Origin: a virus
Length of the DNA stretch: 64,000 bases
Strand: one strand, 5' to 3'
IMG/VR virus record: IMGVR_UViG_3300032053_000004
Location: 124,001 to 188,000 of that record
Below the pieces are notes generated by a model, which had not been told where the DNA came from, did no database searches, and saw only the letters and a program-made list of their open reading frames with translations. Below, one piece after another: positions 1 through 64,000 of the stretch (the first letter of the stretch is position 1; every line of letters begins with the position of its first letter). The position numbers and the translations under genes were made by a program.

Positions 1-3000
1 CTCAGGGTTCTCCAGGTTCTCCTGGCCCAACTGGTCCTACTGGACCCCAGGGATCACCTGGCCCCACTGGACCCCAGGGTTCTCCTGGCCTGCGTGGGGT
101 TACTGGAGCTACCGGTCCAACCGGAGCGCGTGGCCCCACTGGACCAACGGGGCCAGTTGGACCAACGGGGCCTCAGGGTTCTCCTGGTAGTCCCGGTCCT
201 ACTGGTCTGCAAGGCCCGATAGGATCCCCTGGTCCAACCGGTCCTCAAGGTTCTCTTGGATCCCCAGGTCCCGCCGGTCTACAAGGGCCGGTTGGTTCAC
301 CTGGATTAACTGGACCTCAAGGCCCTCAGGGTTCTCCTGGCCCAACAGGACCAACAGGACCAATTGGTCCTGTACCTTCTTTTTATCCTGCTCCTGTTAG
401 TACAGCTGTCTTTTCTGGTTTTCAGGCTACACATTCAATATTCACTTCAATTCCTAGCTCTTATATATCTTTAAATTTAAATTCTGAAGCTGATATTATT
501 TCTTTCTTAAATGTTGCTATTGATTCTTCTGGTGGATCGGTAAACAACACTCCAATAATAAGAATTGTTATCGATAACATACCTGGACCCGAATTTCAAT
601 TATTCAACGCAAACGCTCAACCTGAAAATTCTTCGGCGGCTTATGTTCTTCGTCGTCCTGCTGGCGTTCACACTTTATGGGGAGAGTGGCGTCGCTCGGC
701 TGGTAATCGAGTTATGGTTTTGGAGAATGGCTCTCTCGTAGCTTTCTCCAATCAAGGGGTTCAAGGAGCGACTGGCCCACAAGGGCCAACCGGTCCCGCA
801 GGTGCAACCGGTTCCCAAGGATTAATAGGTTCTCAAGGATTCCAAGGTTCTCCTGGTCCTATTGGACCTCAAGGTGCAACAGGACTGGTCGGACCGACAG
901 GACCGATTGGTTCTCCAGGCCCGACAGGTCCTCAAGGTGCAACTGGTTTAGCAGGTGAAACTGGTCCTATCGGTCCTCAAGGAACTCAAGGAACAACAGG
1001 AACTCAAGGAGCAACAGGTGTCCAAGGCGTAACTGGATCGACAGGTCCTCAAGGCTCGATTGGTTCCCAAGGATCACCCGGGCCACCTGGTCCAACTGGT
1101 GCCCAGGGTGCAACTGGTGCCCAGGGTGCAACTGGTGTCCAGGGTGCAACTGGATCGACAGGTCCTATCGGTCCACAAGGAACTCAGGGTTCTCCAGGGC
1201 CAACCGGTCCGCAAGGTTCTCCAGGATCAACTGGTGCTGCAGGGTCTACGGGTGTTACAGGACCGCAGGGAAACCCTGGCTCACCGGGTCCTACTGGTCC
1301 AACCGGTCCTCAGGGTTCTCCCGGTCCGACTGGACCTCAAGGATCACCAGGTTCAACCGGACCACAAGGTTCCCCTGGTTCTCCAGGATCGACTGGCGCA
1401 GCAGGTTCCACAGGTCCTCAGGGTTCCCCTGGCTCACCTGGCCCCACTGGACCTCAGGGTTCCCCTGGGTCTCCAGGTCCGACTGGTCCTGCTGGGTCCA
1501 CTGGTGTTACTGGGCCCCAAGGCTCACCGGGGTCTCCAGGACCAACAGGTCCTCAGGGTTCCCCTGGGTCTCCAGGTCCGACTGGTCCTGCTGGAGCCAC
1601 TGGAGCCACGGGTCCTCAGGGCTCTCCAGGTCCTACAGGCCCAGTGGGTCCGACTGGAGTAACTGGGGCCACAGGGCCACAGGGTTCACCTGGTTCTCCA
1701 GGGCCAACTGGCGCACCGGGTCAGACCGGGGTTACTGGACCTCAAGGTTCACCCGGTCCGACTGGTCCTCAGGGTTCACCCGGTAGTACAGGACCAACAG
1801 GTCCTCAGGGTTCCCCTGGCTCACCTGGCCCCACTGGACCTCAGGGTTCCCCTGGGTCTCCAGGTCCGATTGGTCCTCAAGGTTTCCCAGGCTCACCAGG
1901 TCCAACTGGCGCCGCTGGCCCCCAAGGAAGTCCAGGTTCTCCAGGGCCAACTGGCGCAGCTGGGCCTACCGGTGTTACAGGTGCGACTGGGCCTCAAGGT
2001 TCACCTGGGTCTCCTGGCCCCACAGGCCCTCAAGGCTCACCTGGCCCCACAGGCCAAGCTGGTGCTACTGGCGCTCAAGGAAGCTCCGGATCCCCAGGGC
2101 CTACAGGAGCAGCAGGTCCAACAGGTCCAACAGGTTCCATCGGTCCTCAAGGAACTCAAGGAACTCAAGGTTCACTTGGCTCCCCAGGCCCAACGGGACC
2201 TCAAGGCTCCCCTGGACCGACAGGTCCCCAAGGTCTCACGGGTGTAACTGGTCCACAAGGCTCACCAGGTCCAACTGGTGCAGCAGGTTTTACTGGGGTT
2301 ACTGGACCTCAGGGTTCACCTGGTCCCACCGGTCCGGCAGGGCCTACTGGCGTTACGGGGCCTCAAGGTTCTCCTGGTCCGACTGGCCCACAGGGTTCTC
2401 CAGGAAGTCCTGGACCCACGGGAGCAGCAGGTCCAACCGGAGTTATTGGAGCCACTGGGCCTCAAGGTAGTCCTGGACTTACGGGACCGCAGGGCTCACC
2501 CGGTCTTACAGGTCCTCAAGGAAGTCCAGGCTCCCCAGGTCCAACGGGTCCTGCTGGATCTACTGGAGTAACGGGAGCAGCTGGCCCCGCAGGTGTCACT
2601 GGTGCAACTGGTCCTCAGGGTAGTCCAGGAAGTCCTGGGGCTACTGGACCTCAAGGATCACCTGGATCGCCAGGACCTACTGGACCTCAAGGCTCCCCAG
2701 GCTTGCCTGGCCCGACTGGACCTCAAGGCTCACCAGGCAGTCCGGGATCGCCTGGCCCTACGGGGCCACAAGGTAGTCCTGGTCCAACAGGACCACAAGG
2801 CTCACTTGGTTCTCCGGGCCCAACAGGTCCCCAGGGATCTCCTGGTAGTCCAGGTGTAACTGGAGTGGCCGGGCCTATTGGTGCAACTGGAGCTACTGGT
2901 CCTCAAGGCTCCCCCGGTCCTACTGGTCCTCTTGGATCTCCAGGTCCCATTGGACCTCAAGGGTCTCCTGGATCACCTGGCCCCACTGGTGCTGCGGGTC

Positions 3001-5138
3001 CACAAGGGTCTCCTGGAAGTCCAGGCCCCACTGGAGCAGCTGGCCCCACAGGTGTCACTGGTGCGACTGGGCCTCAAGGCTCACCTGGGCCACAAGGACC
3101 TCAGGGAACTCAAGGTAGCCCTGGTCCCACTGGGCCTCAGGGCTCACCAGGCTCGCCTGGTCCCACTGGAGCTATTGGAGCTATTGGAGCCACTGGTCCT
3201 CAAGGCTCCCCCGGTCCTACTGGTCCTCAGGGATCACCTGGCCCCACAGGCCCCTTAGGTAGCCCAGGAACACAGGGATCCCCAGGCTCGCCTGGTCCTA
3301 CTGGTCCACAGGGCTCTCCAGGACCTACTGGTCCACAGGGAAGTCCAGGTAGCCCTGGACCAACGGGTGCTGCTGGACTTACTGGTGTTACAGGCGCTAC
3401 TGGTCCACAGGGCTCTCCAGGACCTACTGGTCCACAAGGTTCACTAGGTAGTCCTGGTCCAACCGGTCCTCAGGGTAGTCCGGGATCAGCGGGGCCTCAG
3501 GGTTCGCCAGGACCAACCGGACCTCAAGGAGCAACTGGACCGCAAGGTTCAACAGGGCCACAAGGATCTCTTGGATCCCCAGGACCAACTGGGCCTCAGG
3601 GATCACCAGGACCAACTGGTATAGCTGGCCCCACTGGTGTCACAGGAGCAACTGGACCTCAAGGGTCACCTGGGTCCCCAGGTCCGACTGGTCCTCAGGG
3701 ATCACCTGGTAGCCCTGGACCAACCGGTCCGCAAGGTTCCCTTGGATCCCCTGGACCAACGGGAGCTGCTGGAGCCACAGGTGTCACTGGAGCCACTGGA
3801 CCTCAGGGTTCTCCGGGTCCAACCGGACCTCAAGGTTCTCCAGGTTCACTTGGCCCCACTGGGCCTCAGGGTAGCCTGGGTCCCACAGGGCCACAAGGTA
3901 GCCCTGGTTCTCCAGGTCCAACTGGCCCTCAAGGATCACCAGGAAGTCCTGGTCCTACAGGAGCAGCTGGCCCTACTGGTGTTACCGGTGCCACAGGCCC
4001 TCAAGGTAGTCCAGGATCTCCCGGCCCAACCGGAGCAGCAGGACCAACGGGGGTAACTGGAGCCACTGGACCTCAAGGTAGTCCAGGACCTACAGGTCCT
4101 CAGGGATCGCCGGGAGGACCAGGACCAACCGGACCTCAGGGTAGTCCGGGCAGTCCGGGTCCAACCGGTGCAGCAGGGCCCACAGGCGTTACAGGGGCTA
4201 CGGGCCCTCAGGGAAGTCCCGGTCCAGTTGGATCTCCTGGTTCACCTGGTTCACCTGGTCCAACTGGTCCTCAGGGTTCTCCTGGTAGTCCAGGTCCTAC
4301 CGGACCTCAGGGTTTACCTGGATCTCCTGGTCCAACTGGCCCCCAGGGATCTCCTGGTTCTCCTGGCCCAACTGGCCCCCAGGGTTCTCAGGGTTCACCT
4401 GGTCCTACCGGACCACAAGGATCACCTGGTCCAACTGGTCCAACTGGTCCACAAGGTTCTCCTGGATCCCCCGGCCCCACTGGACCTCAAGGATCTCCTG
4501 GATCCCCCGGCCCCACTGGAATCGATGGTCCTACTGGCCCTCAAGGTTCTCCAGGTCCAACTGGACCACAAGGGTCCCCAGGGTCCCCAGGTAGTCCTGG
4601 ATCGCCCGGTCCTACTGGACCTCTAGGTTTTCCTGGGAGTCCTGGGAGTCCTGGGAGTCCTGGTCCTACTGGACCGTTGGGGTCTCCAGGATCACCTGGC
4701 CCCACTGGACCTTTAGGACCTTTAGGAACACAAGGTTCACCAGGTAGTCCAGGCCCTACCGGTCCTGAAGCAACTCCATCGTCTCAGATCATTGAGGCCA
4801 CTGGAACTATCACAACCACATCGACTACTGACACGCTTGCTACGTCAATGACTGTAACACCAACCTCTGGTACATATCTCGTATGGTTTACAGGATCAGT
4901 TGATAATAGTACTACTAACAGCTCGATTTTTACATCAATTTATTCGAATGGCGCACAGGTAGCTTCTTCCGAAAGAAACTTTCGACGTGGTGGTTCTCAA
5001 GGAAACGTAGCTTCTGCATTTGATTGTGCAGCAAGAGTCACAGTTAATGGTTCTCAAGCAATTGAAGGTCGTTGGAGAGTTGATGCTGGAACCGGTAGCA
5101 TGTATCAACGAAGTCTTATGATTCTCAAGGTAGCCTAA
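1..5138 (+). CDS. Giant collagen-like phage fibre protein, 5' partial, two globular heads
   Basis: The frame is open from base 3 to the TAA at 5136-5138 (1711 visible residues), so the gene begins left of the window; the ATG at 714 is internal. Order: collagen Gly-X-Y repeats (3 to about 371), a globular domain (about 372-755), a second collagen region (about 756-4769, roughly 440 triplets dominated by GPT, GPQ, GSP and GAT), and a C-terminal globular domain (about 4770-5135). The two globular domains end alike ([19 protein letters not shown] versus [19 protein letters not shown]), so they look like duplicated beta-sandwich, C1q/TNF-like trimerisation heads. Phage collagen-like proteins are normally trimeric fibres on tail or capsid. 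The Thr/Ser-rich triplets resemble O-glycosylated GPT repeats of bacterial collagen-like proteins such as Bacillus BclA. Fibre role is inferred from composition and neighbours; receptor and attachment site are unknown. Confidence 0.9.
756..4769 (+). repeat. Degenerate collagen-coding repeat array
   Basis: About 4 kb of 9-bp-based degenerate repeats encode uninterrupted-looking Gly-X-Y triplets. Codons vary at third positions but blocks such as cctcaaggttctcctgg recur constantly. Such arrays expand and contract by recombination or slippage, and they could be mis-assembled from short reads. The reading frame stays open through the whole array. Confidence 0.9.
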
Positions 5139-5139
5139 T

Positions 5140-5976
5140 ATGCCTCTTAGTCAATATACATACACGATCGCGACTGATTTTCCAAACAATTTAGTCAACT
5201 CGGATCGACTCACTCTTGAAATTATAGCCACTGCGATAGTACCTGTCCTTGATCATATTGATACTGAGAATGGGTTTTGCGATATATTCTTCCAATCAGC
5301 TCTTTCTGTTGGAGAGCAAACTACGCTTGATGGTGTTGTCGCAGTACATTCTGGCGCTCAGTTTTCTGGTCAGGTTCTCTATGGACACACTGGTGCACCA
5401 ACATTTGCTGATGATTTCTCAGAAGAAAACACCACAGGGCAAATATGGGTTGATCAACCAGGCGGCAGAGCATTTGTTAATATTTCGCCAACGCCAATCG
5501 GATCAGCTATATGGTTGTCCATGGGGGGTGGTTCACCAGGCCCTACTGGTCCCATCGGTCCCCCCGGACCAACTGGACCTCAGGGACCAACAGGTACAAA
5601 TGGGCCTCAGGGCTCACCCGGGCCAACTGGACCTCAGGGACCAACTGGACCTCAGGGACCAACTGGACTAAATACGAGTGCTCATGAACAATTAAGACAA
5701 CTGATTCATTTTATTGATGATGGTCCCGGTTTTGGTTTTGCTTCCGGAGCTTATAGAGAAGTTTCTGGTGTTCCATTCCCAACAGCCATAACCTGGTATG
5801 AAAGTTCAAATAAGACTGCTAAAATAGTTGAAAAGTTAATTTCTCTTCCATTAATAGCCCCCACAGGCATAACATGGAATATGTATGGAGTTGGGGGAAC
5901 ACCGATAGTTCAAACAATTGGTGACAGAATTGTTTATACAGGGATTTTCGAAATTTCAAGGATTAGATCAATATGA
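5140..5976 (+). CDS. Fibre protein with short collagen segment
   Basis: A 278-residue protein starting one base after the stop of the giant fibre gene. Residues 1 to about 128 are a non-repetitive N-terminal domain, probably for virion attachment or oligomerisation. About 129-177 is a short collagen segment ([10 protein letters not shown] type). The remaining 100 residues form a compact domain with the block [20 protein letters not shown], then a [10 protein letters not shown] stretch and GITWNMYG, a pattern I associate with C-terminal domains of phage fibre-like proteins. The collagen segment suggests a short trimer that could join or accompany the giant collagen fibre. Exact position on the virion is unknown. 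Confidence 0.75.
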
Positions 5977-6000
5977 CTTTATTAAACTTTGGTGATTACA

Positions 6001-7803
6001 ATGAGTGATACACCCGCTGTAATCATTTATAATTCAACTGGTACAGACGCGGCTGCGGTGAAGGCAGCGAGCACGGCGGCTGTTGCTGCCGATACAGCTC
6101 TGGTCGTTGCTATTAGTCCAAACTCCAACGATGTTGCTGTAGCCTATTACGATAATGGTCAAGGAGAGTCTGCAACTTGGGATAATACTACGAACCTCAG
6201 TGTTGATGTTGAGGCTATTCCACCCACTGTTGCTGGTAATGCCTGCACTGTCAGTATCTCACTGACACGTACCGGGACAATTACAGCAGGCGAGATTTCG
6301 TTTCAGGGTTCGGACGCAACTGGTGGTGTTTGGTTCCCGGTAAAAGCAACTCGTACCGAATCATTCACGACCGAGAACTCCATTCTGCTATCTGGCGTAG
6401 CAGACATTATGTGGAAGGTGAGTTGTGCCGGGTTCTTTGGCCTCCGGGCACAACTCACCACACAGATAACGGGTGCGGGCAGTGTGTTTATTACGACCCT
6501 ATGGGATACCTCCCCTGTAGGTGACACAAGATCCACTGTTGGTCAGAGTGATGAGACTAAGCTGAACGCCACGACCACTCTGAGGAGCGGACTCAAGGGC
6601 TCATCAGCAGCAGCTCTGGTGACTAGCTCTGCATCTGGGGCGAATCACCAGCCCCTCGATGTTGCGATCTACGACGCCACAGGCAATCAGATCACGAGCT
6701 TTGGCGGTGGAACCCAGTACACGGAGGATGTTGCTGCTCCAGCCGATCCTACTGGAACTTCCAAGGTACTGGTTCGTGCTGATACACCGGCAACGATCAC
6801 GGGAACTGATGGTGACTGGGTTTCTCAGAGAGGAACCAACTACGGTGCTGGGTATGTCCAGGTCGTTAACTCAACTGGGTCATTCGTAGACACGTTCGGT
6901 GGTGGTACGCAGTACGCGGACGGTGCTGCTCGTGGGACTGCTACCGGCACCTTGATGATGGTGGATGACGGCACGCTGGTTCAGTCGGCAAGTGGAGACT
7001 CTACAGGCAAGCTCAACGTCAATGCGATTCAGAGCACGGCTGCTGGTGCGGCGGCACCGTGGGCGACACGACTCAGTGATGGTGCCGCGTTCTACGATGC
7101 AGCCAAGACCGGGCAGCTCCCCGCTGCACTCGTAGGCGGTCGCCTAGACGAGAATGTCGGGGCCTGGCTCGGTTCTACGGCTCCCACGGTGGGGTCCAAG
7201 ACTTCAGCGAATTCTCTCCCGGTAGTTATCGCTTCTGATCAAGGTGCGGTTCCGGTCTCTGGAACTGTCACTGCCGGTCAGGGCACGGCTGCGGCTCTGG
7301 CAGGATACTGGCCGGTTCGTGTGACCGATGGCACCAACACGATGCCCACCCTGGACACGGTGGGTCGTCGTGGGTTCGTCACAATCACGGACGGCACGAA
7401 TTCGATGCCGACCGGTGATGCAATCGCCAGGGCGCTCTTCGTTCGTCAGACCGATGGGACGAACAACGCCACGATCAAGGCGGCTAGCGTCACAGCAGTA
7501 GCGGCAGACACCGGGATCGTAGTTGCACCCCGTGCGTCAGCAACCGGTACGCAGACAAGCGTTGCATCAAGCGCAACAAGCGCGCAGCTACTTGCGGCGA
7601 ATACAGCTCGCATGGGTGCGATCATCTTCAACGATTCGACGCAAGTATGCTTCGTGAAGTTCGGCACGACCGCATCAAGTACGAGCTTTGCTTATCGCCT
7701 CACGTCGAACTCGACGCTGGAGGTGCCCTATGGGTACACGGGTCGTATCGACGCGATCTGGGCATCTGCGAATGGTAACGCTCGAATCACCGAGATGACG
7801 TGA
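6001..7803 (+). CDS. Thr/Gly/Ala-rich phage structural (fibre-like) protein
   Basis: About 600 residues. I prefer the ATG at 6001 (MSDTPAVIIYNSTG) to the upstream in-frame TTG at 5989 and GTG at 5992, because GGTGAT lies a short distance upstream of it. The protein is beta-rich and low in charge. It contains repeats of the type VTDGTNTMPT near the C-terminus, and the N-terminal segment AAAVKAASTAAVAADTALVV is echoed near residue 500 (ATIKAASVTAVAADTGIVV), an internal duplication. Such DGTN repeats are common in phage virion proteins of unknown placement. DNA here is visibly richer in G+C than the sugar cassette downstream. Stop and next start overlap (TGATG), so it is translationally linked with the glycine-rich proteins. 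A fibre or adhesin-like role is inferred. Confidence 0.75.
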   Translation: MSDTPAVIIYNSTGTDAAAVKAASTAAVAADTALVVAISPNSNDVAVAYYDNGQGESATWDNTTNLSVDVEAIPPTVAGNACTVSISLTRTGTITAGEISFQGSDATGGVWFPVKATRTESFTTENSILLSGVADIMWKVSCAGFFGLRAQLTTQITGAGSVFITTLWDTSPVGDTRSTVGQSDETKLNATTTLRSGLKGSSAAALVTSSASGANHQPLDVAIYDATGNQITSFGGGTQYTEDVAAPADPTGTSKVLVRADTPATITGTDGDWVSQRGTNYGAGYVQVVNSTGSFVDTFGGGTQYADGAARGTATGTLMMVDDGTLVQSASGDSTGKLNVNAIQSTAAGAAAPWATRLSDGAAFYDAAKTGQLPAALVGGRLDENVGAWLGSTAPTVGSKTSANSLPVVIASDQGAVPVSGTVTAGQGTAAALAGYWPVRVTDGTNTMPTLDTVGRRGFVTITDGTNSMPTGDAIARALFVRQTDGTNNATIKAASVTAVAADTGIVVAPRASATGTQTSVASSATSAQLLAANTARMGAIIFNDSTQVCFVKFGTTASSTSFAYRLTSNSTLEVPYGYTGRIDAIWASANGNARITEMT

Positions 7804-8483
7804 TGCCCGTCTCAACTCCATCTCAGGCTATCATCAGCGAGACGTTCCTGGTCTCAGGCACGACCTTCACGACAGGTCCGACCACAACCCGAATCAAGGT
7901 CGAACAGGTCGGCGGTGGCGGTGGAGGTGGAGGTGGTGTCACTGGTGTGACGGCAACATCGGCGGCTCCCGGTGGTGGCGCTGGTGGCTACGCCATCAAG
8001 ATCTTCGATGTAACCCCCAACACGAACTACACCTACGCGATCGGTGCTGCCGGAACAGCGGCGACCGCCGGGAACAACGCTGGCGGAAATGGTGGCAACA
8101 CTACGTTTGCAGTGGGAGCCGTGACCGTTACTGCCAACGGTGGGACCGGCGGTGCTGGCGGCGGCGTCGCTGCCACAACTGTCCTGATCTTGGCCGGTGG
8201 TGCTGGTGCTACCGTTGGAACCAACGGTGACGTCAACGCTCCTGGTCAGGGCGGTGGGGCCTCGACTCGACTCTCGGCAACGATTGCAGCCAGCGGTAAC
8301 GGAGGAAGCGGACGGTTTGGGGCCGGGGCTCTAGGAACTGTTGCTCAGGGCGCAGGCACGGCCGGAACCGGTAACGGCTCGGGAGGCTCGGGTGGCCTTT
8401 CACTCAACGGCGGTGCCTCGGTTGCAGGTGGTGCCGGAACGGTGGGGGCGATCCTCGTGACCGAATACGAGGCCACGGCATGA
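7803..8483 (+). CDS. Glycine-rich fibre/tip protein (copy 1)
   Basis: 226 residues from the ATG at 7803, which overlaps the preceding TGA; a GTG at 7800 is an alternative. After about 35 residues (SETFLVSGTTFTTGP) comes a run of nine glycines, then a domain built from GGAGGYAIKIFDVTPNTNYT, IGAAGT and GGNGGNTTFAVGAVTVTANG, and Gly-rich loops to the end (VGAILVTEYEATA). This layout matches the glycine-rich domain found at tips of many phage fibres, where polyglycine-II helices present receptor-binding loops. The next gene is a clear paralogue, so the pair arose by tandem duplication. Base composition is GC-rich. Confidence 0.78.
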   Translation: MPVSTPSQAIISETFLVSGTTFTTGPTTTRIKVEQVGGGGGGGGGVTGVTATSAAPGGGAGGYAIKIFDVTPNTNYTYAIGAAGTAATAGNNAGGNGGNTTFAVGAVTVTANGGTGGAGGGVAATTVLILAGGAGATVGTNGDVNAPGQGGGASTRLSATIAASGNGGSGRFGAGALGTVAQGAGTAGTGNGSGGSGGLSLNGGASVAGGAGTVGAILVTEYEATA

Positions 8484-9160
8484 TCCAGCAGGCCAAGCTC
8501 GTTCTACTCAGCGAGACCTACCTGACGACGGGCACGACCCACACGGTCAGCAGCAATACGCACAGGATCTTCATCGAGCTGGTCGGCGGCGGTGGTGGTG
8601 GCGGTGGTGCCTCTGGAACTGGCTCTCAAGCCGGGGCGGGAGCCGGTGGTGGAGCCGGTGGATACGGCTGCAAGGTCTTCGACGTGGTGCCCAGCACCGG
8701 CTACACCTACGCGATTGGAGCGGCTGGAACGGCTGGAGCGGCAGCGGCCGGTACTGGAGGCAACGGAGGCGACACGACCTTCGCGGTGGGGGCCACGACC
8801 GTCACGGCCAAGGGAGGCACCGGAGGTGTCGGTATGGCGAACGGCACGACCTCGTTGATCACCAAGGGCGGGGCCGGGGGTGTCGTCGGCTCCAACGGTG
8901 ACGTGAACGCTTCAGGGGACAACGGCGGTGATGGGGTTCGGTTGTCTGGCTCGATTCGTCGGGCCGGTGAAGGTGGCAGCGGTCCTTTTGGTGCCGGGGG
9001 GCAGAACACGAACGTCAGTGGAAACGGTGGCGCAGGTTCGGCCGGAACTGGCAACGGCTCAGGCGGTTCCGGTGGCAGCAGCGGCAACGTCACGAATCGA
9101 GCCGGTGGTGTCGGCACGGTCGGCGCCATCCTTGTGCAAGAATACGGTTACGTCACGTAG
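8480..9160 (+). CDS. Glycine-rich fibre/tip protein (copy 2)
   Basis: 226 residues, start overlapping the previous stop (ATGA). It aligns end to end with the preceding protein: SETYLTTGTTHTVSSNTHRI, polyglycine, GGAGGYGCKVFDVVPSTGYT, IGAAGTAGAA, GGDTTFAVGATTVTAKGG, and the C-terminal VGTVGAILVQEY. Differences concentrate in Gly-rich loop segments, as expected if the loops determine receptor specificity. The two may form a heteromeric tip or offer alternative specificities. The family assignment is firm; the function is inferred. Confidence 0.78.
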   Translation: MIQQAKLVLLSETYLTTGTTHTVSSNTHRIFIELVGGGGGGGGASGTGSQAGAGAGGGAGGYGCKVFDVVPSTGYTYAIGAAGTAGAAAAGTGGNGGDTTFAVGATTVTAKGGTGGVGMANGTTSLITKGGAGGVVGSNGDVNASGDNGGDGVRLSGSIRRAGEGGSGPFGAGGQNTNVSGNGGAGSAGTGNGSGGSGGSSGNVTNRAGGVGTVGAILVQEYGYVT

Positions 9161-9168
9161 GAGAAGTC

Positions 9169-9546
9169 ATGCCTTTCATCATCACAGCCCCAGAGACCAA
9201 GACGATCACACAGAAGTACGTGATCACGAACCCAACCAACGACGACGTTGTAGAGGTGAGTGCCGTCCGGACCATCGACCGCGTGAACATCGAGCACATC
9301 ATCACCAGTATGCCGATCAACAACCCGACCGGCGTCTCCATGACAGTCAAGTGGAGTATCGGCTACATGGACGGAGTCGTATTCTTCCCGACCGAGCGGG
9401 GCAGTGCCGAGCTGGCCGGTGAAGCGTTGCTGACCAAGATGGTCGAGCCGGTGATTCCAGGGGCCACCCACTATGGTGATCACAAGGCTGCGCTATACGA
9501 GCTTCTCGTTGCATTGGGCCACATCCCGGCTGGATCAATCGTATGA
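9169..9546 (+). CDS. Small fibre-associated protein, paralogue of the 43691-44071 gene
   Basis: 125 residues with a good ribosome-binding site (AGGAGAAG ending three bases before the ATG). Shared features with the protein at 43691: MPFIITAPETKTITQ versus MPYVITTPETKSITQ, RTIDRVNIEHI versus RTIDHVTIDNV, and NNPTGVSMTVKWSIGYMDG versus NNPTGISIEVSWSIGYMES. Both copies follow large fibre-like proteins, which suggests a conserved partner (cap, chaperone or adaptor) of such proteins. The stop overlaps the patatin start (ATGA), so the two are co-translated. No catalytic motif is visible. Confidence 0.72.
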   Translation: MPFIITAPETKTITQKYVITNPTNDDVVEVSAVRTIDRVNIEHIITSMPINNPTGVSMTVKWSIGYMDGVVFFPTERGSAELAGEALLTKMVEPVIPGATHYGDHKAALYELLVALGHIPAGSIV

Positions 9547-10400
9547 GAGCGTTGGTTCTCAGCGGGGGCGGGAGCAAGGGCGCGTATCAGGTCGGCGCGC
9601 TGAAGCGGTGGGTGTTTGAGGAAGGAGCAGACTACGAGATTCTGACGGGTATTTCGGTAGGAGCCATCAACACCACCTACCTCAGCCAGTATCCTGTAGG
9701 ACAGGGCAAGCAAGGCTACCAAGCCCTCAAGGATCTGTGGGACACTGTGACTCCTCGCAAGGTTAAGAAGAACTGGTTCCCCTTCTGCCAACTCGAAGCT
9801 CTCTGGAAGCCCTCTGTGTACAACTCGGAGCCTCTCCAGAAGTGGGTTCGGGGTGGTCTTGACACCGAGAAGGTCTTGGCTTCCGGGAAACTCCTTCGGA
9901 TCGTAACGGTCTCGTGGGACACCGGGGAGGCCAGAGTTATCTCTCAGGATGACTCTCAGCTTGCCGATTGGGTCATCGCAAGTTCAGCTTTTCCTGTCAT
10001 GTTGAGCCCCATCCGTATAGACGGTCAGCTCTGGACGGACGGCGGCCTAAGAAGCGTCACTCCACTCGGGGAGGCCATCCGTGCTGGAGCAACCGAGATT
10101 GACGTGATCATGTGCTCGGACCCTTATGCCAAGAGTCCGTTTGCATCGAAAGGCAAGGGAGCTTTCCCCAGCCTCACCATGCGAGCCATCGACATAATGT
10201 CTGACGAGATCATGAGGGCGGACTTGAAAATCTGTGGTCTCAAGAACGACCTGGCCGAACTAGATTCCAAATACCGGAAAGTCCATATTCGTCGTCTTCT
10301 AAAACCCTCTGTTGATTTAGGGGACTCTTTGGATTTCGAACAAAAGAATATCATTAGAATGGAAAAAATCGGGTATGATGATGCATGTAATTTAATTTAA
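9543..10400 (+). CDS. Patatin-like phospholipase/acyl hydrolase
   Basis: 285 residues. The patatin signature is complete. The glycine-rich oxyanion motif LSGGGSKGAYQVGAL is at residues 6-20, the nucleophile elbow GISVG at 36-40 (catalytic Ser38), and the dyad aspartate in TDGG at about 165-168 (Asp166). Family members hydrolyse acyl chains from membrane lipids. Length is normal for a single-domain bacterial patatin. There is no signal peptide, so it would act in the host cytoplasm or as a virion component. It is co-translated with a fibre-associated protein and lies between fibre genes and the sugar cassette. The GC-rich composition fades to AT-rich near its 3' end. A role in membrane breakdown at lysis or entry, or in lipid scavenging, is inference. 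Confidence 0.88.
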   Translation: MRALVLSGGGSKGAYQVGALKRWVFEEGADYEILTGISVGAINTTYLSQYPVGQGKQGYQALKDLWDTVTPRKVKKNWFPFCQLEALWKPSVYNSEPLQKWVRGGLDTEKVLASGKLLRIVTVSWDTGEARVISQDDSQLADWVIASSAFPVMLSPIRIDGQLWTDGGLRSVTPLGEAIRAGATEIDVIMCSDPYAKSPFASKGKGAFPSLTMRAIDIMSDEIMRADLKICGLKNDLAELDSKYRKVHIRRLLKPSVDLGDSLDFEQKNIIRMEKIGYDDACNLI

Positions 10401-10410
10401 TTTTTTTTTC

Positions 10411-10427
10411 TGTATAGTTTATTCGTG
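10411..10427 (+). promoter_or_regulatory. Candidate promoter/leader motif before a GTG start
   Basis: After a run of nine T comes GTATAGTTTAT, placed directly before the GTG start of the glycosyltransferase gene. Almost the same string, GTATAGTTTATCGTG, lies directly before the GTG start at 32014. A shared signal at two unrelated genes suggests a phage-specific late promoter or translation leader. Two copies are weak evidence. Confidence 0.3.
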
Positions 10428-12920
10428 AAAGCCCCCATATCGGCCTGTCTTATAGTTAAAAATGAAATTGGACAAATCGAAAATTGTCTTAAGTCTATAC
10501 GTCCATATGTAGAAGAAATAGTAGTAGTAGATACTGGTTCCACTGATGGAACTCCGGAAATAGTTAAAAAATATGCTGATATATTTGAAGTTTTTACAGG
10601 ATGCAATGACTCAGAAGGACGGATTGAATCTTTTTCTTTAGCAAGACAAAGAAGTTTTGATTTAGCTACTAAACCTTGGCTTTTTTGGATAGATGGTGAT
10701 GATGAGGTTCAAGGGGCCGAATATTTACTTGAATTAACTACAAAATATGATAAACTGAGAAATGGATCACCTGTAATGGTGATCATACCATATGATTATT
10801 CATTTGATGAAAAAGGAAATGTCACATGTCTTCATTATAGAGAAAGATTAATCACTCCAAAAACTGCATGCCATTGGGTTAGTCCTATACATGAAATTTG
10901 TACACCAAATGGTCCTGGGACCGTCATGGTCCAGGATGAAAAAGTTCGCGTTGTACATAAACGACATCTTGTAAATAAACCATTTGAGCAAAATCGGAAT
11001 CTTCGTATCCTAAAATCTCATTATGAAAAGCATGGCGAATCTGATATTCGTCATCTATACTACCTTGGTCTCGAGTATGGAAACGTTGGTGATCTAGGAA
11101 ATGCTATAAAATTTCATAAACGGTATGTTGAACTTTCAGGCTGGGATGATGAGAGGTTCCTCGCTTGTTTGAAGGTATCTGAACATTATCAATCAATGGG
11201 TGATTATGATAGTTCTGTTGATTGGGCTTCAAAAGCTCTCATAGTTAGAGAGGGTTGGTGTGAAGCTTATTTCTCTTTAGGGAGAAGTTTTTATTTCATG
11301 GCCCAAAAGGGCGGAAAAGATTCATATAGAAATTGGGAAAGAAGTGTTCATTTCTTTTCATTAGGGCTTTCTTTACCACCGACCAAAACTATTCTTTTTG
11401 TTAATCCGACAGAAAGAAATTATGATGTTCATAGATATTATAATTTAGCTTTACATAATGTAGGTCAAACTGAAAAAGCTTTGGAAAGTGTAAATCAAGC
11501 ACTTCAAATGAGACCTGATGATGATGGTCTTATTGGAAATAAAAAAATTTATGAAAATGATTTAGCTCGCAAGACGATAGATAAAAATTTATCTATTCTT
11601 CATAATATGGGAGTATTGTCTACCGACCAAAATCAATTGATCATAGATGTTCTTTCAGGAAAATTAACTAAATTAACTAAATCGAATGTTGAAAATAAAC
11701 AAGAAATTAAATCGGAAATCACCTTAGAAATTAAAAAAGAGTCCACACTTGGAACCGAAGAAGTTATACGACCTCTTAATGACCTTAAATCAGTAATAAA
11801 TACGAAATACGAAATCGTGTTTTATGTCGGTCCAGGTCCCGAATCTTGGACCCCAAATACTGCTAATAAGATTGGGATTGGTGGGTCTGAAACTGCTGTA
11901 ATAGAAATGGGTCGAAGATTAGCTAAACTTGGTCATACTATTCGAGTTTATGGAGATTGTCCGAATTCTGAAGGTGTATATGATGGTGTTTCATATTTTG
12001 ATCACACAAAATATCAAAATCAATCATGTGATATACTAATAACATCAAGAAGGCCAAACGCTGTAGACGATACTAATAATGTTAAATCTAGAGTTACGTT
12101 TTGTTGGGTCCATGATGTTAGTTGTGGTGGGGCTCTTACTCATGCAAGGACTATTCGAACAGATAAGTTTTTGACTTTGAGTCAGTGGCATAAAAACAAC
12201 TTTTTAAGTTCTCATGTTTCTGTTCATCCCGACCAAGTTATTGTTACTAGAAATGGTATTGATTTGAATAAATTCAAAAAATCTGTTCAAAGAAATCCTC
12301 ATAAAGCTGTTTATAGCTCAAGTCCAGATCGTGGGATGGAAGTTGCGGTTCGTATTTGGCCGCGAGTACGGGAAAAAATACCTGACGCGGAACTTCATGT
12401 GTTTTATGGTTTTCAAACTTGGGAAGTCTCAGCTGTCAATGACCCGGGTCAAACTAATTTAATTAAACATTTGAAAAATGTTCTTAAGGAACATGAGGAA
12501 CACGGGGTTATTTTTCATGGGAGAGTTAACCAAGAGGAACTTGCGAATCACTTTTTATCGAGTGGTGTTTGGCCATATAGTACTTGGTTTACCGAGACAA
12601 GTTGTATAACCGCTATGGAAGCCCAAGCCGCTGGCCTTAGAATTGTCACTTCTCCTATTGCTGCTCTAAATGAAACCGTCGGGCCTCGAGGAGTCATGAT
12701 CCCTGGTGATTGGCTATCTCCTGATTATCAAAATAAATTTGTTGATGCTGTTGTAGAAGCGATGAATAAAACTGACGATTCTGATCGTGAAATTTTAAAG
12801 AAATATGCAGAAGAAAATTTTGGTTGGGACTCGTTAGCAAACGACTGGGAAAAGATGTTTGAATCAGTCATTGAAGAAGTCTCAACAAATATGATTCCTC
12901 CTTATAAGGGGTACTTGTGA
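10425..12920 (+). CDS. Two-domain glycosyltransferase (GT2 - TPR - GT4)
   Basis: 831 residues from a GTG start; no in-frame ATG lies upstream. Residues 1 to about 200 form a GT-A/GT2 domain: LIVKNEIGQIENCL, DTGSTDGT (from residue 36) and the metal-binding DxD in WIDGDDE (Asp90, Asp92). About 205-385 look like TPR repeats (LYYLGLEYGNVGDLGNAIKF, NLALHNVGQTEKALESVNQA). About 460-810 form a GT-B/GT4 domain: IGIGGSETAVIEMGRRLAKL, YSSSPDRGMEVAVRIWP, and an EX7E-like site around ETSCITAMEAQAAGL. Two transferases in one chain suggest sequential sugar additions on one acceptor, with the TPR part holding it. It is first in a six-gene overlapping cassette. AT-rich codon use contrasts with the patatin gene. 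Acceptor and sugars are unknown. Confidence 0.88.
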   Translation: MKAPISACLIVKNEIGQIENCLKSIRPYVEEIVVVDTGSTDGTPEIVKKYADIFEVFTGCNDSEGRIESFSLARQRSFDLATKPWLFWIDGDDEVQGAEYLLELTTKYDKLRNGSPVMVIIPYDYSFDEKGNVTCLHYRERLITPKTACHWVSPIHEICTPNGPGTVMVQDEKVRVVHKRHLVNKPFEQNRNLRILKSHYEKHGESDIRHLYYLGLEYGNVGDLGNAIKFHKRYVELSGWDDERFLACLKVSEHYQSMGDYDSSVDWASKALIVREGWCEAYFSLGRSFYFMAQKGGKDSYRNWERSVHFFSLGLSLPPTKTILFVNPTERNYDVHRYYNLALHNVGQTEKALESVNQALQMRPDDDGLIGNKKIYENDLARKTIDKNLSILHNMGVLSTDQNQLIIDVLSGKLTKLTKSNVENKQEIKSEITLEIKKESTLGTEEVIRPLNDLKSVINTKYEIVFYVGPGPESWTPNTANKIGIGGSETAVIEMGRRLAKLGHTIRVYGDCPNSEGVYDGVSYFDHTKYQNQSCDILITSRRPNAVDDTNNVKSRVTFCWVHDVSCGGALTHARTIRTDKFLTLSQWHKNNFLSSHVSVHPDQVIVTRNGIDLNKFKKSVQRNPHKAVYSSSPDRGMEVAVRIWPRVREKIPDAELHVFYGFQTWEVSAVNDPGQTNLIKHLKNVLKEHEEHGVIFHGRVNQEELANHFLSSGVWPYSTWFTETSCITAMEAQAAGLRIVTSPIAALNETVGPRGVMIPGDWLSPDYQNKFVDAVVEAMNKTDDSDREILKKYAEENFGWDSLANDWEKMFESVIEEVSTNMIPPYKGYL

Positions 12921-13861
12921 GAGTCATTGTAACAGGTGGGGCTGGATTTATCGGTTCACATCTTTCTCTGAGTTTGTTAGAACTTGGACACGAAGTCATA
13001 TGCATTGATAACTTTTTTACATCTCGTAAAGAAACTATTTCTAATCTCACATCTTTCTCAAATTTTGAATTGATGAGACATGACGTTTGTGATCCATGGC
13101 ATATAGAAGCTGACCAAATATACCATTTAGCTTGTCCTGCGAGTCCAGTTCATTATCAAAAAAACCCGGTAAGAACTATTAAAACTGCTATGATCGGGAC
13201 TTTAAACGCTCTTGAATGCGCTCGCGATACTAATGCTCGCCTAGTTATCACATCGACTTCTGAAGTTTATGGGGATCCGATTATTCATCCTCAATCAGAA
13301 GACTATTTTGGAAATGTTAACCCAATTGGTGATAGAAGCTGTTATGATGAAGGGAAAAGAGTCGGAGAAAGTTTAGCTGTTTCTTGGTCAAAACAATACA
13401 AAACTGATGTTAGAATAGCTCGTCTTTTTAATACTTACGGGCCTCACATGGCGTTTAATGACGGTCGTTTAATCCCGAATTTTATCCTTCAAGCTATTGA
13501 AGGAAACCCTCTTACAGTTTATGGAGACGGATCTCAAACTAGAAGTTTTTGTTATGTATCGGACACAGTTCGTGGACTAATAAAATTAATGAACGTAGAC
13601 CAATCAGATAAAGTTCCTGTCATAAATATCGGGAACCCGGATGAAAGAACTATTCTTTCAGTTGCTAACGATATAATTAAATCAATAAACACTTCCCTGC
13701 GTACGGTTCATGAGCCTCTCCCGTCAGATGATCCTAAACAACGGTGTCCTGACATCACAAAAGCTAAACTTCTTCTTGATTGGGAACCTGTTGTTTCTTA
13801 TGAAGAAGGCATATCGAAAACTGTGAAGTGGTTTACTTCTGAATCTCGGAGTAGAAAATGA
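12917..13861 (+). CDS. UDP-glucuronate decarboxylase-like NAD-dependent SDR (UDP-xylose synthase type)
   Basis: 314 residues from a GTG that overlaps the previous TGA. Extended short-chain dehydrogenase features are the Rossmann motif TGGAGFIG (residues 6-13) and the catalytic YxxxK (Tyr143, Lys147 in CYDEGKR). Diagnostic blocks of UDP-glucuronate decarboxylase are present: IDNFFTSRKE, YHLACPASPVHYQKNPVRTI, STSEVYGDP, NVNPIGDRSCYDEGKRV, and ARLFNTYGPHM. The known reaction converts UDP-glucuronate to UDP-xylose with NAD+ recycling. This would supply an activated pentose for the glycosyltransferases on either side. Length is that of the soluble bacterial enzyme. UDP-glucose dehydrogenase is not in the window, so UDP-glucuronate would come from the host or from genes elsewhere. 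Confidence 0.87.
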   Translation: MRVIVTGGAGFIGSHLSLSLLELGHEVICIDNFFTSRKETISNLTSFSNFELMRHDVCDPWHIEADQIYHLACPASPVHYQKNPVRTIKTAMIGTLNALECARDTNARLVITSTSEVYGDPIIHPQSEDYFGNVNPIGDRSCYDEGKRVGESLAVSWSKQYKTDVRIARLFNTYGPHMAFNDGRLIPNFILQAIEGNPLTVYGDGSQTRSFCYVSDTVRGLIKLMNVDQSDKVPVINIGNPDERTILSVANDIIKSINTSLRTVHEPLPSDDPKQRCPDITKAKLLLDWEPVVSYEEGISKTVKWFTSESRSRK

Positions 13862-15135
13862 ATTGGGAATCTCGTAAAAATATCGGTCCTAATGGACCCT
13901 CAGAAACAGATTTTCCTGTTGCTGTAAATACCCCTCATTCTCAAGCTTGGGGCATACCTGAAGAATTTTTTATCGAAGAACTTCCTCTTCGAATGACTGA
14001 TAATCAATTACAATCCATGGTTCTTACCATTTGGAGAGAATTCATTCTTAATGATGAAGTTTTATCTGCAATTTCATTTCTTGAAAACGCACCATATAGA
14101 GTTCGCCATACTGAAGCAACCACTCGCGCCTTAAACATAACTAAAAAATCTATTGAGTGGATGTTTGATCATTCTAAAAGTCAAACTATAAATACTCCCC
14201 GTGATCCAAACGGGGTTCCATTCACAATAGAAGTTGGCAACATTCTTCCGGATCCTCTAACAGGACAACTTGAAGGAAGGTCTACTTGGATTACCAATAG
14301 ATTAACTCCTGGTTGCAGTCTTATAGATTTCGGTTGTATTGACGGATCTATGACAAACCGTTGGGGGATGTCAGGATTTAAAGTAACCGGTGTTGATCTG
14401 AGTATGAATTCAATATCTATAGCAAACAAGAAAGCTATTCAGTTTAATACTGGAGCTAAGCATATATGCTCTTATTTTAAGAACATTCCGAACCATATCA
14501 TACAAAATTCTTTTGATGTCGCTACCTGTAGTGATACATATGAACATCTTATCGACCCTATTGTTGATTTACTAGAACCGGCCAGAAAATGTCTTTCTGG
14601 CCATGGAAGAATGCTTTTAGTTACTCCTCATGGAGCCTGGTTTCGTGGTAAATTTCTTTCTTGGGCCCATCCTTGGTCTTGGTATAAGAGTGGTTCTTCC
14701 TGGTTAAAACCAGAACCAAGAGCTCATTTAGTAGCGCCAACTGTTTGGTCTGTTGCGGATCATTTTCGAAAATCTAAATGGTGGGTTAAATCCTCTGAGG
14801 TTGTTATACAGTCTTATGGGGACGTTCCTGGTCAAGGAAATGTGTGTGTGGAAGCTTTCGTTAACCCTCCACCTGTTTGGCCGGGTTTAGATATTGTAGT
14901 TTTGGGGTCTAATTTTGAATTGGCTGAATCTTTAGCTCTTCTCGGTAATAGAGTTCGCCATTTCGGACCTTGGGATGAAGAAAAGATATCGAATTTTGTT
15001 GATCATATATTTGACTCAAAACTATTTGATATCAAATGTGACGTTCTAATTTCTGATACGAACGTTGATTCTGTCGTTTCTAATAAAATTTATCCAAGCT
15101 CTGCTTCAGCTTCTGACGTTATCAATGGTGTCTAA
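13858..15135 (+). CDS. SAM-dependent methyltransferase in sugar cassette
   Basis: 425 residues, ATGA overlap with the upstream gene. A class I methyltransferase core lies near residues 150-270: motif I IDFGCIDGSM, the acidic end of strand 2 in VTGVDLS, DVATCSDTYEHL, and GHGRMLLVTPHGAW. The N-terminal 130 residues are helical and unassigned. The last about 85 residues (LDIVVLGSNFELAESLALLG) read like a small extra Rossmann-type element. Given its neighbours, a sugar O- or C-methyltransferase is the simplest guess; protein or lipid substrates are not excluded. The stop TAA shares its last A with the next ATG. Confidence 0.8.
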   Translation: MNWESRKNIGPNGPSETDFPVAVNTPHSQAWGIPEEFFIEELPLRMTDNQLQSMVLTIWREFILNDEVLSAISFLENAPYRVRHTEATTRALNITKKSIEWMFDHSKSQTINTPRDPNGVPFTIEVGNILPDPLTGQLEGRSTWITNRLTPGCSLIDFGCIDGSMTNRWGMSGFKVTGVDLSMNSISIANKKAIQFNTGAKHICSYFKNIPNHIIQNSFDVATCSDTYEHLIDPIVDLLEPARKCLSGHGRMLLVTPHGAWFRGKFLSWAHPWSWYKSGSSWLKPEPRAHLVAPTVWSVADHFRKSKWWVKSSEVVIQSYGDVPGQGNVCVEAFVNPPPVWPGLDIVVLGSNFELAESLALLGNRVRHFGPWDEEKISNFVDHIFDSKLFDIKCDVLISDTNVDSVVSNKIYPSSASASDVINGV

Positions 15136-16283
15136 TGAGAATTGCTTTCTTAAATCATCCTATTGGGGTCAGAGACCCTGTTAATCCTGTTGATGTTTGG
15201 ACCTCTTCTAGAGGTTTAACAGGATCTGAGATTGCTTTTTTTAAATACGCAGAAGAACTAACCAAACTCGGTCATGACGTAAATTTATTTACCAAATTTA
15301 CTACTTCCGACCCGTTGGGTGGAAACGGACCTTATTGCATTCCTTATGATCAATGGGAAAGCATTTATTCTAAACAGAGTTGGGACGCAGCTTGTTGTTG
15401 GACGGTTGCGGACCCTCTTTCTTTAGTTGGTCCTGGAATATTTAGATTTTTGAATCATCAATGCAACGGATTTAGCGTCAGTCTTTCTGGTTGGGAAAAA
15501 TATGTTGATATAATAGCGCCTCTTTCTCATACTCACGCTAGAGCTTTATCTAAAGATACGTCATTTTCTAAGGATAAATGGAGAATTCTCTACAATGGCG
15601 TTGATTGTTCTAAATTTTATCCTGAAAATAAAGAGTCTGGAAAATTGATTTGGGCTTCCTCTTTAGATAGAGGACTTCATTGGTTATTAGAATCTTTTCC
15701 TTATATCAAAAGAAAAGCTCCTAACACGGAACTTCACGTCTTCTATGATTTCCATTCAATAGAACACGCGGCTGAGGTCTATTATCCTGGCGGGCAGCCG
15801 TATTTCACGAATGAACACTTTGAACTTGGGAACCGGGCTCGTTATATTTTGCGTGCTCTTCAAAAACTTGAAGGAAAAGGTGTTCATGTCCATAAATCAG
15901 TTAGTCGTTCCAGAATAGAACAAGAAATGAAAACTTCTTCTATCTTGGCCTATCCTTTAGATTCTATTTATTTTACTGAAACTTTCGGTGTCGTTGTTTT
16001 AGAAGCGTGTGCTTCAGGGACTATTCCCGTTCTATGTCTTGGCGATGCGTTCGGTGAGCTTTGGGGAGAAGTTGCTGAATCAGTTCCTCCCCCGTTTAAA
16101 GATCATAAAAATGAATATTTAGAAAAATTAATCAAATGTTTGACTGATGACGCATATAGGGACAATCTATCTAAAAAATGCGTTGATCATGCTAAGAAGT
16201 TTGAGTGGTCAGTTCTCGCTAAAGGATTGGAAAAGTGCCTCTTGACTAAGGGTCAAGAGGGCCTTCCTCTTGTTGATTGGTGA
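15135..16283 (+). CDS. GT4-type glycosyltransferase (first of two paralogues)
   Basis: 382 residues starting at the TAATG junction. It is GT-B fold. The N-terminal domain has MRIAFLNHP and SSRGLTGSEIAFFKYAEEL; the C-terminal donor-binding domain has WASSLDRGLHWLLESFP, ELHVFYDF, and the EX7E-type region FTETFGVVVLEACASGTIPV. Its neighbour downstream is a paralogue sharing GLTGSE, SPDRGLH, the ARYI block and FTE..SVTTMEACAAG. It probably adds one sugar of the same glycan. No membrane segment is seen. Donor and acceptor cannot be read from sequence. Confidence 0.84.
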   Translation: MRIAFLNHPIGVRDPVNPVDVWTSSRGLTGSEIAFFKYAEELTKLGHDVNLFTKFTTSDPLGGNGPYCIPYDQWESIYSKQSWDAACCWTVADPLSLVGPGIFRFLNHQCNGFSVSLSGWEKYVDIIAPLSHTHARALSKDTSFSKDKWRILYNGVDCSKFYPENKESGKLIWASSLDRGLHWLLESFPYIKRKAPNTELHVFYDFHSIEHAAEVYYPGGQPYFTNEHFELGNRARYILRALQKLEGKGVHVHKSVSRSRIEQEMKTSSILAYPLDSIYFTETFGVVVLEACASGTIPVLCLGDAFGELWGEVAESVPPPFKDHKNEYLEKLIKCLTDDAYRDNLSKKCVDHAKKFEWSVLAKGLEKCLLTKGQEGLPLVDW

Positions 16284-16287
16284 CATA

Positions 16288-17415
16288 ATGAATTTAAAAA
16301 TTGCTTTTATTTATGGAAACTGGTGTTTGGGGAATCGTCCCATTAATGTCAATGAATTATTTACATCTAAACGGGGTCTTACTGGCTCGGAACTTTCTTG
16401 TTTTATGTTTGCAAAAGAAATGGCTAAGAAAGGTCATAACACTTCATTATTCATAGGCGGCGGGTCAGGAGAATGGGAAGGAGTTAAAATTCGCGATATA
16501 TCGGAGATATCATCTATTGATCCAACTTGGGATGTCGCCTATTCTTGGAATGAACCAGATCTTCTTCGTCAAGTAAACGCTAATTTGCGGATGATGAATC
16601 AGCAACTTAATGATTTTGCTTATTGTCAACCTGGGTATGACGAATCTGTTGATGTTTATACAAGTCCTTCACAAACTCATATGGAGTTTCTTAAACCTCA
16701 AACACCGTCGCCCAATAAATGGGCAGTTATTCCTAACGGTTGTGATCCGAGTCAATACTCAGCCGGGAAAAAAGTTCCTGGAAGAGTTATTTATGCCTCC
16801 TCTCCTGACAGAGGACTTCATCTTTTGATGCAGGCTTGGCCTCGTATTAAGAAAAATGCTCCCCATGCTCATTTGAAAATATTTTATAACATGGATTACT
16901 GGTTGTCTGTTTTTGTTGGTCAAGAACACTCTATATACCCTGATTCAATGGAATATGGGTATAGAGCTAGGTATATAGATTTAGCTTTTAAAAGATTTGC
17001 TGATTTAGGCGTAGAAAGAGTTGGGTCAGTTAGTCGAGAAGAAATAGCTCAAGAAATGTCAGAAGCTGAAGTTCTGGCATACCCATGTGATACTGCCCGT
17101 TTTACAGAAGGATTTTCTGTAACAACGATGGAGGCTTGCGCTGCTGGAGCTGTTCCAGTCATTTCTTCCGTTGATGCTTTAGGTCAAATATATGGATCAT
17201 TTATACCAACTGTTGAAGCCCCGGTGAAGAATAGATTAAATGAATTTGCTGATATAATATCTCGTTCTCTTAATGATGAAAAATTCCGGAATAGTGTCAT
17301 ATTTAAAGCAAAAAGTCTTGCCCATAAACATAAATGGGAAAAACTTTCTTCTGATCTTGAGAGTTTGATTATGAATAAGTTAGAGTTAAAAAGATGTTCC
17401 CAGCCTCTCATTTAA
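16288..17415 (+). CDS. GT4-type glycosyltransferase (second of two paralogues)
   Basis: 375 residues from the ATG at 16288 (MNLKIAFIYGNW). A TTG at 16270 is in frame but would overlap the previous gene and lacks support. Core motifs are SKRGLTGSELSCFMFAKEM, YASSPDRGLHLLMQAWP, HLKIFYNMDYW and FTEGFSVTTMEACAAGAVPV. The last contains the glutamates of the GT4 nucleotide-sugar site. It likely arose by duplication of the preceding gene and then changed donor or linkage. It lies five bases after the previous stop, and its end overlaps the start of the radical SAM gene by 22 bases. Confidence 0.84.
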   Translation: MNLKIAFIYGNWCLGNRPINVNELFTSKRGLTGSELSCFMFAKEMAKKGHNTSLFIGGGSGEWEGVKIRDISEISSIDPTWDVAYSWNEPDLLRQVNANLRMMNQQLNDFAYCQPGYDESVDVYTSPSQTHMEFLKPQTPSPNKWAVIPNGCDPSQYSAGKKVPGRVIYASSPDRGLHLLMQAWPRIKKNAPHAHLKIFYNMDYWLSVFVGQEHSIYPDSMEYGYRARYIDLAFKRFADLGVERVGSVSREEIAQEMSEAEVLAYPCDTARFTEGFSVTTMEACAAGAVPVISSVDALGQIYGSFIPTVEAPVKNRLNEFADIISRSLNDEKFRNSVIFKAKSLAHKHKWEKLSSDLESLIMNKLELKRCSQPLI

Positions 17416-18932
17416 CCCGTCACGCCCGCTCTCAAATAGAAAAGATTCCGGTACTTCTTATAGTGCCGCCGTCTATTTTTTTACTTGATGAACGTGTATT
17501 CATATCTTTAGGAATTTTGAAAGTAGCCGCGAGTCTTGAAGCGGCCGGGCATTCTGTTGAAGTTTTAGATTTATCAGGGATTGATAATTTTGAAGAAGTT
17601 TCTGCGATTCAGGCTAAAAATTCTTCTTCAAACATAGCTTGTTTAACTATCACAACTCCTCAACTCCCTGCGGCCGTAAAAATAGTTAAGTCTATTCGCA
17701 ACGCTCGTCCTGACATGAAAATTGTGGCAGGTGGTCCACATGTTACTCTAGTTCATTCTGCAGTTAAACTTGAGAGAAAAGCCGGTCGAATCGGTCGAGC
17801 TCACCGAGCCTTAACGAAACTTGAAGAAATTTTCAATGTTCTTGTGAGTGGTGATGGTGAAAATTCTATTTTTCAAGCTATTAGTGAAAATGCTTCTAAA
17901 GTAATTGATGCTGATGACCCTAAAAACGGTCTGTTTATGACGAATGAAGTTTATGGATCTACTCCTTGGCCCGCTCGTCATTTGATTGATATAAAATCAT
18001 ATAAATACACAATTGAAGGTTTTCCAGCAACTAGTTTAATAGCTCAACTTGGGTGTCCGTTTGGTTGCACATTTTGCGGAGGAAGAAACAGTAATATGCT
18101 CCGGAGGATTCGTACGAGATCCACCGAAAGCATTGTTGGAGAAATTGAGCATCTTCATAAAAATTACGGCTATACTGGGTTTATGCTTTATGACGACGAA
18201 CTTAATGTATCAAAAACAATTATTGAGCTTATGAACTCTATTGCGGATTTACAAGAGAAACTTGGAGTTGAGTTTAGATTACGAGGTTTCATTAAGAGTC
18301 AGTTGTTTACTGACGAGCAGGCTCAAGCTATGCGAAGAGCTGGATTTCGGTGGCTTCTTTGCGGATTTGAAGCTGCTAATGATCGGATACTTGAAAATAT
18401 AAACAAACGAGCCGATTTAGCAGATAATAATCGAGTGATGGAGATCGCAGCTCGTCACGATCTTAAAGTAAAAGCTTTGATGAGTGTTGGTCACGCTGGA
18501 GAGTCAGAAAAATCCATAATGGACGTGCGAGATTGGCTGCTTCAAGTTCATCCCGCAGATTTTGATGTAACGACTATCACAACTTATCCAGGCACTCCGT
18601 ATTATGATGAAGCTTTAGAACATCCGGAGTTGCCTGATGTTTGGACATATACGGCCAAAAACGGAGATAAACTTCATAGTTATGATGTAGATTATACTGC
18701 TGTTGCTGATTATTATAAAGGAGACCCGAGTGGCGGATACCATTCATATGTATTTACAGATTATTTATCTGGAGACGAAATAGTAAAACTTCGAGATCAA
18801 GTTGAAAACGAAGTTCGAGAAAAACTGAATATTCCATTTAATCCTGGGGCTCCAGGGGTTAAATATGAACATTCAATGGGTCAAGGACCTCTTCCATCAA
18901 ATATTCTTAGACAATCTAAAATTAATAAATAA
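17394..18932 (+). CDS. Cobalamin-binding-domain radical SAM protein
   Basis: 512 residues. The N-terminal about 170 residues match a B12-binding-like Rossmann domain of class B radical SAM enzymes (PSIFLLDERVFISLGILKVA, KIVAGGPHVTLVHS). The 4Fe-4S motif CxxxCxxC is at Cys221, Cys225 and Cys228 (GCPFGCTFCGG), followed by YTGFMLYDDELN, FRLRGFIKSQLFTDEQA and WLLCGFEAANDRIL. The classic DxHxxG B12-ligand motif is not evident, as in many members. Known relatives methylate unactivated carbons or do other radical chemistry on natural products, lipids and sugars. Within a glycan cassette, C-methylation or another radical modification of a sugar is plausible. The start ATG lies inside the preceding gene; a GTG at 17463 is an alternative. 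The 3' end overlaps the convergent ligase gene by 11 bases. Confidence 0.85.
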   Translation: MFPASHLTRHARSQIEKIPVLLIVPPSIFLLDERVFISLGILKVAASLEAAGHSVEVLDLSGIDNFEEVSAIQAKNSSSNIACLTITTPQLPAAVKIVKSIRNARPDMKIVAGGPHVTLVHSAVKLERKAGRIGRAHRALTKLEEIFNVLVSGDGENSIFQAISENASKVIDADDPKNGLFMTNEVYGSTPWPARHLIDIKSYKYTIEGFPATSLIAQLGCPFGCTFCGGRNSNMLRRIRTRSTESIVGEIEHLHKNYGYTGFMLYDDELNVSKTIIELMNSIADLQEKLGVEFRLRGFIKSQLFTDEQAQAMRRAGFRWLLCGFEAANDRILENINKRADLADNNRVMEIAARHDLKVKALMSVGHAGESEKSIMDVRDWLLQVHPADFDVTTITTYPGTPYYDEALEHPELPDVWTYTAKNGDKLHSYDVDYTAVADYYKGDPSGGYHSYVFTDYLSGDEIVKLRDQVENEVREKLNIPFNPGAPGVKYEHSMGQGPLPSNILRQSKINK

Positions 18933-19572
18933 TGCCTGACTCCATATTCGGGAGTACTAGCTTAAGCCAGTCCGGGTGCTCTGTACTACGGGTCGCATGA
19001 TCCCGTCTTGGAGATCCGAGACGCTTCAGGACCACTCCATGAACAAATCCGGACCGAGTGCCGGTGACCGACCTATGTTCGACGGCTGATTTCTTGATGA
19101 TTTCGAATCGTTCCTTGTTCATCGGGAACTGATCGACGACCGAGATATCTTCCGTACCAGGTCCGATGACACGGGAAAGTATTTCCCTTCGTTTTTCGAT
19201 CGGGAGACGACCTAGACTAACTTCCCCGTCTCGAATGACGTCCCAAAGGGAAATGAGGCACTGGACGCCCTTATTGTGTCTCCAGCTCCCTCTCTTTGTC
19301 GGAGTCCAGATTTCCCCGTCCAGAACAGTTCCCTTCTTAAGGTTCAAAGCCTGAAGCTGGGAAACCAGATTATCCGGAATTTCAATCGGCTTCTTTTCTC
19401 GGGTCCAGAGTTTAACTGAACCATTAGCGATAATAATTACTCGGAAACCGTCTAATTTCGGCTCGAGGAGATATTTAGAATTGTCGATTTTGTCAAAGAT
19501 AGATTCATCGACTCGAACGGGTTTAAAGGGGTAAACCCAAAAACCTTCAGAATCAATTCCTGTCATTTGCAT
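18922..19572 (-). CDS. Minimal ATP-dependent DNA ligase-like nucleotidyltransferase
   Basis: 216 residues if started at the ATG at 19572 (MQMTGIDSEGFWVYPFKPVR). The open frame reaches 19725, but that would run into the + strand gene at 19701. Nucleotidyltransferase motifs in order: motif I EPKLDGFR (adenylated lysine about residue 39), motif III VLDGEIW, IIIa-like LISLWDV, motif IV GVVLKRLG, and motif V-like DWLKLVLP. The protein ends right after motif V, so the OB-fold domain usual for DNA ligases is absent. Known role of the family is nick sealing through an enzyme-AMP intermediate. Without the OB domain it may need a partner, act on another substrate, or be a truncated relic. It is a lone - strand gene between late + strand genes. 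An RNA ligase or adenylyltransferase is the main alternative. Confidence 0.75.
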   Translation of the reverse strand: MQMTGIDSEGFWVYPFKPVRVDESIFDKIDNSKYLLEPKLDGFRVIIIANGSVKLWTREKKPIEIPDNLVSQLQALNLKKGTVLDGEIWTPTKRGSWRHNKGVQCLISLWDVIRDGEVSLGRLPIEKRREILSRVIGPGTEDISVVDQFPMNKERFEIIKKSAVEHRSVTGTRSGFVHGVVLKRLGSPRRDHATRSTEHPDWLKLVLPNMESGIIY

Positions 19573-19700
19573 AAATATTGATATGAAGTCGGGTTTCAGA
19601 TTTACGTTCTTAATGTTCAAGAGATTTAGGTAAACAAATTTCCACCCCAAACCCTTCTCCAAGACCTGTCCTTTTAATCCGTCTGACCCACACGGGTCTG

Positions 19701-20915
19701 ATGGCGAATGGTCGCCCAAATACAAACAACGTTTTGATTAATGATCTTGATGTAGGTTACGAGAATCAGCTTCGAAAAGTCCATTGCTATGTTCCGGTCG
19801 GTGGGTATATTGATATTCCAGGTTCGAGTCGATCGCTTCTTTCTTTCGATCAAGGAACGATTCGTAAATTTCATGACGCGGGCGTCATTGTCGCTCAAAT
19901 GTTTTTTACTCCAGAGCAATTCACCACTCTGGTTCGACCAAGTGCAGCCCAATATCCGTCTGGAGGCATGATTTGGAACGAAACAGAGCACGCTCCGAAT
20001 TGGGCAGACGGGGTGACCTGGATTTCGTTCGCTTCAGGCGGACCCCCGGCTCCTCATGCTACTTCTCACCAGACAGGCGGAATAGATCCTTTAACTGTTG
20101 TCGGAACAACAGCAACGAACAATTCGGCTACGACCGGGCTTACTGTTAACTTAGGCAATGCCGTTCCCTCAGTCACAGATCCTGGGCACATTCACGCCCT
20201 GACAGATCCGGGACACACCCACACAGCCGTTGCCACGACTGCCACGAATAATGCGCTCACTCTCACTGGGTGGTACTCCCTGAACACCACCGAGGTTGAT
20301 GGCACAAGCCAAGGGACCCTTGCACAGAATGCCGCCTCCGCTGCTCCGACTGCACAACCCGGTGTGCCACGTTGCATGGATGTCTCCTTCCCCGCTGGGT
20401 GGACAGGCGGAACGGTCACGGTTAACGGGACTGGTCGTGGGGGTGCCGTTATTTCAGAGACTTTCACCAAACCCGGTGGCGGGGGTACGGCAGTAGGGGT
20501 TAAGCCATTCTTCTCACTCACCAACTTCGTAAACAGCTTAGTCGTAGGAGCTGGGTTCTCAGCTACAATCGGACTAGGCAATGGTTTTGGTATCCCCGTA
20601 GAGGGTGTTACAGCGTTCCTCAAGGTCAGCGTAGATGGGGTCAACGATAGTTTTGCTCTTGCGGACACCGTGAATGGGACTTTTGATGCCGTTAGTCCTC
20701 ATCATGGTAACCATGGAGTAGATGTCTGGTACACCTACTCCCTGACTGTTGGGCAGGCGTCGCATACCCACACCATCAACTCGGCCACGACCGGAGCTTC
20801 CGCTACAAGTCACACGACTGGTATCAGCGTGTCGGACACAGGGCATACCCATGTGGTCACGGATCCAGCGCATAGTCATAGCCAGAACAACCACGCCCAT
20901 AACTTGAGTGGTTAA
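19701..20915 (+). CDS. Fibre-like protein with HxH metal-binding repeats
   Basis: 404 residues. The N-terminal about 110 residues (MANGRPNTNNVLINDLDVGY, SFDQGTIRKFHDAGVIVAQM) look like a virion-attachment domain. A linker containing HATSHQTGGIDPLTV follows, then repeats such as TDPGHIHALTDPGHTHTAV. The C-terminus repeats the theme (SHTHTINS, DTGHTHVVTDPAHSHSQNNH). In T4-type short and long fibres, HxH pairs from three chains bind iron along the trimer axis, and the same chemistry is likely here. The middle 200 residues resemble a beta-sandwich (VTVNGTGRGGAVISETFTKP). It stands between the ligase and hypothetical virion genes. Fibre function is strongly suggested by composition. Confidence 0.8.
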   Translation: MANGRPNTNNVLINDLDVGYENQLRKVHCYVPVGGYIDIPGSSRSLLSFDQGTIRKFHDAGVIVAQMFFTPEQFTTLVRPSAAQYPSGGMIWNETEHAPNWADGVTWISFASGGPPAPHATSHQTGGIDPLTVVGTTATNNSATTGLTVNLGNAVPSVTDPGHIHALTDPGHTHTAVATTATNNALTLTGWYSLNTTEVDGTSQGTLAQNAASAAPTAQPGVPRCMDVSFPAGWTGGTVTVNGTGRGGAVISETFTKPGGGGTAVGVKPFFSLTNFVNSLVVGAGFSATIGLGNGFGIPVEGVTAFLKVSVDGVNDSFALADTVNGTFDAVSPHHGNHGVDVWYTYSLTVGQASHTHTINSATTGASATSHTTGISVSDTGHTHVVTDPAHSHSQNNHAHNLSG

Positions 20916-20941
20916 TATGTTTTTAATTATTTGAAATAATT

Positions 20942-21796
20942 ATGAATATTTTTTCTTTAGCATCCATAGCCATACGAATTGCCGGTTTTGAACATCAGGC
21001 ATATATAAAGAAAACTCCTGGGAAGGGATATTGTGTTAAATCTCCAAAAAATCCTGATTGGTCAGGAGGATGCTATCCTACTAAAGGTGAAGCTCAAAAA
21101 CGTCTTCAACAAGTTGAAATGTTTAAATCTCTGAAAGGTAAGAAGAAGAAAGCTTCTCAAAATAGAATAATTGAAAAACAACAAAATTTAATTTCTGATT
21201 CAGAAATGAATAATATAAATTCTGATCTTGGGAACGCTAAAAATCCAGGTGACACTTTAAAAATTCTTGATAAACATAATTTAGAAATTTCAAAAACTAG
21301 TATGAAACGTTGGTATAGGCCAAATATTAGTTATCAGTTGAAATATAAAGATATAAAACATCCTATACGAAACGCCGAATTTTATGTGGATTCTTCTGAA
21401 GGAAGTGGAGGAGGAATATTTTCTGAACTTAGAAAAACCAGTGTCATCCGTCCTTTAAAGGCAAACGAAGCTCGCGATTTAGATATACTTTTTCTTTCGT
21501 GGGATTTGATCGTTAAAAATCCAGGGTCTATAATACTTGATGTTTCAGATATTTCTAAAAATCCTGACGTAAGCCCGATTGATTTAGATATGTATCTAAA
21601 AACTAAAAGTAATAAATTCATAGATATCCCTAGTGCCATTTCTTTTATTGTTAACACTGGAAAACCTGGAGATTTAATCCGATTAAATGAAGGAAAACAA
21701 CAAAAGAAATATGATTTTAAATCTTTTCGAAATGAATCAGAAAGTTTAAAGCATGGAGACTGGTTTCCAGATCCACAAGCATCTTTTGAATTTTGA
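20942..21796 (+). CDS. Hypothetical protein with short basic N-terminal module
   Basis: 284 residues, not recognised as a family. It opens with SLASIAIRIAG, a short amphipathic helix similar to the starts of several other proteins here (IAIRVAS at 25538, IAFRIAS at 44068). It continues with a compact Cys/Gly/Trp-rich module (GKGYCVKSPKNPDWSGGCYP, then KGEAQKRLQQVEMFK) and a Lys-rich linker. The remaining 200 residues are mixed alpha/beta, with a C-terminal segment FINTGKPGD-like loop (residues VNTGKPGDLIRLNEGKQQKK). The short module may be a small zinc-free fold or interaction tag. Function unknown. Confidence 0.65.
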   Translation: MNIFSLASIAIRIAGFEHQAYIKKTPGKGYCVKSPKNPDWSGGCYPTKGEAQKRLQQVEMFKSLKGKKKKASQNRIIEKQQNLISDSEMNNINSDLGNAKNPGDTLKILDKHNLEISKTSMKRWYRPNISYQLKYKDIKHPIRNAEFYVDSSEGSGGGIFSELRKTSVIRPLKANEARDLDILFLSWDLIVKNPGSIILDVSDISKNPDVSPIDLDMYLKTKSNKFIDIPSAISFIVNTGKPGDLIRLNEGKQQKKYDFKSFRNESESLKHGDWFPDPQASFEF

Positions 21797-21837
21797 TTAA
21801 CACCATGTGATGCAAGTTTATTAAGTAATATGTTTAA

Positions 21838-22737
21838 ATGGCATCAGTTTTATTTAGAAGATATCAAGAGCTAGGAAGAAATGGTCTTGATTTATTTCTA
21901 AAAACGCGCGATGGTTCGCCTAAGAACGCGGCCGAGATTTCTTATAGTATATATGATTTTACTACTTCAACTGAAGTGCTCCTTCAGCCTGCAAACAGGA
22001 CTCCAATAAATCCTTCGATTGGCGAATACTACGCGAGTTTCATTGTTCCTTCCGATGCTAATTTAGGACGTTATCGTATAAGGTGGTTTTTCCGCGAATT
22101 TATAAATTCTCCTCAAGTTCAAATTGTTCAAGAATTCAATATAGTTGATACTGCCACACAAATGTCAAATTTGCCAAGCGCAACTCCTATAGAAGTAGAT
22201 TTGATCCGTGGGTTAAGAATCATGCTCCGGGACAATAATCCTGGGCGAAATTATCATTTTTCTCCTCCGACTGGAGAAGAAAGCATAAATCAGTTCAATC
22301 GGGTTTTTGGATTTCTTTGGGAAGACGCTGAACTCCTCGAGTTTTTAACTATATCTAATGATTCTGTAAATATGTATCCACCTCAAACATTTTATCAAAC
22401 TCTAGATCAATTGATGACTCAACATCGGAATTGGAGAACGCTTCTTTTAACTGGAGCTATGGTACACGCTATTCAAGCTATTGCCTTAAATTGGGTCGCA
22501 GATGAATTTGATTATTCGATAGGCGGAGTGTCTCTTTCTATTGAAAGATCATCGAAATATCAATCAATGGCTAGTGACGCAAATGAACGATTTAAAGAAT
22601 TCGTCGTAGCCGCGAAAAGTACTGTTTTGATAATGCGTGGGTTAAAACAGTCAAAGTTTGGTATCGGCATACGGAGCAGCTTTGGACCTTCAGTTGGTAG
22701 GGGTGCCCTAACTCCGCGCAGATTTATTGGTTTTTAA
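21838..22737 (+). CDS. Putative virion structural protein (head-tail region)
   Basis: 299 residues. The N-terminal about 100 residues look like an immunoglobulin-like or beta-sandwich domain (AEISYSIYDFTTSTEVLLQP, YYASFIVPSDANLGRYRIRW). The C-terminal part is helical (LIRGLRIMLRDNNPGRNYHF, LLLTGAMVHAIQAIALNWVA, SIERSSKYQSMASDANERFK). The RDNNPGRNYHF and ERSSKYQ blocks fit phage neck or connector-type proteins of large myoviruses, but I cannot name the homologue with certainty. It is followed directly by a strong intrinsic terminator, so it ends a transcription unit. Confidence 0.65.
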   Translation: MASVLFRRYQELGRNGLDLFLKTRDGSPKNAAEISYSIYDFTTSTEVLLQPANRTPINPSIGEYYASFIVPSDANLGRYRIRWFFREFINSPQVQIVQEFNIVDTATQMSNLPSATPIEVDLIRGLRIMLRDNNPGRNYHFSPPTGEESINQFNRVFGFLWEDAELLEFLTISNDSVNMYPPQTFYQTLDQLMTQHRNWRTLLLTGAMVHAIQAIALNWVADEFDYSIGGVSLSIERSSKYQSMASDANERFKEFVVAAKSTVLIMRGLKQSKFGIGIRSSFGPSVGRGALTPRRFIGF

Positions 22738-22785
22738 GCCTCTCGAGGCTTCAAATTAAAACAGTGAAGCCTCGAGAGGCTTTTT
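22738..22785 (+). terminator. Rho-independent terminator
   Basis: A perfect 15-bp inverted repeat (GCCTCTCGAGGCTTC and its complement) with a 13-base loop is followed by five T. It begins right after the stop of the gene ending at 22737 and separates the structural genes from the accessory block. Confidence 0.92.
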
Positions 22786-22873
22786 CGTTGAATTGTTTAG
22801 TTGAATTACTCCTGCTAAAACGAAGTTTGTCTATAAGCTGCGTGATTAAATTTTTTTTTGATTTTAATTTAAT

Positions 22874-23299
22874 ATGAAGCCTTCTCAAGTCGCCATAGCT
22901 CTACGTCGTATCGCTGCCGGAATTCAGGCTTCAAAAAATCCTGACAAGAATCTAGTTGCTCGAGATCTAAAGAAAATTATATCTAAAATAGCAGGCATGA
23001 ATAATATGGATGGGATTAAGTGTTTAAAAGTTAATATTAGAGAACATAAACCGTTAACACGAGACACCCCTTACCCAGTTATCGATGGAGTTTTTCAATT
23101 TAGTACTCCAAACGGGCATATTATAGATTTTGATGGAAGATTTGATCCTAATGACGTTCGATTTGTTCTTCTTAAAGATGGGGAAGATGTTTCAGATCAA
23201 ATTGAGCCAGATGCATATAATATGGGTCCTGTTGATGAAAATTTAGAGGGTTTCGATCTTGAAGAAATTCTTGAGCATTGTATGAATTCTCAAGTTTAG
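22874..23299 (+). CDS. Leader-family protein A (shared N-terminal leader, acidic body)
   Basis: 141 residues. Residues 1-40 are the family leader: MKPSQVAIALRRIA, then an IQASKNPDKNLVARD linker and a second amphipathic helix, LKKIISKIA. Four other proteins in the window start the same way (23339, 25085, 25994, 37765). The body (about 42-141) is acidic and unrelated to the other bodies (DGIKCLKVNI, FDGRFDPNDVRFVLLKDGED). A T-rich tract and the string TTTAATATG precede the start, as in the next copy. The constant positively charged leader with variable cargo suggests a targeting or packaging signal, as known for T4 internal proteins; this is inference. No enzymatic motif is seen. Confidence 0.75.
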   Translation: MKPSQVAIALRRIAAGIQASKNPDKNLVARDLKKIISKIAGMNNMDGIKCLKVNIREHKPLTRDTPYPVIDGVFQFSTPNGHIIDFDGRFDPNDVRFVLLKDGEDVSDQIEPDAYNMGPVDENLEGFDLEEILEHCMNSQV

Positions 23300-23300
23300 A

Positions 23301-23338
23301 TTTTTTTTTTGATTTTTTTTTTTGATTTTTAATTTAAT
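23301..23338 (+). repeat. Tandem T-rich element upstream of leader-family gene B
   Basis: Three GAT-plus-T-run units in a row, then AATTTAATATG. Similar T runs precede the leader-family starts at 22874, 25085 and 25994 and the remnant at 23833. They may be promoters, transcription pause sites or recombination junctions used when the leader was copied. Confidence 0.55.
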
Positions 23339-23803
23339 ATGAAGCCTTCTCAAGTCGCCATAGCTCTACGTCGTATCGCTGTCGGAATTCAGGCTTCAAA
23401 GAAGCCTGACCGAAGGCTTGTAGTTCGAGATCTAAAGAAGATCATAGCTAAAGTGGCTCTTCTTGGCCTTCTCAAACCTTATTTGTTATTTACATCCCAC
23501 GCTGGAAGTGCAATATGGGAAATTTATGGACCAATTAATATCAACGATTTTAAGAACGCTGTGAAAAATTATAATTCAGATGATTCATCTACAGAACGTG
23601 GTTCAGACGGAACAGCATATTTTTTTGAAAATTCTGAGGATTTAATGAATAGATGGTCTGAAACTGGATTTGATTCAGTCGAATCCATTGATGACGCGTT
23701 AAATTCAGTTGAAAATCACGGTGACATGAGTTCTGACGAATCTATGAGAATGTTAACTGGTGAAATTGATGGTCTTACTGGAGTCGATTCTGAAGGCAAC
23801 TAG
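23339..23803 (+). CDS. Leader-family protein B
   Basis: 154 residues. The first 40 match the family leader with small changes (KKPDRRLVVRDLKKIIAKVA). The DNA from the upstream TTTAATATG through the first about 20 codons is nearly identical to gene A, so the 5' module was duplicated recently. The body (about 42-154) is unrelated to A: a short apolar stretch LLGLLKPYLLF, then WEIYGPININDFKNAVKNYN and an acidic C-terminus rich in Asp/Ser. It lies 39 bases after gene A. Function unknown; a delivered or packaged accessory protein is the favoured hypothesis. Confidence 0.73.
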   Translation: MKPSQVAIALRRIAVGIQASKKPDRRLVVRDLKKIIAKVALLGLLKPYLLFTSHAGSAIWEIYGPININDFKNAVKNYNSDDSSTERGSDGTAYFFENSEDLMNRWSETGFDSVESIDDALNSVENHGDMSSDESMRMLTGEIDGLTGVDSEGN

Positions 23804-23832
23804 TATATAGATAAAGTTTTTTTTAAATTGGC

Positions 23833-23952
23833 GTGAAGCCTTCTCAAGTTTCTATGACTTGGGAAGTTAATTGCTCCCCCCGAAGTTTTATGGAGGACCC
23901 CGTAAAGTTACATATGATGAGATTGAAAGAAAGTATAGTCTTTAATGGATAA
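23833..23952 (+). pseudogene. 39-codon ORF with a leader remnant
   Basis: A GTG start gives MKPSQVSMTWEVNCS and stops after 39 codons. The first six codons (MKPSQV) and the preceding T-rich DNA copy the leader-family start; the rest does not continue the leader. It overlaps the start of the phosphatase gene by eight bases. This looks like a decayed or freshly recombined copy of the leader module whose body was lost or replaced. A functional micro-protein cannot be excluded. Confidence 0.45.
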
Positions 23953-24454
23953 TCTAGATTCTGAAGCTTTAGCTGAACGTTATATAAATAGAATGTATAT
24001 AGACCACCCGGCTGTTCGCTGGTGGGCACATCCTCGAATTTTAGTTGGTGGATCGATTAACAATTCTGATGATTTTGAAAATATGCAAAATAAATTCGGG
24101 GTTACATCAGTAATCTCCGTAGAATCCGAGCATTCGGATTCAGGCAAAGTTCCTGAAGCAATTTTATGTCATCTTCCAACACCAGATGATGGATCCGCAC
24201 CGTCTGTCCAGCATTGGAAGACACTGATAGATTTCGCCCAAGTCGCACTGAAAGACCCTTCTTCTAAGGTCTATGTCCATTGCCAGATGGGCGGTAGCCG
24301 TTCTCCGGCTGCAGCTTATGCTATCTTGCGGACTGTATTTAATTTCAGCCCGGAAGATGCCCTATCCAGTATCCAGCGTTTTAAAACTGAATATGGTGGG
24401 CATTGGTACCACCAAAATTATATTGGATCTGTTGAGACAGCTCTCACTTCTTGA
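23945..24454 (+). CDS. Dual-specificity/tyrosine phosphatase-like protein
   Basis: 169 residues. The cysteine-phosphatase P-loop HCxxGxSRS is present as VHCQMGGSRSP, with nucleophile Cys113 and phosphate-binding Arg119. An upstream general-acid candidate lies in LPTPDDGSAP. The opening part (HPRILVGGSINNSDDFENMQ, VTSVISVESEH) matches the start of the DSP fold, and length is normal for a single domain. Known members remove phosphate from Ser/Thr/Tyr or from nucleic acid and carbohydrate phosphates. In a phage accessory block it could modify host signalling or reverse a phosphorylation-based defence; this is inference. It is convergent with the - strand gene that follows (overlap 11 bases). Confidence 0.82.
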   Translation: MDNLDSEALAERYINRMYIDHPAVRWWAHPRILVGGSINNSDDFENMQNKFGVTSVISVESEHSDSGKVPEAILCHLPTPDDGSAPSVQHWKTLIDFAQVALKDPSSKVYVHCQMGGSRSPAAAYAILRTVFNFSPEDALSSIQRFKTEYGGHWYHQNYIGSVETALTS

Positions 24455-25040
24455 TAGTATATAACCCCTTTTTCGGACTACTGAACAATCTCTTATGATT
24501 GTAGAAAGCAGAAGAAAGCATCTTCTTCCAGTCCTTAGCGGAAGATTTAAACCCTGAAGCTTTAAGCTCCTTTATAATTTCTTCTGCATTCATAGGATTT
24601 ACAGATTTGCTTAAAATCTTATGGATAAGGGTTTGAATCGGGGTTGAATTGATAATTCGACCGTTCGATAATTTTTTAAATGAATGCGCCGCGGCCCATG
24701 CCTGCTCGTAGATGGGGTTATCTGAAGATTTCTCTTCTTGCGGCGCAGTTTTCTTAGCAATTTTCTTAGTAATTTTCTTAGTAATTTTCTTAGCAGTTTT
24801 CTTAGCAGTTTTCGGTTTTTTCGATTCTTCTTGCTTTGTTCCGGACAAAGCAAGAATTTCTTCGGTTATTTTATTGAGTTCGGACTCCATAGACTGTCGC
24901 TTGGAAGATAGACTATGGAGTTTTAAATGTTTAGAATTTATTATCTCCTGGAGTTGTTGGATTGACATACTATCGATCTTGGATTTCTTCATTTCGAGTT
25001 TCTCCTGTTTGGGTTTCTCTGCTTTTGGCAGATTTACCAT
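24444..25040 (-). CDS. Lys-rich protein with C-terminal HARE-HTH-like domain
   Basis: 198 residues on the - strand. The N-terminal about 70 are a predicted coiled coil (SIQQLQEIINSKHLKLHSL, RQSMESELNKITEEI). A histone-H1-like basic tract follows (KTAKKTAKKITKKITKK). The last about 70 residues (TPIQTLIHKILSKS, MNAEEIIKELKASGFKSS, SAFYNHKRLFSSPKKGLYTI) resemble the winged-helix HARE-HTH domain (HB1, ASXL, restriction endonuclease HTH), a DNA-binding module. Such a layout suggests a DNA-binding regulator or nucleoid-type protein. It is transcribed against the late genes, so it may belong to another temporal class. The HTH match is by eye. Confidence 0.68.
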   Translation of the reverse strand: MVNLPKAEKPKQEKLEMKKSKIDSMSIQQLQEIINSKHLKLHSLSSKRQSMESELNKITEEILALSGTKQEESKKPKTAKKTAKKITKKITKKIAKKTAPQEEKSSDNPIYEQAWAAAHSFKKLSNGRIINSTPIQTLIHKILSKSVNPMNAEEIIKELKASGFKSSAKDWKKMLSSAFYNHKRLFSSPKKGLYTIKK

Positions 25041-25084
25041 TTTACAATTGAAATAATAGGATTTTTTTTTTCTTTTAAGTTAAT

Positions 25085-25486
25085 ATGAAGCCTTCACAAG
25101 TTGCCATAGCCCTTCGTCGTATTGCTTCCGGAATTCAGGCTTCAAAGAATCCTGATAAGAGGCTCGTCGCGAGGGATTTAAAGAAAATTATTGCTGAAAT
25201 AGCAGGAATGGATATGGATGAACTTCCATTCAAAGGTGACTCGGAATTTGAAGAAGTGATGATTGGAATCATGTTTGATCAAGAAATTGGACTTGATAAC
25301 GCTATTAATAAAGCAAAAGAACTAATTGAAAGAGATGGGTTTAAAACTGGGAAATTTATGATCGACCATCATCGCCCTGGGACAATTGTTGGAAATATGG
25401 AAATTTCTCCCGGGTTTTATGATAAATTCTCTGATGGTTGGGAGTCAGAGGATGAAGGTGTAATTGTTACCCTGGAAGCTCCTTGA
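25085..25486 (+). CDS. Leader-family protein C
   Basis: 133 residues beginning with the family leader (MKPSQVAIALRRIASGIQ, then RDLKKIIAEIAG). The body from about residue 42 is acidic and distinct (MDELPFKGDSEFEEVMIGI, NAINKAKELIERDGFKTGKF, ENSPGFYDKF-like end with DGWESEDEG). A T run and AGTTAATATG precede the start. The gene is isolated between the - strand HARE-HTH gene and gene 25538. The helix-rich body has no catalytic signature. Placement of the same leader before another unrelated body strengthens the idea of a portable signal. Confidence 0.74.
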   Translation: MKPSQVAIALRRIASGIQASKNPDKRLVARDLKKIIAEIAGMDMDELPFKGDSEFEEVMIGIMFDQEIGLDNAINKAKELIERDGFKTGKFMIDHHRPGTIVGNMEISPGFYDKFSDGWESEDEGVIVTLEAP

Positions 25487-25537
25487 TCATAATATTGTGT
25501 TTGGTTAAATCGTTCATTAAAAATAAACATTGAACCT

Positions 25538-25969
25538 ATGGATATGAATAATATTGCCATTCGGGTAGCTTCCATGAATCTGGAAGCGGCGAAGAAGAAA
25601 AAGAAAAAACCGAAGAAGACCGGTTTAAAATCTAAAAAACCAGCTCGGGTCTCCCAACCTAGAATTTTGGAGTCTATTACGGCTCCTGAGACTGAATATT
25701 CGTGCCGGGCTGAAATATCTTTCAGTGTTGATTTTGAAGGAAATGTATCTAAAGACAAACTTACTCGGGCGCTTAAACGGGAAATAATGGCGTCCCTCGG
25801 TTCAGCCGTAACTTCCGTCTCAAGAAGTTTTCAGATTTCAGCTTCAAATGTTCTAGTGAAGCCGATTGCTTTTGAAATTGCTACTAGTGACCAATTCATG
25901 GTCGAAGATATGGACGAGCTTGGTGAAGCCGGGTCAGAAATTGATGACCCTAATTACGAAGATACATAA
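25538..25969 (+). CDS. Hypothetical basic-start protein with IAxRxAS motif
   Basis: 143 residues, family not recognised. It starts MDMNNIAIRVASMN, a shorter version of the helix seen in the leader family, then a strongly basic stretch (AAKKKKKKPKKTGLKSKKP). The body from about residue 50 looks like a compact alpha/beta domain (SCRAEISFSVDFEGNVSKDK, LKREIMASLGSAVTSVSRSF), ending in an acidic tail (EIDDPNYEDT). The charge layout (basic head, acidic tail) fits an internal virion or nucleic-acid-associated protein. Function unknown. Confidence 0.62.
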   Translation: MDMNNIAIRVASMNLEAAKKKKKKPKKTGLKSKKPARVSQPRILESITAPETEYSCRAEISFSVDFEGNVSKDKLTRALKREIMASLGSAVTSVSRSFQISASNVLVKPIAFEIATSDQFMVEDMDELGEAGSEIDDPNYEDT

Positions 25970-25993
25970 ATTTTTTTTTAGATCATAACTAAT

Positions 25994-26431
25994 ATGAAGC
26001 CTTCACAAGTTGCTATAGCTCTTCGTCGTATTGCATCAGCTATTCAGGCTTCAAAAAATCCTGATAAGAATCTAGTTGCGAGGGATTTAAAGAAAATTAT
26101 ATCTAAAATAGCAGAAGGGCCTATTGATTGGGCTGACATCGAAAATACACTATTTAACGCTCTTAATAATTCAGATTCCGTTGAATCTGAAGTCTTTGAT
26201 GAAATAAGTGGATTAGATAATCTTAATCAACAGTATGGTCTTGTATTTTCACAAGTAATAGATCTTGATCAAAATATTGGTATTCAGGTTTCTTACGAAG
26301 GAGATTTTGATTTGGTTTGGTTCGGACCGATTTCTTCTTTTGATAAAACGGCAAAAGCAAAAGCAGCATCAGACGCTATTTTATCTGCTCAGAATTTCAG
26401 CTCGTTCCTCGAAGAAGATTTACTTCAATAA
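25994..26431 (+). CDS. Leader-family protein D
   Basis: 145 residues with the standard leader (MKPSQVAIALRRIASAIQ, RDLKKIISKIAEG). The body (about 41-145) is acidic and different from A, B, C and E: DWADIENTLFNALNNSD, VFSQVIDLDQNIGIQVSYEG, DLVWFGPISSFDKTAKAKAA. The IQVSYEG to VWFGPI stretch suggests a small beta-sheet. A T run lies about 20 bases upstream. It ends just before the head/neck-like gene run. Cargo or internal-protein role is inferred only from the shared leader. Confidence 0.74.
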   Translation: MKPSQVAIALRRIASAIQASKNPDKNLVARDLKKIISKIAEGPIDWADIENTLFNALNNSDSVESEVFDEISGLDNLNQQYGLVFSQVIDLDQNIGIQVSYEGDFDLVWFGPISSFDKTAKAKAASDAILSAQNFSSFLEEDLLQ

Positions 26432-26443
26432 ATTCGCTTGGTA

Positions 26444-26773
26444 ATGTTTGGGATGGACCAAGCTCCCAACGTTGTCAAAATTCAGCTCAAGCCTGAGACT
26501 CTAGACCAAATCGCCCGTTTGGATAGCGCAATTGCGCAACATTCGGTTGAACACAGCCAGATAGTTCTTCGAGCCCAGACACTGCTCATGGAGCTCGATG
26601 GTTTTTATGAGGCTAAAAAATCTACGGTTTTAGCGGCAACCAAAGAATCTGGACTCAATCCAGACATGGTTGTCCAAATGAAAATAAATCAGGATGGGTC
26701 AGCCCTTGTTCAGGTAAAGGCTCCTCAACATTCGGTTGAAGAACCGACTCCTCCGGCCCCAACCATACAATAA
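26444..26773 (+). CDS. Small helical hypothetical protein
   Basis: About 109 residues from the ATG at 26444; an ATG at 26453 is almost as likely, and a TTG at 26438 less so. Residues 15-75 form long helices likely to coil (LKPETLDQIARLDSAIAQHS, HSQIVLRAQTLLMELDGFYE). The C-terminus is Pro-rich (EEPTPPAPTIQ). Its position just before a run of virion proteins suggests a scaffold, chaperone or neck component. No family recognised. Confidence 0.6.
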   Translation: MFGMDQAPNVVKIQLKPETLDQIARLDSAIAQHSVEHSQIVLRAQTLLMELDGFYEAKKSTVLAATKESGLNPDMVVQMKINQDGSALVQVKAPQHSVEEPTPPAPTIQ

Positions 26774-26799
26774 GTTGTTGATTCCCATCCTGTTATAGG

Positions 26800-28125
26800 A
26801 TGCCCGCACCTCCTGATCGATACCCTGAAATTCTAGAACAAATTTATCCGGCTATCCCGTTAGCGCCGTTGAACGTTCTAGCCTCTACGGGTTTCGAAAA
26901 AGGAGTCGTAGATATCCGCTGGACGAATCCGGCAGAAATTGCGGCTAATACCACATTTAATATTTTAGGGGTCAATGTTTATCGGAGTTTTGACTCGGCC
27001 TTTGGTCCATATTTTCGTTTAACCCAAGTTCCTATCGGGTCTACATTTTATAGAGATAGATCTGACATACGGATGGCGGTTCAAGAAAACGTATCCGATT
27101 CTTTCATTTTAAGAGGACCAACTTCAGACCCTAGTTCTCGATATGTATTTAGGACTATTCAACGTCCTATCCATTTAGACCAATTTCCGGGATTGTCTGA
27201 CTGGACGAATTTAAATGTCCAGGTCACTATTAATGGAAAAAAGTCATTTGTTGAAAAAATTGATTCAACCTTAGGGGAGGTTTCTTTAGGTATCTATCCA
27301 TCTTTTGATGTTGGTAATAAAGAACAAATTCAACCAGTTTTACCTACGAATCCAAGCGATGTTGTTCTCGCTACCTACAAATACGTAAAATCATTTGTTC
27401 CAACAGATTTAGCCCAAAGGATATTCTATCGTTTAACCACTGTCGCATATGATCCTGAATGCAATCAACTCATAGAAACTCCTCTTGATCGAGCTTCGCA
27501 AACGAACAATCAAGAAGTTGAGAAGCTCGATTGGATTTGGAAAGAAGCAGTGCGTCGTAATCGTTGGATTCTCCAAATGGGAGGAGAACGAGTCAAATTA
27601 TTTATTAGAAGAGTCGTAGGACCGAATTGTGGTTGTAACTCTTCCATATACAAACAACCTTCTTCTGATTGTGTTGTTTGTTATGGAACGGGGATTATTG
27701 GTGGATATTCTGGTCCTTATGATATAGTAATAGCTCCGGACGACGCGGACAAATCCATAAAACAAGCAAATCGTGGAAGAAATTTAGATCACTCGTACGA
27801 GACTTGGACTAGTCCGAGTCCTCTTCTTTCTCAAAGGGATTTTGTAGTTAAACTGAATGGCGATCGTTATGGGATAGGTCCTGTTCGAATGCCGACAAAT
27901 CGGGGTATGCAACTCCAACAATTTTTCACTATTTCTCACTTAGATGAACAAGATATTAGATATAAAATTCCAGTTCTTGATACGACAGTTCTTGTTTTTC
28001 CACAAACTCGTTATACTATTCCTGGAAAAGGTAACGCAACTCCGATGGTCACGGAGTCTCAACGGATCCCGGATGAACATGAGATTCGAGGGGCCACCGT
28101 TACATTCCAAAATACTCAGTACTAG
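26800..28125 (+). CDS. Virion structural protein with zinc-knuckle-like Cys cluster
   Basis: 441 residues. Residues about 20-125 look like a fibronectin-III-type domain (GVVDIRWTNPAEIAANTTFN, VNVYRSFDSAFGPYFRLTQV). Near residues 275-305 four to five cysteines cluster in NCGCNSS and DCVVCYGTGIIGG; CxxCxGxG is the spacing of DnaJ-type zinc modules. The C-terminal part is beta-rich (YGIGPVRMPTNRGMQLQQFF, HEIRGATVTFQNTQY). It opens the head/neck-like run and is followed by two smaller proteins. A structural metal site in a neck or adaptor protein is plausible; no assignment is certain. Confidence 0.65.
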   Translation: MPAPPDRYPEILEQIYPAIPLAPLNVLASTGFEKGVVDIRWTNPAEIAANTTFNILGVNVYRSFDSAFGPYFRLTQVPIGSTFYRDRSDIRMAVQENVSDSFILRGPTSDPSSRYVFRTIQRPIHLDQFPGLSDWTNLNVQVTINGKKSFVEKIDSTLGEVSLGIYPSFDVGNKEQIQPVLPTNPSDVVLATYKYVKSFVPTDLAQRIFYRLTTVAYDPECNQLIETPLDRASQTNNQEVEKLDWIWKEAVRRNRWILQMGGERVKLFIRRVVGPNCGCNSSIYKQPSSDCVVCYGTGIIGGYSGPYDIVIAPDDADKSIKQANRGRNLDHSYETWTSPSPLLSQRDFVVKLNGDRYGIGPVRMPTNRGMQLQQFFTISHLDEQDIRYKIPVLDTTVLVFPQTRYTIPGKGNATPMVTESQRIPDEHEIRGATVTFQNTQY

Positions 28126-28184
28126 TTCCTTTATTTAAATCGGAAAATTATCCTATCTCATGAGCGTCGTTAAGGGCGATGAGT

Positions 28185-28841
28185 ATGCAAAAGAAAAAAA
28201 ACGTAAATTATGCGACTCAATTAAATACGGTAGTCGATAGAATACTAGATAATATAGTAGATAATATAGCTAAAGATGGACTTGTTCTTTTAAAGAAAGT
28301 ATTAGATTCATCCGGTTTTGCGGATTCTGAGTATCTTAAAGATTATGAAGTATATGCTCATGTAACCGGACACTCCATAACTTTTGAAATTCTTCTCGAC
28401 ACATCAGCTATAGACGAAATTGAACAAGAAAAATCAGAAGAAGCAAAAGAAAAAGCTGAAAAAATAAAAGAAAAAAAGATTGAAAGAGCCTCTAGGTCTT
28501 ACGGGATTGTAAAAACCGGGCCAGCCAGAGTTCTTGGAGTTCGAGACGCTCGTTCTCCAGCTATAGACGCGCGGACGGATAATAGAAAGAATTCGAAAGA
28601 CCGATTAGTTGAACATGAGATAGCTTTAGTAGCTCCTCGTGGTCTTTCCGTAAAAAGGAATGGTAAAGTTTCTCTTAAATTAAAAAGAACAGCGAGAGAA
28701 ACTGATACTGAATTCATTTATCCTAAACGAGACCCTGAAGGAATAATAAAAGAGTTTCTTGATAAGTTAAGTGATATAACTAAGAAGAATTTTCTTCCAG
28801 AACTTGAAAAAGCGATATCTAAATATGCTTCTCAAAATTAA
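28185..28841 (+). CDS. Hypothetical virion-cluster protein with charged coiled coil
   Basis: About 218 residues. The ATG at 28185 is chosen because AGGG lies eight bases upstream, while the in-frame ATG at 28179 is too close to it. Features are an N-terminal helical part (YATQLNTVVDRILDNIVDNI), a strongly charged segment (EKSEEAKEKAEKIKEKKIER) likely to be coiled coil, and a basic C-terminal half (VKRNGKVSLKLKRTARETD). It overlaps the next start. The basic surface and position suggest a head-completion or DNA-contacting component. Family not recognised. Confidence 0.6.
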   Translation: MQKKKNVNYATQLNTVVDRILDNIVDNIAKDGLVLLKKVLDSSGFADSEYLKDYEVYAHVTGHSITFEILLDTSAIDEIEQEKSEEAKEKAEKIKEKKIERASRSYGIVKTGPARVLGVRDARSPAIDARTDNRKNSKDRLVEHEIALVAPRGLSVKRNGKVSLKLKRTARETDTEFIYPKRDPEGIIKEFLDKLSDITKKNFLPELEKAISKYASQN

Positions 28842-29385
28842 ATTGATAAATCAGATATCTTCAGATATAATTATTGAGGATATAGGAGTTAAATTGAGTG
28901 GGAAAGGTGATTCCCGTATAGTAGATTTTGACATTGCCTCAAAGTCTAAAGATTTGGTTCGTATGGCTGGAATAGTTAGACAAGAGCAAATTCCTGTGCT
29001 TAAAATTTGGCCATTCACATCCACCCCGGATATTCCGGTTCCAAAATCTATAATTCCCCCTCAAAAGCCGAACCCCGTCAAAATCATAATTCACGATGAT
29101 CAATCAAAAGCCATTTCAGAACTTTCTTCAAAAATGGATATGATTCTTCAAATGCTTTCGGAAAAATCTAATACTCCGACAACTATCGTAAATCAAATAA
29201 TGCCTTCATCTGGACAGATTGCTCAGTCTCCGATGAAAAAATCGGATGATCCGGTATTCATACCTAGTAAGATAGTCCCGGATGGAGTTGAATCAAATAT
29301 GAATATTAAATCTAATGAAATTCAGAAAGAAGATATTGAAGATGTGAGTAGAAAACTTGGTTCTTTGTTAAGATCTAAGAAGTAA
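28825..29385 (+). CDS. Hypothetical virion-cluster protein
   Basis: About 186 residues from the ATG at 28825, which lies inside the end of the previous gene. A TTG at 28804 would give a longer overlap and is less likely. The N-terminal 60 residues are beta-like (SSDIIIEDIGVKLSGKGDSR), followed by a Pro-rich linker (PDIPVPKSIIPPQKPNPVK) and a helix (AISELSSKMDMILQMLSEK). The tail ends DVSRKLGSLLRSKK. It lies just before the actin-like ATPase and may be its partner. Unrecognised. Confidence 0.58.
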   Translation: MLLKIKLINQISSDIIIEDIGVKLSGKGDSRIVDFDIASKSKDLVRMAGIVRQEQIPVLKIWPFTSTPDIPVPKSIIPPQKPNPVKIIIHDDQSKAISELSSKMDMILQMLSEKSNTPTTIVNQIMPSSGQIAQSPMKKSDDPVFIPSKIVPDGVESNMNIKSNEIQKEDIEDVSRKLGSLLRSKK

Positions 29386-29397
29386 TGTTATACTGGA

Positions 29398-30426
29398 ATG
29401 GCTAGGAAAGAAACACATATGGAAAAGTCTGAAATCGTTCCAGGTTGCTCTATAGACGTTGGCACCATGAACTTGGTGGCCGCTCGTCGATCTGGGAAAA
29501 AAGTATCCACTAATCGAATTCGAAATGCTTTTATAGATTTAGAACCTGATAAGAAGAGAATGCTTAAGTTGAGTAACACGAGTTTCGTAGAACTCGGGGA
29601 TCGTCTTTTAGTCTTGGGCGACGAAGCTTTAGAAACCGCTAATTTGTTTAATCGTGAAGCTCGCCGCCCAATGTCTGGAGGATTGATGGCTTCAGGAGAA
29701 CTTGATTCTCAACAAATTATCAGTTTGATGATGAAAAAAATATTAGGAGATCCTACAGTCCCTAATGAAAAATGTGCTTATTCAGTCCCTGCCCCGGCTG
29801 TTGATGTTAATGATTCTGATATCACATATCATAAAGCAGTTTTAAAGAAAATTTTGACTGAGCTTGGATACGATGCCATAGATGTTAATGAAGCTTTAGC
29901 CATCATATTTTCAGAGTGTGGTAATGAAAATTTTTCTGGCCTTGGGATAAGCTATGGTTCTGGTATGACTAATGTTTGTCTTGCCTATAACGCCATGAGT
30001 GCCATGGAGTTCTCTTTAGGGAGAGGCGGGGATTACATAGATCGTGGAGCCGCTAAAGCTGTTGGCACTACAGCTGCTCGAATTTGTTCTATTAAAGAAG
30101 GTAAGTCTAAATCTGTAGACATAACTAAACCTGAAACTCGGGAAGAAGAAGCTATAGCTTTGTTCGTTCAAACTCTCATAGATTATACTATAGATAATAT
30201 CATTACTCATTTTCATAATGTAAAAAGTGAGCTTTTCATACCGAAACCAGTTCCTATAATAGTTTCCGGCGGGACTTCATTGGCTAATGGATTTTTGGAG
30301 AAATTTAAGGAACGATTTAAACTTCATTCAGGAAAGTTCCCGTTTCAAGTTTCAGATATAAGGGCTGCTGCTGACCCTATGACAGCTGTGTCTACCGGAC
30401 TGTTATTATTGAGTCAGATGGATTGA
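29398..30426 (+). CDS. Actin/Hsp70-superfamily ATPase (MreB/ParM/MamK-like)
   Basis: 342 residues from the ATG at 29398. The ASKHA fold motifs occur in order: phosphate-1 CSIDVGTMNLVA (near residue 17), connect-1 VNEALAIIFSE, phosphate-2 LGISYGSGMTNVCL, a loop SLGRGGDYIDRGAAKAVGTT as in MreB/Hsp70-type proteins, and the adenosine motif PIIVSGGTSLANGF. Length suits an actin-like filament former and is too short for full Hsp70 with its substrate domain. Phage actins such as AlpC move phage DNA in the cell; others segregate plasmids or position proteins. It lies among virion genes rather than replication genes, so a role in assembly, localisation or chaperoning is possible. Polymerisation cannot be read from sequence. 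Confidence 0.82.
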   Translation: MARKETHMEKSEIVPGCSIDVGTMNLVAARRSGKKVSTNRIRNAFIDLEPDKKRMLKLSNTSFVELGDRLLVLGDEALETANLFNREARRPMSGGLMASGELDSQQIISLMMKKILGDPTVPNEKCAYSVPAPAVDVNDSDITYHKAVLKKILTELGYDAIDVNEALAIIFSECGNENFSGLGISYGSGMTNVCLAYNAMSAMEFSLGRGGDYIDRGAAKAVGTTAARICSIKEGKSKSVDITKPETREEEAIALFVQTLIDYTIDNIITHFHNVKSELFIPKPVPIIVSGGTSLANGFLEKFKERFKLHSGKFPFQVSDIRAAADPMTAVSTGLLLLSQMD

Positions 30427-30456
30427 TTGATACCTGTTTAATGCGGAATACTTAAT

Positions 30457-30738
30457 ATGGATAATTATTTTCGTGGCGTTCCTGTTGGAAAGATAATCAC
30501 GACTGTTGAAGACGTTATATCTCATAACGCTTCTGTTGGTATACTTTCTCCCTCAGGTCAACCGACTAATCAAGTCGATCCTCCTTCGCTCCCTTTAGCC
30601 CCAGAGCCTCCCCAAAATACTGGGGGTTCTCAGGAAGAAATTCCTGCTGTGGAAGCTTCTGAACCTGTGGAAGCTTCTGAACCTGTGGAAGCTTCTGAAT
30701 CTGATGCATCAGATTCTCCAAAGCGTCGTCGTCGATAA
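30457..30738 (+). CDS. Small acidic protein with tandem EPVEAS repeats
   Basis: 93 residues. A folded-looking start (FRGVPVGKIITTVEDVISHN) is followed by a Pro/Gln-rich disordered stretch. An 18-bp tandem repeat at about 30649-30699 encodes VEASEP units, and the protein ends in a basic RRRR tail. The repeat is slippage-prone. It sits between the ATPase and a virion protein; function unknown. Confidence 0.58.
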   Translation: MDNYFRGVPVGKIITTVEDVISHNASVGILSPSGQPTNQVDPPSLPLAPEPPQNTGGSQEEIPAVEASEPVEASEPVEASESDASDSPKRRRR

Positions 30739-30750
30739 CGAAGGCGTGAT

Positions 30751-31962
30751 GTGCAATATTCTTGGCTCAGTTCACCTATTAAGAAGAAGCTCATACATGA
30801 GCTTCGTTCAATATTAGAGAGTCACCCCAGATACCGGGGTGACGCTCAAAACGTTCAAAATAAATTCGCCTTTACCGAAAGGCCTCAACGTGGGATTATA
30901 CTAAATAATACTTCTGCAGATCGAGTTAGACTATCTGCAGATAACTATATCGGTTGTCTTTCTTCATTTTGTATGCTTGCTTATTACACGGATTTTCCTG
31001 GGACTACTATTGAGTGGGTTCGGGAAAATTCGGATTTGCTTTATAAGATTTCCCCAAAAAGGAACATTTTTCCTAGTCATCCTGGCGTATATAATATATC
31101 AATAACTGAAGTTCCGGATGAAGCTCATAATATTCCTGGGAAATTTGTTATAACTCCTCTTTTGACCATTACTAATGAACCACTGATTGTTTTTTCTAGT
31201 TCAGGTGATTTTGATGCCCAGCTTTCTCATGAAAATATCTATCCAGGGTCCGTTAGGCTTTGGTTAGATCAAAGAATAGCTCTTCTAGAAGGTGTAGACT
31301 TTATTGTTGAAAATACGACCGGATATGTAACGTTTTTAAAACCAACTCCTACTGGGTATTCAGTTTCTGCTGATTATCGATTCATAATCCCGGATCAAGG
31401 TCCACTTGATTTTAAATCAGAAGAATTTGATGCTACTTCAATTCCTGGAGTCGTTATAGCATTTGGTGATCGGGCTCAAAAAGGAGACCGGTTATCTATT
31501 GTTGTGACTGACGAAAGAGTTGATACTGCCTCAATTTATGGCGGGAAATTTGAAATCAATACTGAACTTATAGTTTTTACTCGGGACGCTGAAGACCGAG
31601 AAAAAATGAGCGATTATGTGATAATTAAAATGCTTGAGCGCCAAAATGATCTCGGATTTTTAGGCATAGAACTTCTCGATATTTCCCCAGGGGGTGAGAG
31701 CGAAGAAGTTTACAATGAAGCCACTGACGATTATTTTTATGATAGCACAATCTCGCTTTCTCTTCGGGTAGACTGGGAGTCATACATTCCTCTCCCGATC
31801 GAAGTCGAAGCTATCCGTATGACATCTAAATCAGCAGAACAAGAAACTGGTTATTTGGATGGAACATTCCCATACGATTTATTGAAAATCGGTTCTCCTG
31901 TGGAAGTTGCAGGGGTGAATACTATTATCGGTCGGAATATCGGATATGAGCGAACTCGTTAG
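30751..31962 (+). CDS. Virion structural protein (neck/tail-completion candidate)
   Basis: 403 residues from a GTG start (MQYSWLSSPIKKKLIHELRS). The N-terminal 60 residues are helical and basic; the rest is beta-rich: GSVRLWLDQRIALLEGVDFI, GYVTFLKPTPTGYSVSADYR, GVVIAFGDRAQKGDRLSIVV, SLSLRVDWESYIPLPIEVEA. The order relative to the sheath and the mostly beta content suit a neck or tail-terminator component of a myovirus. No exact family is recognised. A small inverted repeat lies near the 5' end of the gene. Confidence 0.62.
   Translation: MQYSWLSSPIKKKLIHELRSILESHPRYRGDAQNVQNKFAFTERPQRGIILNNTSADRVRLSADNYIGCLSSFCMLAYYTDFPGTTIEWVRENSDLLYKISPKRNIFPSHPGVYNISITEVPDEAHNIPGKFVITPLLTITNEPLIVFSSSGDFDAQLSHENIYPGSVRLWLDQRIALLEGVDFIVENTTGYVTFLKPTPTGYSVSADYRFIIPDQGPLDFKSEEFDATSIPGVVIAFGDRAQKGDRLSIVVTDERVDTASIYGGKFEINTELIVFTRDAEDREKMSDYVIIKMLERQNDLGFLGIELLDISPGGESEEVYNEATDDYFYDSTISLSLRVDWESYIPLPIEVEAIRMTSKSAEQETGYLDGTFPYDLLKIGSPVEVAGVNTIIGRNIGYERTR
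30821..30843 (+). repeat. Short inverted repeat inside coding sequence
   Basis: GTCACCCC and GGGGTGAC are separated by seven bases, giving a stable GC-rich hairpin about 70 bases into the gene. It could affect translation or be chance; no T run follows. Confidence 0.5.
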
Positions 31963-32001
31963 AAATTTTGTGACATAGTTCGATTCCATTAGATCTCTTT
32001 A

Positions 32002-32016
32002 GTATAGTTTATCGTG
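32002..32016 (+). promoter_or_regulatory. Second copy of the GTATAGTTTAT motif
   Basis: GTATAGTTTATCGTG abuts the GTG start of the zinc-ribbon gene. It matches the string before the GTG at 10425 except for one inserted T. It is a candidate late promoter or start-site signal; no -35-like partner is obvious. Confidence 0.3.
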
Positions 32017-32427
32017 CCTGTATTTGAATACACATGCAAAAATTGCGATGTTGGTTTCGAAGAAATTTTAGTTAATTCAGAAGATATTAAAAATTTTTTC
32101 GAAAAGCATAAATGTCCTGTTTGCAATAAATGGGCGAAAAGACAACCAGTTTCCGCAGTGAATTTTACTTTTAAGTCCTCTACACCTGGAAACTCAGGGT
32201 CTCATGATTTGGATTATCCGACCTTAGATAAGGCTGTCGGAAGATCTTCTGAGAAAAAATGGGGAAAAATTAATGATAGAAAAGCTGCCCGAGACAAAGT
32301 AAGAAAAGAATCTGGTACCAATTCTATAACTCAAATCGGTAATAAAATGATGCCGACTTCTCCTGAAAAATTGGCAGTACGTCAAAAAGCTTTCGAAACT
32401 TTAAGAGAAGTTTCGAAAAAGTCTTAG
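32014..32427 (+). CDS. FmdB-type zinc-ribbon protein
   Basis: 137 residues from a GTG start. The N-terminal ribbon has Cys8, Cys11, Cys34 and Cys37 (YEYTCKNC-like start, KCPVCNKWAKR), typical of the FmdB family of small zinc ribbons. The remainder is basic and helical (KWGKINDRKAARDKVRKESG). FmdB-like proteins occur in many phage late clusters without a proven role; regulation or assembly has been proposed. The start is preceded directly by GTATAGTTTATC, the motif also found before the GTG at 10425. Confidence 0.75.
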   Translation: MPVFEYTCKNCDVGFEEILVNSEDIKNFFEKHKCPVCNKWAKRQPVSAVNFTFKSSTPGNSGSHDLDYPTLDKAVGRSSEKKWGKINDRKAARDKVRKESGTNSITQIGNKMMPTSPEKLAVRQKAFETLREVSKKS

Positions 32428-32473
32428 ATATTAATAAATCAGCCTAGTCTCATTGTTGAGGCTTCTATGATTT

Positions 32474-32507
32474 GAGTTTCTTGAGCCCTTCCGGTCTCAA
32501 GAAACTC
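32474..32507 (+). terminator. Hairpin between zinc-ribbon and sheath genes
   Basis: GAGTTTCTTGAG and its complement form a 12-bp perfect stem with a 10-base loop, in the 160-base gap before the sheath gene. A T-rich stretch follows after about 15 bases. It may end the upstream transcript or structure the sheath leader. Confidence 0.6.
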
Positions 32508-32586
32508 ATACATAGATTTGTTTTGCGGATTTTTTAGTACATAGACCAAGACGTAGACCTTCTAGATTAGGAAGGGAATCAGGAAA

Positions 32587-35500
32587 ATGGGAATCGGACC
32601 TTTCACCACATACGCACCTCCTGGAGTTTACACGAGCACCTTAGTTGAACCGGCCGTCGGTCAACTTTTAGGTGGTCTTCGTATACCTGTACTAATTGGC
32701 ACAGGCCAAGAATCTATGTCTCAGGACAATTATGAAATTGTCCGTGGGTCTAGCAGCGTATCCGATACTCCGATCTTCGGAGAAGACGTCGCTGCCCGCT
32801 GGGTTGTTAGTGGTACTAACACCAACCCGGTCCTTGGTAACCAAACCGGGGATCTTTTCAAGTTCCGAGTTCGGAACTATCCGATCGTAGATGGGACTGG
32901 CATCGGGCGGACTGCCTTTGACGCTAACCGCGTTGCAGTTTCTGTCAATGGCCAACCTGTATCTGTTTCTGGTGTTGATGGCACTAACGGCATCGTCTCT
33001 CTTTTAATTGCTCCTGAGCCTACTGATATTGTTACAGTTAATTATTATTTCCACCGTAAAGATACCAGAATCACCGATGACGTCTCGATTCAGGTGACGC
33101 TCGGATCTGCCGTTCTGATTGTTCCGAGAGTAGAGACATATGTCATAGTTACTGGTGTTAACGACACATTAATCGTTAATGTCAATGATTCGGCCAGTTC
33201 TTCGACGATCGTTTTCCCGGCGGCTACATATACCGCTGCTTCAGCGGCTAATGCTATTAATATAGCGGCCATTCCGGGTCTCACAGCCTCGGTCCATGTT
33301 GATAATCAGGCCTTGAATCACGTTCAGCTCGTTGCTCAAGGAAACGTTCTGATTGGTTCAGGAAACGCCAACGGAACCTTCGGACTCAATCCGGGCGCAT
33401 ATACGAATAGAAATCGTAGTTTCCGAGTATTCAACGGTCCGATCGTTGACGGGTCTGATGGTGGCATTACGACCACTGATCCTTCGAAGGTCGTGGTTAT
33501 GGTTAATGGCACTCAGGTTCTCGCTTCGGCGGTGGACGGTGCCAATCGTTTAGTGACTCTTTCGTCTGCTCCTTTTAATGCAGCGATAGTTACTATTCAA
33601 TACTACTTCAACACATACCAAGATACTTTCGATTATCTCCCGAATTCAAATATCGTTTCGACCGGGAATGTCGGCATATCCCCTGGCCGTCGGGACTATC
33701 TGAACGGCCCCGATTTCATCGTCATAAACCAAGGCGATCAGTCCATAATTCAGTGGGGTACCGCCTTCCAGGTTCAGCCGGGAACGAGAACCGGAACCAC
33801 GTTTTTCGATGGAACCCAAGTTCTTGGGTTACTTGTCGATGATCGCATATTTGCGATAGAGTGTGCTCGATTTACTAATCCGACTACAAATTCGATCGAG
33901 ACGAATGTTTGGACGCTTCCGCTCCAGCCTACGACCGGAAATGGGCGTGATACGCCTCTTTCAACTTCTGTATTCAATGCCATAACGAATGGCAGAATTG
34001 ATCTTCCAACCGATCAGCCTGAACTGGTTACTGCTTATGTTGGAAAAACGGTCCGCGACGCTCTCGGGCGTCCTCCGGTCACCGTTCTTGCGGTTGATTC
34101 TGTGACCAATAATATAACTCTTAAAGATCCGGTTCCAGCGGATTATAGAGTTTACGCAACATTCTGGTACAATCGTATTCAGGATGACACTTATACCCTG
34201 ACGGTCATCAACGCTGGTTCTACTGGTGTTGGTACGTATAACGTCGCATCCCAAGCTCAGGGTCGTAATCTTCTGAGTATGAGATTCGGAACGAAGACGG
34301 CTCTTCCCCAATCGGTTAATTTCCCGAGTGGTTCAGAACTCAATCCCGACGCGATTCAATTCGGTGGGAACCCGGTTTCTGAAACTGCGACTATTACTTT
34401 CACGTTGCAACCGGCGACTCACGCTTCGTTCACCAATGCGAACGCGGAGCCGTACGATCTGTTTGCCCCAGGGTCGAACATTTTCGGGAGCGTCATTATT
34501 GACGGTGTTCCGATCAGCGTGAACATGTCTACGGCTTATCCGGCAACTCTCGCCGGTCAGCCGGTGTTTACTCCGGCAACTCTCGTTTTCGCGGCGACGG
34601 ATCGTCTCGTTCTTGAAGTTGATGGTGTTTCGCTCAGCCCAATCGATGTGAGCGCTCTCACTACGCTCTCGGCTGTTGCGAACTCGGTCAATGAACAGAC
34701 TGTTATCGATCTCGCAAATGAGCTGAAGGCGGATTATAACTCTCATATTGCATCTACGACATATCATCTTGCAGCGGACGTCGCTAACCCGGTTACATCT
34801 CCTGATGCAACCTCACTTGCATCTGCTATTACTCTCATAAACGAGATGCAGGGTGACTACAACGCCCACAGAGTCAGCGTAGTTTTCCATCCAAACGCTG
34901 ATATAATTAACGTATCGGCGGCGGCTGCAGCTGTCGATCTTCCGACTGCCGTCACACTCGCTAATGAACTGAAGACCGTATTTAACTCTCATCGCGTTCA
35001 GTTCAATACAACGAACGGAAACGTTCATGTTATTGATGATACAGTGAACGTTGTTTCCACTCCCAATTCTGGTGGAGTGGCAACAGTTATCACTTACGGA
35101 ACCGAACAGGTTCTGGGTCTTCAGAGCACGAAGACTCCAGCAGCAGCACCTTCTGGATTGAATGATCTTTCTAGAACCAAGGTTTTGATCCCGGTTCTTT
35201 CGGGCCAAACTGACGCGGCGTCTAAAATCGGCCTCCAGTCCAATTTGGAAGCCACTGGGTCTTACAACTCGATCAATCAGCCTGGATTCCAAGTTAGTGG
35301 AAACGCCGGACCATTCAATATTTCAGCATCGGTTACTGATCAGTTTAGGTTCAATATTGACGGAACTGATTTTACTTCAATTCTTCCGTCAGGATCAACG
35401 ACTTCAACTACAGCAGTCGCCAACGCCATCAACGGAACCATAGCTTCAGCGGCCGACATAGCAACCGCTACAGCTACGCTCGTTACTCTTGCAAACGATA

Positions 35501-37632
35501 TCAAGACTCAGTTTAACCTTCACATACCGTCTGTTGTTTTCCACACGATTGCTGACGTCGTTAATACCATAACGTCTCCTGCTGCAACAGATCTCACGAC
35601 GTCCATAACGCTTTTGAATGAAGCAAGACTGCGCCATAACGCTCATCGGGTTACTGGCGCTTTCCATCCAGCTCCGGATACGATAAACGCTGTTCTTGCG
35701 TCTAACGCAACGAATCTTGGAACAGCGATTACTCTCGCCAATGAGATTAAGGCTGAGTTTAATCGTCATCGGCTTCAGACTATCGGTGCTGTCAATGTTC
35801 ACGTGGCTGATGACGCCGTAAACGTTGTTGCGGCAGTGGATGTGCTTTTTGCAAATCCTGCGGCCTTCGCAGGAACGTTGACCGGTCAGTATGCAGGTAA
35901 GCTCCTCCTCCGTTCCTTCGTCAATACTGTTCAGTCGGTTGTGACTACTCAGGACGGAACGGCAAACTCAGTTCTTGGATTCTCGAGTTTTGTAGACGCT
36001 TTCCGTGACCAGCCTACGGCTTCGGATATCGCGTCGGCTTTGGATGCGAATACGACATTCTTCGGAGCAGTACCGGTTCTCCCTGCGGTTCTTCGGACTA
36101 GTTCCAAGAGCATTGCATGGGCGATATCCGTAGCTGGTCTTGGAATGTTCCTCCAGATTAACTCGGATACTGCCGGTTCGACGTCAACGATTTCGTTTGC
36201 TTCTGTTGCAAACACGGCGTTCATTCCGGATACTGGGATCGGAATTACTCCAGGAATCTCCGGAGATACTGGAGAAGCCACTCACTCGGGCTTCACGGTC
36301 ACTTCGTCGGACTTGATTAACGGTTCTAGTGGAACTGGTTTCCCAGGCCAGACTTACACGGACGCCCGTACCGGTCTTCGATTCACCATTCTTCCTGCTA
36401 CGAGCGGAGATTACGCGATCGGTGGGAGTTTCACTCTCCTCATAGGATCGACTTTCACCTGCGACGCGTCAATTCCGACTCGCCAAGTTCCGGGTATTGA
36501 GACTACGGTTCTGAATACGAACGGTATGGCCGCTGGTACTACGGCGTTCTTGTCCACATACCTCAGGACTGGCAATGAGCCTAGGAACGGGGATGTTTAC
36601 TACATCTCATATCAGTTCGCGAAGACTGATATTTCTACGGCTCTTTTCCGGGATCTCAAGAGGATTCAACAGAACTTCGGACCTCCGACGCCTGAATTCC
36701 CTCTGAGTTTGGCTGCTCGTTTGGCTCTTTTGAACGGTGCCGTTCTCGTTGGAATTCGTCAGGTTCTTCGGGCTCCGAATTCTTCCCAGGCTTCTCTGCA
36801 ATCATATGTCGAAGCGATTGATGATCAGCAGAAACCGATTGCTGGGAACATTAAACCGGATGTGATTACTCCTCTCACGTCTGACCCCCAGGTATTTGCT
36901 TACCTGAACCAACACTGTGCTTTCATGGGTTCACCTCGTCAAGAAGGTGAGCGTATCGGAGTTGTTGGTGTTGCGGTTGGAACCAACCCTCTCGGGGTTC
37001 AAGCTATCGCTAAGGGCTTGGCTTCTGAGCTCATGATTGTGGTTTATCCTGATTCATACGTGGTTACAATCACGGATACGGCGTCAGGTGGAAACCTCGA
37101 TCTTTTGATTGATGGGACTTATTGTGCTGCGGCCTTGGCCGGAACGGCATGCGCTCCTTCAATCGACGTGGCTACTCCTTGGACTCGTAGACAAATCCAA
37201 GGGCTCAAGCGCGTGGGTCGTATTCTTGATCCAACGGATGCCAACCAGACGGCTGTTGCTGGTGTTACCGTCATTGAGCAAGTTGAGTCGGGTCTTCGGG
37301 TTCGTCACGGTCTCACGACAAACCTGGCCTCAGTCATTACGCGTACTCCTTCTGTCATATTGACCATTCAATATGTTCAACAGACCATGCGTAAGGTCCT
37401 GGATCCGTTCATCGGCCAGAAGTTCAATGGTCAAATTCTCAAGTCAATTGAGAGTGCCATGGTCGGAGCTTTCTCGACTCTGATCGATAATCAGATCGTG
37501 GCCAAGGTTTCGGGCATATCGGCAACTGTCGATGATCAGGATCCGACGATTGCTCGAACGGAAGCCATTTACGTTCCTGTCTTCCCGCTAGAATATATAG
37601 TATCTATACTTTCTATTCGTATTAGATTATAA
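32587..37632 (+). CDS. Tail sheath protein, very long form with repeat insertions
   Basis: 1681 residues; a typical sheath has about 450-700. The N-terminus is typical (TYAPPGVYTSTLVEPAVGQL, LGGLRIPVLIGTG). The C-terminal about 390 residues carry the sheath core: PEFPLSLAARLALLNGAVLV, ERIGVVGVAVGTNPLGVQAI, TPWTRRQIQGLKRVGRILDP, GLRVRHGLTTNLASVITRTP, and a closing segment for the C-terminal arm. Between lie large insertions: a beta module present twice (YPIVDGTG near 92, GPIVDGSD near 280) and two blocks of three helical repeats (about 700-815 and 960-1075) with the consensus LANELK-YN-HR and a later D--N. The insertions should face outward as decoration domains. Codon choice is less AT-rich than its neighbours, fitting high expression. 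The sheath contracts to drive the tube through the host envelope. Confidence 0.93.
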   Translation: MGIGPFTTYAPPGVYTSTLVEPAVGQLLGGLRIPVLIGTGQESMSQDNYEIVRGSSSVSDTPIFGEDVAARWVVSGTNTNPVLGNQTGDLFKFRVRNYPIVDGTGIGRTAFDANRVAVSVNGQPVSVSGVDGTNGIVSLLIAPEPTDIVTVNYYFHRKDTRITDDVSIQVTLGSAVLIVPRVETYVIVTGVNDTLIVNVNDSASSSTIVFPAATYTAASAANAINIAAIPGLTASVHVDNQALNHVQLVAQGNVLIGSGNANGTFGLNPGAYTNRNRSFRVFNGPIVDGSDGGITTTDPSKVVVMVNGTQVLASAVDGANRLVTLSSAPFNAAIVTIQYYFNTYQDTFDYLPNSNIVSTGNVGISPGRRDYLNGPDFIVINQGDQSIIQWGTAFQVQPGTRTGTTFFDGTQVLGLLVDDRIFAIECARFTNPTTNSIETNVWTLPLQPTTGNGRDTPLSTSVFNAITNGRIDLPTDQPELVTAYVGKTVRDALGRPPVTVLAVDSVTNNITLKDPVPADYRVYATFWYNRIQDDTYTLTVINAGSTGVGTYNVASQAQGRNLLSMRFGTKTALPQSVNFPSGSELNPDAIQFGGNPVSETATITFTLQPATHASFTNANAEPYDLFAPGSNIFGSVIIDGVPISVNMSTAYPATLAGQPVFTPATLVFAATDRLVLEVDGVSLSPIDVSALTTLSAVANSVNEQTVIDLANELKADYNSHIASTTYHLAADVANPVTSPDATSLASAITLINEMQGDYNAHRVSVVFHPNADIINVSAAAAAVDLPTAVTLANELKTVFNSHRVQFNTTNGNVHVIDDTVNVVSTPNSGGVATVITYGTEQVLGLQSTKTPAAAPSGLNDLSRTKVLIPVLSGQTDAASKIGLQSNLEATGSYNSINQPGFQVSGNAGPFNISASVTDQFRFNIDGTDFTSILPSGSTTSTTAVANAINGTIASAADIATATATLVTLANDIKTQFNLHIPSVVFHTIADVVNTITSPAATDLTTSITLLNEARLRHNAHRVTGAFHPAPDTINAVLASNATNLGTAITLANEIKAEFNRHRLQTIGAVNVHVADDAVNVVAAVDVLFANPAAFAGTLTGQYAGKLLLRSFVNTVQSVVTTQDGTANSVLGFSSFVDAFRDQPTASDIASALDANTTFFGAVPVLPAVLRTSSKSIAWAISVAGLGMFLQINSDTAGSTSTISFASVANTAFIPDTGIGITPGISGDTGEATHSGFTVTSSDLINGSSGTGFPGQTYTDARTGLRFTILPATSGDYAIGGSFTLLIGSTFTCDASIPTRQVPGIETTVLNTNGMAAGTTAFLSTYLRTGNEPRNGDVYYISYQFAKTDISTALFRDLKRIQQNFGPPTPEFPLSLAARLALLNGAVLVGIRQVLRAPNSSQASLQSYVEAIDDQQKPIAGNIKPDVITPLTSDPQVFAYLNQHCAFMGSPRQEGERIGVVGVAVGTNPLGVQAIAKGLASELMIVVYPDSYVVTITDTASGGNLDLLIDGTYCAAALAGTACAPSIDVATPWTRRQIQGLKRVGRILDPTDANQTAVAGVTVIEQVESGLRVRHGLTTNLASVITRTPSVILTIQYVQQTMRKVLDPFIGQKFNGQILKSIESAMVGAFSTLIDNQIVAKVSGISATVDDQDPTIARTEAIYVPVFPLEYIVSILSIRIRL

Positions 37633-37653
37633 ACGTTTGTTCAGTATTCAATA

Positions 37654-37690
37654 TTGGAAGACATCCGAATTTAATCCGGATGTCTTCCAA
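37654..37690 (+). terminator. Hairpin after the sheath gene
   Basis: A 14-bp perfect inverted repeat (TTGGAAGACATCCG and complement) with a 9-base loop starts about 20 bases after the sheath stop. Only a weak T-rich stretch follows, but the position supports termination or mRNA 3'-end protection. Confidence 0.72.
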
Positions 37691-37764
37691 TTGAATTCTT
37701 ATTAGTTCAATATTTCCCGCTTGGAGGACCATCTGTGTTTGGTTTTTAGTTAATTTATATTAAT

Positions 37765-38100
37765 ATGAAGCCTTCTCAGATCGCTCAAGCTTTAAATCAT
37801 ATTGCTTCTAAAATTCAGGCTTCAAAGAATCCTGATAAAAATCTAGTTGCGAGGGATTTAAAGAAAATTATTGCTCAAATTGACGAAGATGGCTCTATGA
37901 CTGAAGACGACTTCATTAAAATGATTGAGAAACATTTGCCAGAATTAAAAGAATGTATGGGAAAAGGGACTTCTGAAGAAAATCAAGAATTAGAAAAATA
38001 TATGAAAAAACATTTAGGTTTGGATAATTGGGATGAAATAATATCCAGAGCAGGAAAAGTTCTGAAAACCATGATTAACTGGGTTGAATCAAAGAAATAG
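37765..38100 (+). CDS. Leader-family protein E (between sheath and AAA ATPase)
   Basis: 111 residues. The leader is the most diverged of the five (MKPSQIAQALNHIASKIQ), but ASKNPDKNLVARDLKKII is intact. The body (about 42-111) is helical and acidic (SMTEDDFIKMIEKHLPELKE, LGLDNWDEIISRAGKVLKTM). It lies about 11 kb from the other members, directly after the sheath and before the AAA ATPase gene. That separation argues that the leader is functional and not just a local duplication scar. Function unknown. Confidence 0.73.
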   Translation: MKPSQIAQALNHIASKIQASKNPDKNLVARDLKKIIAQIDEDGSMTEDDFIKMIEKHLPELKECMGKGTSEENQELEKYMKKHLGLDNWDEIISRAGKVLKTMINWVESKK

Positions 38101-38101
38101 T

Positions 38102-38416
38102 TTAGTTTAAAAGTTCAGAGGAAATTTCTCTAAAAATTTTACTTACATTAGTTTGATTAAACTCAAGAGTTTTCTCAGAAAACATTGGAGATATCAGTGT
38201 TATGTTTGGTTCCTTTTCATCGAGCCAAACTCTAACCGAAATAGGGCTTTGAAAGTTTCCTATTTGAACTCCTCCTTTAGCTAAGTATATATTATCGCTT
38301 TGGATTTCTTTCAAATCTATAAAAGGAAAGCTTTCTGTCATTTCTTTAAGATCATCGGATAATTTCATCCGATAGAATTTTGAAATTATCTTGGACCATT
38401 TTAAATCATACTTCAT
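38102..38416 (-). CDS. Small hypothetical protein on the - strand
   Basis: 104 residues, convergent with leader-family gene E and divergent from the AAA ATPase gene. There is a purine-rich AAGAG upstream of the ATG. The sequence alternates short helices and strands (KIISKFYRMKLSDDLKEMTE, PISVRVWLDEKEPNITLISP) with ordinary amino-acid composition, so it is likely a real gene. No family recognised. Opposite orientation to late genes suggests separate regulation. Confidence 0.58.
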   Translation of the reverse strand: MKYDLKWSKIISKFYRMKLSDDLKEMTESFPFIDLKEIQSDNIYLAKGGVQIGNFQSPISVRVWLDEKEPNITLISPMFSEKTLEFNQTNVSKIFREISSELLN

Positions 38417-38473
38417 ATACTCTTATACATGATAAGGTTTCAAATTTTCGGCTCTTAGTGGTATGATATTTAT

Positions 38474-40000
38474 ATGAGCGGTTCTACCCGTAAGGCTATC
38501 AATCAGGTGTCTAAAGATCCTGGTTTTTCTATAGTCAAGTCTACTCGTGAGGCTTCCTATTTACCTGCTCTCCAAGACCCTGATTATCAAATAAACCCAC
38601 AAATTGCTGGGATTATAAATTACACATTAGATAGTTTCTTTTCAAAGCAAGACGAACGGAATCGTTTTTATAATCAAAATCTCCCAAATATACCGGCTGA
38701 TCCTTCCGCAGCCTTGAAAGAGGCTTGGCTTGGATGTGAAATTCATAAATGTGTTCGTATTCATCAAGCTTATCCTCCCTTTTTAAGAAATTTACATGCT
38801 TGGGCTTTTTCCAAGATGTTTGAAGGTGGGAAATATGAAATCATCCCGGTTCTAGATACATATGAATGGAAAGATTTCATTAAAGGGAACGCTGAATTTA
38901 AAATAGAACTTTCTCAGTTAAATATTGATTTTGGGAACGCCATAACGCTTCCTGTCCACGGTCTTTTCTTTGTTTTAAACAAGACAAATAGTACTCATTT
39001 ATTAGTCAATTTTGATTTTTGTTTTTATGATCCGACTTGTTCTATCTCAGTTAATTCTTCGCCTGAGAATAAAGCTGATGCAGAACAATTTCTTCGAGAT
39101 TTTGAAACTTCTGTTCTTCAAAATGATATATACTACAAGAAGTGTTTATCATACAATCGGGGGACTCTTGATTTCATACAAATCACACCAACATCTTGGT
39201 CAGACATAATTTTAAAGCAAGAAATTATAGATTCAATCCATAATAATACGGTCGGAGTTTTAGAAAATATAGACGCGCTTCAAAGTGTAGGTATGTGCCC
39301 CAACCGAAATATTATTCTAATATCTCCGCCAGGAATGGCAAAAACTACCATTTTCCGTGCAACTGCTATGGAAGCAGTTGGTAAATTTACTTGTATTTGG
39401 TGCACCGGAAAATCAATAAGTTATCCGGAAGATGTTACTTCACTTTTTCAGGCAGCTAGGACTCTGGCTCCATGCATAATTTTTATTGAAGATATGGATT
39501 TATTTGGACGAACTCGAGGAGATTTACATGGTCAAGAGAGCCATGTTCTAAACGAATTCTTAGCCTGTCTTGATGGTGTTCAAGAAAATATGGGTGTTGT
39601 CGTCATGGCTTCTACCAATGATATTAATTCTATGGACGAAGCTCTCATAAATCGCCCTGGGCGATTTGATGTTAAAATAGAAATACCTTTGCCCGACGAA
39701 AACGACCGGGCTCGCATGCTTTCTGAATTTTTAAAGAAATTTCATGCAAAGCCAGATAAATCGATTACTAATGAAGCATGGACTAATGCTATTAGAATGA
39801 CTGATGGTTTGACCGGCGCATATATGAAAGATCTGGCAAAATCTGTAGTTATACGATCAGTGGCTGCTGGTCGGTGCCAGAATAATTCCATCCAATTTAG
39901 TTCAGATGATCTCATAGGGTCAGCTGAACAAATACTGAAGAACTTCTCAATAGGTAAAAAAGCCGTTTATGGGGATGGGTCAGACAACTCTAATCAATAG
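38474..40000 (+). CDS. AAA ATPase (CDC48/BCS1-like) in the tail cluster
   Basis: 508 residues. The N-terminal about 250 are a unique substrate or adaptor domain. The AAA module spans about 250-440: Walker A SPPGMAKT (284-291) in place of GPPGxGKT, Walker B CIIFIEDMD (334-342) with the Glu-Asp order also seen in BCS1-like AAA proteins, sensor 1 VVMASTND, and the arginine-finger region NRPGRFD. A helical lid follows (GLTGAYMKDLAKSVVIRSVA). AAA ATPases remodel proteins; T6SS ClpV recycles sheaths, and extracellular contractile injection systems carry a CDC48-type ATPase (Afp15/PVC15). A place two genes after the sheath suggests a role in tail assembly or cargo loading; this is inference. Confidence 0.86.
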   Translation: MSGSTRKAINQVSKDPGFSIVKSTREASYLPALQDPDYQINPQIAGIINYTLDSFFSKQDERNRFYNQNLPNIPADPSAALKEAWLGCEIHKCVRIHQAYPPFLRNLHAWAFSKMFEGGKYEIIPVLDTYEWKDFIKGNAEFKIELSQLNIDFGNAITLPVHGLFFVLNKTNSTHLLVNFDFCFYDPTCSISVNSSPENKADAEQFLRDFETSVLQNDIYYKKCLSYNRGTLDFIQITPTSWSDIILKQEIIDSIHNNTVGVLENIDALQSVGMCPNRNIILISPPGMAKTTIFRATAMEAVGKFTCIWCTGKSISYPEDVTSLFQAARTLAPCIIFIEDMDLFGRTRGDLHGQESHVLNEFLACLDGVQENMGVVVMASTNDINSMDEALINRPGRFDVKIEIPLPDENDRARMLSEFLKKFHAKPDKSITNEAWTNAIRMTDGLTGAYMKDLAKSVVIRSVAAGRCQNNSIQFSSDDLIGSAEQILKNFSIGKKAVYGDGSDNSNQ

Positions 40001-40039
40001 ACCCTTCATAAAACTTAACTAGAGAGGACTGAAGAACCA

Positions 40040-40552
40040 ATGAACCATAGCGAAGTTGTTAGCCGTCTGGTTGATCTTTCTGGCCGTCTTGCGGGCATGG
40101 ACCCTCAGGATGATGCGGTTCAAAGGACCATTCAGGGCCTTCAGGCCAACGCGGAGCTTCTCCGAAGCAAGGCTGCGGACGCCCAACCGGGGGGTTTTCC
40201 TAAAGATTCTATGAAGAACGATATTGACTTTATAAGTCAACAGATCTCCCGCCTCAAAGCAGCGGCTATGGTTCCCGCTTCCAATTGGCGTCGAGTTCTT
40301 TCAATCCTCGAAGGTCTAAATAACGCCGCTGTCGCAGCTTCTCGTCCCGCCAACGCTGCACTCCGTCCTAAGATTGCTAACATAGTTACGAAGGTTGCTG
40401 GCGTTTTTGCAGAAGTTGATACGGTTGAAGATCTCGACAAGCCTCTTGAGACTATTGAGAAGGCCGTCCACGGTCTCTATGGTGATCAATCAGCCAATAA
40501 GACATACTATTTTGATCGTCGCGGAAAAGGTCATCACTCAGAACCTACGTGA
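40040..40552 (+). CDS. Helical hypothetical protein, codon use like the sheath
   Basis: 170 residues with a purine-rich AGAGAGGACTGAAG upstream of the start. The chain is almost wholly helical (VVSRLVDLSGRLAGMDPQDD, RTIQGLQANAELLRSKAADA, LKAAAMVPASNWRRVLSILE). A polar tail ends in HH. Codons are less AT-biased than in the genes around it, as in the sheath, which hints at a high-copy virion or assembly protein. No family recognised. Confidence 0.62.
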   Translation: MNHSEVVSRLVDLSGRLAGMDPQDDAVQRTIQGLQANAELLRSKAADAQPGGFPKDSMKNDIDFISQQISRLKAAAMVPASNWRRVLSILEGLNNAAVAASRPANAALRPKIANIVTKVAGVFAEVDTVEDLDKPLETIEKAVHGLYGDQSANKTYYFDRRGKGHHSEPT

Positions 40553-40558
40553 TGGTAT

Positions 40559-41554
40559 ATGTTGTTTCTAAAACGGGCTTCTAAAAGATTTTCTTATCCA
40601 AAAGGTTGGAAAAAAGATATATCTAAACCAAAGACATATACTAAACCTGAAATACCTAAACAGATCATTAGATATTTTATTCGGTCAGATTTAAATTCTT
40701 CGAAGATCCAAGAAACTATGGATCTTTTAAATGGAAATTTAAAAGATGAATTAAATGAAGTGCTACGCCAAAAATTTGGCGATAGTTGTCAAGTTATGAA
40801 TTGGGGTAAAGATGGTTTTGGCATAGAATGTAAAAGTAAACGCAAAGAATGTAAAGATTTCATTCAATTTATAGCAGACAAATTTATTAAAAAAGGATCT
40901 TCAGATTTACAAAAACTTCTTACTAATACTGAAGAAATTTCCAAAAAACGGAAATATAATGGAACACCTAGATTTTCTCCTCTAGATGAAAATCCTATGG
41001 AAGAAAAAATTTCTTCCATAGCATCACGAATAGCTCAAAATCCAAAGCTTTCTCCAGGTGTTGCCTTTCATCTTGATGAAGATGGGACTTGGAAAGCTAA
41101 ACCAGTTCCTCCTGAAGTTCGAAGAGAAGCTGAATATAGCGGAACACTAACTATTTATGGTTATAAATCAGTGGTGTTTGAAACTCCCAATGGACAATCT
41201 TGGGCGCAGAGACTTGATTTGAGTTCTGAATCTGAAGAAAAAGAACCAGAGGAAGAACCCGAAGAACAAGAGTCTGAACCTGAGCCGGATGAGCCAGAAG
41301 AATCTGAGCCAGAAGAATCTGAGCCAGAAGAATCTGAGCCAGAAGAATCTGAGCCAGAAGAATCTGAGCCAGAACCCGAGTCCGAAGACGGGCTTGAGCC
41401 TGAAGAAGAATCTGAGTCGGAAGAAGCAACCCAGTTATCTTTCACTTTAAAGAAATTATCTTCCGAGGTTTTTGCTTCTAAAAATCCAAATCCAGAGTTA
41501 ATTTCTCGTGATTTGAGAAAAATCATTTCGATACTTTTAACCAAAAAAAGATAA
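40559..41554 (+). CDS. Acidic repeat protein with a leader-like segment at its C-terminus
   Basis: 331 residues. A basic start (LKRASKRFSYPKGWKK) and a folded central part (about 30-220) include KISSIASRIAQNPKLSPG, another IAxRIA-type helix. About 220-290 is an acidic low-complexity stretch with five tandem SEPEE units. The last about 35 residues (FASKNPNPELISRDLRKIIS) copy the second half of the leader of genes A-E, but here at the C-terminus. That shows the leader motif is a portable module. It follows the AAA ATPase and the helical protein. Function unknown; the highly acidic part could mimic DNA or bind basic partners. Confidence 0.66.
   Translation: MLFLKRASKRFSYPKGWKKDISKPKTYTKPEIPKQIIRYFIRSDLNSSKIQETMDLLNGNLKDELNEVLRQKFGDSCQVMNWGKDGFGIECKSKRKECKDFIQFIADKFIKKGSSDLQKLLTNTEEISKKRKYNGTPRFSPLDENPMEEKISSIASRIAQNPKLSPGVAFHLDEDGTWKAKPVPPEVRREAEYSGTLTIYGYKSVVFETPNGQSWAQRLDLSSESEEKEPEEEPEEQESEPEPDEPEESEPEESEPEESEPEESEPEESEPEPESEDGLEPEEESESEEATQLSFTLKKLSSEVFASKNPNPELISRDLRKIISILLTKKR
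41291..41365 (+). repeat. Five tandem 15-bp repeats
   Basis: GAGCCAGAAGAATCT occurs five times without change, coding for EPEES. Exact identity between units indicates recent expansion by slippage. Confidence 0.9.
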
Positions 41555-41631
41555 AACTAACTGATGATATTCAGAGAATTCTATATATAATATATAGAAG
41601 TATTAAGCTTTCTTTTGTTTTATATATATGA

Positions 41632-42216
41632 ATGGCGACGATTCAGATCGATCAGGAAGCTATAGCTTCCAATTCTCAATACTCTTTAGTTCTGTCTGTG
41701 AGTGGACTTAACGTTTCAATATCTTCTTTTTCATATATTTTAAATGGAACGAATAGTACGTACGCTGGAATCGCATCTGTTGCTTTAACTGATAACGTAA
41801 CAAATTACATATCAATAGATTCTGGTGGGTTATTGCAGATTAGCACTGTAGAATATCCGACATATGATCAAAATATTTTCATAGCAAGAGTTACTACGGG
41901 CGGCGGTGTGGTAGGCAATATAATTGCTGATAGAGTAACATTTTCACCATATGTGAAGGAAATTGAAATCGACTTTGGAACCATCCCAAAACCAGATGCT
42001 TTATTTACAATAACAGACGATATTTCAACCACTTCAGCAAAAATCATCCCGACTTTGAGTGGGAAAACTGCTACTGGAAGAGCGGACGGTGATTCTCAAT
42101 GGGACCATATACAATTTACTGCTAATCCTGGAAATGGAAGTTTTATTTTATACGCTATTTGCACAACTGGATCTGTCGCTGGAAAACGTGTAGTTCAATA
42201 TACCATAAGTAGATAA
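41632..42216 (+). CDS. Beta-rich virion/fibre-associated protein
   Basis: 194 residues opening the second fibre-type cluster. It is rich in Thr, Ser, Ile and Gly with short strands: NSQYSLVLSVSGLNVSISSF, GLLQISTVEYPTYDQNIFIA, EIEIDFGTIPKPDALFTITD, and the C-terminal GKRVVQYTISR. No catalytic motif. A small AT palindrome (CTATATATAATATATAG, 41581-41597) lies upstream and may be part of the promoter region. Probably a virion surface or fibre component. Confidence 0.6.
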   Translation: MATIQIDQEAIASNSQYSLVLSVSGLNVSISSFSYILNGTNSTYAGIASVALTDNVTNYISIDSGGLLQISTVEYPTYDQNIFIARVTTGGGVVGNIIADRVTFSPYVKEIEIDFGTIPKPDALFTITDDISTTSAKIIPTLSGKTATGRADGDSQWDHIQFTANPGNGSFILYAICTTGSVAGKRVVQYTISR

Positions 42217-42226
42217 GGAAAAGAAC

Positions 42227-43687
42227 ATGGCTGTTATTGAAACTGGTAATGATCAAGTCGGGAAAGTTAACGTAAATAGTAATTTCCAGCTTGAAGTTCA
42301 TCAACCGAGTACGGAATCTCAAGCTGGATTTGGTCTAGTCACTACTAGTCTTGATACCGGAGCCATGACCGGTACTCGATATAATATTTCTCCTGAAGCT
42401 GACACTGATCATAGGCTTCGTGTTGGTCAAGATCAGCTTCTTGATGTTGAATTATTTAACTATGCAGCACAAAATACCGGTAAGCATTTCTTCGCATTCA
42501 CAACTCTTACTGCTACAGTCAGTGCTAACGGTTTACTTTTAAATTCCGGCGCTATTACGACCGCATCAACAGGATGCACGTTCGGTACACAAGCGCAGTT
42601 TTTATTCGTTGGAACAGCCCCATTATTCTGTGAAATGAGCGTTTCATTTAACGCACAGCCTGTATCAAACGTCACTTTCGATTTTGGACTATTTCAACGT
42701 GGTGCCGCAAACCCATTCGCTCCACTTGATGGTGTTTATTTTCGTTTAGACAGCGGAGGACTTCAAGGAATTGTCAACAATAACGGAATAGAAACTACGA
42801 CTTCCGTTTTTCCTCTTTCTGGAGGAACGGGAACATTTGTTTATGCCAATGATTCCGTTAATCGTTATTCAATACAAATTTCAAATATGATCACTACTTT
42901 TTGGATCAACGATGTTTTAGCTGGCTCTATTATAAATCCTGTTGCTCAATCGCAACCGTTCCGTTCCGCAGCCGTTCCGTTCTCAGTTCGATATGCTATT
43001 TCTGCTGGTGGAGCTGGAGCTGGTCTTCAAGCAAGACTTTGGGATTATCGGGTTGGTTTCCGTGGTCCGGCTGTTGCGGAAAATTTGGGCGCGGTGGGTA
43101 ACCGTGTTTTTGGTTCTTATCAAGGTTTATCTGGAAATACTGTAGGTACACTTGGTCAGTACACAAACAACACAAACCCAGCAGCTGCAGTCCCAACCAA
43201 TACTACGGCTGCTCTTGGAGCCGGTCTTGGCGGGAACTTCTTGGAGACGTTTTCTCTTGCACTAACTGTTGATGGGATCATCAGTTCATTTCAGGTTCCA
43301 GCTGGAAGCACAACCGTCCAAGGTCGAAGACTCCGTGTTCACGGGGTTCGTATCAAGTCATTCGTTTCAACAGTTTTAGCGGGTGGTCCATCAAATGCCA
43401 TATGGACTTTGAATTTTGGTCATACAGCAGTTTCTTTGGCTACAGCAGAAAGTGCAAGCTTTGCAACTGGTACTACAAAAGCGCCAAGGCGTATTGCAAT
43501 TGGTGTCCAGTCCATAGTCGCAAATCAAGCTGTAAATACTACAATGGAAACTATTGATGCGAATTTCATTGAGCCTATTTATGTGAATCCTGGTGAATTT
43601 ATTGCGACAGCCAAAAAATATGTTGGGACTGTTGGAACAAGCGGAGTCATCACGCACGTTATTCATTTCGATTTTGGATGGGAGTGA
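42227..43687 (+). CDS. Large beta-rich virion/fibre protein
   Basis: 486 residues with an AAGGAAAAG ribosome-binding site. The start MAVIETGNDQVGKVNVNSNF and the block YNISPEADTDHRLRVGQDQL look like a virion-binding segment. The middle is a lectin- or jelly-roll-like sandwich (FDFGLFQRGAANPFAPLDGV, RYSIQISNMITTFWINDVLA). The C-terminal domain includes VQGRRLRVHGVRIKSFVSTV and ends VIHFDFGWE. It is followed three bases later by the small paralogue of the 9169 protein, repeating the fibre-plus-small-partner order of the first cluster. Fibre or decoration protein is inferred. Confidence 0.68.
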   Translation: MAVIETGNDQVGKVNVNSNFQLEVHQPSTESQAGFGLVTTSLDTGAMTGTRYNISPEADTDHRLRVGQDQLLDVELFNYAAQNTGKHFFAFTTLTATVSANGLLLNSGAITTASTGCTFGTQAQFLFVGTAPLFCEMSVSFNAQPVSNVTFDFGLFQRGAANPFAPLDGVYFRLDSGGLQGIVNNNGIETTTSVFPLSGGTGTFVYANDSVNRYSIQISNMITTFWINDVLAGSIINPVAQSQPFRSAAVPFSVRYAISAGGAGAGLQARLWDYRVGFRGPAVAENLGAVGNRVFGSYQGLSGNTVGTLGQYTNNTNPAAAVPTNTTAALGAGLGGNFLETFSLALTVDGIISSFQVPAGSTTVQGRRLRVHGVRIKSFVSTVLAGGPSNAIWTLNFGHTAVSLATAESASFATGTTKAPRRIAIGVQSIVANQAVNTTMETIDANFIEPIYVNPGEFIATAKKYVGTVGTSGVITHVIHFDFGWE

Positions 43688-43690
43688 ATA

Positions 43691-44071
43691 ATGCCATATG
43701 TTATCACGACACCTGAGACTAAAAGTATTACTCAAACGCTTCGCATAAATAATGCTTGGGTTGATGTTACATCAACTCGAACTATTGATCATGTAACTAT
43801 TGATAATGTTATTTTAACTATGCCACTCAACAATCCGACTGGTATTTCAATAGAAGTTTCTTGGTCAATTGGATATATGGAGAGTTCTGTGTTTTTCCCT
43901 GTAGAACAAAAACAAACAAAAATTGATTCATCTACAGGCGGTTCCAATGCATTATTCAGTGCAATGATGTCAAAAGTAACTTCCGATATTTCACACTATG
44001 CCGATTTTAAGAATGCTCTTTATGGATTACTTGATACATTAGATATGATCCCAAATGGAACGGTTATATGA
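43691..44071 (+). CDS. Small fibre-associated protein, paralogue of the 9169-9546 gene
   Basis: 126 residues. Alignable over nearly the full length with the 9169 protein (TPETKSITQ, NNPTGISIEVSWSIGYMES, then DFKNALYGLLDTLDMIPNGT against ALYELLVALGHIPAGS). It is AT-rich here and GC-rich there, so the two copies have evolved in different compositional settings or come from different sources. It overlaps the next gene (ATGA). Likely a partner of the adjacent large fibre-type protein. Confidence 0.72.
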   Translation: MPYVITTPETKSITQTLRINNAWVDVTSTRTIDHVTIDNVILTMPLNNPTGISIEVSWSIGYMESSVFFPVEQKQTKIDSSTGGSNALFSAMMSKVTSDISHYADFKNALYGLLDTLDMIPNGTVI

Positions 44072-44310
44072 ATAGGATAGCTTTTAGAATAGCATCCTTA
44101 GATGTTTCTGTTGAAATAAACGGCGATAATATATCATTAACTAGAAGTGACGGAAAAATCATAAAGGGAACTTACGTAGAGCAAGACGATGAGGCGACGT
44201 TACAGGAGAATACTACGGAATTGGCTCCGGATCAGGCTTTATGGATCCTGGAACAAGCTTCGAATTTTGGTCCCACTACTACCTGGGATGAATTAATATC
44301 TATTCTCTAA
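44068..44310 (+). CDS. Small hypothetical protein with IAFRIAS start
   Basis: 80 residues, start overlapping the previous stop. The first ten residues (MNRIAFRIAS) repeat the short amphipathic motif of several proteins here. The rest is a small beta/alpha unit (SVEINGDNISLTRSDGKIIK) with an acidic end. Its 3' end overlaps the end of the convergent homing-endonuclease-like gene by 18 bases. Confidence 0.6.
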   Translation: MNRIAFRIASLDVSVEINGDNISLTRSDGKIIKGTYVEQDDEATLQENTTELAPDQALWILEQASNFGPTTTWDELISIL

Positions 44311-46056
44311 TACCCAACGTTTTTTCCCCAAATCCCAAATTCTAATAAATCCCTGAGCTTCTCTGAGCTGATACTCAGTTAAATTTGTTTCTTTTTCTAG
44401 TTTCTTTTTTCTTAAACCGGATTTATGAAACCTCTTATTTTCTTTTATCCAATAATAATCAGGAGGGATTTCCCCGTCATGTTTAAACCCTATTTTTGAA
44501 TAAACGTTACCTTCAAAAAGACGATTATCAGAAAAAGAAACTATAGACTTAGGAGAGTACTCTGAAATAAATTGTTTCAAAATTTTAGACCAGATCCCAT
44601 GAACTCTATATTCAGGATCTGCAACCATACGGACCAGTTCCCAATCATGGGAAGACTGTCTTGTCGGGTGTTTAAATGAAGAACATGAAATTAATTTGTT
44701 TTCAAAGAAAACTCCATAACTTATCCTAGGTTTGCAAGCTCCTATATAATGATTTGTGTTGTAGAACTCATCAGCTTCTTTAAAGTTTATTAATTTTATT
44801 TCACATTGTTTTGGTCTTAAATTAAAACTTGGTTTTTTAAAATTTATTTTATTCAATATTAAACTAATAACAAAATCCTTTTTATTTTTCCATTCATCTT
44901 CAAAAATTGCTAGATACTGAAAATTCGAAGAAATTGCTGATTTGTATTTTATTAAGTCTCGTTTTCTTGAATGAGTTAAACTATGATATTTAAAACCATA
45001 AAATTCAATTAATAAATTTGAGTCTGGTAAATAAATATCATATACACAACCGTTTATTTTATGATTTAAAGAAATATTCATCCCAAGTGATTTTAAAGAT
45101 TCAAGTACTTCTTGCTGTCCGACTTCTTGCTGTCCTAAATGGTTTTTTTTCAAAAATGTTCTTATTCTATGACAATTAACACAAACAAGTTCACATTTAG
45201 AAGTTTCTTCTAAAACTTTCTCCACACTTCCATTATGAAGAATATTTATATTCCCAATTTTCTCCCCTTTTATATGATCGAAATCAAGCGTCCAATACCT
45301 AAAAACGTGTTTACAATCTGCACATTTCTGGTTATCTTTAATTGATATTATGTTTTTTCGAGCAAGCCTCTTATCAGTTCTTTTTTGGTTGGCTTCGTGG
45401 TTTACTTTTCTCATACATTTTTTACAGTATGAATGGGTTTTTCTTGTTTTCAACAATGTGAAATTTTCAGTATTTTTTAAAATTTCACATTTCATACATT
45501 TTTTTGTTTCACATCCTTCTGTTATTCCTATGTCCATTATTTTTGGGAAAAAATTTCTATTTTTTAAGGTTGGAATCGTATGTTCGTTATCATGAGTTTC
45601 ATTTCTATGACAATTTGCACACAAAAGGATACATTTTTTTATTTCTGCATCAACTTTTTCTTGTTTTTTACCATAAAGTTTTGATATCGATGAGATTTTT
45701 TCTTCAATATGATGGAAATCAAGAACATGTGGAGGATAGGGTATCATACAAAATGAACAAGATTTATTTTCTTTGAAAGATTTTATATACTCAGCGGATC
45801 TTTTAAAATATTTTTTTCTTATATTTTTTTCTATTTCTGGATTTTCATTCCTCCAAGATTTTATTTTTTTACCATGGCAAATTTTACATATATTTTTAAA
45901 ATTGCGATTCGATATGAATCTAGATAGTGGTTTTTGATTTTTACATTTTTTACAAATGTTTATTATTGTTTGATTCTTTAAATAATACTCTTCATATTCT
46001 TTATCTAGAATTAAGTTCTTTTCTTTTCTTCTCTTTTTTTCTTCTTCATTCCTCAT
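44293..46056 (-). CDS. Homing-endonuclease-like protein (HNH repeats plus Vsr-like/GNAT-like C-terminus)
   Basis: 587 residues on the - strand. The N-terminal 320 residues carry zinc-finger pairs (CKKC with CKIC; CMKC with CKKC) and two HNH-like units: CSFC with LDFHHIE and CANCHRNETHD (about 99-160), and CADC with LDFDHIKG and CVNCHRIRTF (about 245-305). The C-terminal half has a Vsr/PD-(D/E)XK-like core (LLIEFYGFKYHSLTHSRKRD, AIFEDEWKNK). A GNAT-like segment follows (VHGIWSKILKQFISEYSPKS, YSKIGFKHDG). This half is shared almost line by line with the gene at 47086. Free-standing homing endonucleases cut intron- or gene-lacking alleles to spread. Its strand and AT-rich composition fit a mobile insertion in the late operon. 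Confidence 0.83.
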   Translation of the reverse strand: MRNEEEKKRRKEKNLILDKEYEEYYLKNQTIINICKKCKNQKPLSRFISNRNFKNICKICHGKKIKSWRNENPEIEKNIRKKYFKRSAEYIKSFKENKSCSFCMIPYPPHVLDFHHIEEKISSISKLYGKKQEKVDAEIKKCILLCANCHRNETHDNEHTIPTLKNRNFFPKIMDIGITEGCETKKCMKCEILKNTENFTLLKTRKTHSYCKKCMRKVNHEANQKRTDKRLARKNIISIKDNQKCADCKHVFRYWTLDFDHIKGEKIGNINILHNGSVEKVLEETSKCELVCVNCHRIRTFLKKNHLGQQEVGQQEVLESLKSLGMNISLNHKINGCVYDIYLPDSNLLIEFYGFKYHSLTHSRKRDLIKYKSAISSNFQYLAIFEDEWKNKKDFVISLILNKINFKKPSFNLRPKQCEIKLINFKEADEFYNTNHYIGACKPRISYGVFFENKLISCSSFKHPTRQSSHDWELVRMVADPEYRVHGIWSKILKQFISEYSPKSIVSFSDNRLFEGNVYSKIGFKHDGEIPPDYYWIKENKRFHKSGLRKKKLEKETNLTEYQLREAQGFIRIWDLGKKRWVLENRY

Positions 46057-46090
46057 CCTAATATAATGATTATATCATATCCTAATACCT

Positions 46091-46165
46091 TAAACAATCA
46101 TGACAAAACAAAACAATTTTAATTTATAATTAGTTAAAATTGTTTTGTTTTGTCATGATTGTTTA
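46091..46165. repeat. 30-bp perfect inverted repeat
   Basis: Two perfect 30-bp arms (left arm starting TAAACAATCATGAC) are separated by 15 bases. They lie between the - strand endonuclease-like gene and the tail tube gene. Such a long stem may be a bidirectional terminator or a cruciform-forming mobile-element boundary. Confidence 0.92.
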
Positions 46166-46176
46166 TATGACAAGGA

Positions 46177-46226
46177 TTAATGAACTCACGAAATGGCTTC
46201 GGAGAGCCATTTCGTGAGTTCATTAA
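46177..46226. terminator. 22-bp perfect inverted repeat before the tail tube gene
   Basis: TTAATGAACTCACGAAATGG and following bases form a perfect 22-bp stem with a 6-base loop, followed by a T-rich stretch (TTGAATTTTTATTG). It probably ends the upstream transcript just before the tail tube gene. If this was once the terminator of the gene ending at 44310, the endonuclease gene was inserted between that gene and its terminator. Confidence 0.78.
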
Positions 46227-46256
46227 TTGAATTTTTATTGTCTTATTTAAGTTAAG

Positions 46257-46961
46257 ATGGCAAGAGATACAGCGGAAAGCTACATCTATCGCAGAGGCTC
46301 TAGCCCAAATACGCGCGTTGCGATAAGTCAAAAAAACCGAGTATATTCTAGACCGTATACTAATGGTTCTCCGACTGATAAACAAATCGGAGTTCTTTCT
46401 ACATTTGATTACAGTGAATCTCGGGCAATAGATCCAGTCAGAGGTGTCGGGTTCGGAGACAAGATTCAAGAACTTGTCCCAGGCGTGACTGAGCCTATGT
46501 CTATTACTCTGAACCGGACTTTGCTCTATACTGCCAGTATCGTGCAAGAACTCGGCTATCGGGGAGGAGTTGACGGTTTAGTTCGTTCACTTCGCCAGCA
46601 CAAATGGCCTTTCGATCTTCGTTCCGAGCTTGTTTTCAGTGAGCTCGTGACCAACAAAGATATTGGTGCCATTTCTCCTGGTGTTCAGGGTAAAGGCGTT
46701 ACGGTTGTTGATAACGTCAATCTAGCCCTAATCACATTCTTCGAAGCTTGCTGGCTTGAGAGTTATAGCGTGAGTTTCCCGTCAGACTCGGCTATAGTTA
46801 TGGAAGACGCAGCCGGTAAGTGTACAGACGTCACTGATGGCGCTAGCACATATGCTCAGCCTGGATCTGCTGGAAGCCCTGACGAATACGGTGACCTCCT
46901 TGAGGCTGGTAACAACCCCATCACCAAGCCCGGGTCAGGCTCTAGGCTTTTTGGTGGATAG
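46257..46961 (+). CDS. Tail tube protein
   Basis: 234 residues. It is the most likely inner tube protein: size in the normal range for myovirus tubes, beta-rich core (GFGDKIQELVPGVTEPMSIT, LNRTLLYTASIVQELGY), a long mid loop (GGVDGLVRSLRQHKWPFDLR), then SELVFSELV, LALITFFEACWLESYSVSFP, and a flexible Gly-rich end. It lies before two probable chaperone genes and the tape measure, the usual tube position. Codon choice is less AT-biased than in the flanking endonuclease-like genes, fitting high expression. Strong hairpins stand on both sides, so it may be a separate high-level transcript. Confidence 0.82.
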   Translation: MARDTAESYIYRRGSSPNTRVAISQKNRVYSRPYTNGSPTDKQIGVLSTFDYSESRAIDPVRGVGFGDKIQELVPGVTEPMSITLNRTLLYTASIVQELGYRGGVDGLVRSLRQHKWPFDLRSELVFSELVTNKDIGAISPGVQGKGVTVVDNVNLALITFFEACWLESYSVSFPSDSAIVMEDAAGKCTDVTDGASTYAQPGSAGSPDEYGDLLEAGNNPITKPGSGSRLFGG

Positions 46962-46987
46962 TCAGACAATCTAGAAAATTTTTGAGC

Positions 46988-47025
46988 TTTTCGGGAGCTA
47001 CCAAACGTTTGGTAGCTCCCGAAAA
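46988..47025 (+). terminator. 38-bp perfect palindrome after the tail tube gene
   Basis: TTTTCGGGAGCTACCAAAC and its exact complement meet without spacer 26 bases after the tube stop, followed by TGTTTTT. It is a strong intrinsic terminator candidate. Confidence 0.85.
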
Positions 47026-47085
47026 TGTTTTTGGAGTGTACTGTTCTACAAGAAGACTTAAGTTTTTATTCTTTTTGCGTTTTTG

Positions 47086-48873
47086 ATGACAATTATATCT
47101 TCAGATCATTGGAAAAATACCATATATGGGAGACTTCATATGAAGTCTCCCATATATGTTGAAGAATTTTCTCATAAAAAAGTTGTTTGGATCTGTAGTT
47201 GTGGAAATGAATCAAAAATTGGAGTTTATAGTGTTACAACTGGAAACACTAAAACATGTGGAAAATGTGATGTTTTAAGTGCTGATGAATTAAGAAAAAT
47301 TAAGTATGGAAAACTTTCCATTGAGTTTCCTTTAGATACTCAAAGAGGTTCTGGTTCTAAAGTATCTTGGATTTGTGATTGTGGAAAAAAGAAATTCATT
47401 AAATTCTATGATGTTATCAGAGGTCATGTTAAAACCTGTGGAAGTTGTAATAAATTAACAAATAAAGACTTTGAGGGAATTAAGTATGGAAAATTGATTA
47501 TGATTAAACCTGGTGATTTTCATCCTGGGTCAAATAAGATAGTCGAATGGGCGTGTGATTGTGGAAAAGTAGCTCTTAAATCAGTTAAAACAGTTACGTC
47601 AGGAAACACAAAATCCTGTGGCTCATGCAGTGTTCTTTTTTCTAACTATTGGGAGAAAGCCGAATTTGGTTATTTAAGAATGAAAACTCCAATTAATATT
47701 TCTCCTGGATCAAATAAAAAAGTTGAATGGGCGTGTAAATGTGGAGGAGTTACAACTTCTGATGTTTATTCAGTTACAAATGGAAAAATTGTTCGATGCA
47801 ATTTTTGTCGTTCTCGAGCAACAGACTGGTATGAAGAAAATAAAGAAAACCTTCGTTCTCTCAAAACCCCGATTCAAATATATACAGTCCCTTTAGGGTG
47901 GATAACCCCATTAGAATTAATATATGGATATGATAAGCCTTTTCAAGCTTTATGTGGAGCTTGTAATTCAGTATATTTTCCGATTTGGGGTAATATAGTT
48001 AAAGGGTCATCTTTAACTTGCGGATGTGTTTCTAATCATATAAGTTCAGCGCAAAGAAATATCGCTAAATTTTTGGAATCTCTTAATCTTTGTGTATCTT
48101 TAGAATTTAAAATTAGCGCCTTAAAGTATGATATTTTTGTCCCGTCTAAAAATTTTTTGATTGAGTATAATGGTCTTAAATGGCATAGTAACCCTGAATC
48201 TAAACGTCGTGATTTAGAAAAATATGAATTAGCAATATCTAAAAGATATGAGTTTGTTTCAATATTTGAAGATGAATGGTTACTCAATAAATCTAAAGTT
48301 GAAAATTTGCTCAAAAATAAATTAATTAAAACTAATTCAAAGAAACTTCGTCCTTCTCAGTGTGAAATTCGAAAGATTGGTTCAGAAGTTAATGGATTTT
48401 ATGAAAAATATCATTATATTGGTAAGTGTAAAGCAAAAATTCACTATGGGGTTTATTTTGAGAATGAATTAGTGTCAGCTATCTCTTTTGGGATACCAAC
48501 CCGCCAAACTTCAAAATACCCTTGGGAACTCATTAGAATGGCTTCAAATCCTGAGTATAGGATTCATGGCATATGGTCAAAACTGTTGAAACAATTTATT
48601 TCTGAGTATTCCCCGAAATCAATAGTAAGTTTTTCAGATAATAGATTATTTTCCGGGAAAGTTTATGAAAAAATAGGATTTAAATATGATGGAAATCTTT
48701 CTCAAGATTATTATTGGGTAAAAAATGGCAAAAGATTTCATAAATCAGGACTTAGGAAAAAAGGAAAAGAAAAAATTTCAGGATTCACTGAGTACCAACT
48801 TCGAGAAGCCCAAGGATATTCTAGAATTTGGGATCTCGGGAAGAAACGTTGGGTCCTTGATCTGGTAGTGTAA
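47086..48873 (+). CDS. Homing-endonuclease-like protein (four zinc-ribbon repeats plus shared C-terminus)
   Basis: About 595 residues from the ATG at 47086; a TTG one codon earlier is less likely. The N-terminal about 245 residues hold four repeats of roughly 55-60 residues, each like YGKL-x-P ... GSNKKVEWAC-CG ... SVT-G-xK-CGxC: probable zinc ribbons that read DNA. A Cys-rich bridge (CGACNSVYFPIWGN) leads to the shared C-terminal half. That has a Vsr-like core (FLIEYNGLKWHSNPESKRRD, SIFEDEWLLN), a GNAT-like part (IHGIWSKLLKQFISEYSPKS), and the ending TEYQLREAQGYSRIWDLGKK. The other copy, on the opposite strand at 44293, swaps the N-terminal part for HNH units, so target recognition differs. 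It separates the tail tube from the chaperone genes. Confidence 0.83.
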   Translation: MTIISSDHWKNTIYGRLHMKSPIYVEEFSHKKVVWICSCGNESKIGVYSVTTGNTKTCGKCDVLSADELRKIKYGKLSIEFPLDTQRGSGSKVSWICDCGKKKFIKFYDVIRGHVKTCGSCNKLTNKDFEGIKYGKLIMIKPGDFHPGSNKIVEWACDCGKVALKSVKTVTSGNTKSCGSCSVLFSNYWEKAEFGYLRMKTPINISPGSNKKVEWACKCGGVTTSDVYSVTNGKIVRCNFCRSRATDWYEENKENLRSLKTPIQIYTVPLGWITPLELIYGYDKPFQALCGACNSVYFPIWGNIVKGSSLTCGCVSNHISSAQRNIAKFLESLNLCVSLEFKISALKYDIFVPSKNFLIEYNGLKWHSNPESKRRDLEKYELAISKRYEFVSIFEDEWLLNKSKVENLLKNKLIKTNSKKLRPSQCEIRKIGSEVNGFYEKYHYIGKCKAKIHYGVYFENELVSAISFGIPTRQTSKYPWELIRMASNPEYRIHGIWSKLLKQFISEYSPKSIVSFSDNRLFSGKVYEKIGFKYDGNLSQDYYWVKNGKRFHKSGLRKKGKEKISGFTEYQLREAQGYSRIWDLGKKRWVLDLVV

Positions 48874-48876
48874 TTC

Positions 48877-49815
48877 ATGGATTCAGATATATTACAAGAA
48901 CTCGACGCAAAACTTTCAAATATTGGTCATGACCAAATTTGGAAAAGATCCATAGGTGGAAGAATCATATGGTTTATTTCTCCTTCTCAAACTGAAAATA
49001 TGCGTATAAATGAGATCATGTCTGATGAAACTTTAGGTATACATGTTCTCTCGGAAGTTAAAAGAGTTACTTTAGCTTTCGCAATAGTTGGAATTGATGA
49101 TATTGATTTAAGAGAATACAAGGTTTTCGGTCCAATTTATGATTCGAAAACTGATAAATCAATTAAAGTAACTAAAGATAAATATTTATATATAAAAATG
49201 GGGGCTTGGGGTGCTCAATTCATGGATGACGCTTTCCGGGTGTTTTCTGACGTCATGTCATCATATGAAAAAGAAAATCTTAAAGAAGTTAAATTTGAAA
49301 ACTCTAAAGATCCTCGAGAAGAGCTGATTGAGCTTGAAAGTCGAACAACCGAAATTCGATTGCAACTAGGTATGGCACCTTTAGTTGAGGCTAAAGAACT
49401 AACTGTTTCTCCTGAAGAAATAGAGGAGGCGGAAGAGAAAGAACAAGAGGAAGCCTCAAGGGAGCAGGAGAAGGTTGAATCTGCCTCTCCCCCGTTCGAC
49501 CCGTTTAAGACCGTCCGAAGGCCCGTTTCGGCCCGAGAAGAGGTTGCTCCAGAACCTGTTTTCGTCCAGCCATCTAGAACCCAATCAGTTCCATCTAATA
49601 TAAATCCTAGTATACTCCAGAGAGCTTCAGAATTTGCAGAAATAGAAGGTCTCGGGAAAATCAATGTCCCAGCAGGGGTTATTCCTCACATAGCTAATCC
49701 CTCAAACATAAATGAAATATTGGACAAACCTTCTTCCATACCAAATACAGATCCAGTTATAATAGACCCTGTTAGATTCGCTAAAAATCCAAGATTCAAT
49801 CCACCGGGGATTTGA
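48877..49815 (+). CDS. Probable tail assembly chaperone/tail protein 1
   Basis: 312 residues. A folded N-terminal part (about 1-150: IWKRSIGGRIIWFISPSQTE, SEVKRVTLAFAIVGIDDIDL, YLYIKMGAWGAQFMDDAFRV) is followed by an acidic coiled segment (EEIEEAEEKEQEEASREQEK) and a Pro/Ser-rich flexible tail. Between the tube and the tape measure, tailed phages normally encode tail assembly chaperones, so this is the leading assignment by synteny; sequence alone does not prove it. No frameshift to the next gene is evident. Confidence 0.6.
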   Translation: MDSDILQELDAKLSNIGHDQIWKRSIGGRIIWFISPSQTENMRINEIMSDETLGIHVLSEVKRVTLAFAIVGIDDIDLREYKVFGPIYDSKTDKSIKVTKDKYLYIKMGAWGAQFMDDAFRVFSDVMSSYEKENLKEVKFENSKDPREELIELESRTTEIRLQLGMAPLVEAKELTVSPEEIEEAEEKEQEEASREQEKVESASPPFDPFKTVRRPVSAREEVAPEPVFVQPSRTQSVPSNINPSILQRASEFAEIEGLGKINVPAGVIPHIANPSNINEILDKPSSIPNTDPVIIDPVRFAKNPRFNPPGI

Positions 49816-49822
49816 AAGGAGG
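49815..49822 (+). promoter_or_regulatory. Strong Shine-Dalgarno sequence
   Basis: AAAGGAGG lies five bases upstream of the ATG at 49828. It is the best ribosome-binding site seen in the window. It supports independent initiation of the second chaperone-position gene and argues against a frameshift fusion. Confidence 0.85.
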
Positions 49823-49827
49823 ATTAG

Positions 49828-51006
49828 ATGGACGAAATGTCTGCTGAGGAAACCCCTCCGGCAGAAGAGTCGAATCATAAGATTCGGATAGAAGTACCAG
49901 AGGCCTTTAAGAAAGTAAATGAGGAAGTCTGGGAAGAGTTAGAAAACTATCTTTTTACTGGATTTTTATCTAGTTCAGCTTCAATTTTAAAAGAAACTTT
50001 CATATTTAAAACATTAAATCATACGGAAATTCGAAATATAGAATTCATGAAACCTTTCCGGAGTTCTGTTCCGGAGGCGAAAGACCGGTTTCGAACGGCT
50101 TTCATAGCTCACTCTGTTTTTATGATTGACGGGGAAAATTTTCTCCATGATCGTCCCCGTCATTTCAGAAAATTGATGAAACTTATTAGTAGAATACCTA
50201 CAAATCTTCAACAGAAAATAATTAATAATCTAGCTTCATTAAATTCTAAAGCTTCCAGACTTTATCCTTTAACTGAAGTTTATGTCCATGAAAATCGCTC
50301 TAGATTCAAATGGATGCAGTACTCGAATCTTGCAATAAATTCTCAATCAGTCACAGGCATACCTGGAACGGATGAAATAGGGATTAGTCATTGCCAATCC
50401 GCTTGGGTAGCGATGAATAAAATAATTGATCGTCGAGATCAAATTGAACGGGATTGGGGAAATGCTAAATTTATAGGTTCTTGCTTTGCTGGAAAAGGCG
50501 TCAGGAGCATAGACGAGCGGGATAAAACCCGTTTAGAGCGGGAAAGACAAGAACTCGACGATCTTAAAATAAAAGTCCTTTACAATTATTTAAATAAGAC
50601 AGAAGGACAAAAAGATGCCCCTCAAATCACAGTTCTTCCCGATGGACGTCGTGTTGTTGTTGAAAAACGTTTTCGGGCAGATTCTGTTGAAGATTTGGCA
50701 GATCAATTGTCCGCTGCTCTTTCCGGCGAAAAAGATCATCATGATTTAGTAGTTGAATCTCAACAAAGGAAAGTCCAAGAAAGATCCCAAGCTATCCATG
50801 ACTACCATAGGTCTTTGTATGCTCAAACCCCACAGTTTAGAGAACCTGGATCTAGAATTTTAGGTGGGAAATTGGAAGCTGATGCCTATTTGGCTAGGAT
50901 CCAAGCTCTTCGATTAGAAAGTATAGAAAAGGGTAGGAATATGATTCCAGCCATGGAGGGAAATAATGAAAGCTATGATGAGACCCAACAGGGTAAGGAA
51001 TCATAA
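49828..51006 (+). CDS. Probable tail assembly chaperone/tail protein 2
   Basis: 392 residues with a near-perfect ribosome-binding site. The N-terminal half is helical (VPEAFKKVNEEVWEELENYL, FRTAFIAHSVFMIDGENFLH, FRKLMKLISRIPTNLQQKII). The C-terminal half has long charged helices (DKTRLERERQELDDLKIKVL) and a segment ITVLPDGRRVVVEKRFRADS. It directly precedes the tape measure, sharing the A of TAATG with it, and so sits in the second chaperone slot. Such proteins coat the tape measure during tail polymerisation. The family is not named by me. Confidence 0.62.
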   Translation: MDEMSAEETPPAEESNHKIRIEVPEAFKKVNEEVWEELENYLFTGFLSSSASILKETFIFKTLNHTEIRNIEFMKPFRSSVPEAKDRFRTAFIAHSVFMIDGENFLHDRPRHFRKLMKLISRIPTNLQQKIINNLASLNSKASRLYPLTEVYVHENRSRFKWMQYSNLAINSQSVTGIPGTDEIGISHCQSAWVAMNKIIDRRDQIERDWGNAKFIGSCFAGKGVRSIDERDKTRLERERQELDDLKIKVLYNYLNKTEGQKDAPQITVLPDGRRVVVEKRFRADSVEDLADQLSAALSGEKDHHDLVVESQQRKVQERSQAIHDYHRSLYAQTPQFREPGSRILGGKLEADAYLARIQALRLESIEKGRNMIPAMEGNNESYDETQQGKES

Positions 51007-54000
51007 TGGCTAATAAAACCTCATTTGATACTACAATTGATATCGGGGCCAAAGGCGTAGACGAAGCAGTTAAAAAGCTAAAACACCTATATAAAGAAGC
51101 AAATAAAGTATCCCAGGGTTGGAAACAAGCTTCTAAATTTTCCCAGGTCCATATTGATGAAATAGATAATTTAAGCACTGTCATGGGGAAATTCACTGGA
51201 AAACTATCTAGTGAAGCTAAGAAGAGTGTTGAAGGATTGAAAAATCTTTCTGACCAATTAAAGGATGCTAAATCCGACGCCGAGGCTTTATCGCAAATCG
51301 CGGCTTCAGCTGGTAAAAAAGGAGATACAGGGATACAGGCGGAAGCTCAATCTAAATTAAATGAAGTCATAAAATCAATTGGTGGCTTAAACTCTCAAAT
51401 TAAAAAACAACTCGCAGACCAAAAAGCTTATGGGAAAGAAATATATAAAACAACAGAAGCTCAAAAGAATATGAGAGAAGGGTTTGAAAAATTCCATAAA
51501 GTCAAGCCCGGGGAAGCTGCTAAAGACTTTTTTGAGAATTTAAAATCGGGAAGAAAAGGAATTGGAGGGGCTGTTTCGGCTGCTGGTAGAGGTATAGCTG
51601 GCGGGATATCCCGTAAAGGTCTTGGACAGATGGAAGCGGGGAAAGGTTTAAGTTTTCTACCGAATATTCTTGGGAAAATTACTGTTGCTATGGGAGCGCT
51701 TACTGGAGCGTTTGCCGGAATAAGTGCCGTATTCAAATTAATATCTGCAGCTTCAGACCATATGACTGGTTTAAATAAAACACTAATGGACGGTCAAGGG
51801 TTTGCTCAGGATTTTACTTCTTCTGCTAAAGACTATATGGGGGCGGTTGATGATATTAGAGGTGCTTCCATCAATGCTGCCAAGTCTCTTTTACCTCTTG
51901 GAGTAAATTCAAAACAAACTTTAGAAATAATCAGTGAATATTCGAAAAATGCGACCGGTTCTTTAATGAAAACGAGAGACCAACTCGCAAATTTAGGAGG
52001 CGGAGATCTTGACGTTGGGGCTGCAACTTTTGCTAAAAATGCTACGATCTATGGAAAAGCCCTTGGTATGGAGGCTAAAGATGTAGCCGCAACTATGGGC
52101 AAATTTACAAGTGAAATGGGATATGGAGCTGGACAAACTCAAGAACTCATGAGCAACGTTGTTCAAGCTGCTAGAACAGCTAATATGCCCATGAGCAAAT
52201 TTATGGGCATATTTAGTGCTGTCATACCAGATGTTGAGCTCTATCAAAATAGATTAGAAGAATTAACAGGAACAATAAAAATGCTTTCTTCTACTATGGA
52301 TCCTAAACATGTCCAAAAATTCATGGAATCTTTCGGCAAAGGATTTGGTGACCAAGATTTTGATAGTCGAATTAGAACCATGTTAATTGTCGGAGAAGAA
52401 AAAATGGGCAGCATGCTGTCGGCTGATTTTGAGTCAAAAATTGACTCAATGGCTGATGGTCTTAAAGAGGTAGGTCTTGGGGACGATTTAAGGGATGCCT
52501 TTAAATCCAACGATCTTAAAAAATTTCAAGATGTTATGATACAAGCTAGAGCTAGCAATAAAGTTACTGCAGCTCAAATAGGTGATATGAGTCAGTTATT
52601 TTCAAGTTCTCAAGATTTGAAATCTGGGGATAAAACTCGAATGGCCTCAGCTATGAAATCTGGTGGTATGTCTGTACAACTTGATTCTTTTGTTGAAGAA
52701 ATAAAAAATTTAGATAAAACAGGTAAAGCTTTTTCTGAGACGGGTGAAATAACTGGAATAGGAGAAGCAATTGCAAGAAAAATGCCGGGGATGGATGACA
52801 GTAAATTAAAATTAATGAATGAATACTTAAGAAATATTAGCATGTATCAAACGAGTCTCAGTAAATATGGAACAACTGGTAGCAAAACTTCAGACGCTGC
52901 TCTTCGTAAATTAATAGCTAAGGATTTAAAGAACCCGGATGGAACGAGCAAAGACCCTTCTTTAGTAACTTTAAAAGAAATGGCTGGAGCAAGCCAGACA
53001 CAGATAAAAAAATCAATGGAAGATTCTAATAAGGATAAAGAATCCGCACAAACTATGGAAGATCACGCTGTTGCATCTACTAACGCCACATTATCTATCG
53101 GTGATAGAATTGAAAATTATATCGGTTATTTGCTTGAAAAAATATACGACGTTGTTTTTAAAATTTTCGGCTCTTTAGATGCGATATGGAATTGGACTAT
53201 TGGTGGTCAAGATCAAAAAGCTACAATAAAATCTATTAATAGTATGTCGTCTAAACTTCAAAGTGACTATGGTGGAAGTCCAGAATTGGTAGCGCAGTTT
53301 CAGTTATCTTCAGAAGCTATAACAAAAGCTGTTTCGGCAGGGAAAACAAAAGAAGACTTAGCAAAATCATTTTTAAGGTCTAATGCAGTCGATATAAATC
53401 CTGATTCTGCAAAAAACATGGGTGAAGCTTTTGCTAGTTTGGTGAAACAAAATGGAGGAGCATTCGGTCTTACTGATAGTGCTAAAGAAGCTAATTTAGC
53501 TACAGCACAGAAACAGTTTGAAGACGCTGCCTCTTCAGGTAATAAAGACAAAATGGCAAGTATGATTTATAATTTGGAAGGATCTATTCATCAATTTACG
53601 AATGATTTATCTCCCGAAGCTCTGAGCAAAAATTTAATGCAATTTTCTCAAAATCTCGCTACCAAGAAAGATGCCGCCGGTAATTTAACTGGCATATCTA
53701 AAGCTGCTAGTGAATCAAGAAAATATGAAAGAAGTGCAAAACTTAAAGATACACATTTTACTCCAGATCAAATGCCTTCTAAAGAAGGGGAAGACAGGGT
53801 TAGTAATCTAAACGAAAGACGAAAAGCTATGGAGTCTGGAGGGGAATCTATGGCTGAAAAATTTGAAGATGCTGCAAGTGGAGCTTCAGATAAAATCGTC
53901 GCGGTGGCGGCGCGGGCGGAGGGCGGGCGGGCGGCTGCTGCTAGTCCTGCCAGCGTCGCGGCGGCTGCTAGTCCTGCTAGTCCTGTCAGCGCGGCAGCTG

Positions 54001-54626
54001 CTGCCAGTCCTACTGTCAAAGCTATTTCAGATCAATCCGATGTGTTAGGTGATTCCTTAACTAGTGTGGGAAAACTGATCTTTGGTTCTTTAGCGGACAA
54101 GGAAGCAGTGTCAGAAGATGGAGCTAATTGGGTAAAAACTAAACTCGCAAAAACTGAAGAAAACGCGTTTGCAGATGCTTTAAATGGGAACGAATTTAAA
54201 AACACACTAAAGTCAGCAACTTTAGACTCTTTTAGAACGGCTTTACTTGAATTCGCTGTGATCCAAGCAAAAATGGAGACTAACTCCTCGTACAAACAAT
54301 CTCTCGCCACCAGCGGGTCTAGTATTCAAGCAAGCGGTGGAACTTTATCTGATTTTAGTAAACTTAGTTCTGCAGAATTAGAAAAATGGAAATCAGATAA
54401 TGTATTAGGAAGTTTTCAATCAGGAGGTGATATAGATCAAACTGGGTTATATAATCTTCATCAAGGAGAACGTGTTATCCCCCCAGGTGGAAGTGGAGGG
54501 ACTACCGGCGGCGGTGGTCCCATGAATGTCACCATAAATATTAATGGAACGAGTTTGGATGAAAGTCAATTGAAACGCGCCACACTTTTTGCTATGGATG
54601 AATATCATAGGAAACACACCCATTGA
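51006..54626 (+). CDS. Tail tape measure protein
   Basis: 1206 residues, the typical tape measure: long helical N-terminal coiled coils (VDEAVKKLKHLYKEANKVSQ), a Gly/Ala-rich membrane-active stretch near 185-250 (GIGGAVSAAGRGIAGGISRK, AMGALTGAFAGISAVFKLIS), then more helix. The C-terminus is typical (SGGDIDQTGLYNLHQGERVI, then a Gly-rich linker and VTININGTSL). At about 0.15 nm per residue the tail would be near 180 nm long. Near 53890-54010 there is a sharply GC-rich Ala/Ser/Pro patch (ARAEGGRAAAASPASVAAAA), unlike the surrounding AT-rich codons. It sets tail length and may form a channel through the host inner membrane at DNA entry. Confidence 0.9.
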   Translation: MANKTSFDTTIDIGAKGVDEAVKKLKHLYKEANKVSQGWKQASKFSQVHIDEIDNLSTVMGKFTGKLSSEAKKSVEGLKNLSDQLKDAKSDAEALSQIAASAGKKGDTGIQAEAQSKLNEVIKSIGGLNSQIKKQLADQKAYGKEIYKTTEAQKNMREGFEKFHKVKPGEAAKDFFENLKSGRKGIGGAVSAAGRGIAGGISRKGLGQMEAGKGLSFLPNILGKITVAMGALTGAFAGISAVFKLISAASDHMTGLNKTLMDGQGFAQDFTSSAKDYMGAVDDIRGASINAAKSLLPLGVNSKQTLEIISEYSKNATGSLMKTRDQLANLGGGDLDVGAATFAKNATIYGKALGMEAKDVAATMGKFTSEMGYGAGQTQELMSNVVQAARTANMPMSKFMGIFSAVIPDVELYQNRLEELTGTIKMLSSTMDPKHVQKFMESFGKGFGDQDFDSRIRTMLIVGEEKMGSMLSADFESKIDSMADGLKEVGLGDDLRDAFKSNDLKKFQDVMIQARASNKVTAAQIGDMSQLFSSSQDLKSGDKTRMASAMKSGGMSVQLDSFVEEIKNLDKTGKAFSETGEITGIGEAIARKMPGMDDSKLKLMNEYLRNISMYQTSLSKYGTTGSKTSDAALRKLIAKDLKNPDGTSKDPSLVTLKEMAGASQTQIKKSMEDSNKDKESAQTMEDHAVASTNATLSIGDRIENYIGYLLEKIYDVVFKIFGSLDAIWNWTIGGQDQKATIKSINSMSSKLQSDYGGSPELVAQFQLSSEAITKAVSAGKTKEDLAKSFLRSNAVDINPDSAKNMGEAFASLVKQNGGAFGLTDSAKEANLATAQKQFEDAASSGNKDKMASMIYNLEGSIHQFTNDLSPEALSKNLMQFSQNLATKKDAAGNLTGISKAASESRKYERSAKLKDTHFTPDQMPSKEGEDRVSNLNERRKAMESGGESMAEKFEDAASGASDKIVAVAARAEGGRAAAASPASVAAAASPASPVSAAAAASPTVKAISDQSDVLGDSLTSVGKLIFGSLADKEAVSEDGANWVKTKLAKTEENAFADALNGNEFKNTLKSATLDSFRTALLEFAVIQAKMETNSSYKQSLATSGSSIQASGGTLSDFSKLSSAELEKWKSDNVLGSFQSGGDIDQTGLYNLHQGERVIPPGGSGGTTGGGGPMNVTININGTSLDESQLKRATLFAMDEYHRKHTH

Positions 54627-54633
54627 GTAAGTT

Positions 54634-55560
54634 ATGGCAAACGTAACGATCCCATATAATCCAAATCCTAAGAAGGACGAGTTTGGGCTTTGGTCTCAAA
54701 AACGTGGTCGTCCGTTTTTGTTTCAGATCAATAGTCCTAATGGACACCCATTATTTAATAATCTTCTAGCTTTGCATACGAATCCGGCTAGCATTACAGA
54801 AAGTATGACTAAAAGCAAAAATGTAGTCATGACTTACGGAGGATTTGTTGAATTTATGTGGCCTGATGAGTTGGATTCAGTTTCAGCCAATCATTCTACT
54901 GGTGCATTTTTAGGGCCTGATGGTCTTGTTAGAGGAAGTGACGGTCTTTCGTCCCCAGACCAATCGTCTCCAGACGCTAAGAAAACAATAGCTTGGGAAC
55001 GTTATCAGGATCTACTTGATTTATTCCATAACAATGGAAATGTTTATGATGGTTCCGGAAAACCTGTTTTACGCGGACAGGTTTTAATGACTTATGACAG
55101 GGGTGTATTTCAAGGATATTTTACTACTTTTACTGTTTCAGAAACTGATGAAATGCCGTTTACTATGAATTTAAGTTGGGAATTCAAAATAGAAAAAGTT
55201 ATTTATAAATTCCCATCTTCAAGCATTCTCAATAAGGCCTCCAGTACAAACGTTCCCATTGATAAAATTCCGAGGCCAATTGCTAAAGCTCAGAGCCAAA
55301 CTACACAGACAGAAAGAGATGTAAAACAAGCTACATCCGGTGGTGGGGGGAATGCACAAACTGGAGGAGGACAGATTGCTGCTGTAGAAACACCTGCATC
55401 AAAACCGGTTTCCCCTAACGGATCTTCCACGTCTGGAGGTGGTGGAGGAGCTCCTGGCGGAAGTCCTGCTCCATCTGCCAATCCACGAAGTTTGGCTTCT
55501 GGTGTTATAACTTTGCCAAATGGACAAGTTGTTGACTCCGAAACTGGACAACCAATCTAA
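54634..55560 (+). CDS. Baseplate/tail protein, paralogue of the C-terminal half of the next gene
   Basis: 308 residues. Residues about 25-205 form a beta-rich domain (RPFLFQINSPNGHPLFNNLL, NVVMTYGGFVEFMWPDELDS, RYQDLLDLFHNNGNVYDGSG, VLMTYDRGVFQGYFTTFTVS, FTMNLSWEFKIEKVIYKFPS). The same order of features recurs in the second half of the next protein, so the two are related. A Gly/Pro-rich linker leads to a 25-residue C-terminal tag (SLASGVITLPNGQVVDSETG) also present at the end of the next protein. The place after the tape measure indicates a tail-tip or baseplate adaptor. Confidence 0.72.
   Translation: MANVTIPYNPNPKKDEFGLWSQKRGRPFLFQINSPNGHPLFNNLLALHTNPASITESMTKSKNVVMTYGGFVEFMWPDELDSVSANHSTGAFLGPDGLVRGSDGLSSPDQSSPDAKKTIAWERYQDLLDLFHNNGNVYDGSGKPVLRGQVLMTYDRGVFQGYFTTFTVSETDEMPFTMNLSWEFKIEKVIYKFPSSSILNKASSTNVPIDKIPRPIAKAQSQTTQTERDVKQATSGGGGNAQTGGGQIAAVETPASKPVSPNGSSTSGGGGGAPGGSPAPSANPRSLASGVITLPNGQVVDSETGQPI
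55483..55558 (+). repeat. 76-bp direct repeat, copy 1 (C-terminal tag)
   Basis: Nearly identical to 57513-57588 (two mismatches, both silent third-position C/T changes). It encodes the C-terminal tag of two consecutive baseplate proteins. Confidence 0.93.
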
Positions 55561-57599
55561 TGGCAACTTCCGGTATTTTTGCTAAACTTCAGAAAGCTAT
55601 GGAATCAATAATTCCACAACTTTCTCAAGTCGATAGTCAAACGAATTTGAATTACACCTCTGATAATTCAGAACTGTTCGGTTCAATATCAGGAGCAAAA
55701 ACACCGTCAAAACCATTTATAATTGGATTTCTTCCTCCTGATTTGAATTTATTGAATTTCATACCCACAGAAAAAGCTGAATCGATTGTAGTTCCCACTC
55801 CTCCACAAAATCCTCCTACCACTCCCGCGTCTCCGTCTTTAACTACCCCACCCCCGGTTCCGGTTTCCAATCCAACCAAAATTGGAACCAATAAACTAAC
55901 TTTAGGTCCTCCTGAAGAAATCACAAAAGCACATAAAACTGTTACTGCAGCTGATATGAGACAAGCTCTATATGAATCATATAAAAAAATGACAGATCCG
56001 CCACAAGAACCTAGTGAAGAAACTTTAGCTTTAATGTGGTCTCAAGTCGGGTGCGAAACAGGATTTACTCCTAAGAATAAAAGGGGCCCGGCTCGATTTT
56101 TAGTTCCTAATTACAATATAGGAGAACTTCTTGCTTCTACAAAACAAGGGAAATTAAATAACCCGTGTGGTTCAGGTCCTTTCGGGCAAACACAACCACC
56201 TTTAAATGGTAATATAGGAACTCCTCCTACTCCTCCTAAAGCTGGAAAGTATTTCATTACCGCTGGTGCTTACGTAAGCACCAGCGGTAAATGCAGAGGA
56301 GCTAATGGGGATGTTGAGTGTGGCGACGCCGGAAAACAACATAGTTGTTGGGAACCCATATATAATCAAGGTTTTTCTAATATTAATGAAGGCACCGATT
56401 TCTTTATTAAAAGAGTTTTAAACAAATGGCCTGGAGTAGCTACAGCTAAAACTCCAGAAGAATATAACGCGGCTATCATGCCCGGTTATCCCCCTGGGTC
56501 TTATCATGATCCTAAAATAAATGCAAAATATATAAGAAGATTGAAAGAGAAGTTAGGAGCATATCAAAATTTATTTGGAAATCTTCCTGTCGGAGACCCA
56601 AAAGCTCCTACAGGGAATCCGAATACAACAGCAGGCAAAGAGCCGGTTGTTGAAAATGTTATAGCAAGTTTTTCTGGCGGTTTGACTGTTGAAAATGATA
56701 CAGATCCGAACATTAATTTTGGAAGAAATTTAGTAGCTTCAGAAAAAAGAAAGCCTGTAGTAGACGCACAGGTTAGAGCTCTTAGAGAGCAACTTAAATT
56801 ATACCGCGACATGCCACCTTTAATTCTTCTCATAAACCCGAAAGAATTTAACAGAACTTATGAGAAATCAGTAGATGACGGGAATAAAGGTAGGCAGAGA
56901 AATATTGCTCATCTTTGGTTAGAAAGACCGTTATCGATTTCGAGTAGTGGAGTTACAGCAGCTCAATATGTCGTCAATCCTTCGAATGGAAATGGAGGTC
57001 TTAACCACCACAATAGAATATTCAGTTTAAGTTATCAAAATTTAATGTCGTTGGTTCTTACTTATAGAAATAATGGTTTATCTTTCACAGGAGCTGAGAG
57101 TTCCAGTTATAATCAAGGTATACCAACTGTTCCGATGAGTCTTTACATATATTATGATCAACATATGTATATAGGATCTTTCGATAATTTTGAAGTAACA
57201 GACAGCGGAGATAAACCTTTTAATCTAGAATATTCATTTAAATTTACTGTTCGTTATGATTTTCCAGTTTTATCTGATGATGGATCTGGAAGCATCCCTA
57301 GTGTTATTAGTTCTATCTCTCAACGTCCTCCCAAAGTATCTAACGTTGACTTAACTCCAGATTTTGTTCGAGTTCCTCCTGAAGATTCTCAAGAACTTCC
57401 TACTTCAACTGAACAAGTTCAAGCTGAAGTTCATTCTGATGTCCCAGGTAAAACAGTTTTACTCCCCCCATCAACTTCTGGTGGATCGCCAACAGTTGCG
57501 AAATCGGTAAACCCACGAAGTTTGGCTTCTGGTGTTATAACTTTGCCAAATGGACAAGTTGTTGATTCTGAAACTGGACAACCAATCTCAGGTTTATAA
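55560..57599 (+). CDS. Baseplate protein with lysozyme/transglycosylase-like domain
   Basis: 679 residues, start overlapping the previous stop (TAATG). A Pro-rich spacer (about 75-115) precedes a domain (about 120-345) resembling the lysozyme fold: LALMWSQVGCETGF with probable catalytic Glu166, then GSGPFGQTQPP, HSCWEPIYNQGFSNINEGTD and YIRRLKEKLGAYQNLF. This would open peptidoglycan during injection. The second half (about 420-600) repeats the domain of the preceding protein (PLILLINPKEFNRTYEKSVD, YDQHMYIGSFDNFEVTDSGD, FNLEYSFKFTVRYDFPV). The C-terminus carries the shared tag. So a muralytic enzyme seems grafted onto a duplicated baseplate adaptor. The exact glycosidase class is uncertain. 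Confidence 0.75.
   Translation: MATSGIFAKLQKAMESIIPQLSQVDSQTNLNYTSDNSELFGSISGAKTPSKPFIIGFLPPDLNLLNFIPTEKAESIVVPTPPQNPPTTPASPSLTTPPPVPVSNPTKIGTNKLTLGPPEEITKAHKTVTAADMRQALYESYKKMTDPPQEPSEETLALMWSQVGCETGFTPKNKRGPARFLVPNYNIGELLASTKQGKLNNPCGSGPFGQTQPPLNGNIGTPPTPPKAGKYFITAGAYVSTSGKCRGANGDVECGDAGKQHSCWEPIYNQGFSNINEGTDFFIKRVLNKWPGVATAKTPEEYNAAIMPGYPPGSYHDPKINAKYIRRLKEKLGAYQNLFGNLPVGDPKAPTGNPNTTAGKEPVVENVIASFSGGLTVENDTDPNINFGRNLVASEKRKPVVDAQVRALREQLKLYRDMPPLILLINPKEFNRTYEKSVDDGNKGRQRNIAHLWLERPLSISSSGVTAAQYVVNPSNGNGGLNHHNRIFSLSYQNLMSLVLTYRNNGLSFTGAESSSYNQGIPTVPMSLYIYYDQHMYIGSFDNFEVTDSGDKPFNLEYSFKFTVRYDFPVLSDDGSGSIPSVISSISQRPPKVSNVDLTPDFVRVPPEDSQELPTSTEQVQAEVHSDVPGKTVLLPPSTSGGSPTVAKSVNPRSLASGVITLPNGQVVDSETGQPISGL
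56257..56290. repeat. 34-bp perfect palindrome inside the lysozyme-like domain
   Basis: TTACCGCTGGTGCTTAC is followed directly by its exact complement, in frame with ITAGAYVSTSG. A perfect palindrome of this length in coding DNA is unusual. It could form a cruciform or mRNA hairpin, or serve as a protein-binding or cleavage site. Confidence 0.9.
57513..57588 (+). repeat. 76-bp direct repeat, copy 2 (C-terminal tag)
   Basis: Second copy of the repeat at 55483-55558, at the end of the lysozyme-like baseplate gene. After it this copy adds three residues (SGL) before the stop. Confidence 0.93.
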
Positions 57600-57601
57600 A
57601 A

Positions 57602-60600
57602 ATGCCTAGAGTTTCTGCATTTCGTGGTAATTTCATTCCCAATGCTCGTCCATTCGTGACGCTAGCTCCTGACGCATTTGTTTCTATTCAAGGAGAAACT
57701 ACAGTTATTGGGTGTGGTGAGTGTCGTCGTGAAATCAATATAAATCAATATTTAACAGGTGTTTCAACTGAAGCTTCGGTTGATTCTCCTCCTGGAAGTG
57801 CCAGTTTCAATCTTTCTATTCCTGATACTGACATAAATAATTTTTATGTAGACGATCAACTTCTCATCATTCCAATGATGGAAGTTGAGATTTATGCGAA
57901 AGGTTATTATACGATCGGCGGTTTCCCTCAGTATTACAGAATTTTTTGGGGTTTAGTTTCTACTGTTACAAAATCGTGGAGCAATGGAGTAACAACTGTA
58001 TCTATTTCTTGTAAAGACATACTTCGTTGGTGGGAATTAACACAGGTAAATATAAACGCAGCTTGGATGAACCCTTTTGGTAGTTCTACTGGCCAAATAT
58101 CATTTTGGGGGAATCAGTTTGCTGGAGCAAATCCAACAACTGTCATAATTGCCTTAGCTCGTGATGCGATGGGAGATTTTTCCCATCAAACCGGGTCTTT
58201 TCAACAGTTTTTACCAGAACAAGGACCTGAAGGAGCGGTTCTCGCTGGCTACGGAAAAGACATAATGGCCTACTGGCAATTAAAATTTGCCAATATATGG
58301 AATAATTTAGTTGTGTATGGAACTTCAGGGAAAGCCTACACCTTTACTTCTGATCCGTCTCAAGTTTCTCCGTATGATGTATCACAAAAAATATTTGAAC
58401 AAGAGTCTGATATCCTTCATTTCAATAAAGCTACTGAAATGTTTAAGACTCAACCAAGCGAAGTGGCAGTAGCTAAATTTGATTTAAGTAAAGCTCCGGA
58501 TTTCGTTTTGTTTGAAGCAGAACAAAGAAGTAAATTATCGATAGCAACTGATGCTCGAGATCAAGTCGGGTTTGAATTTTATTGTGATACAACAGGAGAT
58601 ATCATTTTTAAACCTCCATTTTATAATTTAAACGTTATCCCGAATAAACCTGTTTCTTGGATCAATGATTTTGAAATAATGGAGGATAGTATAACTGATT
58701 CTGAAGCTGAAGTTTATACTCACATAACGTCGAGTGGAAATGCTTTTGGTGGACTAATGGACGTTGGAGCTAGTGATGAAATCACTACTCAAAGAACTGG
58801 TGCCATTGACTACCATTTACTTCGTCGTTATGGTTGGAGAAGGCTTGATAAACAAGTTGAATGGGCCGCTAATGCTAAAAAATTATATTTTTTCTTACTC
58901 GATTTCTTAGACCGTACAAACGCAAAACGTCAAAATGGGACTGTAACTATCCCAATGCGACCGGAAATCCGTATGGGTTTTCCTGTTTGGATCCCGAAGT
59001 ATGACTCCTTTTTCTATGTTCAAGCGGTTTCCCATAACTTTTCAATAGGTGGGCAAGCCACGACCACTCTTACTCTTACAGCTAAAAGAAGTAAGTTCAT
59101 AGCTCCGAAGAACATAGGAAAAATCACAAGGTCAGCTGGAACCGGTGTTTTAGAACAAGAAGCGGTTGATGGAAAAGTTAGACAAACAACTGTTGATACT
59201 TATATTGTAGAATTTCCCGATAATGCAGGAAATTCTTCGGGCATCGTAAATGACCCTGACCCTCAAAAAGCTCAATTTAGTGAAGGAGCAATCATTCGTA
59301 ATCCTAAGACAGGAAAAATTTTAGGTTTTCCTAATGCGGTAATGGTTTTTCGTGCTGCGTTAGACGGCCAGCTGCTTACCAACGTTCAAACTCAAGCAGG
59401 TTATTCTTCGTCTCATCAAGGAGCAGAAAAAGCCACAAAAACAGCAATGAATCAAAAATATGATCATGATAATATGATCAAAGATAATTTAACTATAACT
59501 CAACTGGCAAGAAAACAAGAAGTTATAAATCGTCTTCGATCACACAGGTATGAAGCTGCCATAAGTAATGCTGGGGCTTATGATTATGCTTGGGATACAA
59601 AAGGAGATTTTAAAGAAATTACGATAATTCCGACAAATTCCATCAAATGGGGGCCGGGAACGATTCCTCCTAAAGGAACCGTTGATAGTGGTTCTGAACA
59701 AGATGTAAAAAATAAACAACAGGCAATAGATGAACAAATTTCAATCACTATTGCAAAACTAAAAACAGCACAAGACGCTTTCGTTGCAGCTAACGAAGTT
59801 CTTAAAGCTGCTCAAGAAAAACTATCTAAGGAGCCTAACTCAGAATCCAGCCAAGCTCTTGAAGCTGCTCAAAAAACCGTTACAATAGCAAGTCAAAATT
59901 TAGATGATACTAAAACAGAATTGTCCTCTATACAAAAAGGTTCTGGTAGTCCTCAGTCGCTTACAGATCTTAATGTAATGATAAGACCAGTATCCGATGA
60001 ATTTGGATTTGAAGTTATCGGTCATTCTCGGTACGGACGTGGAGCTTATATAGATCTTGGGAAAGTTCAAGTTAAAGATAAGAGTGGTCTCATAGCAAAT
60101 CAACTTGGTATTCAGTTCTCCCAAACTGGTGGTTTTCTTCAAGATTCGATGAATATGACTGCTGGTGTTCAAGGACCGGTGCTTCAGTTTCTTTCTGAAA
60201 CTTTTGATAGAATGAGACCTGATGATTTTCAAACCGGAGCTTCTTTTTCCGGTTCAAGGACCGGAGATAAAGCTACTATTGATGAAGTAAATATTACAAG
60301 TCAACAAACTTATACCGAAAATATGAAACAAAATAAAGGAAAACTTGTTTTTATTGAAGCCGATGCTACTCGTAAAGCCTTGACTTTGGCAGAATTAAGC
60401 CCGACATTAGATCTCGGGGCTCTTTCTGAAGCGACTGTCAATTGTAACTGCGTTCTTAATAAAACAAATTGGCTCTCTATATTCCCTCAATCCGTATTGT
60501 CTAAAATAATTCAAGGAAATAATCCTCAAGTTTTTAAAGATTCGGCTGGATTTTTTGAAACTTTAAATAATTATTTAACTAATAATATTATTTCTAAAAA

Positions 60601-61315
60601 TTACGAAATAAATGCAAAGAGAGAAATGCGTGATGTCAGTGGGACTACCCCAGTCATTGCTCCTTCCAGGTCTATAACACCACGACCATTACAAGCTCCT
60701 GCATTGCAACCGAATTTACGAGCTATTGAATTTTATGATGTTCCTCCTATATCAGGTAGTTCAAATAATATTTTCCCTGATTCTGCCAACCCAATTTTTG
60801 CCCGAGCTTCTCAGGGTGACCCGGAAGCTTTAAAGATTTTACAAAATGATGTTAACCTTAATTTTGGTTTAACTAAAAAGGGTCTTCAAGATTTCAATAA
60901 TAGTTTGTCTGAAGCAAAAATCAAGCTTAATTCATCATTGAGCGATATAACAGGAAGTGGAACAAAATCATCAATTAACGTAACTACTGATAGTCCTTCA
61001 AAACAAGCTTTGAAAGATGCTCAAACTCAGCTTAGTGGAGCTACGTCTCAACTTAATAGAGCAAATCAACTTTTAGCTTCAAATCCAGGCTCTGCTTTTG
61101 CACGCAACGCTGTTAATAAAGCAAAAAATAACGTTTCTTCTATTCAAACTCAGATGGTTATTTTACAAAATAACGTAAATACAGGAACAACCCCTCCACA
61201 GGTGCAACCGACTGGGAATCCTCCAATGGTCGGAGATCTTTTAAATTCAACCAAATTCAGTGCAGCAACTGGCGACGTTTTTGTTCCTAAAATTGGAGAA
61301 AATGGTCCATTTTAG
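57602..61315 (+). CDS. Baseplate hub protein (gp27/gpD-like), long form
   Basis: 1237 residues starting two bases after the previous stop. Residues 1 to about 500 read like the hub family: GVSTEASVDSPPGSASFNLS, DQLLIIPMMEVEIYAKGYYT, WGLVSTVTKSWSNGVTTVSI, SCKDILRWWELTQV, and a closing IRMGFPVWIPKYDSFFYVQA, VSHNFSIGGQATTTLTLTAK. Beyond about 520 the protein is extended, with coiled coils (KLKTAQDAFVAANEVLKAAQ, LKDAQTQLSGATSQLNRANQ) and an intermediate domain (VMIRPVSDEFGFEVIGHSRY). Hubs trimerise, close the tube and hold the spike. The C-terminal extension is far larger than in T4 gp27 (about 390 residues) and may dock other baseplate parts. The hub call is by motif and synteny. Confidence 0.75.
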   Translation: MPRVSAFRGNFIPNARPFVTLAPDAFVSIQGETTVIGCGECRREININQYLTGVSTEASVDSPPGSASFNLSIPDTDINNFYVDDQLLIIPMMEVEIYAKGYYTIGGFPQYYRIFWGLVSTVTKSWSNGVTTVSISCKDILRWWELTQVNINAAWMNPFGSSTGQISFWGNQFAGANPTTVIIALARDAMGDFSHQTGSFQQFLPEQGPEGAVLAGYGKDIMAYWQLKFANIWNNLVVYGTSGKAYTFTSDPSQVSPYDVSQKIFEQESDILHFNKATEMFKTQPSEVAVAKFDLSKAPDFVLFEAEQRSKLSIATDARDQVGFEFYCDTTGDIIFKPPFYNLNVIPNKPVSWINDFEIMEDSITDSEAEVYTHITSSGNAFGGLMDVGASDEITTQRTGAIDYHLLRRYGWRRLDKQVEWAANAKKLYFFLLDFLDRTNAKRQNGTVTIPMRPEIRMGFPVWIPKYDSFFYVQAVSHNFSIGGQATTTLTLTAKRSKFIAPKNIGKITRSAGTGVLEQEAVDGKVRQTTVDTYIVEFPDNAGNSSGIVNDPDPQKAQFSEGAIIRNPKTGKILGFPNAVMVFRAALDGQLLTNVQTQAGYSSSHQGAEKATKTAMNQKYDHDNMIKDNLTITQLARKQEVINRLRSHRYEAAISNAGAYDYAWDTKGDFKEITIIPTNSIKWGPGTIPPKGTVDSGSEQDVKNKQQAIDEQISITIAKLKTAQDAFVAANEVLKAAQEKLSKEPNSESSQALEAAQKTVTIASQNLDDTKTELSSIQKGSGSPQSLTDLNVMIRPVSDEFGFEVIGHSRYGRGAYIDLGKVQVKDKSGLIANQLGIQFSQTGGFLQDSMNMTAGVQGPVLQFLSETFDRMRPDDFQTGASFSGSRTGDKATIDEVNITSQQTYTENMKQNKGKLVFIEADATRKALTLAELSPTLDLGALSEATVNCNCVLNKTNWLSIFPQSVLSKIIQGNNPQVFKDSAGFFETLNNYLTNNIISKNYEINAKREMRDVSGTTPVIAPSRSITPRPLQAPALQPNLRAIEFYDVPPISGSSNNIFPDSANPIFARASQGDPEALKILQNDVNLNFGLTKKGLQDFNNSLSEAKIKLNSSLSDITGSGTKSSINVTTDSPSKQALKDAQTQLSGATSQLNRANQLLASNPGSAFARNAVNKAKNNVSSIQTQMVILQNNVNTGTTPPQVQPTGNPPMVGDLLNSTKFSAATGDVFVPKIGENGPF

Positions 61316-61343
61316 ATTTTAGTCTTTTTCCTTGAAAACAAAA

Positions 61344-61721
61344 CTAAAGATTTGTAACAAGTTTGATGAATTTCGGGTCGCATTTTTTCGGATCTAAAAT
61401 ATAGAGCATAACGCTTTCGACCACCCTATTCGATGGAATGATTATTATCATAGTTTCCATATTTCCACTTTGAGTGTTTAACATATGCTTTATGTTTTTA
61501 ACTAAACAATTTAAAACTACTGTATATATCTTTTCTTCTTTATCAATATTGCAATCTGTTGATTTCAAATTTGAAATATAAGATATTAATTTTTCGTCGG
61601 ATATTGGAAATTCTAAGTATATTCCGTGTCCTTCCCGGATTAAAGATTGGTCTTTAATCTCCCATCTAGCTTTATCTATTATTGTTCCGCCTATAGTCGT
61701 CGTCTGAATTATAGAAGGCAC
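61344..61721 (-). CDS. Small hypothetical protein on the - strand
   Basis: 125 residues between hub and spike genes, transcribed against both. It has a normal alpha/beta composition (GHGIYLEFPISDEKLISYIS, KIYTVVLNCLVKNIKHMLNT, ETMIIIIPSNRVVESVMLYI) and fills the intergenic space exactly, so it is probably real. No family recognised. Like the gene at 38102 it may be an accessory gene inserted in the late operon. Confidence 0.58.
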   Translation of the reverse strand: MPSIIQTTTIGGTIIDKARWEIKDQSLIREGHGIYLEFPISDEKLISYISNLKSTDCNIDKEEKIYTVVLNCLVKNIKHMLNTQSGNMETMIIIIPSNRVVESVMLYILDPKKCDPKFIKLVTNL

Positions 61722-61753
61722 GATTCACGTTACCAAAATCGTATGGTATTGAT

Positions 61754-63928
61754 ATGGCTGGACCTAAATGGAATCCTCCAAGAATCCCTGACCCAAATTA
61801 TCTTGGTGGAGCTAGACAAGAATCTGAGGGTACTAGTGAATCCAAGTCATTCTTGGGGGCTGGTCGAATAATCCATGTTGATACCGCAAGCATGGTTTGT
61901 TCGGTTGTAGGAGAAACTGGAACTTGGTCTAGAAACGATGTTCTTCTCCCATCCCCGGCTGGTTCTGGTCCGAGATCATGGGCCGGATCGATCCCAGAAC
62001 CTGGAACTAGAGTTTTAGTTGGTTGGTCTAAAGTTGGATCTCGCGGGTTTAAACCTCAAATTGTTCAATTTCTAACTTCTGGGACTTATTTAAGTAGAGA
62101 TTACGCACCATTTCAATCAGTTTCTCCAGATCAAGCTAGAATAGCTTTAGATGCTGACCCATCATTAGCTGATGATCCTGCCATAAATCTTAAAGCAATA
62201 CGTCTTAAATCTCCTAAAGGTTATCCTGGTGATTACGTTGTTTCTTCGTCTAGCGGAGCGGATTCCGTTATGGATCGCGACGTTTGGTTTACCAATCGGG
62301 CTGGGAATGAGATTAGGCTTCGAGATTCAGATCAGTCATATATTCTTCAAACAATAAATGAATTCGTTTCAAATTCGGCCGGTTATTACCGAAGAGGTCT
62401 CATTAAAAGGAACGCTTTTAATTTTCTTCCGGATATACCTGTTGATGATAAAGGAAATGTAAAAAAAGATAGTCCAGCATTTACGACAATGCTGAAACTC
62501 GGTTTAATTAATAAAGATGGGACTAAGATATTAGCTGATGATCCAAATAACTTATTTTATCCATATGATGTTCTTTCTGATGGTCAAAGAGCAAGTTTCA
62601 TAGTTCGTGATGAAAGAAATTTTAGATTTTCTGAAACTAATGAATGTTATGTAGAAGATCGAGCTGATATACGCCATACGTCAGATGGTGTTATGTCTGT
62701 AACTGCTGAAGGAGACGGAGTACAAATAGAAAGTTTCGCCCCATATATTGAAGATGTGAAAGGAACTATTGTTGGAAATGATCCGAAATTTCCAGATGAA
62801 TATAAACAAGTGCTTACGATGCAGTTGTTTGATGATGCAGAACCTGGGTATACGACTGGAATAATCCCGAAATATTCGACTGCTGATACCTTAGAAAAAA
62901 ATACTGATGATACCGATAGTCGAGCTTTAGCTAGGCTTTTTACAATTCAATGCCCAGTAAATTCAAATAAATATACGTTCGGAGTTTCAAAAGAAGGTCG
63001 TGTTTTTCTTCATGTCCCAGCTAGCAGTGGAAAAATTTCTCCTGAAGACAAAGGGAAATCAATTGATTTAAACACTGCTGGGAAAGTTCGAGCTGTTTTA
63101 GGGGCAGATCCGGCGGATTCAGTTAGTCTATTTTTTAATATGGCTGGTGGTATTAAAGGAACCATCGGTCGAATGAATAATGACGGTCAGGGTCAGGCTG
63201 ATGGTAATTCTATCGACATGACTCTTAAGGGCGGGATATTTTTAAGATATGAAGGAAATGATAGCAACGGTCTTGCTCGTGGAGCTACTGTTGGCGGATC
63301 TTCTTTTGATTCAGTATCAGCTAACGCATTTCAAAATGTAGGTGGTAGTTCTTCTGAACTTGTTGGTGGAGCGAAAACGGTTGAAGCTACGTCAATAAAT
63401 GAAAATTGCGGGCCTGGTGGAAGGAGGATGAAATCCTCCGGAGATGTTTTCGAGATAGTAGCTGGAAAGACTTCTCGAGCTTACGCTCTTCCTAGAATAT
63501 CAACTTTTGCACTTAATGATACAAAAGTTGTTATTGCAGGTGCTGATAGCGAAACTGTTTTAGTTGGGTCCAAATTAAGAACGGTTACTGCCGGGGCTGG
63601 AATCGTAGATACTGTTGGAGCTGGAAATTATGTTGGATCTGTGGGCGCTGGAAGTTATTCAATATCTGTGGGCGCTGGGTCTCTTTCCATTGCTGTTGGG
63701 GCTGGTGCTATCAGTTTAGCAACAGCAGCTGGGGCTGCTACATTTGCATCGTCGTTGACCACGACAATAGCCGGTGGGGTCGCGACTGTCGTCACGGCTC
63801 CATTAGTTACGATAGGGGCAGTTCCAGTCGGAGGAGCCGTCTCGGGCATTCCAGGCCCTCCTGGACCCCATATTGATTATGTAACAGGCATCCCTATTCG
63901 TGGGTCTGCCTTAGTATTGATGGGCTAA
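61754..63928 (+). CDS. Baseplate spike protein (OB-fold, beta-helix tip)
   Basis: 724 residues. The N-terminal about 115 residues fit a gp5/VgrG-type OB fold (GAGRIIHVDTASMVCSVVGE, GTRVLVGWSKVGSRGFKPQI). The centre holds beta-rich repeats (DRDVWFTNRAGNEIRLRDSD, ADIRHTSDGVMSVTAEGDGV, DMTLKGGIFLRYEGNDSNGL). The C-terminal 150 residues form a regular Gly-rich repeat (VGAGNYVGSVGAGSYSISVG, AGSLSIAVGAGAISLATAAG) expected for a trimeric beta-helix needle, ending in IPGPPGPHIDYVTGIPIRGS. It follows the hub as in other myoviruses. It pierces the outer envelope upon contraction. No PAAR motif is seen in it. Confidence 0.82.
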   Translation: MAGPKWNPPRIPDPNYLGGARQESEGTSESKSFLGAGRIIHVDTASMVCSVVGETGTWSRNDVLLPSPAGSGPRSWAGSIPEPGTRVLVGWSKVGSRGFKPQIVQFLTSGTYLSRDYAPFQSVSPDQARIALDADPSLADDPAINLKAIRLKSPKGYPGDYVVSSSSGADSVMDRDVWFTNRAGNEIRLRDSDQSYILQTINEFVSNSAGYYRRGLIKRNAFNFLPDIPVDDKGNVKKDSPAFTTMLKLGLINKDGTKILADDPNNLFYPYDVLSDGQRASFIVRDERNFRFSETNECYVEDRADIRHTSDGVMSVTAEGDGVQIESFAPYIEDVKGTIVGNDPKFPDEYKQVLTMQLFDDAEPGYTTGIIPKYSTADTLEKNTDDTDSRALARLFTIQCPVNSNKYTFGVSKEGRVFLHVPASSGKISPEDKGKSIDLNTAGKVRAVLGADPADSVSLFFNMAGGIKGTIGRMNNDGQGQADGNSIDMTLKGGIFLRYEGNDSNGLARGATVGGSSFDSVSANAFQNVGGSSSELVGGAKTVEATSINENCGPGGRRMKSSGDVFEIVAGKTSRAYALPRISTFALNDTKVVIAGADSETVLVGSKLRTVTAGAGIVDTVGAGNYVGSVGAGSYSISVGAGSLSIAVGAGAISLATAAGAATFASSLTTTIAGGVATVVTAPLVTIGAVPVGGAVSGIPGPPGPHIDYVTGIPIRGSALVLMG

Positions 63929-63930
63929 TC

Positions 63931-64000
63931 ATGGCTATAAATCAAGGGACTGCTTTACCAATATTTTTATCTACGCTTACTGCAAATGCATTTTTAGGCA
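63931..64000 (+). CDS. Start of the next baseplate-cluster gene, 3' partial
   Basis: An ATG two bases after the spike stop opens a frame that runs off the window (MAINQGTALPIFLSTLTANA, 23 codons). Too short to identify. Its position suggests a further baseplate component. Confidence 0.55.
   Translation, partial: MAINQGTALPIFLSTLTANAFLG

Follow-up and report, generated by a model that had tools for sequence, protein, structure and literature searches.

In an uncultivated jumbo phage, five genes whose products are otherwise dissimilar begin with almost the same 40 residues, and the locus raises the question of what such an element does for the proteins that carry it. The window, i.e., the whole stretch of DNA that was analysed, is 64,000 nucleotides long and corresponds to bases 124001-188000 of IMG/VR record G000 (202,143 bases), a 202-kb jumbo-myophage contig. 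An earlier note on this DNA had described the common start as a constant, basic two-helix leader in front of variable acidic cargo and had likened it to a packaging or loading signal.

Module copies in the window and the contig

All five ORFs named in the earlier note were present, each starting with ATG on the plus strand and each with the module at its N-terminus: copy 1 at 22874..22993 (ORF 22874-23299, 141 aa), copy 2 at 23339..23458 (ORF 23339-23803, 154 aa), copy 3 at 25085..25204 (ORF 25085-25486, 133 aa), copy 4 at 25994..26113 (ORF 25994-26431, 145 aa), and copy 5 at 37765..37884 (ORF 37765-38100, 111 aa), the last immediately 3' of a tail-sheath-like gene. The leaders were indeed nearly identical, with the first 40 residues 78-95% identical to copy 1, and the bodies had diverged as claimed, BLASTP among the parts behind the module finding no similarity at E<0.1. 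A profile built from the five leaders and run over G000 retrieved its own five sequences at 3e-27 to 2e-29 and six more copies at 7e-9 to 1e-25, with the next match at E=1. In total, G000 holds 11 copies (10 N-terminal and 1 C-terminal), six inside the window and five outside it. The C-terminal copy, absent from the earlier note, is copy 6 (41426..41536, plus strand), which spans residues 290-326 of ORF 40559-41554 (331 aa); homologs of the SPGVAFHL domain of this ORF in L027, L195, and L249 also have the module C-terminal to the domain. Searching viral metagenomes with the profile of the leader alone, as had been suggested, gave more copies in G000 and in related contigs.

Orthologs of the copy 1 body in L197 and L249 bear the module, L245 of another contig holds a protein similar to the copy 4 ORF across most of its length, and in the gap adjoining the sheath gene, module ORFs are also found in G012 and L018/L019. 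The majority of the G000 copies lie inside the structural block. Module genes outside it occur at contig 37-39 kb and 69 kb in G000 and at 28-70 kb in G012, and some copies are located among replication-type genes (contig 68905, L244). A T-rich upstream element, at 22838..22873 (plus strand) for copy 1, is common to the G000 module genes; it also lies 5' of 23339, 25085, 25994, and contig 85010, and in weaker form 5' of 37765 and contig 68905. Its best matches were module genes without exception, and it was not found in G012 or G036.

The phage encodes terminase, portal, head maturation protease, and a major head protein (phrog_2522) of the HK97 capsid type at contig 92-107 kb; for the prohead protease, L014 2029-3552 matched phrog_18299 (head maturation protease) with E 2.7e-10. 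By the capsid protein, the nearest named relatives are LR745208 (75%), Tunturi_5 (45%), and Bacillus phage G (37%), and at least 436 IMG/VR relatives exist. Tunturi_5 prompts the guess that the hosts may be acidobacterial. Gene order in the structural block is common to G000, the module-bearing G012 (307 kb), and the module-free G026 (619 kb, of which the comparison covers the first 400 kb). Between portal and protease, contig ORFs 96837 and 99470 have homologs in G012, whereas the initial 400 kb of G026 yielded none; this makes these two putative core proteins first candidates for a partner of the module.

Other ORFs of the window were also noted. Among the module genes lie a plus-strand ORF (23945-24454) with the CX5R phosphatase-like motif VHCQMGGSRSP, by eye like dual-specificity phosphatases, and, on the opposite strand, ORF 24444-25040, whose lysine-rich product looks histone-H1-like and matched HARE-HTH weakly (E 0.001, below the cut-off). 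The high G+C at the start of the window is due to a collagen-like repeat ORF (714-5138, plus strand, 1474 aa). Two endonuclease-like ORFs, 44293-46056 (minus strand) and 47083-48873 (plus strand), flank the tail genes; they have similar C-termini (72% over 57 aa) and are likely homing elements. ORF 29398-30426 (plus strand) is kept between tail genes, with 66% identity in G012 and 49% in G026; a PHROG search gave no match, and from GCSIDVGTMN it may be read as an actin-like or ASKHA-type ATPase.

Conservation, position, and exchange of the module

The module is a unit of about 40 residues, or about 120 bp, forming an amphipathic hairpin with conserved hydrophobic positions, in the pattern S..LA..LRRIA..I, a turn S-x-x-P, and LV..DL..I..I. 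In the AF2 model of the protein encoded at window position 22874, its helices span residues 3-19 and 25-42. A census of about 20 related contigs, all of them metagenomic and some fragmentary, from very large bacterial viruses of soil and water, gave 79 distinct copies. Across these, A14 (78 copies), P3 and P23 (77 each), and L10 (74) were the most conserved positions, followed by V28 (71), S20 (69), I13 (65), and I17 (64). In pairwise comparisons of the G000 copies, dN was 0.02-0.29 and dS ranged from 0.3 to saturation. Since dN between paralogs is well below dS, the protein sequence is the conserved layer, and the module is under strong purifying selection.

The basic character ascribed to the leader stood for G000, where nine of the ten N-terminal copies had a computed pI of 9.8-11.9 (the copy at contig 113390 had a pI of 6.0), but fell for the family, in which net charge was zero or below in 19 of 79 copies, with a mean of +2.6. 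The bodies, mostly small, acidic, and mutually unrelated, did fit the description of variable acidic cargo: pI was below 6 in 44 of 52 N-terminal bodies, compared with about 40% among proteins of like size (Fisher p at or below about 1e-7), and the G000 bodies had pI values of 4.1-5.9. Searches of the window proteins against Pfam, PHROG, and NCBIfam gave nothing significant, and no assignable function was found for the window bodies. Among all module bodies, the named folds were ferritin-like (two, L162 and L157; PF00210 above the cut-off) and LRV repeat (one).

The module (INDEPENDENCE) is N-terminal in the majority of copies, but the term leader used earlier was too restrictive, as a strictly N-terminal placement was not supported. 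C-terminal modules were found in window ORF 40559, L027, L183 1094, and L192, internal ones in L149, L164, and L249 1973, and two in tandem in L144 4211-4966. The LRV-repeat body of L147 (PF01816, E 3.6e-22) has a module at both ends, L154 1028 (61 aa) consists of the module joined to a proline/glutamate tail, and a 41-aa ORF at L018 4540-4665 (L018/L019) is a stand-alone module. Because ORF starts were assigned mechanically, some copies scored as internal (L159, L151 3329, L177) may in fact be N-terminal. Position independence is also seen within one homologous family, whose members have the module N-terminally (L146), internally (L181, L189), C-terminally (L150, L200, L192, L175), or not at all (G000 107923); most members lie about 2-10 kb from the capsid gene, L146 and L181 being exceptions.

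Bodies are swapped at the same sites, and related bodies differ in their tags. One syntenic site lies between a sigma-like gene and the conserved gene next to it; a module gene occupies this site in G000 as well as in G012, with unmatched bodies. The ferritin body of L162 has the module, whereas its counterpart G012_134069 (49% identical over 149 aa) has a short leader only, and the L157 body carries a module that G026_270028 lacks. G036 holds six module copies that share 86-97% of their DNA although their flanks are unrelated; one of the six lies inside a 333-aa protein. Copies resemble each other within genomes: in 43 of 84 cases a module had its nearest relative in its own genome (shuffled labels gave 9%), and a same-genome paralog was closer than the module on an orthologous body by 21 to 6. 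This clustering is compatible with gene conversion, with co-evolution of the copies and a partner specific to each genome, or with both. Gene conversion alone could produce the within-genome similarity, as in G036, although between the G000 copies dS runs from 0.3 to saturation.

Distribution and related N-terminal motifs

Of 31 large contigs whose capsids are related, 21 matched the module profile at E<0.1, about 80 places being listed, of which the weakest may be chance. Most large contigs with a capsid identity of at least 87% carry the module, and they hold most of the listed places. In the sister group (capsid 75-77%), a broader profile gave weak partial matches at most, usually one per contig and two in G033. 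The weak match in G029 falls in a protein homologous to contig ORF 114993, which belongs to the structural block and is conserved, and this match may hint at the origin of the module. The module was not found in phage G, Tunturi_5, or LR745208, the named phages closest in capsid protein, not even with the broader profile, and tblastn of the 40 residues against isolated phages returned chance matches of 21 residues only. Two pattern-based scans of bacterial and archaeal genomes, a method that detects close forms only, gave no confirmed relative; diverged bacterial forms would escape such scans. The phage setting presumed earlier, as opposed to non-phage cytoplasmic proteins, was borne out in that the module is confined to phages of one capsid lineage encoding a prohead protease. 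The earlier note knew of no described family with this leader, and the module likewise had no significant match in Pfam, PHROG, NCBIfam, or PDB, where the sequence search gave mostly designed coiled coils, weak and not significant. Two AF2 models, one for the window 22874 protein (mean pLDDT 76) and one for the capsid-neighbour family (68), were used in fold searches, which found nothing below E=0.001.

A shorter N-terminus of the form ..IASRIA.. shows the same phylogenetic split as the module. It was observed versus expected 10 versus 0.7 times in G000 (at least one of the ten seems to be chance), 13 versus 1.4 times in G012, and 0 versus 1.5 times in G026, and it can replace the module on two bodies. 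ORF 25538..25969 (plus strand) starts with such an alternative leader, MDMNNIAIRVAS, and its homolog L265 326-721 has the 40-aa module instead; G012_233102, with the short leader, is homologous to the same module-bearing protein. An IAxRIA-type N-terminus at 20942..20986 (plus strand) belongs to ORF 20942-21796, which has a homologous domain with the module in L191/L194, and an IAFRIAS-type N-terminus lies at 44068..44100 (plus strand; ORF 44068-44310). Short leader and module occur together in some proteins (L150, L191). The swaps suggest that the IASRIA leader is linked to the module, but in view of these double carriers the link is a tentative one.

Some other proteins with short N-terminal motifs were recorded. 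In G012, L236 17834-18499 is a C39-like cysteine peptidase (E 3.9e-14) with a short IANRIA leader, and the adjoining G000 paralogs 34627-35298 and 35302-35958 (L010), both with an IASRIA leader, gave a weak APH phosphotransferase match (E 0.001, below the cut-off). The N-terminal motif of the capsid protein, ..SPSGRKRLAASMVQPLRER.., recurs in small proteins at G000 42647-42877 (L011 2647-2877) and G042 13388-13498, the former matching the major capsid protein motif with 41% over 29 residues; it may be a second recruitment motif, taken from the capsid protein.

Docking, loading, and the alternatives

A conserved amphipathic hairpin that functions at any point of attachment is probably a docking element for a common partner. 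The two helices would bind one phage-encoded partner and recruit any protein fused to them; phages of this capsid lineage would copy the 120-bp unit onto the start, middle, or end of accessory genes, with bodies swapped behind it. The likeliest partner would be a part of the head-assembly core, in the scaffold region between portal and protease, and tagged proteins would be loaded into the virion and perhaps delivered with the DNA. That the module serves in this way, as a portable docking module for loading through the head-assembly core, is put forward tentatively, as the reading that may well be correct. We infer the prohead location and the loading from T4-like logic, the restriction to one capsid lineage, and the many copies among head and tail genes. 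Against loading stand the lack of a T4-like cleavage site behind the module, the module genes outside the structural block, and the 41-aa stand-alone module without cargo. The earlier view of the bodies as effectors delivered with the DNA is possible. A more far-reaching version, in which the module would be a universal, position-independent, non-cleaved cargo-loading tag, with bodies such as the ferritin-like ones exchanged as cartridges and the IASRIA leader using the same route, is a somewhat doubtful possibility.

The capsid targeting sequence (CTS) of the T4 internal proteins IPI-IPIII lies at the N-terminus, where 10 residues are enough for targeting, and is cleaved by the protease (PMC9026906). 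Like the CTS, the module is a small portable element on unrelated bodies that differ between relatives (PMC9026906), in a phage with an HK97-type capsid and a prohead protease; unlike it, the module is about 40 residues long, helical, position-independent, and also found in tandem or alone. T4-like cleavage after the leader was not upheld, as (I/L/V)xE-(A/G/S) stood just behind the module in 4 of 55 cases against a background of 23 of 270, this being the T4 consensus, from which that of the phage's own protease may differ. The module would work much as the CTS does, but since it shows neither a fixed N-terminal location nor an enrichment of such a site, we do not class it as a CTS. The earlier note had also pointed to contractile injection systems, where the particle has a contractile tail and its variable cargo shares a constant N-terminal region; this parallel did not hold, as the module is position-independent and helical and no link to the tail tube was seen. 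In jumbo phages of the SPN3US/phiKZ type, head proteins likewise form paralog families and bear N-terminal extensions, but the source on these propeptides (20-254 residues, N-terminal, cleaved) does not describe them as a module common to many unrelated bodies (PMC10052503). Encapsulins (PMC11202242, PMC8346489) recruit cargo including ferritin-like proteins into an HK97-fold shell by short targeting peptides, which recalls the module on the ferritin-like bodies of L162 and L157. They are, however, cellular compartments, in contrast to a phage with terminase, portal, protease, major head protein, and tail, and the module is a structured hairpin on many different bodies. In the paper on Tunturi_5, a term search turned up neither mass spectrometry nor structural proteins.

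The same docking module could serve an intracellular partner, a hub of replication, transcription, or host takeover, without any packaging. The copies among replication-type genes or distant from structural genes would suit such a hub, and ferritin and LRV bodies are plausible in the cytoplasm. However, most G000 copies lie inside the structural block, the family with variable module position mostly sits near the capsid gene, and no replication enzyme was seen bearing the module; we consider this alternative unlikely. Less probable still is an oligomerisation domain, in which hairpins would pair into four-helix bundles and bodies would multimerise with themselves or each other without a separate receptor. 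The amphipathic hairpin with its hydrophobic positions, the weak PDB matches to designed coiled coils, and the tandem and both-end arrangements agree with it, and the stand-alone form could be a free subunit. On the other hand, conservation of P3, S20, and P23 exceeds the need of a generic coiled coil, even if the prolines and the serine may be structural, and ferritins already oligomerise; moreover, promiscuous mixing would be forced, as the unrelated bodies of a single phage carry many copies that are almost identical.

Very improbable, in our judgement, is a nucleic-acid-binding tag by which proteins would enter the capsid or reach the genome through phage DNA. The basic N-terminal copies of G000 speak for it; against it, conservation falls on hydrophobic residues and on those of the turn, and the charge survey, with 19 of 79 copies at a net charge of zero or below, led us to reject DNA binding by charge as a family property. 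We give least credence to a gene-birth or expression cassette, in which the 5' T-rich region and the first 40 codons would aid expression of new genes and the peptide would have no binding role. The T-rich element accompanying the module in G000 and the turnover of bodies agree with such a cassette, but the element was not found in G012 and G036, and C-terminal, internal, and tandem copies together with protein-level purifying selection largely contradict it.

If the docking module does act as a loading tag, one could read straight from sequence which proteins of uncultivated jumbo phages are candidate cargo, and the address would function at either protein end, unlike that of T4. If the cartridge version were true, the virion would be a configurable protein-delivery vehicle whose cargo list is readable from sequence. 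If the module instead docks to another hub, it would still offer a way to approach dozens of orphan phage proteins without any other common feature. The repeated copying of a 120-bp unit onto genes that are otherwise unrelated clearly exemplifies how phage proteins evolve by modules.
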